Of a stretch of 64,000 bases of DNA, positions 1-64,000 are shown in pieces (position 1 is the first letter of the stretch; each line of letters starts with the position of its first letter). The position numbers and the translations under genes were made by a program. The notes beneath the pieces are model-generated. The model did not search any database, was not told the DNA's origin, and worked only from the letters and a program-made list of their open reading frames with translations. The DNA lies in the NCBI GenBank assembly GCA_029959195.1, contig CP114124.1:62001-126000 (forward strand), given 5' to 3'. This stretch comes from Dictyophora rubrovolvata (lineage: Eukaryota > Basidiomycota > Agaricomycetes > Phallales > Phallaceae).

Positions 1-1794
1 AGGTGTCGGTAAGCAGGGCTAAAGAAAGAAACGGTGGATCTTCAGTAGTGTGTGCGGTTGGCACTGAGGCTGAGATCTCTGGTTCATTGAATGCATACGA
101 ATACTTGGCAAGGGGACTGCGAAGACGCGGAGACGTCGGTAGGGGAGAGGGTGGAGGAACATTTGGAATCTTAAATCTTTTAACAGGCCGTGGTAAGAAC
201 GCGTTCGGAGGAGTGCGCAGAACCATAGTAGTAAGATTTGGTTTAGGTTTGGGTTGTGATGGAAGTGGCGACTGAGTCTTGATCTTTTGCTGTTCTCTTG
301 CGTGAAGTTCCGCTTTCTCGGCGGCTTCCGTGAAAATATTATCGGCTGCCAATGCTAATGCGAACGTATCATCAATGGCGAGATCAAGAAGAGGTGTCGA
401 GGATGACGGTGGCAAGTTTAATTTGGGCGCGGAAGATGGCGTGAATGGCGCAGCGGTCTGATGTGCAGCGACGGCTGGAGAAGAGAGCGACTGTGTTGAC
501 TGGGGAGATGTGTGTAAAGATTGAGGCTTCGAGGCAGCTGCGTCGGGAACGGGAGAATTCAAGACTATAGCCCCAGAAGCATGACCGGGAGTATTGACCG
601 CTGAGGCCGCAGCGCCCATCCTTTTGGCACTATTGGTGTTGATGTTGGTGGTGGTAGAAGATGTCTTTGGTTTTGTGTCATTGATATGTAGTTCAGCGCA
701 AACTTCCTCGTCTTCTATGTAACACGGCGCACAAGAGATGGGAGGAGCGACTATAACAACAGCCCCCTTTCGAAGCTTTACAATCGTACGCCATCCCTTA
801 GGACCTAGCTCGACACCAAACGTGCCAGACATACGGACGATTTCCGGGACGCGGTCACGTCGTTCCTTTGCCATTGCAATAACGTTGTAATCCCCACGTT
901 GTTCATCTTCTAGTCTGCGTAACATAGCACGTTGCACTTCGACTCTTTGTTCAATCCATTTCGGGAAGTTGGGAGGGAAAGAACCTGGTTGGGGAAGAAG
1001 AGCAAGATGAGCTCGAGCTAGGTCTAGGTTCCCTAAGCCCATTAAAGCGGTAGCCAACCAAAGTCTTGCACGCGTACTGCACGGTTCGTGCTTAAGGGCT
1101 CTGTTTGCAAACTTTTCGGCGTCAACAAGCCAGCCTGCTCGGATACATGTCACAGCTAGTTTCTCCAGTAAATCAATCGTATGATTGTGTAGTTGCTGTT
1201 CAGACATCTTTTGGCAAGTATCGCAAGCAAGGCAGTTAAGGAGGGACTGGTATTGGACAAAGGCAGGGGGGAAATGACAGTTGGCATAGAGATCTCTGGC
1301 TACGCCGCGATGGTTTGTAGAGCCGTGTTTTTTGTAAAACTGTTTGAGGATAGTTTGATACGTGGAATCACGAATATGAGCCAAGAGCTGAAGTGTTCCA
1401 CACACAGAGAGAATCAGAGACGAGGCATGAATATCACTACTGGTATGAAATTTACTTGAAGGATGGCATGAATCCGCTCACTCCGGATGAGGACGCTGTC
1501 ACCTGAAGAAAGAAAGAAAGAAAGAAAGAAAAGCAAGCTCCAACACGGAAAAAAGACGGAAAGCGAAAGACACGCACTTGGGGGACAATCTGAAGAGACA
1601 ATGAATGGGATTGGTTCTGGACAAACATTGACTTGGTCGAGGAGCTGAACGAGAGCATCTTGGTGGATGGTCCTAACTTCGCGTGAGAGCTCTAAGCGAC
1701 GATGATCGTGTAAGATGATCAAGGGGTGTTCTGTGTAGGCGTCACTGCGATACGGAGGTGAAAAGGGAGAGTCTTCGCTGGCAGGAATAGGCAT
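1..1794 (-). CDS. TPR-like helical-repeat protein, 3' end beyond the window
   Basis: Three exons are visible: 1577-1794, 1456-1502 and 1387 running off the left edge. Introns 1503-1576 and 1388-1455 have GT..AG ends and keep frame. The ATG at 1794 gives MPIPASEDSPF. The N-terminal 250 or so residues are helical and include TPR-like segments (AGWLVDAEKFANRALKHEP, then a hairpin around LGNLDLARAHL). They are followed by a basic stretch with WRTIVKLRKGAVVIVAPP and then a long Ser/Pro/Thr/Ala-rich, probably disordered region. The last visible part is rich in Pro and basic residues (FLPRPVKRFKIPNVPPP). The stretch after the TPRs could be the start of a degenerate SET domain, as in fungal TPR-SET proteins, but no catalytic NHS motif is visible, so I do not assign it. 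No function is claimed. Confidence 0.75.
1505..1530. repeat. (AGAA)n microsatellite inside an intron
   Basis: About six copies of AGAA form the polypyrimidine tract of intron 1 of the TPR-like gene when read on the minus strand. Length variation here would change only the tract before the acceptor. Confidence 0.85.
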
Positions 1795-2007
1795 GAAGAG
1801 GAATGGGGGAGAGAGGAGGAGGAGAGAAAGAAAGAAAGAAGAAGACCGAGGAAGACGAAGTGAGTCGTTGGGTCGAGAGAGGCCATTGTATAAATTTGCT
1901 AGTCAGAGGGAGTCCGAAAAAAATAAAAATAAACCAAAATTATATATTACGTGATATTATTTATTATTGTTTTTACCAAATTGGCTTCCGCAACATAATC
2001 AACTCCA

Positions 2008-2160
2008 TTACAAACTCCGCTTAAAGCGATGCAGCTTCGTACTGGTCTCCGGGGTCCACACGTTGCCATCCCGCTCCAAAAGCTGGCCTATTACACGTTT
2101 GCGGTTTTCTCGAGCTTTTTTAATGTGATATTGCAATAGGACATCTTCTTTCAGTCTCAT
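2008..2160 (-). CDS. short coding stretch, 50 codons, unrecognised
   Basis: The minus strand reads ATG (2160) to TAA (2008), starting MRLKEDVLLQYHIKKAREN and ending TKLHRFKRSL. The composition (charged, helical, Lys/Arg/Glu/Leu-rich, with a GQLLERDGNVW turn) looks like real protein rather than chance reading of AT-rich DNA. It may be a small free-standing gene or the last exon of a larger gene, since possible acceptors (AAG) lie just upstream. I could not find convincing upstream exons. It sits directly upstream of the TPR-like gene on the same strand. Confidence 0.35.
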   Translation of the reverse strand: MRLKEDVLLQYHIKKARENRKRVIGQLLERDGNVWTPETSTKLHRFKRSL

Positions 2161-5100
2161 TACTTATCGAACTACTTGCTGGTTCTCGTCTATTCACCCT
2201 CAAGGTCAGCTAGTCTCAAGTGTGCTAAAAGGCTATTTAATGTACTATGCGCGTATCTGTGCGAGCACCACACCCTTCAATCGCATATTCTACATGTTAG
2301 TTTGAATTCAATCTATTTTTACTCCCAAATACAAGGTTTGACATGCTGGCAGTTCAATAATTCACTTGAATGTTCATATACTAATATTGTTCATGATGAC
2401 AGTTTTCATTTCTCGACGGAGCAAACACCTTCAAGCAACCTTCAAGTTGAAGGTCTGGGGCCGTCAACAGGCCGTCGTAGTAAACTTATTTCATAGCCCC
2501 TCTTCTCTATTGACGCCGACCGCTACCCACGTATGTCTGGTCTTGCATGACAACCGACTACTATAGAAGAAATGAATGAGCCCATGAGAAGCCGAGGTAC
2601 TCGTATTAACCGTCGTGTCATGATCAGCTGCGTATCATCTATCTGTCGACCTTTAATGCTCGACGTCACTCCAACGAGTGCTCCAATGCTTTAATCTCAT
2701 TGTCAATTGTAAGATCCCCGGTCGCCAACTTTGGCTTGTGCCTTACGTAAAGTACTCCAGGGCTCGAAGATAAAGGAACAAGCAGGGGCATCACTATCCC
2801 TTTATTTACTGTTCGATGAACGAACTGTGCAAGGCAGCCGCTGACTCATTCGAATCAATTTGGTGCTCGTGAATAATATTATATACCAATCTGCCTCAAC
2901 TGTCATCTTTTTAAGAATTCACAAGATTAATATGAGTCAATCAATTAAAAATATCTATTGGCGTTCTCAGGCTGATGTTTTTTGAGGCACAGCTCGCTTT
3001 CCGTTTTTGAGGTTTTGTGCTCGTAGATTACAATTAGAGAACGATTTATGTTCATCGGCCGGAATAATCGTAGATCCATTAGAAGCACAGATCATATCTT
3101 TATTGTTCTGCCGCCGTCATTAATATTTCTGAGTGACCAGATATACTCGATCTCAGATCCACGTTTACCGGAAAAACAGGAGATGAAAATCATCAAAGAT
3201 TATAAACATTGGAGTCGGTGAAAATCGTGTCAAGCTCTCTTCATATAATGAGTGTTGTGTATATTGAATGGCCGAAGCGTATATGTTGACTAATGTTGTC
3301 CAAGTTGGTGATATATCATATAAGCACTTAACTGCTCCTTATATGAGCCCAGTCCAACGGAACCATTACCGAGATAAAGCGAAAGTGTAATTTCCCAAGG
3401 GAATCAGCACTCGGTTTTTGCAGAGAAAAAGTCTTAAAAAAAGACAAGGACAAACAAGCACATGCCCCATTGATCCCACTAAGACAAAAAAGGTTTATTG
3501 TGTTCTTTGTGGTATTACGCCGCTCCGATCTGCATCACAACTTGAAGAACCAGACGAATGTTACGATAACCTGACGTTTCGCAAGGACCGCGTCTGTCGT
3601 TCTTTGAGTGGTCAACATCGGAAAAATTAGAAATACATAAATTTTAGAACAATTTTTCCAAGTAGGTGAAAGAAGATCAAAATCGCAGGAATATAAACAA
3701 GGACTCCGCTTTATGACTTTCCGGCATTAATGAATGGTGATATCATCACTGGTACGAGAAGCGGACTGATTCTTCCAAGGTCACCGGTCACCAATTACTC
3801 TGGAAAAGCAACGAGTATCAAACCAAGGTGCAACATGGCTCATTGACACTTTTCCCCACGTAGTATACCCTAATAATCAGTTGCCATGGCCGGTTTTGGG
3901 ACTTGACACGTTATGGGTTTTACGCTTAATATGTACATACGTCAGTCAGAAGGGCCCACGAGTGCCTTTTCTCAGATTATTGATTGTTATGCAGCTGAGT
4001 CCACGACTGTTATCCAGGAGGGTCACCATCCAGAAAACTATCCCCTACTGAATTTACGAGTCCTACGTTCAAGATAATCGGAAGTTTCGAGATGAGTGGA
4101 TATGGATCGGTATTTTGAGCGCTTTGAGTCGAGTTGCCACGGTTTCAATTGAAATAATTCTTGAAGAGATGTATATCACTTACTGGTTGAGACCGTTTTT
4201 CCTTCATGTGGCATAAATGGTCCTGGTTTCAACTCGTTTAGTCTCAATCTCCGGAAGAGAAGTGATTGAGTTTGCGACAAATAAGTCCCTTAAGCTCCAG
4301 AGCGCCTGAAGTACGTAGTACGTACTAATTGTAGATTACTTCGGGTGAAATCAACACTCAATTTCCGGAGCCGCAACAATCATTTGCCATTACGGTGGTC
4401 GGGAAATGATGAACTCGGGCCGGGATGAGGAAATGGGACTTTCGACTGTCTGTAACAGGATACAGCGAATACATAAGAGAAGCCTCAGGAGATTAATGAT
4501 AAAAAACAGACTTCTTCTTGCCTGGTTAAAACAGGTCTCTTCCTGGCTTCTCGTCACCTATCTATAACCATCCCATGACGCGATTGAAAAGCAGAAGCAC
4601 CGACTATGATTCACGAATAAACTCAACTTCTTTTTTTATGAAGGAATAAGAAACCAGATGGCAGAGGATTACCCTTTCTTTCTTGCTGCGATTGATGTGA
4701 GTCAGTGGCGTCGGGGTAAAATAGACAAAACAGACAGACAAACAAACAAACAAAATTATCTCGGACTTTGTTATCGATATAACGGTCTGACCAGTTCCCG
4801 GATTCATGAAACAATGCACGTTGAAGAGGCGACCGGTAAGGTAACATACACCCCAACCTTGGGATCTATCTAGTATCACGTCCATACGCCACTTGTCTCG
4901 TAATAATAACACAACGAGAACGCAGAAGGATCCTGCTAGACTAGAGCTGAAGTTTGGCTGAAGTTTAGTGTTGCATACGTGACATTGCCAGCTGTCACAT
5001 GTCACATAAACACGCACATCAAATCGGTGCAGGTGGTACTATAAAACTAATAGGCCAAATCTGCGATATTGCTCTGTTAAGACGACCGAGCTCGACAAAT

Positions 5101-7543
5101 TATTCTCTAACAATTTTTGTGAGGCCGTCTCCAAGTATCAAGGAGGTCTAAGTTCAGTTATGCTCCTATTCGCCTGTATCAGGATTTTTTAGCCTATCTC
5201 TTTTGTAATAGATTATAAAGGTGTTCACCGTATCTCCTACTGTTTACAGTTTTGTGGACTTAACTTCAAATTTTGCTTCGGGGGTTAGAATTGGTCCTTC
5301 AAATCCCATTAATAATAAATATTACAGTATTTTCTGGTCCTTTACTTGCACACGTTTCCCGACAATCGGTGTAATTTGCAAGCTGGGGAAATAAGCTATA
5401 TTATACTATACACACGGGTAACGACTGTATACAATCCGAAGAATTCACAAAGAACTGGAATTCAATTCATACAGAATTCAATGCTATAAGGTGTTGTACT
5501 GTCACCTATCGATACTCTATCTAACCAGATCCAACATCACACGCAGACGAATGAAAAGCACAATGAAACCACTATATTATGATAAGGACTTGTTCGTTAT
5601 GCACTTTCTAGCTATCAAACCCCTACTATTATGATAAGAAACTGGAAAGATACCTGCAGTAGACAACAGTGGGCCGTAACCTTTCCCGTGGCATGCACAT
5701 CCTGAGAATAAATATTTACTTACAGCTCCGAAAGAGAGAGCACATGGCCGGCTTCTTCGATCCCCTCGTATCTATTGGCTACGTTAAATTTAAATCCATA
5801 CAATACTAGCTTCTTAATTAGTCAACACCGTGTTTCGGGGATGGATTGAACCAACATTTAGACTAGTTTTCCGACCATCTGCTTTCTAGGTCAAATATCA
5901 CATTATACATATATTAACATCACAACACCGAAATCGGGGGAAACATGATACAAGATTATGATCATCTGTAAATACTGTAGTAAGGTAGATGATTATCTAA
6001 ATACTCAAAAATACTAGTACTTCTCAAAACACAAGAAACTCCCAATTAGTTAAAGTGAAGACAAGCGAGTTGCAGTCTAACTATGAGCCAACGAATAATA
6101 CATGATTGGCATAGGGGATTAAACTCGACAAAGCTAAATATTTTTAGGTGGGAATCAATAATAAACCGACCTTATGTATCATGTTGGAATCATGATATAA
6201 CTCAGGGTTCGCTAGTGAATTTACTGAGCTACTAGACTGGAGGTTTGTCTCTGAATCAGTCCCTCTGACCTACTATAAATACGAAGCTTGAATGGGGTAA
6301 TGTGAAGCCGAAGACTCACGCTCAGCTGCCTCATCATTACATGTATGTTGTAGTTTCGGATAGGTTCGGACCGATAGACCCGTCATCAATAGCATAGCGT
6401 ATTAGAGTGGACTCGGACTCGATAATAATCAGCTACTCAACCTGACGATGGATTGAGGATAAGTACCACCGTTCCTGTAGACGTACTGTATTGGCGTTTC
6501 TTATGTTCCATGTTTACAAATGTAACGGAATATGTTTTAGATCTATCTGATGTCGAGGGTGTATGAAAAATGCTGATCGCAGAAAACGCACCCATTTTTT
6601 TGCAACTAGAGCCTATCATTCTGAGTGTCCGAATGTCGGGTTGTCAAACAATTATTCAAAAAATGTGCAATGATGGCAAAAGCATTATTACTTTCTTGTC
6701 GGGTGGCCCTAATTCCTCAACGTCTGACGCAGATCGGAAAGACTGGGTGAAACACTGCCGTCGCCTTGAGTAACAGATTGACTGTTCCCAGGCTTGGCAG
6801 GTTCCGCAGTCTCCAGACACGCATAGACGTTGAGTGTACCATTTGACAAGCTAGGGAAGTATGCAGGGGAAGTACAACGCCGGGGAGAAGAGGAGGAACT
6901 TTGAGGAAAAGGCCAGAAGATGCTTTTCTCCAGGCTTTAACTAGATGTGAAGAGGTTTGGAGGTGTCAACTCCCCGCATATTCGAGTCTTTTATGCTATT
7001 TTGACTAGTATTACACAAATCGTACAAATGAATCACCCTATGTTTTCTCCTCGGCTTTGATGCCCTGAAGGTAGTATATCAACGCCAAAATTAGATGAAC
7101 ATGGAGTTGTGCGTGGTACGGCCATCTGGGACATTATGACTAACGTTAATACTTCGTCAATACCAGGATACTAACTCCAGTTTGAGCTTTTAATTGAATA
7201 CAGAGCCATAATATTATCAAACCTGTGAGTCAAACGAAGGAATTCTAGGCATCTAGAAAAATGAAAGAGACCCTATTCCCGACGAATCAAACAGTCCGCG
7301 TGCTTGTAATTTGGGCTACGTAGCTTCTCTGCACGCGTATTAAAGAAATGTAGGACCCGTTATCTTTTTTGCACCCTAAAACAGCGTTGTGTCGTAGGGA
7401 TGAAAGAAACTGATACCGCTCTCTGTCAACACCGCCCGCTAATATTCAATCAAGAAATGCGTCATCTTTTCCTTCAAAGAAATTACACATATTAATAATA
7501 TTCGATAAAGGGGTTTTAGGGAAAACGTGTATGTCTCAATACT
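2161..7543. other. 5.4-kb gene-poor stretch
   Basis: Both strands are full of stops and no splice-consistent exon chain with a recognisable protein emerged. Small reading frames at 3418-3630 (+) and 4604-5017 (-) have no recognisable domain. A short (ACAG/ACAA)n tract lies at 4730-4754 and a perfect palindrome TAGTACGTACTA near 4316-4327. The stretch may hold decayed transposable-element DNA, but no terminal repeat was recognised. Confidence 0.6.
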
Positions 7544-9646
7544 TCATGGAAAGCTATGAGAACTGGTCTGGAACCTTGTACCGCCCCCGAAACTTCCGAA
7601 ATTGAATCCACCCCCACCGAATGAAGCGAAGATATCAGCAAGGTCTGCCTCGCTCATGCCACCCATTCCTCCCATCCCAGGTATATCATTCTCATCCTCA
7701 CCAGCATCATACCTGCATGAGTTATAAACAACCGAAAGGCAATGTACTGAGTCTCTACACAAATGGGACGGTAATTATTATAATGACGTACCGTGCCCGC
7801 TTCTGAGGGTCAGAAAGAATATTGTATGCTTCCGAGGCTAATTTGAATTTTTCTTCGTCACCTCCCTACATCAAGTGATTGCCACGTGGATAACACACAG
7901 TAGGACAGGGAACGACGTACCTTATCGGGATGATGTAGTAAACTTTGCTTCCGATATGCTTTCTTAATTTCAGCATCGCTACAATTCCTGGAAACCTCTA
8001 CGTTTTGTAGAATGAGACAACCCAAGGAAATGAAAAGAGAAAACAATAACGAATGGGACTTGCCCAAAATCTTGTAATAATCTTTTGTCTTGCTGCGTTT
8101 CAACGCGACTTCCGCTTCTTTGAGTTCTTGTTTTAGGGCCCGTTCTTCTGATTGACTGCCATCTGCACGGACATGCTCCAGGGAAACCTTAAAGTCATTC
8201 ACAGCTGCCTGGTAATCTTCCATTGCCATATTTATTCGAGCTCGCGTTCGCAAAGCTTTGTAGGAAGTCGGAACCAGCTTCAAGGACAGATTGGTGTCCT
8301 GAAGAGCCTCATCTCGTCGGTCAAGCTGAAACAATTATTAGTATGCCAAAAAGGAAGAAAACCTATCAATAAAATGGATTCTTCAAATCACCTTAAAAAA
8401 AGAAGTGGCGCGATTAGATAGAAGGGTCGCCCGGATTGAACCGCCCCGTGCTTCCTCTTCTTCTTCACCAACGATGCCCAAGGCCTCCGTATACTTCTCA
8501 ATTGCGCCGCTCATATCCCCAGATTTGAACAGTGCATTCCCCTCTTCTTTAATTCGTTCGACATCTTTGATACGCCGTAATAACTTGCGTGCCCGTGCAT
8601 TTTCAGGATCTAAAGATAAAGCTTGTTGTATATGTTGTAAAGCAGATGGTAGCTTGGATGATAAAAACAGCACAAGCCCACGCAGGAACAGGACTTCAGG
8701 TGACATTCTGTTTATTTGGAAGGCATCGCTATTTGAAAAAAAAGTGCAGTTCTCAGTTTCACATGAAAAGTTTTCAAAATGATTAAAACACACTTTGCGG
8801 CCAGCGTCGCCTGTTCCAGTTTGCCCTTTGCAAGCTCTATTTCAATACGCCAGCAGCGCCATTCAATTGGCTCGCTACCCTCACATTCTCGTGTAGCTTG
8901 ATCTAAAGCTAAGCGAGCAAGACCCCATTCTCGTTTCGACCTTGCCGTAAGGAATCGAGAAAGATGCATATCCATGCTTAAAGCAGAACGTTCAACGTCC
9001 CTAGCTGCCGAATTATTGCTTTCGATGGCAAGAGCTTCACGAACGGCAGACAGTGCCGGATTCGGTGACCCCAGAGCCAAATGGCACTTGGCTAGACGAA
9101 CGAGAGTTTTAGGTGATGGAGATGAGGATTGGAGGCTAGCAGCCGTTTGGCAGTCTTTCAGAGCATGGCGAAACATTTTGAGGGCCATATGACACGCTGC
9201 TCGGTTGGTTAAATACGTTGGTTCCGTTGGTCTTAACTCTTTCACAAAAGAAAAAAGAAGTAAATCAAAAAGAATGATTAAATTTGTAATAGATGATGAC
9301 TTTACCAATCGCCCGTGTATATAAGTCAATAGCCTCTCCATATCGCTTTGCCTTAAATGACTCGTTGCCTCTTTCTTTCAAACGATCCGCTTCGACTGTA
9401 GAGTCCATTTCAACGTCATTCGGACCATCCCCCGGCCTGGATGCATTGTTCACGTTTGGTTCAGTATATTCTGCGGCACTATCTGCGACAGGTTTTGGCC
9501 TTTGAAAAGAGAAGTAGAAAGGAGTTTGCGTATATATTAGCTCAAAAAAAAAAACGGAAAATAATCCGACTTTCTCACTTGGAAGAGCCGTTCGTTTCCG
9601 CATGTTTCTTTTTGGAGGCCTTGGATTTTTTGGGTGCCATTGGCAT
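7544..9646 (-). CDS. TPR/J-domain co-chaperone, DNAJC7 (TPR2) type
   Basis: Eight exons: 9579-9646, 9306-9499, 8794-9238, 8392-8728, 8064-8325, 7921-7997, 7792-7865 and 7544-7712, giving 541 aa. A Lys-rich start is followed by TPR repeats (DRLKERGNESFKAKRYGEAI, RIKEEGNALFKSGDMSGAI and others) over residues about 45-400. A J domain starts at about 430 (DYYKIL) with the HPD motif at 458-460 and the basic helix EIKKAYRK. A Gly/Phe-rich tail (GGGGFNFGSFGGG) ends the protein. This is the layout of human DNAJC7 and its fungal homologues, which bridge Hsp70 and Hsp90 in the cytosol. Intron 5 (7998-8063) has a GC donor (G|GCAAGT); joining there restores the J domain in frame. ATGs at 9646 and 9640 are both possible starts. 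Confidence 0.92.
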
Positions 9647-9944
9647 TGAGGTATTACACGACGTCCACGCAAGGTTAGCGGTAGCTTGTTGAAAGGGTTG
9701 GTGCTGTGACCGTAAGCAATCGGTCACACAAACGGCGATCGGCAAGAGACCTGACGAAGGCCGAATAAAATTGTTTTCGACGATATGGATTCTATATTAC
9801 ATTCATCACGACTTAAGGGCAATAAAGTGTCGCATGCTGTGATATTTGATTTGACACCGCAGTTTCATCAGGTAATACCAAATTTTTTACATTATTCCAA
9901 CAACTTGTCAATACTAAAAAATGAAAGTCGGTCTGAATCATCGT

Positions 9945-12908
9945 TCAGATAAATGACTTACATAAAAGTCTGCCGGTGCGAAAGACTTTATACTAAATAA
10001 ACCATGTAAGTCAATATTTTACTGAGCAAAGGTTACTAAATATTGACAAACCGTCACTGTAGCATCATCGCAACGATTAAAGACTAGTATGCCGCAATGA
10101 GGCATAACAAGCGTCAGCCTACAACTGTCCTCCTTTCCGCCCGGGTCATTGCGTTTGAAAGTAAATCTCAGTTCACAAGTGGAACCTAGAGCAATGAAAA
10201 CGACGTGTCGGTCTAGTAACAGTTGGGACTAAAGAAATAGGATATCAGATAGACGAATCGTTTCAGTGAGCAGTAATAATGACCTTCGTCGCTCCTTTAC
10301 TTGGCCAAAAGAAGCAGCGCAAGTCATGAGGTTCTGAACTCGACCGATCCACCAACCCTGGGCGATTTTGTATTAGAGAATTGACAGCCTTGATCAGAAA
10401 TGTTACATCGCCCCCAGCTAAACCGGCCCCGTCCCACGAGTAGTTGAATCTTAATAGCGATGGGTCCATGTTACACGGCTCAAAATCGATGTATCTTTGG
10501 ATATCACAATATAAGGACTCAATCTCCGTTTGGCTATCCTCGTCGATAGAGGGTATATGTCGTAATAGAATGTCCGAAAACTTGAGCCGATAAACAATTA
10601 CTCGTTCACCGGGTTTAAAGAAGTTGATATGGTGTTCAACGGGTGATTTTGGATCTTCCAAAGGAAGTGGAGGGGGAAGATGATAGGCTTCTTGAAAAAT
10701 GGTAGGCTCGAAGTGAATGTTCTCTAGAGAACGGCCAACAGTCTTTCAAAAGACATTGAAAAAAGAACGGAAATAAGCTTATCAGAAAATGAGCTTATCA
10801 GATCGCAATTAGATTTACCTTGCAATGTCGACATATCCATGACCAGCGTAATCTAAAGGGAACAACGGCATTCAATTTCCCACAACGCCTACAAAGCCAG
10901 CAGGATGGAATATCTGCCTGAATGCAGACATCGTCTCCATCATCGAAACCCACGTCGCTTTCATCCGCGTTGACTTTCGGATAGAGTGATATATGCGAGA
11001 AGCAAGTGAGGTTAGAGCATATTGCCTGATCGATGTCGTTTACGTTCTTGGGAAGGCTCGCCACTGATTCGCCGATGGAGTCAGGTGAAATCCACCACGG
11101 ATGAGGATGACAGCAAATAGATCCATTTCCAATCCACTCAAATGTTACGAGTAACTCACTCGAGCCCGTGTCTTGGTTTTCAGATATCCAGAAATTTTTC
11201 TATACCGAATATTAAGTAAAAAAGCACAGAGGAAGGAGGGGGGATTTAACACGTAATAATTTTAAGACTTACTTCAAAATTTGTCACTAAAAAGAAACCC
11301 ATGAAAGCATACTTCCAAGGGGAGTCGAGCGAAATTCCCTGAAAAAGGTGTAAATCATTCCCTAAAAAGATAGAAATCGGGTGACGTGTTTGTAGAGCCG
11401 TTTGAAATAATTGGGCCTCTTGCGGCAAAATGGCTTCATCTAAAGCGCCCTGTGGGTCAATATTTCCGTTCTTGAGGATGGGTAAGGCATGCTCGGAGCC
11501 GGCAGATATGAATGCAGGATGTCGTTCGTCGCTTGGATTTTGTGTAATAATTCCGGATTGATCGTCCATTTCATCGTCAGCATGGCAATGCTGATCTTCG
11601 TCGTGACCATTTAGAGCGTCGGGAGTGAAATGAGGGTCAGTCTGAGAGTTAACGACTACTTCACCTCCACCAGCAATAAACGGTGTTGAAGCGTCTCCCT
11701 CAAATGAAGGACCATCTTCTAGGAAATTTGACTCGTCAAGCCGGATTTTTTTTCGGGCTTTAGATGTCTTAGATGGAATCTCGGTTTGCCGGGTTCGTTT
11801 CCTTGTTTTGCTGAAATTCCATGCTCTAACGACGTATCAGCTTTTCTTCTTCTTGAAAATCGGGAAAGTCGACAGTATACCTTTTTACGATAAAGGTATA
11901 TGAATCTACCCATTCGATGTCATGCCATGATCGACCGTCAAGAATGAGATGATTGAGACAACTCCCTTCTGCGCCTATACCGTCGGTTTCAAATATATCT
12001 GGATATATTTGAAGAGCAAACAAGAGATCTTCTGCGGTCTAAAAAAGAAGGAATATCATGAAACGCGTTATTATAGTAGAGTTCTAGTTACTTACTTCCG
12101 CCCAGACATATGGAGACTTGTTGATGAACATCAAGTTCGGCTCAGCAGAGGCTTCCTTGACGCTGAGTTGGGGCTTCCAAGGTAAATGAGGAACCACTTT
12201 GATAGGGACCGCTGGTGTCAATGTGAATAAACAGATCGGAAAGTATACTGACTAATACGCACTATATTCAGCATGTTTAACTCTTTTCTGAGATCGCTTT
12301 GATTTTGTCGACGCGTTCCCACTTTGAGAGGCTGGGGGTGTGGGAATTGTCATTGTCTCGTCGTGGGTATCAGGCTCCATGACTGACACAATAAGTGAAA
12401 CAGGAAGATTACCGTGAGGAGCGAACTTACAGCAACCATAGGTGTTATTATTGGCTACGGATCCCGTCGAAAGTTCGTGGTCCAGGTTTGCGAAGGGAGC
12501 TTCTACGTATTGTAGACGAGGTCTCAACACTGGATCTGCCGCAAACATGCCTAGAAATTACATACCGATTGTAAAGCATTCTTGTGCTTCAAACAGATGT
12601 AAAAACTCATTCTTTCCCATTCTTTGAGAACCAGGACTACGATGGTAAGATGAGAGACTTCCGGGGTAACTGCGATCCGATTGGACCACGGGTGACATAA
12701 ACTTTTGATCCAGGCGAAACTGTGCAGCTTCCTCGAGCTCAGGTTCGCGATGAGGGGAATACGCGGGTCCGCTCAAACCTCGAGTAATCGGCCCAGCGTA
12801 GTAGCCAGTTTGGGTGTCAGCGTCCGATAAGACATTGCAGGGGTCCTGCAGGGAGGAATCCGGATTCTGCACAGATCCATCACAATGCGTAAATTCTTCT
12901 TCCTGCAT
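9945..12908 (-). CDS. 808-aa zinc-finger protein with possible AlkB-like (2OG dioxygenase-related) C-terminus
   Basis: Ten exons: 12566-12908, 12431-12502, 12263-12382, 12096-12211, 11881-12038, 11273-11825, 10819-11199, 10284-10742, 10052-10228 and 9945-9992, giving 808 aa with all phases agreeing. Residues 1-190 are polar and probably disordered. A basic Lys/Arg-rich stretch follows at about 275-300 (KTRKRTRQTEIPSK), possibly a nuclear signal. A four-cysteine finger lies at 557-580 (CRRCGKLN ... WICRHC), reminiscent of RanBP2-type fingers but with a longer loop. The C-terminus contains VVFIALGSTCELRFTFKR, LTLVMPHCGILVF and YKVFRTG, which resembles the last strands of AlkB-family jelly rolls. 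No HxD iron-binding pair is visible, so catalysis is doubtful. Family assignment is inference; the gene model is firm. It starts 151 bp from the divergent cytidine deaminase gene. Confidence 0.72.
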
Positions 12909-13059
12909 TAACAACTTTGTGCAATGTGTTTGATAGCCAATACGTGTTCAGCTGTGAGTCGGAATTAAAGAGAGACCCGATTTCATGATAGGCGTGAGAA
13001 AATGTGTGCGACTACACTTGCATCTCTCTTCGCGACACTAATATTTCAGTGAACTGTGT
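12909..13059. promoter_or_regulatory. short shared promoter of a divergent gene pair
   Basis: Only about 150 bases separate the start codon of the 808-aa zinc-finger gene (-) from that of cytidine deaminase (+). Both promoters must lie here or inside the first exons. No clear TATA box was seen. Confidence 0.5.
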
Positions 13060-13767
<708 letters not shown>

Positions 13768-13890
13768 AGTTCAATTTTAGGGACATGAGTCGCATTTGTA
13801 AGAACATCTGATGATACAAACAAAACGTAGTAAAGACATTTGCACAGGATTTCCCGTTAAATGCTGGTTGTGACTTGAGATATTAACAAT

Positions 13891-14181
13891 TTAGATCTGG
13901 TCTCTATAAAACGAAGGAAAAAATAAGCCTACAACTTGACTGAGAAGCAACGAACAAGGGACTTCACACCTCTCGGATTTGCGGTCGCTAATCGGCTTAT
14001 GGGATAGCGATGACCGTAGTTTGTGCAGCTGGGTAGTTACCGCAGTATCGCCACCTTTGGAGGCCATCCTTGCATTATAATCGGCCAGGAAAGCACCCAG
14101 ACCAGAGCGTATCGTTTTTGAACTGGCTCGCTCCACGGCATTGACAGTCAAGCGTAGAGGCGGATGCACGTTGTCGGACAT
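13891..14181 (-). CDS. 74-aa protein, unrecognised
   Basis: Two exons, 13970-14181 and 13891-13903, joined over a 66-base GT..AG intron. The last exon is only 13 bases long (RDQI then stop). The protein starts MSDNVHPPLRLTVNAVERA, is polar and basic, is predicted mostly helical, and has no signal peptide or membrane segment. Without splicing the frame would run on through the intron to give a longer tail. Small size and clean splicing suggest a subunit of a larger complex, but I recognise no family. It is divergent from squalene synthase. Confidence 0.6.
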   Translation of the reverse strand: MSDNVHPPLRLTVNAVERASSKTIRSGLGAFLADYNARMASKGGDTAVTTQLHKLRSSLSHKPISDRKSERCEVPCSLLLSQVVGLFFPSFYRDQI

Positions 14182-14608
14182 GACTGGCTGAAAAGCTAAT
14201 GCGCAACTCAACTCCGGACAGGGGACGGAGATCCACTCCAACGAAAATCTCGCAGTTTTTCCGTGATGCCGTACAGCCGGTAGAACAGGTGACGAGCAGG
14301 GAAAACGAAAACACTGAAAAAGAGGCTCATAGAATTTTAGTGAAACAAAGCCGCTGATAATAATAAATGAAAAGGAATACGAGCTGTAATATCTGTAATA
14401 TCTGATATTCAAGTCTTACCTAGTCCTTGTGTGGTCACCCGCGCAGCAGTGAACAGTCCAAGTGCTGGTAGTGGTAGCTTACATAATTAAGCTGGAAAAG
14501 TGGTCCGAGAACTTAATAATATACTTGAGAAAGATAAATCCGGCTCAACGAACCATTCCCATTCCTCTCTTTTTAATCTCCTTCTTTCCTACTTTATTTC
14601 TCCAAACG
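14182..14608. promoter_or_regulatory. intergenic promoter region between the 74-aa gene and ERG9
   Basis: 427 bases between divergent start codons. The stretch just before the squalene synthase ATG is pyrimidine-rich (CATTCCTCTCTTTTTAATCTCC), as is common before basidiomycete start sites. No sterol-regulatory element was recognised with confidence. Confidence 0.45.
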
Positions 14609-16249
14609 ATGTTGTCCACAACTATTGACTTGCTTTGGCTTCTCTTTTCCCATCCCGACGAATTTAGGTCGGTCGTGAACTTCAAGCTATTCCACGAGAA
14701 AAACCGCGACCTCACCGCTCAAAGGGAGCACAAGGATTCCGGCTGGGATAGAGCAACTATGCGGCGCTGCTGGGAATTCCTGGATGCATCAAGTCGGAGT
14801 TTCGCTGCAGTCATTAAAGAACTAGATGGTGATTTGGCCAGAACAGTACGTGTCTCCCTTCTCTTGTAGTTACCGTCCATTTCTCAGCTCGACCTGTCTT
14901 TCAGGTCTGCCTCTTCTATCTAGTCCTAAGAGGGTTGGACACCATTGAAGATGATACGACTCTCCCCGATGAAAGAAAACAGAAGCTTTTGAGGAATTTC
15001 GTTAGTATTCTGGATCAACCCGGCTGGACATACGACGGGATCCGCCATGACGAGAAAGACAGACAAGTACTGGTAGAATTCGACGTTGTCATTGCCGAGG
15101 TTCAACTACTGGAGCCTCACTATCAGGAGGTTATCAAGGACATGGCGAACAAAATGGCTTCTGGCATGGCAGACTTTTGCCATCGCGCAGATACTGGTGC
15201 AGGGTACGGCGTGGACACCCTCGAGGAATACGATCTATATTGCCATTACGTTGCCGGCCTAGTTGGAGAAGGTCTCTCTGGTCTATTTGCCGCCTCGGGC
15301 AAAGAGGCTCTCTGGATAAAAGACGAGCTAGTTCTGTCAAACGCTATGGGTCTACTTCTTCAAAAGACCAACATTCTCCGCGATTACAGAGAAGACGTCA
15401 ACAACAACAGATTGTTCTGGCCTCGAGAAATCTGGCAAAGATACGGTTTCAAGGAACCTAGGGAAATGTACGGACCCGAAAATGAAGAGCGTGCATTGTG
15501 GGCTTTAAGCGAGATGACGCTGGACGCACTTCGACATTCCATCGATGCTCTCGACTACCTCACTCTCCTAAAAAACCAAAGCATATTCAATTTTTGCGCC
15601 ATACCTGCCACTATGGCTATTGCCACGCTCGAAGTATGCTTCATGAACCGTGACGTCTTGCATAAGAACGTTAAAATTCGTAGGAGTAAAGCTGTTCAGG
15701 TTAGTGTCCCTCTTTTGATGGATTTATCTAAACTCGCGTCAACGCCCTCCCTTCCAGCTTATCATGAACTCCACGAATCCCAGAGATGTCGCATACATTT
15801 TCCGTGAATATGCTCTCAAAATCCATGCGAAAGCTCTACCTTCAGATCCCAATTATCTTGCTATCTGCGTTATTTGTGGCCAAGTAAGCACTATCTTTTA
15901 CAGCACGCAGTCTACTTTCATTTTAACGGATTGTACTTGCGCGTCTTTCTTTGCTTTACAGATCGATCAATGGGCCGAGCGCCATTACCCGTCCTTCATC
16001 GAGATCACGAGAGATGGTGACGGTGTCAAGGCTGTCTATAACGAATCGGATCTACGGGCTGGTATATATTCAAAACAAAAAAAGAAACGTCAGGCTCCAA
16101 ACGCCAATGAACCGACGGCACCCCAAAGAACAGATTTGTACTTGATGTTGTTCGTCGTTGGTGGCGTCCTACTTGTATGTGCTATAGGGTTAGGTCTAGC
16201 ATGGGCTATCGCCGTGTACCTCGGCAGTGTCACCCCTTCCGCTCGATAA
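14609..16249 (+). CDS. ERG9: squalene synthase (farnesyl-diphosphate farnesyltransferase)
   Basis: Four exons: 14609-14845, 14905-15699, 15758-15883 and 15962-16249, giving 481 aa. It condenses two farnesyl diphosphates to squalene with NADPH, the first step committed to ergosterol, at the ER membrane. The first Asp-rich motif DTIEDD is at 91-96, the second (LRDYRED) at 237-243, with the conserved YCHYVAGLVGEGLS region between them. A C-terminal membrane anchor lies at about 445-473 (FVVGGVLLVCAIGLGLAWA). Length and domain order match fungal Erg9. Intron 3 (15884-15961) is 78 bases, a multiple of three, and free of stops, so retention would insert 26 residues without breaking the frame. It is convergent with the RCC2/PHD gene. 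Confidence 0.97.
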
Positions 16250-16518
16250 AAAGAAAAGCACAGATTTTTTTTTCGTTCTTGCGTGCACGCGTATTAGCCT
16301 TAGCCGTGTTTTTGTTTTGAATAAGTGACATTTTTTTTAAAAAAAAGATCTGTATATATAATATCATACTTGAGACATAGTTTTACGAGAAAACGACAAC
16401 GAGAACAAAAATTGAACGTAGATTATACACCAACTGAGAAGAATCATATTTCTTTACTGAGGTTCCATTTTAATGCATTCAGTTGCATCTGCACCTTATT
16501 TCTTACGTTTAGATGCAC

Positions 16519-19299
16519 CTATTTTATAAGAGTTAGCTCTGCAATCGAAACGATAATAGACGACTGACTTCCACTCTTCTGACTACCGGCCATGCCTTTA
16601 CGTTTCTGTCCTACATCAGTTTCGGCGTCATTATACAATTCACTTCCTTCGCCAGCTTCTCCACTCTCATTCTCATCGCGTTTCTTATTCTTCTTTGTCT
16701 TGGGGGACGCATTCTTGCTGTAAGTGGGTTTAGGTATCTCCCCGATAGGCGCGCCAGGACTGGCGGTACACGCTTCACAGAACCATTCGCCTTCGGGTAC
16801 TTCACCAAGTGGTGGACTAAGACAAGTCAGATGATACGGAGTATCGCACTGCTCATGAAGAAAAAGATTTATTAATGAGAGATGGCCATGCACGTTCTTA
16901 CACGCACACATTGATAACCACCCCCTGACGTAGCATCAACATAATATCAGTATACGCACCTTCTCGCATTCCAATAAGGTTTCATCTTCGTCTCCTGTAT
17001 CTTTATGGCATCCTGCGCACGCTTCTGGAACTCCGTCAAGGTCAGCTGGATGTCGTGGTGAATCAGATAATTGTTGACCGGGTTTGGCTAGAAAGAACGC
17101 CGTGTTTTGGGCTGCCGCGATGCTATTGTAGTATTCCGGAATTAGCCATGTGAAGTAAATCGATCATGAAGCATACTCTATAACTTCAATTCCGTTTAAA
17201 GGAGCTACTCTGGTTGGTTTTGTTGCGCTTTTGGGTTGATCTTCGCCCAGACCGAGTTCGCCTGGAAGGTGACACGATCGCGTCAAAAAGCCCCTCTAAA
17301 CGCGTTTATGTTTGGACACACCGTTAGCTGCGTTCTGGCCCCTGTTATGGCAAAAAAAAAAAAAAGGAAGAATAAACGTGATGTCATCCACCTATAGTCA
17401 AAACCAACACCTACCATGCAATTGTCATAACACTTGCATCGTCCTCGTCGATACATAGAGCAAAGTGTGTGACGCCGCCACTAGCCGCATGGAACATCTT
17501 GCAAGCCCTAGTTATGGTTAATCTACGTGTTTTGCCTCCACAACCAGTACACGTACTGTATGTCTGGGAGATACTTAAATGTCGTATACGGTTGTCCAGT
17601 CGAACCTGTAGGTGAAAAAAACACGCTTCCTCAATAAACTGAAACATTGGAAACCTATGGCGAGTAAGAGAAAGCGAAATAAACTGCACCATCTCCCGAG
17701 TTTTTCCACTGTGATTTAACATGGCTTTAGTCACTAGAATCGCGATAGACGTAGCCATAAGACATGCCTTTCCAGCGACCCAGTACATCCTATTACGGTC
17801 GATGACTACACTGTTAGTTGGCCCGGCAAATATTTTAGAAGCTCTTGTTAGCTCGTTGGCTCCAGCAAACTACGGTGTTCGATCAGCTAAAACACCTCGT
17901 AATCGTCGTTGCGCGAACCTGTGGAACGACCTTGGGAATGAGCACGTCTTGTTGATCGCCTAGGCCGAGTCGGCAATAACCATTATAACCAAAAACATAC
18001 ACGAATCTAATAAGCAATAAAGATACGATAAGAAACAACTGTAAATGGGCAGCACCCCACCCTTCGGCATCTAGCAAGATAGAGTGCTGATTCCCGGAGG
18101 CAATGTCAACAATGGTTTTGTTCGCCAGCCCTTTGACGAGAACTATAGCGACAGTCTTATCGGTCAACCGGTCAAAACTTGAAAAAAAACAAAACAAATT
18201 CCAACCTGGTTCAAAATGAGCGTCATATCCGGTTTTGTTCCCAGCTGTGATGTGCTCTCCAGTCCGCCCGTTTCCTAGTTGACCCTTCTCGCCACTTCCG
18301 AATGAGTACGCTAGACGTGGGACGCTGCGGTTATTTAACACGAAACGAAAACGAAAAATAAAAAGCAGGAACCTTTGCCGGTATCTGTTAAAAGTATAGA
18401 GAAAGTTACACCAGCCGCGGCCTTGACAACACTCTCCTTTTTGCCATTCGACTTGGGTCCGTCCACGAGTCTGAATTGCTGAATTTCTGAGTGGTTGAGT
18501 GGGTGGCCGCACTAAACCATGACGCGGAAAGGGTTCAGAACAAGATAATCATGCTATAATAAACGAAAAAAACACGCACTTGGCCAAATGTGTTCGCTCC
18601 ACAAGACCATACCTCCCCGCCACTACCCACGAGCAGCGAATGACCACGTCCACACGCGGCATGAACAAAACGCGTTCCTTTCGATGCTTTGAGCTGCTGT
18701 GGTGTAACACGACGTGGTGCATTTTCAGAAATCTCATCGACATTGGGAACTCCTAGCGCACAGGACGTATTGCGTCCGAACATCCATGCCGCTCCGTCCG
18801 TATCCAAGGCGATGCAATGACACGCGCATGGTGAGCTGTGGATAGAGAGAATTTTTATATTCGCCAAGGATCGTAGAATATGCGGTTGTAAGAGATCCTG
18901 CCTGTGAAAATGAAAATTAGAAAGTAGACATTCGATGACCACGGAGTGAGGTAAAGTCCTGAGACAATTGAAACCTACCGCTTGTTTTCTTCAGGAGGTG
19001 CACCACTTTTTTCTTTTTTACCCAAGCGCGTCCTATTCAAAGGTGAAAAAATAAAAGCAGGTCATGCCAGCGATTAGTGGATTTGAGACGAGGACGGATA
19101 TGCGGAAACTAGTTACCAGTCAACGCCGCCCGCCAATAAAACTGGGGAAAGCAAAAAAAGGGGTTAAAAAAGGTTATTGAGAAAAGTAAACAGACAAAAA
19201 CAAGTTAAAATGACGGGAACTCTTACCTCTTCCCCACTTTTGTTCCTGTTCGTCTTGAGATTGGGAAGCACTTGTCGAGACACCGGGTTTCTTGTCCAT
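16519..19299 (-). CDS. RCC2-like beta-propeller fused to a C-terminal PHD finger
   Basis: Sixteen exons: 19227-19299, 19117-19141, 18979-19032, 18580-18901, 18373-18511, 18206-18310, 18061-18142, 17919-18006, 17768-17869, 17690-17708, 17557-17605, 17415-17507, 17322-17341, 17177-17261, 16960-17122 and 16519-16848. They sum to 582 codons plus stop. The body is an RCC1 fold with RCC2 (TD-60) hallmarks: RVLLAGGVDW near the start, AACGRGHSLLVG, FGSGEKGQLGNG, GYNGYCRLGLGDQ, and a WKNSGDG blade. The C-terminus carries a PHD finger with Cys454, Cys457, Cys471, Cys474, His479, Cys482, Cys497 and Cys500. PHD fingers read histone H3 tails, so the fusion may tie the propeller to chromatin. Exon 9 ends at a GC donor (AAG|GCATGT, intron 17709-17767). 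Confidence 0.9.
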
Positions 19300-20208
19300 A
19301 GTTGCTCGCAGAAAAAGGGATCACGAAAAAAGTCGCGTGATGATTCTCCTTGTCGGGCTATACCTTTTCTGCATCGCTAAACAGTCAGCCTCAAAGAACA
19401 GAACAAGCTGCTGAAGACGTTTTACAGAACAAGAATGCACAGAACATGTATTCATGGTACCGGTTTCGGTTCACGTTGAACTCGGAGCGTTAACATGCAC
19501 AAGGTGTCCGGCAAACGACGCCGAATCAATGTTCTTTTTAAAGTTTCAACTAGTCTGGAGATATTCCAGCGAAAATATGTCACGCGACAATACCAAAGAA
19601 TTAAACACCCTAAACTAAGATACCTAACATGACAAACGGCAGACAATGACTGCCTGCCAGTTGAACTGAAGGGGGCGAAAATTATTGATACGATTATTAT
19701 GATGCGAGCAAGTACATGATGATTAACCTACGGAAAAAGATATTTAATATGCGACAGAATATCTGACCACCTCACTCGGATCATGCATGTGAAGTTGCGC
19801 TAAAATACGCTGAGAAGTACTTCAGAGACCAGGAAAATAGGCAGTGTGGATGGCGAGATAGCGAGGTGCTCGTGGCGACAGAAAAGGATAGCGTTAGTAG
19901 GATCATTGGTTCCTTCTCCTATCATGTTCTGGATGGACACAGAAGCCCAACTTTTGATCATAAGCTACGTCACGACCGAAGAGTGCTATCACCGGGCCTC
20001 AGTACCATTGGCAATATGTACGTAGTCACATGTACAGCACACTTACAATGTCGCTACCGGCCGGGCTGGACTGGTTTAAAGAGAACAGCATGATATGAGC
20101 GATTTCTAGGGACAGTTGCATTTTTAGCTTGGAGGCTACTATGAGTGCGTGCCTCACTTTTCCCCTGAGACTGGCTTTAGGGCGTCGAGTAGCTGACTGA
20201 GTCGTAGG
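19300..20208. other. intergenic region
   Basis: Holds the promoter side of the RCC2/PHD gene. The remainder has only short frames on both strands with no recognisable protein. Confidence 0.55.
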
Positions 20209-20520
20209 TTACATAGCTTCCAGCTCCTCTTGTGGCGTTTGTTCTTCAGACGGTTCGAAGATGCGAGTATAGCCTGCCGCTTGCACACTTGCAATAATAG
20301 TAAGTATCCCATGCTTCATCATTTAGGCGGCAACGTACTCGGTAGAATCATATGCTCAAACCATGCCACTTCGCCAACTTCCTTCTTCTGGTACGCGGCA
20401 CAAATCACCCTCCCTAGCCGCATAGCGTTCACCTCGATTCCTGCGTACTCAATCACGAGTAATGCATCCATCCAATAAAATGTCAACCTCAACCGTATAA
20501 ATCTTGCATTAACGGCCTAC
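20209..20520 (-). pseudogene. 3' remnant of an unrecognised gene
   Basis: The minus strand reads WMDALLVIEYAGIEVNAMR and then RVICAAYQKKEVGEVAWFEH. A GT..AG intron (20280-20338) can be removed to give a natural end, GYTRIFEPSEEQTPQEEL, before TAA at 20209. Further upstream the frame is lost around 20500-20560, although coding-like pieces continue in other frames (RKVEFSANQSRPLMQDLYG). It therefore looks like the decayed end of a gene whose 5' part is gone. I do not recognise the family. Confidence 0.4.
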
Positions 20521-20689
20521 TCTGATTTGCGGAGAATTCAACTTTGCGGGCGCTTCTCACGATGGTACTCGCCGAACTTCCAATTATGTGATAACTCTTT
20601 CGAGATTATAATCGCAAAACATCAAGCCAAAAGGCTAAAAGAACTCGCTGCTCTTTGATGGGTAAAGGGAGACTTATGTAATCTGTCTC

Positions 20690-22360
20690 TTAGTCTATCA
20701 CGATAACACTCGACGTCGGGAAACCGATTGGAAATCGATTTGAAACAGCGTTCGATCTCATTCATTCCTTACTCAATGAGTATTTGCATAACTGTGTTGC
20801 ACCTTCAAGAGTCGAACCCGGACCCCTTGTTCAGGATATCAAAGGAAATCGGAAGAAAATAGATTCAGGCTCTTTTGGACATGTTTATAAAGGTATTATC
20901 GCCCTCTGCTTTTCTTTCAATCCATTTATCATTATCTGTTGATCTAGGTTCCTATCTTAGTATCGATGTTGCGATCAAAGAGGCCTTTCCTTCCACAGAT
21001 TACGACGTTGCCAGGGTCTTTGAAAGAGAGTATCGTTAAATGAAAGAAGCCGGCGGACGTATCTTCATCATATCTGAACTCGTAAAAGAAGGCGATTGAC
21101 GAGTTAAAACTATCTCCTTGGCGATATATGTAGAGCACTCTGTTTTCATGCTCGAAAAGTGAGAATCCTTCCTCCTTTATTTGAGTATTCCTATTCATTC
21201 TGTCCCAAGTGTTTTCGCCGGGATTTGAAAGGGAAAACCTTCTCCCAACGTCGAACCTTCGCGTAAAGATTTGGTTTCGCACGTATAGCAGCACGTAACG
21301 ACATGGAATCCAAACGGCTAACATTTTGCTGCACAGACGCGTACATGTCCCCAGAGATTCACACATGAACACCCCCCACGGATATCTAGCCTATAGCTTG
21401 GGGATCGTTTTTGCAGAAATAGTGGCTCGCCATCTTACTGATGGTACTCATTTTGCATACAACGGACCAAATTTCTCTGTCGATCCGGATGAAGTACGAC
21501 GTCATGCTAGTCCTGGATGTCCAGAAGCCTTGAATTGCTTGAAGGATAAGCCTGCGGAGAGGCCGCTAATTACTGATATTATTGATATTGAAGCCGAAGT
21601 AATTGCACTGCGCGACCAGAAAACAGGGATACCCTTGGAAATATCGGATTCTTGTCAAAGGGTCGTAGACCAGGCCAAGTATGCAGCAATCATGAACGAT
21701 AACGATGACGGTGGGAATGAGGGTGATATAAGAGAGGACGGGTTGGCAGAAGTGCATCTGAACTCGGAAGGGTGGTGCGTCACTTGGACGCTGATTCGTT
21801 CATCCAAGTAGAGCTATTAACGCTGATCATTCGTTTCTTTCTAGAATATGACACTCACCCCGAGGATCCATATTCAAATCTTCCCTCTAACTACAGTACA
21901 ATTATTATTCAAGCCGCGGCAACAGTAAGCCCTAGCTTGCTTTCCTCAGTCCCGATTATACGCCCTCGGGACAGTCAAGAGCCGAGAGTCTCCTCAACAA
22001 AACCAACAGCACGCAGAGTGCTGATTCATACTATACTGCACTCGGCAGCCATATTAGCGTCGCAACTATACGCAGTGACGCTACCGTTCTTAGTCGCAAT
22101 ACGTCGTCGACGCTGCTGCTGCCCCAACCGCATCGTTTTACACCGAGTAAACCTGGTCCGTAACGTTTACTAACAATGCCTCCCGCTCCTGGCATCAAGC
22201 TTGAAGCTCAAAAGAACTTGAGGGCACCGTGGAATCCTTTTCAGCTTCTGTTTTTGAGCGGACTTTTATTCGCTCGTTGTGGTGTCTGTGGTCAGCATCT
22301 CGGTTCGAAACCCAGTCTAGAATGCGTTGGTTGTGGCTTGAGGTTTGCGATTGAGAACGC
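20690..22360 (+). pseudogene. decayed protein kinase with C-terminal C1-type zinc domain
   Basis: Pieces of a TKL/LIMK-like serine/threonine kinase lie in order. The Gly-loop is KIDSGSFGHVYKG (about 20860-20890). After an intron comes the VAIKEAF lysine strand (20950-20990), then a remnant of the hinge (RIFIISEL, 21057-21080). These are followed by ARNDMESKRLTFC...AYMSPEIH (activation loop to APE, 21290-21365), YSLGIVFAEIV, then FSVDPDEVRRH and PAERPLITDII. After a gap, RCGVCGQHLGSKPSLEC at 22275-22325 is the start of a C1-like domain. There is a stop after FEREYR, the catalytic-loop region is scrambled, and frames change several times, so it cannot make an active kinase. Basidiomycetes carry many kinase-C1 genes; this is a local relic. 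Confidence 0.7.
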
Positions 22361-22439
22361 GGTTAGATATTTTACAATCTCACTTAGATCACACTTCCAA
22401 TGTACTGGTCCCATGTGTGTGGAAACGATAACTGAATAG

Positions 22440-23169
22440 GAAGGACGAAAGGATAGTTTTAGGTCTATGATAGTTTACCTTCATTTACGAACTAATTTAT
22501 GAACATATCTGTACAAAGCTGCATTGAAGCCTATCAATACAACTACAAAAGTGAGATTTTGACAGTGATTAAGAGCAATGAGGAAGCGCAGCATCTGAGA
22601 CATTGCAGGGTCCGAATTCGATTTTAATTTATACCACGCTACGGCTACGGCTACTACTACTACTACTACTATCCTTAGTCCGACCTACTTTCATAGTCCA
22701 TGTACTCGACATCCATTTCATTGACAAAGTATCAACATGTTGCTCAACATTCAACTTTTCTTTCTCCCTGAAAATATCAATGTCATTGAGATATTGAAGG
22801 TCATTAGACTAGAAACTTACGCAGGTATTTTTCATCCACTAACAAAATCTGGTTCTGTATGATATAATGCACGTATTCCGCGATTGACGTCTGGTATTCT
22901 ACTGCACCGTTGAAAGAGGCCAGCATTTCCTTATCCACGTCCAGGTGTTTCCTAATTGTTCTGGATGTGAGATTTTTAGTTCCTTGACACTTGGAACACT
23001 AGCATTGAGAACTGCGCAATGCTACTACTACTATGAGACTGAAAGTTGTAGTAAAGAACGAACTTTTTCAAGCGCCGGTTGTAAGCGTCGGATACAATCT
23101 GCTTTGCCAAGCCATGCTTTGAGATTGTCATGGACTTTATATTGTTACATAAATATCATGAGCTATTGT
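22440..23169. other. intergenic region with a possible minus-strand coding relic
   Basis: On the minus strand, 22790-23120 reads like two exons in slightly different frames: LKAWLGKADCIRRLQPAL and VPSVKELKISHPEQLG, then KHLDVDKEMLASFNGAVEYQ and SIAEYVHYIIQNQILLVDEK. One base separates the frames near 22940. This may be a decayed helical protein or a cross-strand coincidence. The family is unknown. Confidence 0.3.
22640..22672. repeat. (CTA)n microsatellite with two CTACGG units
   Basis: CTACGGCTACGG is followed by about six CTA triplets in an AT-rich intergenic setting. Confidence 0.85.
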
Positions 23170-23569
23170 TCATATCGCCCCTGTTAATGCCTTGTTGTTT
23201 AATAATGGCACTATTTCCCACTGTCTTCTCTTCAAATTTTCGGTTTTAACATTCGTGCCGCCGTCAGCTGTGTTCGTCGAAATAGCGATTACTCTGACTC
23301 GTCGTACCGGATCAGGAGAATCATCCGGAGTGTCTTCAGCTCTGTCCACTTCAGAAACTTCCTCGTCTCTCAATTCAAGTCCCTCTCTTTGCACATCAAC
23401 CATTGTGGTGCTTGCCTCAAATAACTTGGGCGAGAAAACACTGGAAATTGGGGACGTGAGCGCTGACGCCGCACCTACGAAAAAATCAGCAGCATCGTTG
23501 AAGAGGTTGCGTGGTCTAGGTGCTGGAATAGTCGTTAATATATAAGTTCGATTTTGCCAGGTGGTTGAA

Positions 23570-23604
<35 letters not shown>

Positions 23605-24314
23605 CTGCGCATGCGCGGTACTCGGGTAAGCGGGATCGTACACGAATGAAAGTGTAATGAGACCAGTCTTAGGGGAATAATTGAACTGAGGCAGAGGATG
23701 AGAATTGGAGCTTGGGAATATCGAGGTCATAGGACGACGATGGCGCAGTACAATCCGGCCATCGGCTGGGAAAAAAAGAATTCGAATATTGTGTATTTTC
23801 AAAACAAGATATTGGAAATTGACCTTCGACGTCGATTCCGTGCCCGGAATGCTTAGAACAAAGATTACCGAGATAGTCGACGAAGAAAACCTGTGGGCAA
23901 GATAGTTTGAGTTCCCGGGCGCAATGGATGGTTTCTCTTTTACCTGATTATCTGCGACTGGGTCTCGGAAAGCTATACTGTGGTTAGTCTTGATATGGGG
24001 AAACACATTGATGCTTGCATACTAACAGAGTACAATGGAGCTTTCAACTTCAGGATATAAAATTAACTCGGATCCTACCAGTGCGGACTAAGTGGGGTTC
24101 TAGGATTGGAATGGTAAAAATGGAACTTACCATCGTCTATCTTCTTCTCAGCCACATCTAATAATTTTCCAGTGGCAAGGTTTCGAATAATAAAATACCC
24201 TGGTGGGAATCCTGTTACATTAATGGAATACGGTGGAGGTTCAATGTGCGTGTTCATGTTTGCAGCAGGGTTACGCGTAACCCCGATCAACGCTGACATA
24301 ATCATCGTTACCAT
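23170..24314 (-). CDS. CBM13-like / ricin B-type beta-trefoil protein
   Basis: Five exons: 24131-24314, 24027-24074, 23944-23972, 23824-23890 and 23170-23765, giving 307 aa. The N-terminus has PPGYFIIRNLATGKLLDV, SFRDPVADNQVFF, GNLCSKHSGHGIDVE and GRIVLRHRRP. This is the repeated pattern of a basidiomycete protein family annotated as carbohydrate-binding module 13 or ricin B-like lectins, which bind sugars or unknown ligands. The C-terminal half is less regular: a poly-Ser run encoded by a (GAT)n microsatellite, then FFVGAASALTSPISSVFSP and an acidic/basic tail. No signal peptide is evident, so it is probably intracellular. Sugar binding is inferred from the family only. Confidence 0.8.
23570..23603. 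repeat. (GAT)n triplet repeat encoding poly-Ser
   Basis: Eleven or so GAT units on the plus strand read as ATC/TCA-type codons on the minus strand and give a run of serines inside the CBM13-like protein. Length polymorphism would keep frame. Confidence 0.85.
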
Positions 24315-25170
24315 CGCGTTCCCAAGTTTCAGCGTCCGCCGTCTTCACAGGTTCAATATTCTCGAAATCGAAAACCAAAATCGACCTTTTTGATTCATGA
24401 CTATCCAACAGCTTTCGAAATCAAACTCCTAAAATCGATGAATTAATTGACGACATTCTGGATATCAGCAAGCCGCATAACGTATACTACGGAAATCATT
24501 CAAATAATCACAACGGTGGACCGCCATATCGTAGCTACCAACATTACTGATATATTCACATAACTTTGCCCTAGAGATGCTCCAGACGGCTTCCCTAGTA
24601 ACGAAGACAGCTTTGCGGCTCTTCTTTCCTGTTCGTTCCAAACTTACGGCTTGTGATTTACCTACAGACTTCCCTGTGGTGCATCATGTCGTATTTTATG
24701 ATGGAAAGGCCCATGGACGATCGGGTTATGGACTCCAAACTGCGAAATGAATTTGGGGGCGGGTTGTAGTAAGTCGCTTTTGTTTCGTTTCGTTTCCCGT
24801 TCGGTGTCGTTGTTACTCTGAACCGAATGTCAAGCTATAGTTAGTTGCGAAAAGAAATGAGCGTTTTTGATGTGTAGGATCGTGTGTGTGACTTCAGCCG
24901 GTTACAGTATCATGATCTTCGAAATGATTCGGGACTCGGTATCGCTGATGTAAATTTTTACTCTTCAACCTCGGTTGATAGCGCTTGTCAGGTTTTGACA
25001 TTTATAGTTCACCCAGGTGGGAATTATCTATTTTTATCCCTTTCATCTAATATCTCAGTAATTCCCAATCTTCTTTAGAATTAGCGATGCATAAACTCTT
25101 TTAATCAATCCCACGACCTTTTGGACAAAGAACACAATCCCACTTCCCTCATCGACCTTCCACCATCAAG
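24315..25170. other. intergenic region
   Basis: Separates the CBM13-like gene (-) from a DUF6534 gene (+). A short plus-strand run near 24640-24750 (ACDLPTDFPVVHHVVFYDG) looks faintly coding but stands alone. Confidence 0.4.
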
Positions 25171-27059
25171 ATGCCCAGTGTAGAACTGTTGTATGTCACT
25201 TCTTCAAAAAAATCGGCCATAAACGCTCATTAGGCTGTTTAACCCTAGGTTTGGCCCATTGTTGATTGGAACGTATTTCAACGCCATCCTTTATGGAGTG
25301 AGCTGTGTTCTCAACTCTGACCGTTGTTTTGTTTCTCAGCTTGACTTTTTCTCTAGATTCTTTTAGTTCAAGTAAGTTTACGATCCGCTCTATAAAATCT
25401 TCTTCTCGAATTAGTTTTATAAGAGCTTTATTTATTATCGTACCTATCGCAAGTGCGCTGGACTCAGATCCATTATTGATTTATTTTCTATATCAACCAG
25501 CTATTGAACTTTCTCACAGCGACTCAACTCGATTGCGATATTTCGTAAGTAGTTTGATTGTTTAAACTTGGAAAGTTGATTGATGGCCTCTATAGATACT
25601 ATTTCTAGTCATATGTGATACATTGAACACGGTCTTTGATATAGGGGTCATGTACGAACCCTTGGTTGTTCGTTATGGTAGGCTAGTTTGGATATCCACG
25701 AAGGAATTGCTAACAAGGGATAAAAAAGGAACGCCAAGAGCAACGGAACGTATACCTATCAGTAAGCTCTAGTTTTTTTAAATGTTTAAATGCTTCAACA
25801 ACTACAAATTATGTCTAGTGCTATACGTCGGTAAGCCAAAATAATCTTTCCCTTCGGGAAGGTTGACCTAAAATTTTATGAATAGATCCCATAATGACGG
25901 TGCGTAACTCGAGTAACATATGTACATACGTTCTCCTTGAAGTGTCACACCCTTATTTAGGTTATTATCTCCACCTCCGTGCAATTATATTTCTGCTTGC
26001 GAATCAAGATAATTACCGAGTCCTGGATAATCCCTAGCTTCATAAGCATATTTGTCTTCTGTTCTCTAGGTTGGAAATTCTTTTCGCTCCCTAATGCTCC
26101 AACTCATATTCAACCATCCCAGTCGGTGGAATTGCGACAAGTATATGCAGTACAATACTCGTCAACTTTTCTCAATTAGAGAGTTTCAAAGGCGCGGTTA
26201 TAACCTGGCTGGCTTCGTCAGCAATTGCTGATATCTGTATCACCGCTAGTCTTGTTGTTTCATTGGTAGGTTTAGCCAACGAGTCGAATTTTTATATCTC
26301 ACTTTGCTTCTCTCAGGCCAAACGACGAACCGGCATTGCGAAAACTGACGATCTTATTGATCGTATAATTCGCCGTACGTTTTAACTTTTGATCCATCGA
26401 TATCCGGGAAGTTGACTGGAATGGCTGACTTTTTACAGTTACTATTCACACAGGTGCAATCACTGCTCTATTCGCAACATTGGATCTGGTACTATTTGTG
26501 GCCGTTCCGGTAAGCATCGGTTCCCGTTTCGGAATGTACGTTACAGAGTATTAACCATGGCGAATACACAGAACACTTCACTGTAAGTTGAAAAACACAT
26601 CGTTTAGGGTAATCAATAATCTGATGCATTTTTCGTGGTTCAGCAATTTTGCATTTGATTTCCCTTTAGCTAAGCTGTACACGAACTCATTACTATCGAC
26701 CTTGAATGCGCGTGGAGGATGGTATACTATCGCACAGCAACGTCCCCATGATAGCGTTATCGGATTGAATTTAAGTAGCAGCACCAGTCGAAAGGTATGG
26801 TTTATACTTTATAAAACGCCATGAAGCGTTAACTTTTAACTCGTCGACAGACAGATGAATACATGCATAGCAAGAAAATGGCAGTACGCTTTCGATTTGG
26901 ATTTGGATTCGTCAGATTCAATTCAATTAACCATTTTTAATTCAGTCATCTCCACAAGCTTTTGCTCTGTCAAACGTTACAGCGAATTCTCAGGCGACCG
27001 ACCAACAACAAGACGTGGAAGCTTTAAATTCCAGCATTGATCTAGAGTCGGTCATTTAG
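25171..27059 (+). CDS. DUF6534-type seven-helix membrane protein, copy 1
   Basis: Start ATG 25171 (MPSVELL), end TAG 27057-27059, with about sixteen small exons typical of this family. Splicing yields FGPLLIGTYFNAILYG, ILLVQSFIYYRTYRNDSTR, ILFLVICDTLNTVFDIGVM, DPIMTVIISTSVQLYFCLR, GAVITWLASSAIADICITA, KRRTGIAKTDDLIDRIIR, GAITALFATLDLVLFVAVP, then NFAFDFPLAKLYTNSLLS and LNARGGW. These are the hallmarks of basidiomycete DUF6534/DUF6533 proteins, which have seven predicted helices and an LNARGGW-like end to the last helix. Receptor-like roles are proposed by analogy with GPCRs; no ligand is known. The cytosolic tail is Ser/Gln-rich. All frames connect, so the copy appears intact. Confidence 0.85.
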
Positions 27060-27399
27060 TTTCATACTGGTGAAGGAGATGCAGCTGAGTCTCTGACAGG
27101 TCACAACGGACGTGACGACAAGTGGATAGTAGATGTTCCTCAGGCTGCATAGGAATCTTTAGTTTCAACTGTACTTATCAATTATTTGTATTTCAAACCT
27201 TGTTGCGAAATAGATTTTTATCCATGCAAAGTTGCACTAGGGGGTGAATCAGTTACGGTTTTAAACTACTCGAGGACCGACCCTTAAATAATAGGCGCCG
27301 GACTCTTGCTAATGTTTTTTTGCCGGTTTTTTTGCCGGTTTCAGCTCTCGTCAAGTCACCCCGACTACATTGCAAATGTAGTCGTGGCGCATGGTTAGC

Positions 27400-29458
27400 G
27401 CATGCCCCGATAGTCAACGCAGGGTCAAAGTGTCGCTCAGTCGCTAGTCAACTAGTCACCACTCCTTTCCTGGCTCTCCATGTCGAGGAAATAGGAATCA
27501 GAACCAGACCCACTTATCGTTGGTCCAAGAGTTCCCAATCTTTTTTTATCTCATTGCGAAGCAGGACATGCCTAATAGCACATATTTTACATTAAATGAT
27601 CCTAATGACGATGGAACGTTGGCCGTCGTACCACCTCTCCCGTTTCAACACCCGTTATATCTATTCGTTACTCCTCGCATATGGTGCAAATTCCCGGACT
27701 CGGAAACATCTCATGAAATATGAACCATATCAACTAAATCAGTCACGTTTTCAACGATTTCAAGAGGCGGTACAGGAAGCAGGTCCTTCCATTCCTGGTA
27801 TTCGTGAGACGGGAAACGGGGAACAACCTCCTCCGGAATGGGACACTTGGAGTGCTCGCTCCTAAAGGGAAAGGCCAGGAGTTCTTCCCTTTAGAGTTCC
27901 ATTTGGTATTCTTCAACGGACAATTTTGCAACCCATGTGCTCAAGCAAATAGCTTTGTATTGCCAGTAAGCTCCGAGTCGCGTCGTCTAATCCATTCACA
28001 CAATTCATTCTTGTTTCAGGCTCTACTTAGACTACACCTGGCAAGGATGTGGACCCATTCTGGATCACATGGAGTCAATGCCACTGAGTTCTCTCCGAAT
28101 GAAATCCTTGTGATTGTGCCTAATGTTTGCTTTGTGGCAGAACCAGCAACTCTGGCAGGACTTCCTGCGGGGCAGTCGATGTCCAGGGTTCACTGGCATC
28201 CCTACTTCTTCTCTTACATATCAAGTGACTGGGATGGATCAGGTATTACTGATATTGCTGGACCCTGGCTCGGCCGCTCCTGCGAAAGAACCTGAAGACT
28301 CTACTATGCACAGATATCCTCCTTTCAGGATTCGCGATTGTTACCAAGGCACTGAATTCATATGCAGCTGGGTGCAGGTTCTAACTGTATGGTCTCCTTT
28401 ATCAAACTATGCTTTTGGGTTGATGATTTTTGACAGGGTTCGTATGGGGGCAGGATTCAGCTTGTTACAAAAGCTACGTGGCCATCAAGCTTGAAATAAT
28501 TGAAGAGGAGAAACTTTCGTTGTTGTCATATGAAACCGCTGTTTGTGCTCAGCTTGAAGGCGTTTGGACCACAATGCCCATGTTATTGCGGCAACACTGA
28601 TGGACAGGGTGGGGCCGAACCTTGAATGCCTGTGTAGGTTCTGTTGAGGTAAACTGTCTTTAAAAACTGTTCCCATGTTTAAAGAGCGAATAGTAGGTAT
28701 TTACATATAACTTCCCCTTGACGATGAGAAAGTTGATACAAGATTCTTCAGCTTTACGACCATCGAATCGGAGGTCCATGCTCATGGAATTATCATTCGC
28801 GATATTAAACCTCAAAACTTTGTTCTGGGCATAGTTGAAGGATACAAATGTCTGTATTTATTGATATGGGATTCGCCAAACCCCTTTTTTAGACCCAACG
28901 ACGGGCGAGCATATGTCGTTCCGGGATAAAAGAGCAGACCTTGGCCCGCACACCGGTCTTTTCAAGCCATAATGTCCATTTTGGTTTGGGTTCGTGTCTG
29001 CACGATGAGAAATATTTGTGTATGCTCATGTATCTATATGTAATAGAACCGAGTCGACGGGACGACGCTGAATCAGTCGGCTTCTCTCTTTTTCTCGACA
29101 TTCACAGTCACGATCGACTTCCGTGGCATATATGCACTGGACCTTCCAAGCTGAAAGAGTTTGGGAACATGAAACGTGGTAAGCCTATGTCGGATTTGCG
29201 CACTCGATCTCCTGGCGATTATTCGAACACTGTCGGCCACTTGCGTTTGAAGGGAAATAGGACTATGGAAATCTGTGAGAGCTTCTTCGTCAGGAGATGA
29301 AGGAACGTGGTTGAGAGTATGATTGGGAATATGATTGGTAGGTTTGTGGAGAACGGGGCGCGCTTTTCTCGGATGAGTATAAGCTCGATGAAGGATTCAT
29401 AGAATCATTGTGTCACGACTCACTGTCAACGGACTTTGTGAGAAAGGGTGTCGTTTAG
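27400..29458 (+). pseudogene. decayed HAD-like/CK1-like fusion gene, copy A
   Basis: Homologous along its length to the copy at 45732-48725. The N-terminal part (FTLNDPNDDGTLAVVPPLPF, LYLFVTPRIWCKF) is intact in pieces. After YTWQGCG...HMESM (about 28080) about 0.85 kb present in copy C is missing: the sequence jumps to SPNEILVI-like DNA, removing most of the HAD-like domain. The kinase part follows with VAIKLE (about 28480-28500), RDIKPQNF (28800-28825), IDMGFAK-like DNA and RRDDAE...FSLFL, and is interrupted by several frame changes. It cannot encode the full protein. Confidence 0.8.
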
Positions 29459-30568
29459 TCGTGTCGCTTTGTTGAATTAATTATTATCAGTTACCTTAAT
29501 GTTATGATTTCGTCGTGATGCACGTCGCTATGTTCATGTACGTTTGTAGGCGAAGTCATTTGTCGCGGGGGTCCCTGTAAGATGAGTCTCTGTTGAATAA
29601 TAAATAAAAACTGTTCCGGCAGCGGGACATCTACCGTCACAGAGTTCAAGGCAAAGGCTACGTGCTCGTGTTGAACTCCGAACGAGCGCGCTAAACCACC
29701 AAGTACGAAGAATAGACGCCGACTCCTTCAGTCGGTGGACTCGCTGCTGCCATCAAGCTGCCATTATCCTTCGCCGGACTAGTAGGGGTTATGTAGCAGG
29801 TAGTGCAGAGAGGTGTAAAGGTTATGAGCATGTAAGTTGGCATGTAAGTTGGCATGTAAGTTGTGTCTCAGTTGGCTGTAGTCATGTACTGAGAAAAAAG
29901 ACATGTTCAAGCTCTCCTTTGCTTTCCGTGGCGACGATAACTCGGCCCATGAGTTTTCTGATCTCGACACCTTATGATACTCAGTTGAATCCCAGCTGCT
30001 GCCAGTGAGGCGTACTTTCACACCACACTGCCATGGTAAGTTCAGCGCTGTTTCTCCTGGCATACCTGGCAGTGACAGCCAATGTAAGCAGAGACCATAT
30101 GCTCGAGGTACTCTGTCATCTAAAAAATTTTGTAATCAATCTTTCACGCCACTTTAGTAGAACCTCGGCGGTTCTAATCATTTAAGTGAGTCCATCTCGA
30201 TTTGCTGGAGTTCTACAATATGACCACCTCACATAACATACGTAGATCACCATGTTGCTTCATTTCCATCCGTGCCTTCATTTTCAGAAGAAAATAATTT
30301 GAGGCCTGATCCTGTGCGGTTGAGACGGATCTCAGCCGCCCGGCGCCACGGCAGTATAGCCAGCAGTCAGCCACGGGCAGCACTTCCACGGACTGAGCGC
30401 CGGCTACGCCAAACTGAATGTTTTGAACATCATTGAATCCACCTCATGAATTCATTGTCACTGGCTAACGTTTTAAGACAAAAACCGACGTCCTGTTCTT
30501 TTCCCTGCTTTCTTTTCCCCTGCTCCGGCCCCCGTCAATCGGACGTGTTCACCAGAATTTCTTGAAAT
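29459..30568. other. intergenic region between copy A and the second DUF6534 gene
   Basis: No supported gene. It contains a 12-bp tandem repeat at 29829-29863 and only short frames otherwise. A minus-strand frame at 29779-30063 owes its repeated NLHA residues to that repeat. Confidence 0.5.
29829..29863. repeat. 12-bp tandem repeat, about 3 copies
   Basis: CATGTAAGTTGG is repeated almost three times without change. Each unit contains GTAAGT, so it is also a tandem array of consensus splice donors. Confidence 0.9.
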
Positions 30569-32495
30569 ATGTCCAATGTACAGCTATTGTAAGTTACCTT
30601 GTAAAGAGAAAAAGCATATTTCTCAACCTTTAGATTTGGTCCATTGCTCATCGGAGCATTCCTCAATACCATACTTTATGGTGTAAGTTGCGGCACGAAT
30701 CAACGAACGACTGAACTTTGAAATATTAATCCAGATTCTTTTACAGATTCTCCTAGTACAAGTACGTCGGTGATCGTTCTTCTTGTCTCGGTCACTAAAT
30801 AATTCAACAAGAGCTTTATCTACTTCCGTACCTATCGCAAGTGGGTTTCATTCATTTATCGTGGCTTCGTTAGCTTGTTAACCAACTGCCAAAACTTTTT
30901 ACAGAGATTCAGCCCGGTTGCGATATTTTGTACGAAGTTCAATCGCTCGTTGTGTAGATTCATTAAAATCATTATCTACAGGTACTCTTTCTGGTTCTTT
31001 GCGACACGTTGCATACGGTAGTTGACATAGGAATCATTTATGAACCCTTGGTATTTCGCTATGGTACGTCGAACTGGCTATTCCGACTGAAGGCGCTACT
31101 GACCAACTTGGTCGCGAAAGGAACTTCAGGAGCGACTCAGCGCGTGCCTATCTGTATGTTTTGTTTTGCGTTGAGATTTTTTGCCCTTTAACAGAAAATC
31201 GCGCGCAGTGTTTCCTTTCAGTATGTGAAATTGAAAGTAGTTTTGCTTTCACGGCAAGTTGACCCAAGCTTAATATTATAGATCCTTTGATGACGGTATG
31301 TGGATACCCCTTGATTACTCTTGTTTTCAGTTGTCTTACACCGCCTCATTTACGAAGGCTGTTATCTCCTTTTCAGTCCAGTCATTCGCCTTTTGGCGTA
31401 TCAAGATAATTACCAGGTCATGGATGATTTTGGGCCTTATAGGCATATTCATGTTTAGTTCTTTGGGTAAACCAAATTCACTTTTTTTTAAAAAAATGTC
31501 ATTTTTATATGTAGTTGTCTCAGCTGGTGGAGTTGCGACATGCATTTGTGGTACGATATTTGACGACTTTACTCGGCTAGAGAGGTTCAAAGGCGCGGTT
31601 ATAACTTGGTTGATCTCGTCTGCCATTGCGGATATATTAATCGCTACCAGCCTTGTCGTTGTTTTGGTGAGAATAGGTGCATTAGATCCAGGCCGCCCTG
31701 TCAGATCCTAAATTTATACCAGGCTAAACGACGAACAGGCAACGCGAAAACAGATGATGCCGTTGATCGAATCATTCGTCGTATGTGTATCCCCACTGAA
31801 ATATCAACGACACGGGGATTAATTATTACTTGCAGTTTCCATTCATTCGGGTGCCGTTACAGCTTTATTTGCAACCTTGGACGTGGTGTTATTTGTAGCT
31901 ATCCCTGTAAGCGACAGTCTCCCTAAACGTTTTACTTGAAATATTAACCACGAATATCAAGAACAATTCGCTGTAAGTCATTTAGCTCCTTGTGGATAAT
32001 CTTCATCCACATAATTCATTCTGAAATCCAGTAATTTTGTCTTCGACTTTCCGCTGGCTGGGCTGTACACAAATTCGGTGTTATCGACCTTGAATGCTCG
32101 TGGAGGATGGTATGATACCAGACAACAGCGTCCCGACGATAATTTTATACACAGGCCGTTATCCCGTAATATAATTGACAATCAAAAGGTATTTCATTCA
32201 TCATTCTTGGGACAATGTTGAATGCAAACATGTTTACTTGGTTAGCAGACGGGCAAGTACATGCATAACCAAACAATAACAGTGGGTAATATACTTCAAA
32301 ATATCTCCCCATCTAATTGCACACTTTTGGTTTTAGATATCCTCGTGTGTGTTTTCCAACTTCTCGAGTCCTTCAGCAGTTCCCCCAATATGGCTTCAAC
32401 AGCAAGGCGAACAGGCTTTGAATTTCAGCACTGATCCGGAGTCAGTCGATCATGATAGAAATACATCTCTGAAAATGGGTCTCATACCTGAATAA
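30569..32495 (+). CDS. DUF6534-type seven-helix membrane protein, copy 2
   Basis: Start ATG 30569 (MSNVQLL), end TAA 32493-32495. Exon for exon it parallels copy 1: FGPLLIGAFLNTILYG, FIYFRTYRK, VLCDTLHTVVDIGIIYEP, DPLMT, SFAFWRIKIITRSWMI, GAVITWLISSAIADILIAT, KRRTGNAKTDDAVDRIIRR, GAVTALFATLDVVLFVAIP, FVFDFPLAGLYTNSVLST, LNARGGW. The short exon after VPI (about 31157-31260) is uncertain: the straightforward splice breaks frame before DPLMT, while a 32-base intron ending at ACCCAAG (31265) would keep it. The C-terminal tail differs from copy 1 (ESVDHDRNTSLKMG). Probably functional, with that one doubtful junction. Confidence 0.78.
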
Positions 32496-33583
32496 AGTGA
32501 AGCGGACCGGCCATATAAATGATTATCATTTTTGGCTCATGTGCTATATTCAAAGCAAACTGGTTTGTGTTGAATCGAGGCTATTCGCCTCTGGCACTTT
32601 TCGAACTACTTTTTATACTTGTACTATTATCTCTGTATACAATCGTTCTTGAATTCAGAACAAGTGTATTTTCCTGATGAAATATCATCGTCAGCGGTTC
32701 ATTATCTCCAAGAATCTCCAAGGAGAATGTTCTGGAAGACAGAACGACAATTAAATCCACTGGCAACCAGCATTGGATTAAATAGTTATTCTGACCAGAC
32801 TACTCGTTTGTAGAGATTATACATCAACGAGCAGGTTAAGCTTATTAGCCTAATACGAGAGGTGATCAAGACTTAAGAGATCTCTCTAGGAAGGCTGAGA
32901 GACGTATTATAGTATAATCTCACAAGGTCTCATTATAATACGTCAGATACTAAATACAACTAGTCAGAGGTCTGTGCAGCGGCATGTATTATCTATAGGG
33001 ATAACATTTCATGATGATAATAATAATACTGTTCCTGAGAACTTCTAACTATTCCGATGTCTATCGGACCTCAAGAAGAGAAGACTAAGCTTAAAAAAAC
33101 TGTGAGATTGTAAACTATTAACACATGAATTCCAACACGCCTTACCCGACGCCATATAACGAGTCAGACATGAAATAAACCGATAAAGACTCGGTGCGCA
33201 GTTAGATGCGTTACGCTCAGACATTCGGAGAGCAATACTGTAGATGTATATAATTTGAGCACGAACAAAGAACGTCGTGTACGCCTGTCCGTGTCATTAG
33301 GGGGACATGAAAAAATGAAGGTATGAAGTCCGTAGACTGCTCAGCGGTTTATTCGCCAGAAGGACAAATTAATATTGAGCAGAGTTGTTAGACTCGAAAA
33401 CATCGCCGAAAAGGAAAAAGATAGTTTTCAGGGAACATTTTGCATAACAAAGACTGTTGGAATCAAATTTACATAATAGCATTGGAGGTCAACCCGTTTA
33501 ACCTGAAACTTTCCCATAAAAAATAAAGGTATAAATAGCTTATGGACATTGTAATCATGCTAACGCGAAAGAAATAAGGGTGT
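32496..33583. other. AT-rich spacer between convergent DUF6534 copies 2 and 3
   Basis: About 1.1 kb. No supported gene on either strand; short frames only. Confidence 0.5.
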
Positions 33584-35555
33584 TTAGGAGGATGGTACAT
33601 TGAATGTGGGGATAGATCCAGTTGTCGTTAAGTCCATTTTCAGAGATGTATCCCCAACGGTATGATTGACATCAGTAGCCGACTCCAGATCAATATTGAA
33701 GGCTTGTTCGCCTTGCTGCTGTTGCCGGCTTGGAGGGACCGCTGGAAGACCTGAAAGTTCAATTATGGTTGAGGATGTCTGAGTTCAATTTTGTGCGATC
33801 AGATAAAAATATGAAAAGATCTTCACATGACAAAACCTACTGTTTTCTGGCTATGCATGTACTGGTCCGTCTGCCAGAGGGATAAATATGTTTGTACTTT
33901 GTTTCAAAAAAATGATTAATGAAATACCTTTTTGTTGTTACTACTGTTACCAGTTGTATTACTTGTATTCCATGATGGCCCAAAAAGAACGTTATCTTGA
34001 GGACGCTGTTGTGAAATGGTATACCATCCTCCGCGTGCATTCAAGGTCGATAACAATGAGTTTGTATACAGCTTAGCCAGGGGAAAATCGAAGGCGAAAT
34101 TGCTAAACTCCGAAATGTATTAGAGGGGCGGTCATTCAAAGCGTGAGACCTACAGTGAAGTGTTCTTGATATTTCTTGATTAATTATTGAAAGAGACTTC
34201 TGGCCACTGATGCTTACCGGAATAGCCACGAATAGTACCACGTCTAGTGTCGCAAATAAAGCCGTAACGGCACCTGTGTGAACGGTAACTGCAAGCAATC
34301 AATCAATCCTCGCTGCTGATATTCCCATAAGGGTGCACGCACGACGAATGATTCGATCAATAGCATCGTCCGTTTTCGCGTTGCCGGTTCGTCGTTTAGC
34401 CTGACATGAACTTAAGATAAGACAACATAAAATTTATCCCGTTCGTTCTCACCAAAGAAATGACAAGAGTGGTAGTGATAGAAATATCCGTGATGGCGGA
34501 TGAAGCCAACCAGGTTATAACCGCGCCTTTGAAGCTTTCGAGCTGAGCAAAGTTTACAAATATCGTGCTGCAGATGCAAGTCGCTATTCCGCCAACTGGA
34601 ACATCGACTAGTAAGAACGAATGTTTAGCAAAAAGAGATGTGCTTGGCTTACCGAAAGAACAGAAAACGAAAAAGCCTATAAGGCAAGGAATTACAAATG
34701 AATTGTTGATGACTTTAATGCGCCAGCAGATGAATAGCTGGACTGAGGTGGAGATAATGACCTTTGTGATAGGTGATAGACTTTAAGCCAGAATGTGAAG
34801 AAAGGAATCGCCCTGTCGACATACCGTCATTAGGGGATCTGGTATAAACATAAGTCAACTTGTTGGGAAAAGCAGAACCACCGTGACATACCGACATACA
34901 ACACTACGCGTAGTTTTTCAGACTAAACATTGGTATACGTTCAAGAATGTCAAACAAAACTTACGAACGGGCACGTGTTCAGTAGCTCTTGGCGTTCCTT
35001 TTCATACATATTAGCAGTGCTTTGATATTACGCTACAGCTACCATCCGACATACCATACCGGAATACCAGTGGTTCATAAATAACTCCTACATCAAATAC
35101 CGTATTCAGAGTATCGCAAATGACCAGAAATAGTATCTGCATGCGTGTATTTCAATTGATATACGGAATGTAGCAGCAGAGTAACTTACAAAGAATCGCA
35201 TTCGGGCTGAATCTCTGTCAAAGCGTTCAACAGTCGGTCAGAAAGCCGACAGGGCTTAACGCTAAATGAATGAAACTCACTTGCGATAGGTACGGAAGTA
35301 AATAAAACTCTTGTTGAATTATTAGAAACAGAAAGTCATTTATAGGACCGATCATTGACATACTTGCACCAGAAGAATCTGTAAAGATAATTGAGATTTC
35401 AGCAGTGTCGCGATTGATTCAGATCGCAGCTCACTCCATAAAGGATGGTATTGACAAATGCTCCGATCACGAGTGGACCAAATCTAAAGGTTGAGATGAA
35501 CATTTCCCAAGTCGCTTTTCTACACGATGACTTACAAAAGCTGTAAACTGGGCAT
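33584..35555 (-). CDS. DUF6534-type seven-helix membrane protein, copy 3 (inverted)
   Basis: Start ATG 35555 (MPSLQLL), end TAA 33584-33586. Recognisable exons give FGPLVIGAFVNTILYG, ILFLVICDTLNTVFDVGVI, TPRATEHVPV, DPLMTVIISTSVQLFICWR, GIATCICSTIFVNFAQLES, GAVITWLASSAITDISITT, KRRTGNAKTDDAIDRIIRR, VHTGAVTALFATLDVVLFV, FAFDFPLAKLYTNSLLS, LNARGGW, and a tail with QQQQGEQAFNIDLES. The Gln-rich motif GEQALN/GEQAFN in the tail is shared with copy 2, so copies 2 and 3 look like closer relatives. It lies tail to tail with copy 2. Confidence 0.8.
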
Positions 35556-37738
35556 GATAGGGATGGAACGAGTGAACAGGTCGACGTCCGATGAAGAGAG
35601 ACGCAGCAGGAAAAAGTGGCGGTTTTTGTATATGCTCGGGGGTCGTGGGATTAAGATATTGTTGATTTCATTGCTTATTGAAGGAACCATTGAATTTACA
35701 GATAAGTTTGACAATTTCAATATACCCATCAGAAATGGAAATATCACATGATGCAGATGTTTGTTGATGTTTCCACGCTACTAAAGTCAGTAGTCCAGGA
35801 TAGTTTTGTAATAATTGAACGACATTGGACGACCTGCGAGAAAGATATTCATGCTGACAAAAATAGACCCAAGGATAATATCGGTTTCGTTAGGAAATCA
35901 CATACATGAATCAGTTCGACAGGGCAGACGCTCATTTTCCGCAGTTGATCTGAGATTGGATCTCAATAGCATGAACCATGTATTTAAGCCGCTTCCCTCG
36001 TTTGGAAATGAAGAAACGAATGGGAATTGAACATCATTGTGACCAACGTATGTGAAATCGAACATCAAAACCTAATCAAATCGGGACGGACTGACAAATG
36101 ATCAGAACCAGCCATCGTGCTGAAATAGCGTGGAAGTCTTACATATTCAGCCGCTGTTGAATTAATGAAGGTATGCAGAGCATGCGGTCCCCGCCTATAC
36201 CAGCTGGTCCTCTCAGAAAAATAGAATGGAAACGACGAGGGCTTGAAAATAATCGCAGCAGAAAACACGCTCCCGCAGCTGAACTTCCATGAAACAAGAT
36301 TATTACGAAAAGATGAAAGAGTGATTGCGCGGCATTATTTTAGGCTTGAAGGAGGAACAAGAACGGCCATGTGAAGATTGCAGAAAGTTGTGGCACTTGG
36401 CACACAAAGGTCTGGTTTTCGGCTCAGGCCCGTAAAGCATGGAAGCTGTTCCTCTGATCATCTTTTATGATCATGAGAGATATATGCCAAATATATGACT
36501 TTGTCCGGCTAGTTATGAGCCGGCCCAGCCATCATCTCCAAGAAAAAGCTGTATCGCAATCAAGTTCACGCTTGAGAATTTGTTAAGAACTAAGCATAAG
36601 CGAATCAAATGAACTTGACAGAGAAGGAAGTGATTTAGAGTGCAAGCTGAATAGAGAGTTATGACAGATATGTGAAGTTGTCATGGGGGCGTTTTCAAAA
36701 AGGTTCCCAGCGCACTCCTCCAAGCAAGTGTAATCCTAAGACAATCAGTGTGAAACATACCAAGAAAATGGATGAAGGAAAACATACTAAACAGCAGTCG
36801 ACCACAACGGCATGTGCGACCAATAAAATAGGCGCCTATAAAAAGGCCAGGATAGGGACCTCGTCGTGTCCTGCGGGATGGTGTCCAGCTGTCATACGTC
36901 CAGCTTCTATCATATGAAAGACATTCTGATAGGTCCCAACAGCAGAATTATCGTCATGAGAAACGATCACGATCTGGATATTGTTTATCGAGGACCGGGA
37001 TGTCGAGAGACGATCAAGAATGATACAACAAAGAAGAGAAGACGCTATGAGATGCCTATTCGTTCCGACGTTGGGACCTTGAAGCAGAAGGCTTTTTTTG
37101 CAAAACGTGAACTTCTGCTACTTTGAGAATCAAGGATTCAATGTTCTTTGTCAGCGAGAGGAAACGATCGGGTCAGAATCTACCAAGCATATTCGGTTGA
37201 TGAATGCGCGAGTATAATAAACTTCAACAACAAATGAGCAGGGCTTGAATAGTATTAAAATAGCGGTCCGATTGCAGATATGATCTACATACGAGATTGG
37301 CTAGAAATGGTGTAGGAGGAGGGAAAGCTTGCTCGTGATATGAGGAGTGCTACGAAGAGAGCCCTCGATTTCCAAAGTCCGTGGAGAATGGTCAAAATGG
37401 GTGGGGAAAGGGGGAGAAGGAAGCGAAAAGAAAGAAAGACTGTGAAACGTCAACAAAGGAAGGCTTATATAGTACAGTGCCAGTGACTTCCATGAGATAT
37501 ACCTGCTTTTCATACCCAATCGACTAATAATCTGATACACGGCCACGATAAATATGTTGAAACATCTCACTAAAAGCGCGGCGATGATGATATGGTGGTC
37601 ACGAGCAAAAGATGTGTAAGTTGAACGAAGATTCAACTAGCTCCAGGTGGTTTACCATGCATTAGCTTCTCGCCTAAAACCTTGGTCGTTTTCACGAGCT
37701 CATAGTACGTTGCAACTTCTCCTCGGTTGGGGCCCCGA
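35556..37738. other. gene-poor region
   Basis: No supported gene. A minus-strand frame at 37301-37636 begins with a hydrophobic run (DHHIIIAALLVRCFNIFIV) that could be a membrane-protein relic, but no exon chain was found. Confidence 0.45.
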
Positions 37739-38365
37739 TTAGGTCGCTTTTTTTTCAAGCCCTGTTAGGCAGTAGGGGTAAGGAGGTTGATCATTGGTGG
37801 GAGAGGAAGCGAGATCGACTGAAACGAAAGGTATGTTATCATTGCGAGGCTTGTTATTTGATGAGGTATCATCCGGTAAGTACTGCGCGATCCATTTTTT
37901 ATAGTTGTTGCACACAAACATCCCAATGTTTGAGGCGGCAAGAAAGCTGAGTATGAACCGGGAACACGACTACGACGCCACTAAAGAAGTGTTTGAAACA
38001 GGACTATGCAGCGTTAAATTTTGATCAATGGTATTGATGTTCGATGAATCAATAAAAGTCGGGAACGTGGATGAGGCACATGTAACACAGCTTATCCCTC
38101 CAGACTGCTTGTGCCTGAAGGAGCCCAATACATTTCGGAAGTGCAGGACAATGACATTAGAATTGAGGACTGAATGAGCTGCGTCACTAAGAGTACTTTC
38201 GAGGTCGATGAAGCTGTTCCTTGGAGAGACAGCCGTCGAGGTGGACTAGGAACGAAATGTGGAATGGGTAGCCACAGGTGACGACGACGCAGAAGGGAAG
38301 CCGGAGAGTTGAGCAAAACTGGGACGATAGTAGTCGTTTGGTTTAGGGTTGGAGGAACGATACAT
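37739..38365 (-). pseudogene. decayed 209-codon reading frame, unrecognised
   Basis: One frame runs from ATG 38365 to TAA 37739 with two internal TAG codons, one after THSTFRS and one after NTSLVAS. The segments read like protein: MYRSSNPKPNDYYRPSFAQL, a Ser-rich run, SPRNSFIDLESTLSDAAHS, SNVIVLHFRNVLGSFRHK, a possible membrane helix (FILSFLAASNIGMFV), then YKKWIAQYLPDDTSSNN and a Pro-rich end. Either this is a young pseudogene, or the TAG codons fall in small introns I did not resolve. No family recognised. Confidence 0.45.
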
Positions 38366-39489
38366 TTGTGTTATCCTGTACTCAAAACGGATGGCGAATG
38401 ATAAGCATCGGGCCCTTGGCGCTATGTTCCCCTTTCCTCCTTTCCACCTCTGCTCGTTGAGTCCTTATTGTTGGACTATGATTTCCACACGATTTCTCGC
38501 GTAAGCTCGGATGGTAACGCAAGTGGGCCCATAGCTTCCGGAGATGACAAGTCAGTTGACAGAGTAGGCAACAATGGGGAGGAGGATGGCCAGAGGCCAG
38601 ACCTTGGTAAATCTATCATTGGCATTTTCCACTGTTTGTTTACCGTCTAACCAAGGCAATAATGAGCATTAGAACAGAGGATGAAGGGGGATGATAAGAG
38701 CAACAGTCGAACTGTTCCGCACTGAAAATACCAATTGCAGAAACCATCGATGTTCCACTTGTGAAACGTTGAAAAAAGAAAGGATTATTTGAAAAGATAT
38801 ATATGATATGATAATAGCATTTATTGACGACGTGTGATCGTTCGTGGACTCGTAGTCATTATGGGCGAAGTCCAAAATTTCAAACTCAGCCATCTGAAAT
38901 TTCAGCACATTCTGTCTTTGTCACTTTCAATAGCTTTTGTTTCAAATTCTGCTTTTAGACTTGATCAACGGCTTTCTTACGGAAGGTACAGTAGTTTGGC
39001 TTGGAGTGTTTCCCGAACGAGTTTACTAGTGGTGTGCAAGCGGTGTGTCATTCTACTTTCTGGAATTGTTTTCTTTATTAATACCTTTATTTTTATTAAT
39101 TTCATCGGTGTTTTCATCAACGCTACTTGTCACTATTTTCGCTAATTACTGACTCCACATCTTAACAAAGTTGCAATCGCCGAATTCATGTAGTAGCAGG
39201 ATGCTAGCAAAAGAATCTGCTGAGATCCCCGGTCCTATGGTACCTTTCACATTAACAATTACTCAGTCTTTCGAAGCACTCATCCTTAAAAGATTGGTAT
39301 GCGGCGAGTCGTCTCGTTCGCCAGTTCGACATCCTTTGGTTGACGAAGTTCAATGCCGATGTGCTCGTGCTGTCGCCTCATCCCGAGTATGACTGTATTT
39401 TCCTGGATACTAGGTCGGGGATCTATTTGATGCTGCAGTATCTTCTCGGAAGTCAGCTAAGATACGGGTCAAACATGGGTTCTTAATGA
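38366..39489. other. intergenic region before copy B
   Basis: Short frames only. The plus-strand frame at 38834-39145 is hydrophobic but has no recognisable domain. Confidence 0.4.
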
Positions 39490-41221
39490 GCACTCTCAAA
39501 AGCGGACGACTCCCAGTTGGACTCTCCTTTTTCAATCATCCAGGAGGTCGCACGTTATCTTAATACGACCGCGTCTCGATCAGGTGTTCAAGACGCATTC
39601 GCACGCCCTGGAGAGTTGAAGTTTTCTGAAGACGCTTTCGCTTCCATATCGTCTATAGTTAAAGTTGGATATGCCGTCATAGCTTTGCCATTTGACGGTT
39701 TTAAATCCCGGGATATGGTCTCTCCAATACCAGCCTGTTAGTCGCTCGCATTCTACGACGCCGTGAAAGATAAACAGACTCAGACTCATGACGTTTTTAC
39801 GTGGAATGAACTGGTTGAAGTTTGCAGAAAGTCCCAGTTCTCTGAAATCTCTCCGGATGAAATCCTGGTGGTAACGCCTAATCTTTGCACTGTGGCAGGA
39901 TTTCCTACGGCATTTATCCGACGTCGTTGCAGTCGATGTCCAGGGCTGAGCGTCCCAACGTTTTCTCCTACATATCAAATGACTGGGATGGATCAGGTAT
40001 TGCCGATATTGCTCGACCCTGGCTCGGCTGCTCCTGCGAAAGAACCCGAAGACCCTATGCACAGATATCCTCCTTTCAGGATTCGCGATTGTTACCAAGT
40101 CACATGCATGCTCGGTGCGGGTTCTAATCATATGGTCTCCCGTGTTTATCTCCCGTGTTTAACCATGCATTTGAACTGATGATTTTCGTTTCGGCAGGGT
40201 TCGTATGGGGTGGAATCCAGCTTGTTACAAACGGCTACGTGGCTCTCAAGCTTGAATGCTATCATATGAAGCCGCTGTTTATGCTCAGCTCGAAGGAATT
40301 AAAGGAGTTGTGAGGGTTCGCTGGGTGGACCACAACGCCCATGTTATTGTCATGGACAGGCTCGGGCAGAACCTTGCGCAGGTTTTGTCGCAGTAAGTTA
40401 TCTTTGAAGACTGTGCTTATACTTGAAGGGCAAGTGGTGAATATTTTCACATCACTTCACCTTGACGATGAAAAAACTAATGCAAGGTTCTTCAGCCAAT
40501 GTCCATCGAAGAAGCTCATGCTTGGAATTATTATTCGCGATATTAAGCCTCATAATTTTGCTCTGGGAATACTTGAAGAGTACAGATGTCTGTATTTGCT
40601 CGATATGGGATTCGCCAAACTTTTTTTAGACCCAACGACGGGCGAGCATATGCCGTTCCGGGATGGAAGAGCAGGCCTTGGCACACCGCTCTTTTCAAGC
40701 CCTAATGTCCATTTTGGTTTGGGTTCGTGTTTGCATCCATTCCGATGAGAAGCGTTTGTGTATACTCATGTATCTCTACGTAGCAGAACCGAGTCGACGT
40801 TGAATCAATCAGCTTCTCTCTTCTCTACTTCATTCACCGCTGACTTCCGTGGCAAGCACCTAACGTACCTTCTAAGCTGAAAGAGTTTGGGAATATGAGA
40901 CGCGGCAAACCTATGTCAGATTTGCTGGTCCAATCTCCTCCTTGCTTCACGTCGTGCTTTGAACATTGTCGATCACTCGCATTTGAAGAGCAACCGGACT
41001 ATGGATATCTGAGAGATGTTTTACGTGAGGAAATGAAGAAACATAGTTTGGAGTGTGATTGGGAGCATGACTGGTGGCTTTGTGGAGAACGGGGCACGCT
41101 TTTTCTGGATGAGTATAAACTCGAGGAACGATTCATAGAACCAGTGCGTCACTGTCAAGACACTTTGCGAAAGAGAAGCTGTCTTTTCGTACTTTGTTTC
41201 TGGACTACTAAGTTGAACTAA
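39490..41221 (+). pseudogene. decayed HAD-like/CK1-like fusion gene, copy B, 5'-truncated
   Basis: Homology to copy C (45732-48725) begins near 39490, at the position of copy C base 46990 or so, so the first 1.3 kb is absent. Pieces present: ARYLNTTASRSGVQDAFARP, GYAVIALPFDGF, ISPDEILVVTPNLC, PTYQMTGMDQVLPILLDPGS, RDIKPHNFALGI, YLLDMGFAKLFLDPTTGEH, and a long intact-looking C-terminal frame at 40895-41221 (MRRGKPMSDLLVQSPPCF). There are a stop after IPAC in the HAD-like part, a deletion next to the VALKLE lysine strand, and a disrupted RRDD region. Its 3' end abuts the intergenic spacer that also follows the GMC gene. Confidence 0.8.
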
Positions 41222-41323
41222 CCACCCCCTCTCGTTACTTTCGTGTTCTTGATATTGTTTTGTGGACATTCCGGACACTGTCGTTTTGGACATAATACAT
41301 ACCTACTCTCTTTGATAGGACAT
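41222..41323 (+). repeat. duplicated intergenic spacer, copy 1
   Basis: Contains ACCACCCCCTCTCGTTACTT and GACATTCCGGACACTGTC, then a TACCTACTCTCTTTGATAGG end. Closely related copies lie at 45160-45246 (+) and 50638-50740 (-). In the minus-strand unit the spacer sits between the GMC and CmcJ-like genes. Confidence 0.85.
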
Positions 41324-41782
41324 TTCTACACAAAAACTCGGACTGATGCTTAATCCTCAACGATGCTACGCGACGCAGGTATACAAAACTTCCGAATAAT
41401 AGTCAATTGACCTTTATGTATCCGCTTCAACGATATTCAATCGATAAAAGGCTACACATATCAATTATTCAGTGTTTACATACTACAAAACATGCAGACC
41501 TGCATTGGCAAGAAGAATCTCCCATCGCCTCCGATCGTACATCGGGCCGATAAGAAATACAGTTAGCGGCATTCCCCGGCACCGTGGCACTAATCACGCA
41601 TTCATTATCTCATTCACACCCGCACATTCCATTCTTTGTCATCTGTTCAGTCTTATGGTCATGAGCTCATTTTCCATATATAAAAAGAAAAGAAAAGACC
41701 ATTTCAAAGGCCGAGTTTCCCAGCCTTGCTTTCACTTGTTCTCTCCTTTTTTCTCATCGAAACTCGTACTAGGTGCTCAAAG

Positions 41783-42723
41783 ATGTCAACAGATACCGTC
41801 CCAGCCGTTCTTAACTACTTCATGCCGCCTTTTGACGGATCCAAACCTTGGTTCAACGTAGATTATAATCCAAAAACAGGTGAACGAGATTCAAATTTCA
41901 CATTGGAAGTACGAACATTGGACGTCGAGAACATCAGAGGACACGAGGATGATTACGATCTTGATTCTTCCGGATTCAGATTTATGAAAAGTCCATCGGG
42001 ATTCACAAATTTTGAAGATGATACGGCAATTAAAGATGGGTATTATAAAGAGAGCGCTGAGGTTATCAAGAAAGTTACCGGTGCTAGGAGGGTAGTTTTG
42101 TTTGATCACAGTGCGTGTCACTGCCTCATGTTTTTTTTTTTTGGAGTTGATCGTATTAATTTAAAATAGCCATTCGGAGAAATAGGCCAGACGTACTTGA
42201 AATCTCTGAACAAACGCGGGGACCTGTACCAAGAGTGCATGTCGATCAGACCACCGAATCGGCAACACGCAGAGTGCACATGCACACACCCGAGAACGTC
42301 GCCTCAGACCTTCTGAAACACCGGTTTCAGATCATTAACTTCTGGAGACCTATCAACCACGCCGCCTTAGATTGCCCACTGGCACTGTGCGATTACAGGA
42401 CGATCGACTGGGAGAATGATTTGACACCGACAACCATCAACTTTGCTACTCGGGTGGGCGAAACATTCAGTGTCAAGTATAACTCTCAACATAAATGGAA
42501 GTATCAACGTGGTATGGAGACGGACGAAATTGTATTGATCAAATGGTATGTTTTTTGTTTTTTTTTTCATATACTCTCATTAATTATTTAATGTCATAGC
42601 TTTGACTCGTGCATGGATAATAAAACTGCTATTCTCACACCTCATACTGCATTCGTGGATCCGACAACCCCAAAGGACGCCCCACTCCGTGAAAGCATCG
42701 AACTCAGGGCGCTTGTCTTGTAA
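41783..42723 (+). CDS. CmcJ/AsaB-like (GA4 desaturase family) protein, intact copy
   Basis: Three exons: 41783-42110, 42170-42545 and 42600-42723, giving 275 aa. Family signatures are present in order: RVHVDQTTESATRRVHMHTP, then FQIINFWRPINHAALD, PLALCDYRTID, YNSQHKWKYQRGMETDEIVL, CFDS...ILTPHTAFVDPTTP and LRESIELRAL. Members include cephamycin CmcJ and aspergillic-acid AsaB and are thought to be iron/2-oxoglutarate-type oxygenases; substrates in mushrooms are unknown. No signal peptide, so cytosolic. The end is ambiguous: the frame stops at 42723, but a donor (TT|GTAAGT at 42719/42720) would extend it into ALVFVRQ and on to about 42799. A decayed inverted paralogue lies at 49216-50157. Confidence 0.9.
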
Positions 42724-44431
42724 GTTTTCAAGTTCTCTTCCAAACGTACTCCAAAGTGTCCGGCAACTCATTATTTCCATCGCATCTAAGCTACGATGAT
42801 CTTCCAGATGAGATTCCCGAAGTTGCATAGGTCCTTTCTGTTGATCTGATCGTCATTTGGCTTTGTATGTATATGTGCAGTATGCAATTAATTAAGCCGT
42901 GACTGTGCATAAGCATCCCACAACTGTCTTATAAATACCACTCCGGAAATATATATTATCTGTACCACTTTGCTCGCTGCTCTCTTCTTTTCAAAAGAAA
43001 TAATTGACCTCTGGGGACTGGAGCTTGAAACGTGAAGTGGAATTGTTTCGCCCATCCCCCGGGGTTTTAACGCTATGATTGGTTCGTACGAGGATCATCT
43101 ACGACTCCAACGCAGCACATTCATCTGTGTGCATAAAAATAAGTTTTTAAATGATAATCTGCTATCAGAACCTACGTTAGGGAGGGGACATCACTGCGTT
43201 GCACTGCACCCAGCTGTGTCAGGACAATGGACGACTTCACCATTTGTTGATACACCGTGGACTGGGCAGGGCAGCTTTTTTTCCGATGGCTTGCTAGCGT
43301 GAGAGTTCGGGGAATAGGCAAATTTGAAACGAGTTGGGATGTAATGACAGAAGATCTGACAATAATATTTATGTGCTTGAGGATGGAAATTTAAGCGATA
43401 TGGAGAATAATAGCTCATGTACCATTTATAAACCCATCCATAGCGGGCGTATGAAAATCGTGTCCTTCGTGAGTTCTGAGGTGGGGATTGGCGTCTTGAT
43501 TTCACTCCGATGTTTTAGCTCGATGGGGCTCCAATGGAACATATTCATCTGTATGGCGTATCAACTATATTCTCAATATTCTCATATAAGAACTTACCTT
43601 ATCACGGGGGCCGTACTGATTAGTGATGTCCTCCACGGCACTTAGGTACAATTACCATCGATTCATTTTTGGAAACTCCGTGAACGAGACAGGGGCGCCG
43701 TTTCCCCGCTGGCGCGACAGCACTCGACCTCGAAGACATTGCAAATTGCAGTCGTTTGGGAGAATAAAGAATGAATCTTCCGACACCCATGGTATGCGAT
43801 AAGTCGAAGCGCGTTTGCATACTATGTCACCTCATACTACTTTATATACTCGTTCGTAGTGGGGGGGTTAAATAGGCCTTCCGAGTGTTTCAAGGAAACC
43901 TTTAATTAACGTCAGAGGGAGTTCTGCCCCTTTTTTTATGCCCGTATTTTGATGTAATTACATATTATTGAATCATATATCAGCTTCGAAACAAGTAATC
44001 ATTATTGAAACTCTTCAAACTGACTAAAACCACTCAAAAAGGGCCAAATTTCTGTACTAAAATCACAGCTATAAATATCGCTTAGAATATAATTTTGAAA
44101 ATTTCATTTAATAAACCAGATGAGGATATCAGGTATACTTTACATGACGTGCCTGTTTATTATGTATGCATAATTGAAGACGGTGGCATACACGGCCATG
44201 GCATGTCATACCACGTTTAATAACTCAGAGCCCGAGAAGTTAGGAAGTGATCGCAAGGGCTTGGATGCATCGTGAAGAAGGGTATAGCCTACCGGGAACA
44301 ATCAAAAGACTCTGGGCATCATCGTGTTGGCACCAGACTTGAATACCGCATCCCGGTGAGCTCCATTTCCCCCTCCAACTTCCCCATTTTCTGTGCATTT
44401 TCACCTCCAGGCCACGTTCTTTTTTCACGGC
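42724..44431. other. intergenic region with a degenerate tandem duplication
   Basis: Two related blocks, about 43075-43310 and 43505-43740, share the minus-strand peptides PSEKKLPCPVHGVSTNGEVV and PAGKRRPCLVHGVSKNESMV and the DNA word ACATTCATCTGTRTG. The blocks are too diverged to say what they encoded. From 43860 to 44230 the DNA is AT-rich with nothing recognisable. Confidence 0.45.
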
Positions 44432-45135
44432 ACTGATAAATTTTTTTAATTCAAGAATTTCGCATTCCATTGATCACGTAGCCAAGGGCGAATTTATATT
44501 AACAGCTCTGATCCGTTCACCTATCCTGTCATAGACATTATTTCACCCATCCAATTGGTGCATATGTACCGATCATTATCAACAGCATCAACGTCTCACC
44601 CCTCGATTTCAAGACCGGTTATTTCTCAGAGAAGGACTTAAACTTGCTAGAAAGATCACTCAAACGCAGCCATTAAACGCTAGCATTACAAAAGAGATAT
44701 CTCCTGGACCTAATGTCGCTACAGATTCCGATTGGGATGCTTGGATTCCACCTCAAGTAGGAACAGAGTATGTGAAACATACCGGTATCTCCTTTATTTT
44801 ACCCTCATCCTTTAATTATTCATCAGGTATCATCCTTGCTGTACTTCCGCGATGCTTCCTTTAGACCGGGGAGGAGTTGTCGATGCCAATCTAAGGGTTA
44901 TGGAACAGGTGCATCTATTCCATCAAATTATTCCATTCCAAATAGTACATTCTAATGACGATCTACGGGTGATAGCTAACCTTCGCATCGTGGATGCTTC
45001 CATCTACCCAATGCAATTCGCAGCACATGTACGTGAAATCCACTTCGTTTCATTGCTCATTAATTTCGGCACCACATGCAACATTCAAATTCATCGACAC
45101 GCGGACGGTTTGTATAATGCTGATTCTTGACATTC
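44432..45135 (+). pseudogene. 3' fragment of a GMC oxidoreductase gene, inverted copy of 50.8-51.7 kb
   Basis: High identity to the minus strand from 51707 down to about 50780. It carries INSSDPFTYPVID, REGLKLARKITQTQPLNAS, YHPCCTSAMLPLDRGGVV (with the first catalytic His context) and ANLRIVDASIYPMQFAAH. The FAD-binding half is absent, a frame change follows PVID, and the last exon is missing through an internal deletion just after GGCACCACATGCAAC (45085). The spacer that follows the full gene also follows this fragment. Confidence 0.88.
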
Positions 45136-45159
45136 CTTACTTTTGCCGGACTATCGACC

Positions 45160-45246
45160 ACCCCTCTTCTTCTTGATATTGTTTTTGTGGACATTCCGGA
45201 CACTGTCTTTTTGGATATAATACATACCTACTCTCTTTGATAGGAC
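45160..45246 (+). repeat. duplicated intergenic spacer, copy 2
   Basis: GACATTCCGGACACTGTCTT and the TACCTACTCTCTTTGATAGG end as in the copies at 41222 and 50638. After it, homology continues in shortened form (ATCGGGCCGATAAAAGAAAT) to about 45358 and then stops. Confidence 0.85.
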
Positions 45247-45731
45247 ACCGCTGCACAAAAGTTCGGACTTATACTGGACGACTTGTGTTGGCAAAAATCT
45301 CCGATCGTGCATCGGGCCGATAAAAGAAATACAGTCAGTGGCATTCCCGGTACTAATTACCGAAGCTAGTCTTTCGTGCTTATGCACAGTGGAAATACTT
45401 CTGCGGAAATCGGTTCTGGTGGGAGTATAAATGATGAACTATAGAATTTGTCGAAACTGGGACCCAGGAAGTTAGACTGAAAGTTTTGGGATAGGAGATA
45501 GGACTTAACTTTAATCAAATCTCTCTGATCAAGCTTTCTTGGAACCAAAGAAATGGACGGAGGGAGGAGCGGGACACAGGTGGTACACGTGGAAGATAGA
45601 GACACGAGAAGCCGAGGGCGGCAGGCGCCCCCGGAGTATCCCGGACCCATTCGTTTAAATCAATCCAGCGAGATAAGATAACTGTGTTCCCGCTTGGCCT
45701 TAGCGCCTAATTATTGCCACCAGCAGCCACA

Positions 45732-48725
45732 ATGTCCCATAGCTTTGTGGCAGCGAAATTATCACCGAATCTACCTAAATGGTCAATACATGGTCCACGC
45801 GTTGCTCAATCGCTAGCCACCACTCCTTTCCTCGCTCTCCATGTCGAGGAGCCTGACCCAGACCCGCTCATCGTTGGTCCAAGAGCTCCCAATCTTTTTG
45901 TTATTTCATCCGCCAAGCCAGACATGTCTAATAGCGAATATTTCACGTTAAATGATCCTAATGACGACAGAACATTGGCCGTCGTACCACCTCTCCCATT
46001 TCAACACCCGTTATATCTATTCGTTACTCCTCGTATATGGTGCAAATTTCAGGATTCCGCAACATTCGAACGTCTAGTGAAAGCTGAACCATATCAACTA
46101 AGCTCGTCAAGTTTTGAACGGTTTCAAAAGACGGTACAGGAAGCAGGTCCTTCCATTCCCGGCATTCGTGAGACAGGAAACGGGGAACAACCTCCGCCGG
46201 AATGGGACACTTGGAGTGCTTACTCCCACCGGGAAGGGCCAGGAATTCTCATGCTACGAAAGTATGTCCCTTTAAATTTCGATTTGGCTCCCTTTAAGGC
46301 ACTCCCGGGCAATCTTTCCACCGATGTGCTCAAGCAAATAGCTTTGTATCGCCAGTAAGCTCATCTACGAAACTTCGACTCTTACCGTTTTACAATCTAT
46401 GCTCGTTTCAGGCTGTACTTAGACTACACCTGGAAGGGATGTAGAGCCACTCTAGAATACATGGAGTCAATGAAAACGGTGAATAGAACCAAGCATAATC
46501 TTGTTAATCTGGTGGGATGCTGACCCGGAAGTTGAGAACATTCCCCTTTTAGAGCTTCACAAACGAGTAGTTCAATTACCCTCGTTGAATCTGACCCGAG
46601 ATCGAGCTCTTGATCCCTCAGTAAATGTCGCCAGACCGTCCGCGATTTATCTAAAAACGCAGCCTATACTCAACGACGGAGATCCTGACGAAACCAATGA
46701 TATCGATGACGACTCGGACGATGCCGTCGACCCTCTTTTGAAGAAAGCTGGGGTTGTTCCTGCCGCCAAACCTGGGAAAATCAAACTGATTGCATTGGAC
46801 TGCGATGCCATTATAGTGAGTATATGAATTTATAAAAACCGTCTCTGAATCCTCATTCGTCTCATTTTCAAATTACATAGAATAATGATAGGGTTTTGTC
46901 AAGCGTTTTAGCCAACCTCTTTCCGCGCTCCGTTCATCAATTCGCAATTGAGGAATTGCTGTATTTATACGTGGAGAAGGAATCACTCTTGAAAACAGAA
47001 AGTTCCGAGTTGAAGTCTCCTTTTCCGGTCATCCAGGAGATCGCGCGTTACCTTAATACGACCGTGTCTCAATCAGATGTTCAAGATGCATTCGCTCGCT
47101 CTGAAAAATTGAAGTTTTATGGAGACGCTTTCTCTTCCATAGCATCTCTGGTTGAAGCCGGATATTCCGTCATAGCTTTGCCATTGGACGGTTTTGAATC
47201 CTGGGATATGGTCTCTCAAATACCAGGCCTGTCGCTCGCATTCTATGAAGCCGTGAAAGATAAACAGACTCAGACTCACGAGGGTTTTGCGTGGAATGAA
47301 CTGCTTGAGTTTTGCAAAAAGTCGAACTTCCCTGAAATCTCTCCAAATGAAATCCTAGTGATAACGCCTAATATTTGCTTTGTGGCAGAACCAGCAACTC
47401 TGGCAGGATTTCCTACGGCGTTTATCCGACGTAGGGGCAGTCGTTGTCCAGGTCTCAGCATCCCTACGTTTTCTCCTACATATCAAGTGACTAGGATGGA
47501 TCAGGTATTGCCGATATTGCTCGACCCTGGCTCGGCCCCTCCTCCGAAAGAACCCCAAGACCCCAAGAACATTTATCCTCCATATCCTCTTGTAAGGATC
47601 CGCGATTGTTATCAAATTACATGCATGCTCGGTGCAGGTTCTAATTGTATGATATCCTGTATTTAACTATGTGTTTTAAGTTGATGATCTTTGTTTTTGT
47701 AGGGTTTGTATGGGGTGGGGTCCAGCTTGTCACAGGAGGCTACGTGGCTATCAAGCTTGAAGAAATTAGGGAGGGGAAACCCTCGTTGTTGTCATATGAA
47801 GCCGCGGTTTATGCTCAGCTCGAAGGGATTAAAGGAGTTGTAAGGGTTCGCTGGGCGGGCGTGGACCACAATGTCCATGTCATTGTCATGGACCGGCTCG
47901 GGCCGGACCTTGAATGCCTGCGTAGTTTCTGTCGAGGTAAATTGTCTTTGAAAACTGTTCTTATGCTTGGAGAGCAAATGGTGAATATTTACATATTATT
48001 TCCATGAAAAAAATTGATGCAAGATTCTCCAGCTTACGACTATCGAAGAGGTTCATGCTCGCGGAATTATCGTTCGCGATGTTAAACCTCAAAATTTTGC
48101 TCTAGGATTGATGGAAAAATACAAGTGTCTGTATTTGATCGATATGGGATTTGCTAAACTCTTTTTGAACCCAGCAACGGGTGAGCATATGCCATTCCGG
48201 GATGGTAGAGCAGGCCTTGGCACACCGATCTTTTCAAGCCATAATGTCCATTTTGGTTTGGGTTCGTTTTGCATCCATTCTGATGAGAAGCATTTGTGTG
48301 TACTCATATATCTCTACGAAATAGAACAGAGTCGACGGGACGACGTTGAATCAATTAGTTTCTCTCTTCTCTACCTCATTCACGGTCGACTTCCGTGGCA
48401 AGGAATATATGCACCTGACGTACCTTCCAAGCTGAAAGAGTTTGGGAACATGAAACGCGGCAAACCTATGTCGGATTTGCTGAATCGATCACCTCCTTGC
48501 TTCACGCGATTCTTCGAACACTGTCGGTCACTCGGGTTCGAGGATGAACCAGACTATGGATATCTGAGAGAGCTTCTACGTCAGGAGATGAATGAACATG
48601 GTTGGGAGTACGATTGGGAATATGATTGGTGGGTTTGCGGAGAACGGGGCACGCTTTTTTCGGATGAGTATAAACTCGAAGAACGATTTATAGAACCCGT
48701 GCGTCACCGTCAACGTACCTTGTAA
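45732..48725 (+). CDS. HAD-like domain fused to casein-kinase-1-like domain, copy C (nearly whole)
   Basis: Exons ..46354, 46412-(about 46480), (about 46501)-46815, 46881-47637, 47703-47980, 48033-48261 and 48325-48725. ATGs at 45732 and 45925 are possible; conservation with copy A favours 45925 (MSNSEYFTL). After an unknown N-terminal domain (PRIWCKF, YTWKGC) and WWDADPE comes a region with IALDCDAII, GYSVIALP and ILVITPN, which matches the spacing of HAD phosphatase motifs I, II and IV, but with catalytic residues mostly replaced. The kinase part has MLGAG...GGVQL, VAIKLE, RDVKPQNF, DMG in place of DFG, FGLEQSRRDDVES and RLPWQGI, all CK1 hallmarks. One frame mismatch between 46470 and 46501 remains unexplained. 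The role is unknown; perhaps signalling or a pseudo-phosphatase scaffold. Confidence 0.72.
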
Positions 48726-49215
48726 GAGCGAAGAGTGTCGTTTTGTAGTGTCGTTTGGTGGATTGAGTGAACGATTTGATGTCGGGCTCTCTTAACAACC
48801 GCAACATTCTCCCGACTCCTCCATCTTGAAAGTACGACGTATTATGCATTGAACGGCGTCATTGTCCCCACATGGAGGTTTAGCTAGATTTATGACTGGA
48901 CTCACAATTTGTCCTTGTGACTTACATATAGCCAGTGAATGCGCACGAATGTCAAAGGATTACAAATCAAGGGTTTAGATACATGACAAACTTTTATTAG
49001 TTCCTGATATGCGCTTTATTTACCAAATCAAATAGTAAAAAGAGACATATTCGCCGGCCTGCATGCAAGGGTTCCTGCGATACCAGGCGCCTCTAGTATA
49101 CAGAACCAAATGACGTATGCAACTCGTCTGGAGGGCCATCGTAGCTTAGATGTGATGAAAATAATGAGTCGCCGCACACCTTGAGTACCTTTGGAAGAGA
49201 GCTTATATGTAAAAC
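48726..49215. other. intergenic region
   Basis: Lies between copy C and the decayed CmcJ-like gene. The part from about 49130 matches, inverted, the 3' flank of the intact CmcJ-like gene (42770-42800); otherwise nothing is seen. Confidence 0.5.
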
Positions 49216-50157
49216 TTACAAGACGAACGCTCTGAGTTCGATGCTTTCACGAAGTGGGGCGTCCTTCGGGGTTCAATGTCGGATGCACGAATGCAGTATG
49301 AGAAAATAATAGTTTTACCATCCATGCGCGAGTCAAAGCTGCGAAATCACATCATTACATAATGAAAGCATACCAAAAACAAAACAAAACATACCATTTG
49401 ATTAATATAATCTCGTCCGTCTCCTTGGTACTTCCATTTGCGTTGAGAGTTATACTTGACAATAAACGTTTCGCCCACCCGAGTAGCAAATTTGATGGTT
49501 GCTAGTATCAAATCGTTCTCCCAGCCGATCGTCCTGTAATAGCACAGTGCCAGTGGGTAATCTAAGACGGCGTGGTTGATAGGTCTCCAGAAGTTAATGA
49601 TCTGAAACCGATATTTTAGAAGGTCTGAGGCGATATTCTCGGGTGTGTGCATGTGCACTCTGCGTGTTGCCGATTCGGTGGTCTGATCGACATGCACTCT
49701 TGGCACAGGTTCCCGTGTTTGTTCAGAGACTTCAAGTACACCTAGCCTGTTTCTCCGAATGGCTATTTGAGAATAAAAATTGATGTAATCAATTCCAGAA
49801 AAAAAAAACATGGGGCAGCTACACGCACTGTGATCAAACAAAACTACCCTCCTAGCATCGGTAACTTTCTTGATAACCTCAGCGCTCTCTTTATAATGCC
49901 CATCTTTAATTGCCGTATCATCTTCAAAATCTGTGAATCTCGAAGGACCTTTTCATAAATCTGAATCCGGCTGAATCAAGATCGTAATCATCCTCGTGTC
50001 CTCTGATGTTCTCGACGTCCAATGTTCGTACTTCCAATGTGAAATTTGAATCTCGTTCACCTGTTTTAGGATCAGAATCTACGTTGAACCAAGGTTTGGA
50101 TCCATCAAAGGGCGGCATGAAGTAGTAAAGAGCTGCTGGGACGGTATCTGCTGACAT
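49216..50157 (-). pseudogene. decayed CmcJ/AsaB-like gene, inverted paralogue
   Basis: Starts MSADTVPAALYYFMPPFDGS at 50157 and follows the intact copy closely (RVHVDQTTESATRRVHMHTP, FQIINFWRPINHAVLD). Compared with the intact copy it has an extra base after RFMK (about 49950) and about 8 bases missing in the KWKYQ...DEIVL segment (about 49425), so the reading frame is broken at least twice. Substitutions such as CYYRTIG for CDYRTID are also present. Identity is high, so the inactivation is recent. Confidence 0.85.
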
Positions 50158-50637
50158 CTTGATTCTTGGGCACCTTCTAGTACGAGTTTCGACGAGAAAG
50201 AGGAAGAAAGCAAGGCTGGGAAACTCGGCCTTGAAATGGTTTTTTTCTCTTTATATATATATGGAAACTAAGCCCATGACCATAAGACTGAACAGATAAC
50301 AAAGAATGGAATGGAATGTGAAGGTGTGCCAAAGAGACAATGAATGACGTGATTAGTGCCGGGGGAATGCCGCTGACTATATTTCTTATCGGCCCGATGT
50401 ACGATCGGAGATTCTTGCCACGATGTCTCGCAGACTGCATGTTTTGGACCACGAGTGTAGGAAACAGTAGGATGTAAATCCTGAAGAATCGGCTTGATAC
50501 ATGAAGTCTTCTCTCGATTGAACATAATCATTGTCAGATCTAAAGGTCCATTGAATAGTATCCATGGGCTCGGTACCTGCCGCCGCAACCTGCGTCGCGT
50601 ATTAAGTATCAGTCCGAGCTTTTGTGTAGAAATGTCC

Positions 50638-50740
50638 TATCAAAGAGAGTAGGTTTGTATTATATCCAAAAAGACAGTGTCCGGAATGTCCACGAAACAA
50701 TATCAAAAACACGAAAGCAACGAGAGGGGGGGTGGTTATT
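50638..50740 (-). repeat. duplicated intergenic spacer, copy 3 (inverted)
   Basis: Reverse complement of the spacers at 41222-41323 and 45160-45246. Here it joins the 3' side of the GMC gene to the 5' side of the CmcJ-like gene and probably represents the parental arrangement. Confidence 0.85.
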
Positions 50741-50778
50741 AGTCCAGCAGAAGTGAAGGAAGAATGTAAGAATCAGCA

Positions 50779-53585
<2,807 letters not shown>

Positions 53586-54203
53586 TCAGCAGAAATACAA
53601 TTTTGAAGAAAGAAAAAAGGAAAAGCGCTTGGTGAATAAGCTACGTAGGGAACCAGCCCTTTTTGTAGCTAGCCTCAGCCCGGAAAACTGCCGGACAAAG
53701 AAGCATGTGGTTCCACTTTTGCTGGGCACGAATACGTTTAGGGCATGACCAAAGTCGGACCACGAAATCGTGTGACTACGAAATCAGTAATCCGAGTCGA
53801 AACTGATATGTATCTCGCAACAATTGTTGTTTTGAGTTGAAACAGGTTCTGCGATTCGGGGAAAAACGAATTGCAGGACGATTGTCGGCGAGGTTTGGGT
53901 ACTATACAGGGACGTAGTTGTCCCGGCATTCGGCGCTTGATTGGAAAGAGCCCAGCGGATTAAAATTCTTCCCAAAAATCACATTTTTCGAGTTAAAAAC
54001 AAGGCATTATAATTTAAAATGAAGTGGGTACATGAAAGATCATTTCAACATTATTTTTTCTTCCAGCTAATAATCTTGCCATGTCTTAGTTGTCCGCTTA
54101 TATTGACTTTGACATGTCGTTTGGTATACACCCGAAGTCCCAAAAGGAGAGTATTATCTTCGCCTGGACCGCTCTAAAAAAACATATCAAAAGAAACTTC
54201 ACT
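53586..54203. other. intergenic region
   Basis: Promoter side of the GMC gene and 3' side of the calpain gene. Nothing else recognised. Confidence 0.5.
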
Positions 54204-57200
54204 TCACAAGCCGAAAATATTATATACCGTTTCGCGGAGGTCCTCTGCGTCTGTTGGATGTTCTATCCGAAGCATGGCATGCCCGCTGGGATGTGCACCT
54301 GATGAATGGCAAGCATCACATAGATCATAATCGTCGCAAATAAGGCATTTCCATCTGACACCAGTAATTGGATCAACCCTGCATCCGTCGCAAATGATCT
54401 TGTCATGAGACATCAAAACCGCTTGTGTCTAAATCAATATACAAAGCAAAGTTTGTTATGAATGAGAAGCAGCTTACAGTCGCGACTTTCAATCCTCAAC
54501 ATCCGATGTCTTATCGAATGGCCCTTCGTAGCACATCCGGCAGAACGACAATCCGTGCACAAGTCATATAAGTTGCATACCAAGCACTTCCACCGTACGC
54601 CAACGATAGGTTGAATACCGCAACTGTCGCAACTAAAACCAGCGTGAATGTCTGGGCGAGAGAGATCGATCATTTGAGAGATTGTAGGCGTTTTGACAAT
54701 CTCTTTCTGGACCACCAGACATTGCTCTTTGGTATTTATGACGACTTCTCCAGGTACATTGCCTTCAGGTACATTGTCTTTGGTTGGTGCTCCGTTCTCC
54801 ACTGGTACTGATTCTGATGCCGTTTCTGGCCCTGAGACTGGCTCAGGCCCTTTCTCCGTTTCCGTGACCGGCGTTGCAGGCTCGATCGATATGGGAATAT
54901 CTAATGTAGCCGCGGATTCAGTGGCGGCGTCGGGACGGGTCAATATGGACACCTTCTCCTTTTCTCCTGTCGTGTCCAAATTTCCAGTCTTCTCCTTTTC
55001 TTCGTTAGGTAACTCCGTCTTCTCTTCATTCACCGATTCAACCTTTTTTCCGTCGCCGATGTCAACGGACTCCACCTTCTTAACATCTTCAATATCCTGA
55101 GTCACAGTTGCTGTAGTAGTGGTGGTGGTGGTAGTCGCACTCGTAGTCGTAGTCGTAGTGGCCACAACAGAAAATGCTTGAGAAACAGATCCTTCTGCCG
55201 GTGCATCTTCTACAGTGCCATTTTGCTCCTGTGTGTTAATATCATTACTCAATACTTGCCGGTCCGACGCAGTTGACGACTTGGGACTCGGCAACGAGCT
55301 GACCGAATCTCGTCTACTTGGAGGACGCGGGAAGAATTTTTCTCTCGAAATTTGTCGTTCAAGAGCAGCTTCTTCGAAAGTTATTTTCTCCAACTCCATA
55401 AGATCTTTACCTGCAAATGCCTCGGGAGGTACAACCATTAGGTCCTTCCAAGCTCTTTTGTGTTTTTCAAAAGCAATCATTAGGACATGGTCGTGCGCCC
55501 GAAAGGAAATCTCACTTTTGATCAAAATTGGCTGCCATAGCCATGCTTCTGGCGGCTTCGGACCAGACGCGTGAAAGTTTGCGGGCGTCCCAGGTAGGTT
55601 GGTTCTGTTGTATGAAGTCCTAGTGGAATGGAAAATATATTATAGCCGGTTTTCTTTTTTTCTTTTGACCGAAATAATAAGATTTACCTTTGTCCGATGG
55701 ACATTACGATCGAGTCGCACCTTCAAATCTTTTCAAAAAGAGGGTACAAAAAAAAGGTAAGCAGATGAACTGACATGAAGAACATAATCTCCGGCTTCCA
55801 GATTGTCGGTGAACAGATTGACAGTACGCGTCCACAAGATGGAATATTCGGAACGGCCTATCACCTTCTCTTCTCCTTTTTTGTAAATAACAAAATCAAA
55901 AGTCCAGAGAGAATACCCAGAAAGTTCGTCCCAGTATCGATCATCAGCTTGGGAGAGGACGATGATGGATGGGGTGTCGTGCTCGATAGAAAACGTGACT
56001 GGTGGGTAAAAGTTTCCCAATGAACAAAGAGGATGTTCAAAAAAAAATTGAATCTGCACTTACACGAAACATCACCATACTGCCACGCAGCAGGATATGT
56101 TCTCCCAGTTACGTTAAGCCAATGAGATGACATAACCCACGAATCATCGAAAAGTTGCGTTCTTTCCACTGCATACCACGTTTGCAAAAAGTCCTCGTAT
56201 TCCATGATGAATGCACCATCATCACCGAACTGATGGTCTAGAGCATCAAGTGCGCCAAGCCACTCCTTTGACCATTCTTTGCTTCCGTCACTCCACCTTC
56301 CGGTCCACTCGCTTTTGCCCCAAGGGTTTCTCAACTTCAAGAAACGCTTGCCTTTGTACTCGGTTGCTTTTAGAATACTGTACGCATGTGAGCTGAAGAG
56401 ACCTAGATGACGCAAGAATATCACGTGTTTGTTAGAATCATTTGACGAATATGACGCCAAAAGAAGAAGAAGTAAAAAATCACCATTAGTGGTAGTGTTA
56501 TCAGTTGCAGCTCCTTTTCCAGCTAACGAATCGAGATAGCAACCGAATAACCGATCTTTTGTAGCACGCATCAAATCATTGTGCCAAAATTCGTCGGTAT
56601 CAAGAATATCCTGGCGCCGCCCAATGAGCTGATAAGCGCAAAGAAGGAAAAGTGATATGATACGCGTACGTTGGTGAACAACACTTGAGAAACTCCCCTA
56701 AAGAGGCAAAACTTTAGTACGAGAAAGAAAGGGGGCGAAAATCACACGCGTATCCCGCATCACGTATGTGGATTGCGGATACTGTTACTCACCCCGTCAA
56801 ATCTTCCAAGGCTTGGAATGCGAAACCACCGTTCAAAGCGGCATAATCTCCATGAAGTTTGGCAAACGCTTTTTCGACGAGCGGTCTAAAAAGATTCAGG
56901 AGAAGTATAAGCAAGAAAAGTGATGGGTTTTTGTTAGATGACGTACACCCAAGTTTCGTTCTCCTGGCTGGATTTGGCAAAATACAACGTCTTGCTACCT
57001 TTCCTCGCGACTCTCTCGTAAAGGTCTTTTTCTTTGTGATACAGATTTTGACTCTTTCGTTTGTTTGAAAAATAAGAAAACAAGGATAAAAGAATAAGCA
57101 ACGGACAAACCTCGGAACTGAGGGTTTCATACTTCGGAACCGACGTGCATAGTTGGCTGGATAATACATTTTCACTCGCTAAAGCAGTCCAAGGAAGAAT

Positions 57201-58082
57201 GGAGAAAAACTAAGCGTACTCGTCGATGATGACATCTACCCACTCGCCATCGCGACAGAAGATAAACCCATAAATACCAACCTGAAGTCATCTATCAGCT
57301 GAATACGGAAAGACATTTGAAAATCAAGATTCAAAATGGGGTTCATTCGAACCTTTTCATCCTTCTGTACGAATGATTAGAAATGAATGATAGAGGAAGA
57401 ACATTTTAACGCTTACAGCAACACAAATCTTGTCTATTAAACCTGGCAACGAAGATAGGGTTGCCACAGCGCACAAGAACCAACAATCGCCCAGCGTTCC
57501 TTGTACGATGTCGCTGGAATCTGCGCCATCAACAGTGAATTGTGGTTTTTCAAAGATTTGCGAAACCCGCAATACATCTGCCGGTTTGAACTTCTCGGCG
57601 GGTGGTCTATTTTTTGGTTTTTTTTTTTTTCACAGCACGCCACCCATTTCAGCTCATGTGATAAGGGTATCTAAGTGATAGTAAATGACGTACGTGGAAA
57701 GTGAGTGAAGGCACTGTTCAAGATCTTTTCCTAGGTCGAATTCCAGATCTCTGTTTTATGACGGGGTTCTCAAACAAGTCTGGTGGTAGACAGGATCCGA
57801 CAATCCACACACGTACCGAAACTTCCGGTTTTTACTTCGACATTCAGCAGCTAATTCTTGGACCTTGTTTCTACATCTCGTAATGGCCTTCTTCAATTCA
57901 TCGGTGACTAATAGTCCCGCACGCGAGGGCTCTTGTCCATATAGGTGGGCCTCGTGTTCTGCTGGCAGTCTGAGCCTAGGTTCTGTTGGCACTGGTGCAC
58001 CTTCGGTCCGAGTTGGTGTGCTAGGGCCCGTATTACCGGGCCTCAAGCACTGTAATAATTCAAGGTGGGCAAATCGGGACAT
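54204..58082 (-). CDS. calpain-type cysteine protease with two C-terminal ZZ zinc fingers
   Basis: A sixteen-exon model gives 972 aa (start ATG 58082; first exons 57817-58082, 57694-57750, 57417-57606; stop at 54204). The calpain core holds [18 protein letters not shown] with catalytic Cys149, then DEF...[25 protein letters not shown] with His347 and LKLRNPWG with Asn367. A C2-like domain III follows (VILSQ-like strands: [27 protein letters not shown]). A 200-residue Thr/Ser/Glu/Val-rich linker then leads to two ZZ fingers ([19 protein letters not shown] and [19 protein letters not shown]). No EF-hands. Calpains cut regulatory proteins in the cytosol; ZZ fingers bind peptides, often N-degrons or histone tails. 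An upstream exon cannot be excluded. Confidence 0.9.
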
Positions 58083-60046
58083 AACAACCTAGTTGCGGGC
58101 GAAGAATACCGTTGGGATGGGTGGCAGAATGGGCGTCGTTGCTGAGACCCTTGCTCAAACCATCGAGGGCGTTATTCTTTTTTTAATAGGAGTTCGAGGC
58201 TGTCCTATGACAGGTGCGCGTCAATTTCTCCTGTTGATCTCTACCGTTTCTGACACGTTCTTGATAGCAGATGACTAAATATTATATTTGAGGTAAAAAG
58301 GCGTCAACGCCAAGTGGTGATCCATTCGGAGTTTTACAAGGGCGGAATTATGAGCGGTCAGCAGTTGTAGTTGCTGAAGAACGGGGAAAGGGGTAGAATT
58401 TCTCGACGGGGTGTTTTGAACTTTGTTGTTGCCGCATGGAGAGTCAAAGGCTTGGGAAAATCTGGGCTTTGGGGCTAATCATAGTTAGTGACTAACCGCT
58501 ATGGGGGTACCCGTTACACCATCACGCGTCACGTCTAGTACTGATCCTTGTCCCTGCACAGCCATTATCGACAACAACATTTTGGAAAGTCACTGTACCA
58601 GCTTCTTCCTAAATGTTGATGCAGAGTTCCCACCCGAAATGGGGGCGGTATCTCACCGAATAGACCATTCTATACGTAATAAATAACAAATTCCACCAAA
58701 ATTGCACTTTGCACTCAAGTTTCAACAAAGATCTTTGTGGCACCTTGGAACAGCAAGGGAAGTGCCATGGCTCATCATCCCTGATTTCTTTTGGTTTTCA
58801 ATGATGGAGCCCACTATGTGAATCAATGAAAAAATACCCCGCTTATTCTTTCCCCTCGTTGACCAGAGTTGACCTCAGTTGAGTCCAAGAGTTTAATTTG
58901 TAACCACCTGACACCAACTTGGTGCCAATTCCGGGTGCCACACATTTCTAAAGACTTCATAAAACCCCTAGTCGAACTTATTGAATTCGAATATAGTCGG
59001 TATCCATCCCCGGTTGCATGTCGCGATTCACTTGATTGGTGCTAGTACGGAGGTTAGGTAATTCGGTACTATGTAGCCTGGTCCCTAGTTTTCAACCGCG
59101 TCTTTATTAGATAGAAATTGAATAAACAAGAGTATTTTACGAAACCATGATGTGATGCAATAATACATATATGTATAACGGACCTTCATTTAGGAAAATT
59201 ATGCTAAACATATCTATTAGGCCAAGAAAAGGCACCGAACCTGGCAAAAGCAATTCAATTCGAAAAATTATCTTACCGATGTCTACTGTCGCTCTCCAGA
59301 CATCCGTGTTATAGGGAGAGGATGAAAAAAAACCTGGAGGTCAATAAAGATCCTGTACGTCATTTTCACGGGCCGTATTACGGATTATTCATTATGCAAC
59401 CTTTCGTTTCGGCAGCGAAACGAGGGGAATTTTAAAATAAGCATGTCTGTATCTAATTATGGATTCATGCATTATGGCATACGTAAAAGAAGCATATGAT
59501 CTCAGCCAATACAGTCAAACCCCGCATGCGGCATAATCAAGCAAGCGACCAATTCTGCATCGCCGCTTTATGCTTCCTGCATATTTTATCATAGGTACGT
59601 GTGTATTTTTTTATTATTGAAATCTTGCATTTGCGATATGCGGTGAGATAATGGAGAAGGGATTTAAGATTTGACTATTTTCGACTGAATATTTTCTCCG
59701 TAGATCGCGGACTTTATTCTACTCCTTACTTGCTTACTTGACAATTAGTGTACCACGGTTAATAGCATGTCATATCAGAAGCTGCGATTACCTTTTATCC
59801 TGTAGTTCCTTTTTCATCGATGAATTACATGTCAAATTGAACCTTTCCTCTAGTTTGTTTCACTTTCAGCATAACTAGGTGTCGGACTCGGAATCGATGT
59901 ATACCGTGCTAGTCCCCTCATTTTATGAAATAAAGATTGATTCTTCAGGACTGGGATCGAACAAACACAAAAGAATGATAGATTAGCACTATTTGACAAG
60001 CCTTTGAAGGAACAAATTGGTAATTAAGGTCGGCTCCTGTCTCGAC
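58083..60046. other. 2-kb gene-poor stretch
   Basis: Only short frames. A plus-strand frame at 57865-58092 is the antisense of calpain exon 1. From about 59100 the DNA is AT-rich. No repeat or transposon end was recognised. Confidence 0.5.
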
Positions 60047-61120
60047 TTATCTATATTTGTTATTTTTACAACGTTCGCAATGACGATCTCGATAATCTTT
60101 CCGGGCAAATCCGTCATCACTATATTATTTATTAGCGTCTTTTCAGAAGGATAGGATTAAGAACTGTACATACCAGAAGTGGCATTTGAATTGCCTACCG
60201 CTATTCATGGTATCGACATGTCGGGCAGCATCTTGTCTTCTGGTGAAAGAAGCATTGCTTTACGGGAAAAAAAGAAGAATATTAGCAATCGTTTAAAATG
60301 GTTAGAAACAACAGATTTGGGTTATACCATGCTGTGCATACGAAAGGCTTCTCAGAGAGGTGAACCGACTTGATATGAGTTTGCAGCTGCGCTTTTCTAA
60401 CGAATCTGCCCGAGTGAGTACAGCCTGCCCAGCCGCAGAAGAACTTTTTCTGTCCCTGATCCATGCGTTCTTTGATATATGGTTCTATGTCTCTTGTCGA
60501 CGTCGTACTGACCTCCCTGAATTCGTGTGCTTGGCTACGGTTATACATTGTTTGGTCGCTCCCAGTGCTGCCGTACTGCTGTTGGTATCATTCCCTCCAT
60601 CTGAGAAAAAGAAACTTAAACAGATTTTGTATTAGAGCTCTCACCATGTACCAATCATGGGGGTGGGAGGAATTGCCTTGTTGTATTCCACCAGATTGTT
60701 GATACGCATCTAGAATCAATGGAGGTCGCAGTTGAGAGCGAAATGATAGTATGAACGTACAGTTCGAGGAGCCATAAGGATATAGGAGAGGGATATCTTG
60801 TCATCGCTGTCAGAAGACAGGAGAACCTGCGAGATGAACGGTGCTACATACCACCTTGGGAGTCTTGGCCATCTTGAGCTGTGTTGTGCCAGGGGCTACT
60901 GTAAGTAGACTGAACGGGCCCGGGGAGTATTAACACGTACCGCTACTTTGCGACTCTATCATCATTGGAGTCAAAAACCATATAAGGGACGAAATTGAAC
61001 AGGAGAGTACATACGACTGGGATAACCGACTTGAGATGGATATGAATCTTCGTCGTTGACACTGTACTGGAAATTAGCGTTGTTGGAGTATCCTGAGTAA
61101 GGGACGTTGGGATGGTACAT
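60047..61120 (-). CDS. C2H2-type zinc-finger protein X
   Basis: The 3' exons are firm: 60328-60578, 60174-60257 and 60047-60119, with 60645-60709 before them and an exon near 60761-60790. They encode three fingers: FFCGWAGCTHSGRFVRKAQL...HIKSVH, FVCTACNASFTRRQDAARHV and FKCHFCDDGFARKDYRDRHC. The first has the CxWxxC spacing of fungal fingers that read Trp-containing loops. The 5' end is less certain: ATG 61120 gives MYHPNVPYSGYSNNANFQY, and the exon joins between 60890 and 61070 were not fully settled (SPWHNTAQDGQDSQ is one exon). Probably a nuclear DNA-binding regulator; targets unknown. It is a paralogue of protein Y 1.4 kb upstream with the same exon boundaries in the finger region. Confidence 0.72.
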
Positions 61121-62468
61121 TGGAGAGTCTTTCAGAATGAGTGGAATGCTGTCCCAAAATTCGCTGAAATTAGCAGTCTTAAATAGACTTCTATGACGTT
61201 TTTTTTTACTTAATCATTTTAGGACTGGATGCGCGAGGGCGAAGAAATGGAAGATTCACATCTGGAAGGAAAATAAAATAAAATAGAAATAGAAATAGAA
61301 ATAAAAGAGTAGAAAATATTAAAAAAAGAAAAAAAGTTGGTGATTCATCGGCATCGATAAGGGATTAAACTAGAAAAGGGAAATATGAGAGGGAAGTGCA
61401 TTGTATGTTCTTTGGGTCTTTTTTTCTATCGGGAAGGATAAGAGACTAATGGGCATTTCCAAACTAAGTCCAGGCGGAGCTTAGAACCTGCCACTCCGCT
61501 TCAAAGTCCGGTTTATCAATTGAGGTCGCTTGCGCTGGGTAGGGTAAAGGCCTAAAAGGTATTTCGCTTGATTTTCTGTGATCAACCAATTGTTTGACTG
61601 TTTTGAAAGGTCAAGTCGCATCACGAAAACACGCACCGTTTTTAGAGCAACACTATATCTCGGTTAGCGGCTTTATTTTCCATCCGCCAATTGGAATCCT
61701 ACTAAATCGGAATAATACTCAGGCTGATTCCATTTGGCATTCCACATCGTAATGAATTCTTTTTAGCGTGAAAGTAATGAAACGTTTCTTTTGCAATCTC
61801 AATTTTAGGTTCTTACTCAAGAACAACGGTGTGTAACAAACAATCTAGATGCGGAAGTCGACGACGCGTTCCTTCATTTGAAATTGAAAAAAATTTCGTC
61901 TCCCAGAAACAGGGAATTTAAAACAGCATATTTCGCCGACTATAGTCGCAATTTTCGGCCAGAAACGAGCAGATGGAGGGAACAAAAGAACAGAACAGTC
62001 AGTCGTACATAATTACTGGTTGCTCATAAAAATTTTAAAATCGGCTTTTGAAATAAGTCTCACATTATTTCCTTTTCATTTATTTTGATGTCGTCCTACT
62101 TTCCGTTTCGATGTTTCCCGTCACGGTTCCATACATGAATTGCCTTTTCATTCCGATGTTGGAAATTACTCGCTCTTCTTCAAACAACATATGAGCGCAG
62201 CGAACGGTCAAGTGCAATAAAGCATCAAAAAAGAAAAAAAACTCTCATAAACAGCTCAACAGTCCATGGTAAGTTATTATAAGCTATTCAGTCCGAGACA
62301 AAACAATCACGGTCGTTTCTAAAAAGCTCGATCGGATTACAGGCCTTAACTCCTTTCTTCAGCCCCGAGTTTCTCCACATGAAAGAAGCCTAAACTAACT
62401 TTCATCTAGGAAATGATGGGTCCCTAATCGGAAGAAACTTTTTTTCACCCATGCCCCCATAGCTAGCT
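61121..62468. other. intergenic region between the two zinc-finger genes
   Basis: AT-rich with an (AAATAG)n-like tract at about 61275-61305 and a GCGGAG...CTCCGC inverted repeat near 61473-61500. No gene supported. Confidence 0.5.
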
Positions 62469-63632
62469 CTACACTCTAGGTTCGAAGTCGGGAGAGCCGG
62501 ATAAAGCCTCGCGTAAGCACCTTTCCTCATGCTCGTTTCTATAATGCCTTCTCGAATAGGCTCTGTGACTTTTTTTTACCCATTTTAGTTGATGCCTAAT
62601 AAAGACAAGATATTCGGGGGAGAAACGCTTACCAGACACTACACCGATATTGCTTGCCTCTATTGAGTGAAACCACGTGGCGATTCGCGTCTTGTTTTCG
62701 GGCGAATGCTGTATTACTAGAAGATAATAATCAAAAATAAAATAAAATGAAAATATTGGACGGGTTCCTCTTCCGAGACATACCAGGTTGTACAGATGTA
62801 AGGCTTCTCCTGTAAGTGCGCCGATCGAACATGCGTGATGACTTGTGCTTTTTGAGCAAACCCCATTGGGTGAGTGCACCCCGGCCAGGCGCAATAGAAT
62901 GTAATGACGCCGTTATTGAAGGCTTCTGAGACGTGACAATTCAATGCCTTGGTGGGAGTTATTTGTGTCCGTTGGATCCAGAAATGTTGTCTTATAGCGG
63001 GTCTGGAGCTTCCCACCACTACCTCGACATTTTCATTGAAGTTTGACAATGTGGATCCAGACAGAGAAGGGGTGTAGTCGGAAATGGAGCCGTAAGGATT
63101 CGAAGTCGAAGTGCTGCTGGGCTATTTTTATTGCAAAATGTGTTAAGAGTTATGTTGCTTTGAAAGAAAACAAGGACAATTCACATTGTATAGCTCATAA
63201 TTTAATAAAACATTAACCTGGCCGTCGGATGAAGCGGGACTTCCGCGATCGCTGTCTAAAGTAAATTGATAGCAGATAAGTAATTGATATTGAATCTCGA
63301 TTTTTAGTGTGTCAACTTGCTTTGTCGTTGAGAACTAGAAGAATTCAACGTGTTTGGTATTGTATGTCTATATTCCATACCAGAATAAATATGTTGAGGG
63401 TTGCGAGGAATTGTTAAAGGATCGATATCGACATCAATGTCTCTTATCGTTGATGGACCTGCATCAACTTCTTGCATACATTCCTGTCTCGCTAAAAGCC
63501 GTAACAAAGAGAAAGAAGTTTTGTTGGAACGGAAGTTCATTTTTATTCGAAAAAGTACAAGTGCTTACCAGGATGGATCTGGTTATTGCTAGTTGCCGTT
63601 GTTGCGTAAGAGCCGTACATTACTAAGGCCAT
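62469..63632 (-). CDS. C2H2-type zinc-finger protein Y
   Basis: Six exons: 63569-63632, 63317-63491, 63218-63251, 62784-63121, 62633-62716 and 62469-62568, giving 264 aa with all phases consistent. ATG at 63632 (MALVMYGSYATT) or 63620. The N-terminal 150 residues are Ser/Thr/Asn-rich and probably disordered. Three fingers follow: FYCAWPGCTHPMGFAQKAQV...HVRSAH, YICTTCNTAFARKQDANRHV and YRCSVCHRAYSRRHYRNEHE. The 84-base middle-finger exon is the same length as in protein X. The last acceptor is AAG at 62569-62571, chosen because it restores the CxxC of the third finger. Likely a nuclear transcription factor of a small local family. Confidence 0.87.
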
Positions 63633-64000
63633 CTCTTGAGTCAAATCACGGGGTTCTGGAAATAAATAGCTATTAGGCTCCATAATTGATTGCCAAACGG
63701 AAGGACCAGCGAAAACGAAGGGGGGATAAAGAGCAATAAATTAACGACAAAAGAGATGGCAGTCGCAAATGAAAAAAGCGAAGAGCAAAAGAAAAAAAGA
63801 CGAAGAATAAGATAAAAGAAGAAGAAAACAACAAAGAAGGGGGCTGGGTTGGTTGATGCCTTTTTTTCTTCAGTAAAGCGATTGACTTGGGGGTTTTGAT
63901 GGAAAAACTCATCTTTTAAGCTTAAATTTAAAAGGAACCTCCTTGGTCGACTTCGATCGCGGCGGAGGAAAATAAGCACGGCCTTGGTTCAGATCCGATT
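63633..64000. promoter_or_regulatory. upstream region of zinc-finger gene Y
   Basis: On the minus strand this is strongly pyrimidine-rich (long CTTTTT / TTCTTC runs between 63740 and 63850), as is usual before basidiomycete start sites. No separate gene seen. Confidence 0.5.

Follow-up and report, generated by a model that had tools for sequence, protein, structure and literature searches.

CK1 kinases usually have short extensions and use acidic substrates. HAD phosphatases carry an Asp at position +2 of motif I, and bacterial type II dehalogenases, another HAD group, are dimers. One study describes the reliance of CK1 on primed substrates and assigns R178 to anion site 1, which is thought to bind the phosphate of such substrates (PMC7012598). 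According to the same source, the tau mutation R178C makes the kinase less active on the PER2 FASP region and more active on the degron, and FASP priming is likewise reduced by R178A (PMC7012598). AzhA, the fungal L-azetidine-2-carboxylate hydrolase, is catalytically active, and its fungal homologues are reported to conserve all four HAD motifs (PMC8016842). A gene that joins a HAD-like segment to a CK1-like kinase is found in a 64,000-nucleotide stretch of Dictyophora rubrovolvata DNA (contig CP114124.1, positions 62,001 to 126,000), here called the window. Both of its parts belong to known families, and the combination is apparently undescribed; no HAD-CK1 fusion was described among the matches listed for this architecture, for mushroom CK1 and for kinomes more broadly in open-licence PMC papers.

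Gene A and its decayed relatives

The first-pass annotation described a single gene at 45732-48725 that joins an N-terminal domain, a HAD-like segment and a CK1-like kinase. Exon joining at GT-AG borders bears this out. The gene, here called copy A, comprises seven exons (Table 1) that form a single frame of 880 aa with exactly these limits, starting with an ATG at 45732 and ending with a stop codon at 48723-48725, and all of the motifs quoted earlier are present in its translation. The six introns are 52-65 nt each, and all are GT-AG. The N-terminal region is followed by the HAD-like segment (about residues 311-540) and then by a complete CK1 domain (about residues 565-860). Landmark motifs lie at residues 318 (DCDAII), 420 (VIALP), 484 (ITPN), 593 (VAIK), 685 (VRDVKPQNF), 708 (DMG) and 748 (EQSRRDD), and exon 4 carries motif II (VIALP), the motif III site (QTHEG) and motif IV (ITPN) of the HAD-like segment.

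Table 1. Exons of copy A and extents of its two paralogues, in window coordinates
Feature	Coordinates	Strand	Residues	Content
Copy A exon 1	45732..46354	+	1-208	N-terminal region, no known family; copy C has the same splice sites for intron 1
Copy A exon 2	46412..46478	+	208-230	
Copy A exon 3	46537..46815	+	231-323	Acidic linker; motif I DCDAII (residues 318-323) in first HAD strand
Copy A exon 4	46881..47646	+	324-579	HAD cap and core, linker, start of kinase glycine loop
Copy A exon 5	47703..47980	+	579-671	CK1 N-lobe (VAIK, alphaC Glu)
Copy A exon 6	48033..48261	+	672-748	CK1 catalytic loop VRDVKPQNF, DMG, GTPIFSS
Copy A exon 7	48325..48725	+	748-880 and stop	EQSRRDDVES, C-lobe, C-terminal tail
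Copy B, decayed paralogue	39490..41191	+		5'-truncated in HAD cap; in-frame stops, frameshifting deletions, intron 4 donor lost
Copy C, decayed paralogue	27392..29478	+		N-terminal region kept; many stops and frameshifts

B and C both match A at the borders of introns 5 and 6; at intron 4, C matches both borders, and B has the acceptor alone. Introns 2 and 3 fall where both paralogues have no sequence, and the model is least secure at intron 2 (GTGAAT..TTGAG). A frameshift at 46480-46536 was considered and rejected, as a 58-nt GT-AG intron located there brings the frame back. Similarly, a donor at 47638 in the glycine loop was replaced by one at 47647, which yields the spacing typical of CK1 and is also present in C. 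Division of the locus into two separate genes is unlikely: exon 4 reads without interruption between the HAD cap and the glycine loop, so that the HAD-kinase junction lies inside one exon, and this junction is also retained in decayed copies B and C. An internal promoter of copy A may give a kinase-only transcript.

Exon 1 has a single match in the PDB, at E=1.4. An acidic stretch with one Ser is found directly before the HAD-like segment (46672-46734, residues 276-296), and Asp or Glu accounts for 11 of the 23 residues from 274 to 296. This stretch could be an internal CK1 substrate or pseudosubstrate.

Copy C is missing about 240 residues, corresponding to about 229 to 471 of A, across the boundary of the N-terminal region and the HAD-like segment. 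All three copies have the HAD-kinase junction, so the fusion predates the duplications. Within the stretch of exon 4 that remains in copy B, the lengths of all three indels (3, 18 and 9 nt) are multiples of three, compared with two of six in its kinase exons, which suggests that the HAD frame of B was kept by selection for a time. Gene A belongs to a small local family whose copies duplicate and decay.

Other duplicated segments lie nearby. A 2-oxoglutarate dioxygenase-like gene is found near copy A (49347-50250, minus strand) and a second near copy B (41684-42591, plus strand). The frame at 49347-49952 matches 7eus (E=2.2e-12) and NvfI (6.4e-9) in the PDB and has no Pfam match, and the segment 49123-50738 matches 42812-41219 at 82.7%, in opposite orientations. 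A GMC oxidoreductase gene of the aryl-alcohol-oxidase type occupies 51264-53332 (minus strand), within which 51264-51620 has no Pfam hit. This neighbour and the intron sizes of copy A point, tentatively, to a mushroom-forming basidiomycete. The segment 44433-45079 (plus strand), by eye the 3' part of the GMC oxidoreductase gene, is 96% identical to 51700-51048 and inverted; copy A is thus bracketed by inverted duplicated segments. Three diverged copies of a further repeat, with hydrophobic frames and 66-68% identical DNA, are located at 25246-26758, 30569-32478 and 33634-35555, the third being inverted with respect to the other two; the two frames of this repeat that were searched have no Pfam match. 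Pfam matches were also obtained for frames at 14833-15807 (plus), 17883-18548 (minus), 54434-55639 (minus), 55861-56697 (minus) and 8712-9377 (minus), and the families, in the same order, are squalene/phytoene synthase (7e-41), RCC1 repeats, a ZZ finger, a calpain protease adjoining it, and TPR repeats.

The CK1 kinase domain

The kinase part of A covers the whole CK1 domain and is identical to CK1delta at 117 of 293 positions. The earlier label of CK1-like kinase agrees with the PDB search, in which the matches greatly exceed what chance would give: the top one is a casein kinase I-like protein from rice, 3sv0 (E=4.1e-73), and CK1delta (2.4e-72), Hrr25 (2.4e-58) and Yck2 (4.1e-56) are also matched. 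When the 55 PDB sequences at E<=1e-10 are ranked, 38 CK1 chains come first (spanning delta, epsilon, alpha, gamma, Hrr25, Yck, plant and Gilgamesh), with 8 tau-tubulin kinases next and 9 VRKs last. By bit score, the nearest PDB chains are plant CKI-like and CK1delta/epsilon. Pfam reports Pkinase alone (7.3e-11). The kinase domain is thus full length and scores best with CK1 members, which places it in the CK1 family.

Compared with CK1delta, the catalytic Lys and Glu, the HRD Asp, the Asn and the DFG Asp are all retained in A, and the residues kept include K38, E52, M82, R127, D128, K130, N133, D149, G151, K154, G215 and K224. Changes are found at F20/G21 (Asn/Trp), H126 (Val), F150 (Met) and R178 (Ile). 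The glycine loop reads GAGSNW as compared with GSGSFG and lacks the third Gly, and the HRD and DFG motifs read VRD and DMG. The first-pass annotation had counted the kinase among the domains with altered catalytic motifs, and DMG is present as it said. This change need not affect catalysis, however, since the five core residues are kept and DMG is common to all three copies (in C after a frameshift), which makes it a family trait and not a lesion of gene A. DMG was rejected as an inactivating lesion on the same two grounds, namely its presence in all three copies and retention of the catalytic Asp. The kinase of A looks able to work, probably with altered substrate reading, but activity is not assured, because the third Gly of the glycine loop is gone and the HRD His is Val.

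Anion site 1, which in CK1 serves primed substrates through R178 and K224, is incomplete in A. K224 is kept, and the position of R178 is occupied by Ile in A, Leu in B and Val in C. R127 and K154 of site 2 are kept. K171 is replaced by Arg. The loss of R178 is relevant to how substrates are chosen and leaves descent from the CK1 family untouched.

The HAD-like segment

Residues 311-540 of A give no Pfam hit, and phmmer finds no HAD match for the segment in the PDB. In NCBIfam, the 234-aa segment matches only TIGR01428 (HAD type II; E=0.061), with 13.3 bits against a cut-off of 125.4. NCBIfam reports kinases only for the whole 880-aa protein, and neither a shorter HAD piece nor copy B has any match in NCBIfam or Pfam.

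The segment was also aligned by hhalign to a profile of 22 sequences from type II dehalogenases and near relatives, comprising 19 non-redundant loci and 1qq5, 3um9 and 1jud. The loci come from a dehalogenase collection in which 80 of 570 related loci were kept and L083-L102 were added, 96 of them with a usable domain; one of the 19, L102, itself scores below the TIGR01428 cut-off. A scores 26.5 over 169 columns, and its residues 312-507, from IKLIALDCDAII to TAFIRR, are colinear with positions 2-193 of the 193 in the profile. A plus B scores 31.0, and B alone scores 27.6 over 67 columns. Taken by themselves, the hhalign probabilities are low, at 12% for A and 34% for A plus B. In shuffle controls, which were run on A, none of 200 shuffles reaches A's score (best 24.3), and the best of 40 others is 21.3. 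Reversed A scores 14.8, the N-terminal region 18.2, the kinase 15.0, and the best of eight other window ORFs 19.9.

Structure prediction, proposed earlier as a check on the HAD assignment, was run in two forms. The piece that was folded is exon 4, which is without the first HAD strand. Its single-sequence AlphaFold2 model has a pLDDT of 42 and is uninterpretable, and the Foldseek search with it gives a best E of 2.4 and no HAD protein among the best 50 of 60 matches. With 14 bacterial dehalogenases as alignment rows, pLDDT is 61, and HAD proteins fill the first 45 places among the best 50 of 155 matches (E<=10): the first 28 are haloacid dehalogenases (TM 0.33-0.46, rmsd 6-10 A), and the next 17 are HAD relatives. 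Two matches of this model are at E<=0.001, the best at 9.3e-4. Because the alignment supplies the fold, the result is partly circular and indicates compatibility with a HAD fold, not independent proof.

It is possible to suppose that the middle segment is not a HAD domain and resembles the motifs by chance, and the lack of a HAD match in Pfam, phmmer and the single-sequence fold search, the marginal TIGR01428 hit and the low hhalign probabilities all point in that direction. This is nevertheless unlikely, given a profile match that is colinear from end to end at a score that neither the shuffles nor the other window ORFs attain. The score of copy B alone points the same way, although B is a paralogue and so is not independent. 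The HAD match of A is weak though colinear throughout, and the segment is a probable descendant of type II haloacid dehalogenases, not an enzyme of that family.

In motif I of A, D318 occupies the nucleophile position and D320 the +2 position, where the dehalogenases used have Tyr. The Ser column of motif II contains Leu in the hhalign alignment and Ala in a MAFFT alignment, and the surrounding VIALPLDG includes neither Ser nor Thr. The motif III Lys column contains Thr in both alignments. In motif IV, hhalign aligns TPN with SSN and places Val opposite the Asp. The MAFFT alignment, which combines exon 4 with 14 bacterial proteins and so does not include motif I, gives the same columns for motifs III and IV. 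From the HAD catalytic set (Asp in motif I, Ser/Thr in II, Lys in III and Asp in IV), A retains only the motif I Asp. Because the other three are absent, the segment is probably catalytically dead. The proposal in the first-pass annotation that a dead HAD-like domain is fused to CK1 is thus probable from the residue losses in the alignment. It had correctly noted motif II without Ser/Thr and motif IV without its usual acidic pair; motif I (DxD) is intact, and the replacement of the motif III Lys by Thr had been missed.

An active kinase-phosphatase is also conceivable, in which the HAD domain works with unusual residues, DxD being kept and a Lys of VKDK replacing motif III. The Asp at the +2 position of motif I, where the dehalogenases have Tyr, favors such an enzyme, as do two Lys residues upstream of the motif III position, one 4 and the other 6 residues away. 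However, two alignment methods agree on Thr in motif III and on a non-acidic residue at the motif IV Asp, motif II has no Ser or Thr, and selection on the HAD domain is loose (see below), which together make a bifunctional enzyme highly improbable.

Scans of viral contigs that find close relatives only revealed no relative of the HAD exon or of the exon 6 kinase piece, and a scan of the same kind revealed no relative of the HAD segment in bacterial and archaeal genomes. Plasmids likewise contained no relative of the HAD segment, the one match, to a polyketide synthase (E=6), being due to chance.

Selection, possible role and relation to known systems

Constraint on A was assessed in the sequence common to all three copies, mostly kinase, with 360-363 sites per codon position. 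Changes found only in A, relative to B and C, number 19, 9 and 39 at codon positions 1, 2 and 3 (p=2.9e-5). The corresponding numbers are 28, 15 and 36 for B (p=0.014) and 33, 29 and 35 for C (p=0.75). The bias in A differs from that in C (p=0.009) and not from that in B (p=0.31), and B and C, the reference for the test, are themselves decayed. Sequence of B before A position 47004 aligns only as non-homologous noise and was dropped from this test and from omega comparisons with B. For the A lineage, omega comes to 0.24 over the whole three-way overlap and to 0.20 in the kinase; in the HAD end common to the three copies it is 0.58, from 7 nonsynonymous and 4 synonymous changes, which are too few to judge. 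These data show purifying selection on A across the region that the three copies have in common, most of which is kinase.

Between A and B, omega is 0.22 (0.15-0.32) in the kinase and 0.61 (0.37-1.12) in the HAD part (Fisher p=0.02, from rounded counts). The gap is accompanied by a reduced dS in the HAD part (0.21 versus 0.44), dN there being little higher (0.13 versus 0.10). Between A and C, omega in the N-terminal region is 0.39 (0.25-0.63). Because the A-B omega of the HAD part is looser than that of the kinase, this part may be drifting. Gene A looks maintained, and the HAD part appears to be under the weakest constraint measured.

Two other readings of the gene are affected by these values. 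Perhaps A is itself decaying, as B and C have done, and the fusion no longer serves a function. Decay has already overtaken two of the window's three copies, and the omega interval of the HAD part includes 1. On the other hand, A has an uninterrupted frame of 880 codons, its splice sites are intact, and the changes specific to it are strongly biased toward third positions, so a gene in the course of failing is quite improbable. Alternatively, the HAD and kinase domains might both be inactive in a protein that only presents surfaces, a view near to that of the first-pass annotation. The altered glycine loop, VRD and DMG are consistent with a scaffold of this type, but the Lys, Glu, Asp, Asn and Asp used for ATP/Mg binding or catalysis are retained, and omega for the kinase on the A lineage is low. 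We consider such a scaffold improbable.

Our preferred reading, held tentatively and with slightly less than even confidence, is that A encodes a functional CK1 kinase whose N-terminal extension contains a probably non-catalytic HAD domain, and that it would find its substrates by docking, not by phospho-priming. The HAD domain would act as a binding or pairing module, with putative dimerization or docking taking place through it. Together with the N-terminal region, it might bring the kinase to particular partners, and may set its location or pairing. Substrate choice would then be made by docking instead of by the phosphate-reading site 1 of ordinary CK1. In a more elaborate and rather unlikely proposal, a fungal CK1 lineage swapped phospho-priming for a built-in docking module. 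The half that senses substrate or ligand would derive from a bacterial-type metabolic enzyme, now dead, and the kinase would have lost the arginine for primed substrates. The HAD domain could then bind a small 2-substituted acid, which would make the kinase metabolite-responsive.

If the docking reading is correct, a CK1 that has ceded its specificity to an attached dead enzyme would illustrate how a constitutive kinase can acquire direction, and gene A would offer a naturally occurring parallel to the tau (R178) mutation of circadian clock studies. It would also provide a pseudoenzyme domain kept in frame without its catalytic residues, for which two decayed copies form a built-in reference.

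Like CK1 delta/epsilon, plant CKI-like kinases and Hrr25, A has a whole kinase domain with the signatures VAIKLE, KPxNF, SRRDDxES, LPWQG and PDYxYL. Unlike these kinases, it has an N-terminal extension of ~560 residues, as well as DMG, VRD, GAGSNW and Ile in place of R178. Another fungal HAD protein is AzhA, and L-azetidine-2-carboxylate hydrolase structures are found at ranks 29, 32 and 37 among the best 50 of 155 matches of the pLDDT 61 model. The HAD-like segment resembles type II L-2-haloacid dehalogenases (TIGR01428; 1qq5, 1jud, 4ce6) in an alignment that stays colinear between motif I and the core's end, in a putative cap segment between motifs I and II, and in the nucleophile Asp. It differs from them in sharing only 16-22% identity, in the loss of the motif II Ser, the motif III Lys and the motif IV Asp, in having DxD for DxY, and in being part of a larger protein.
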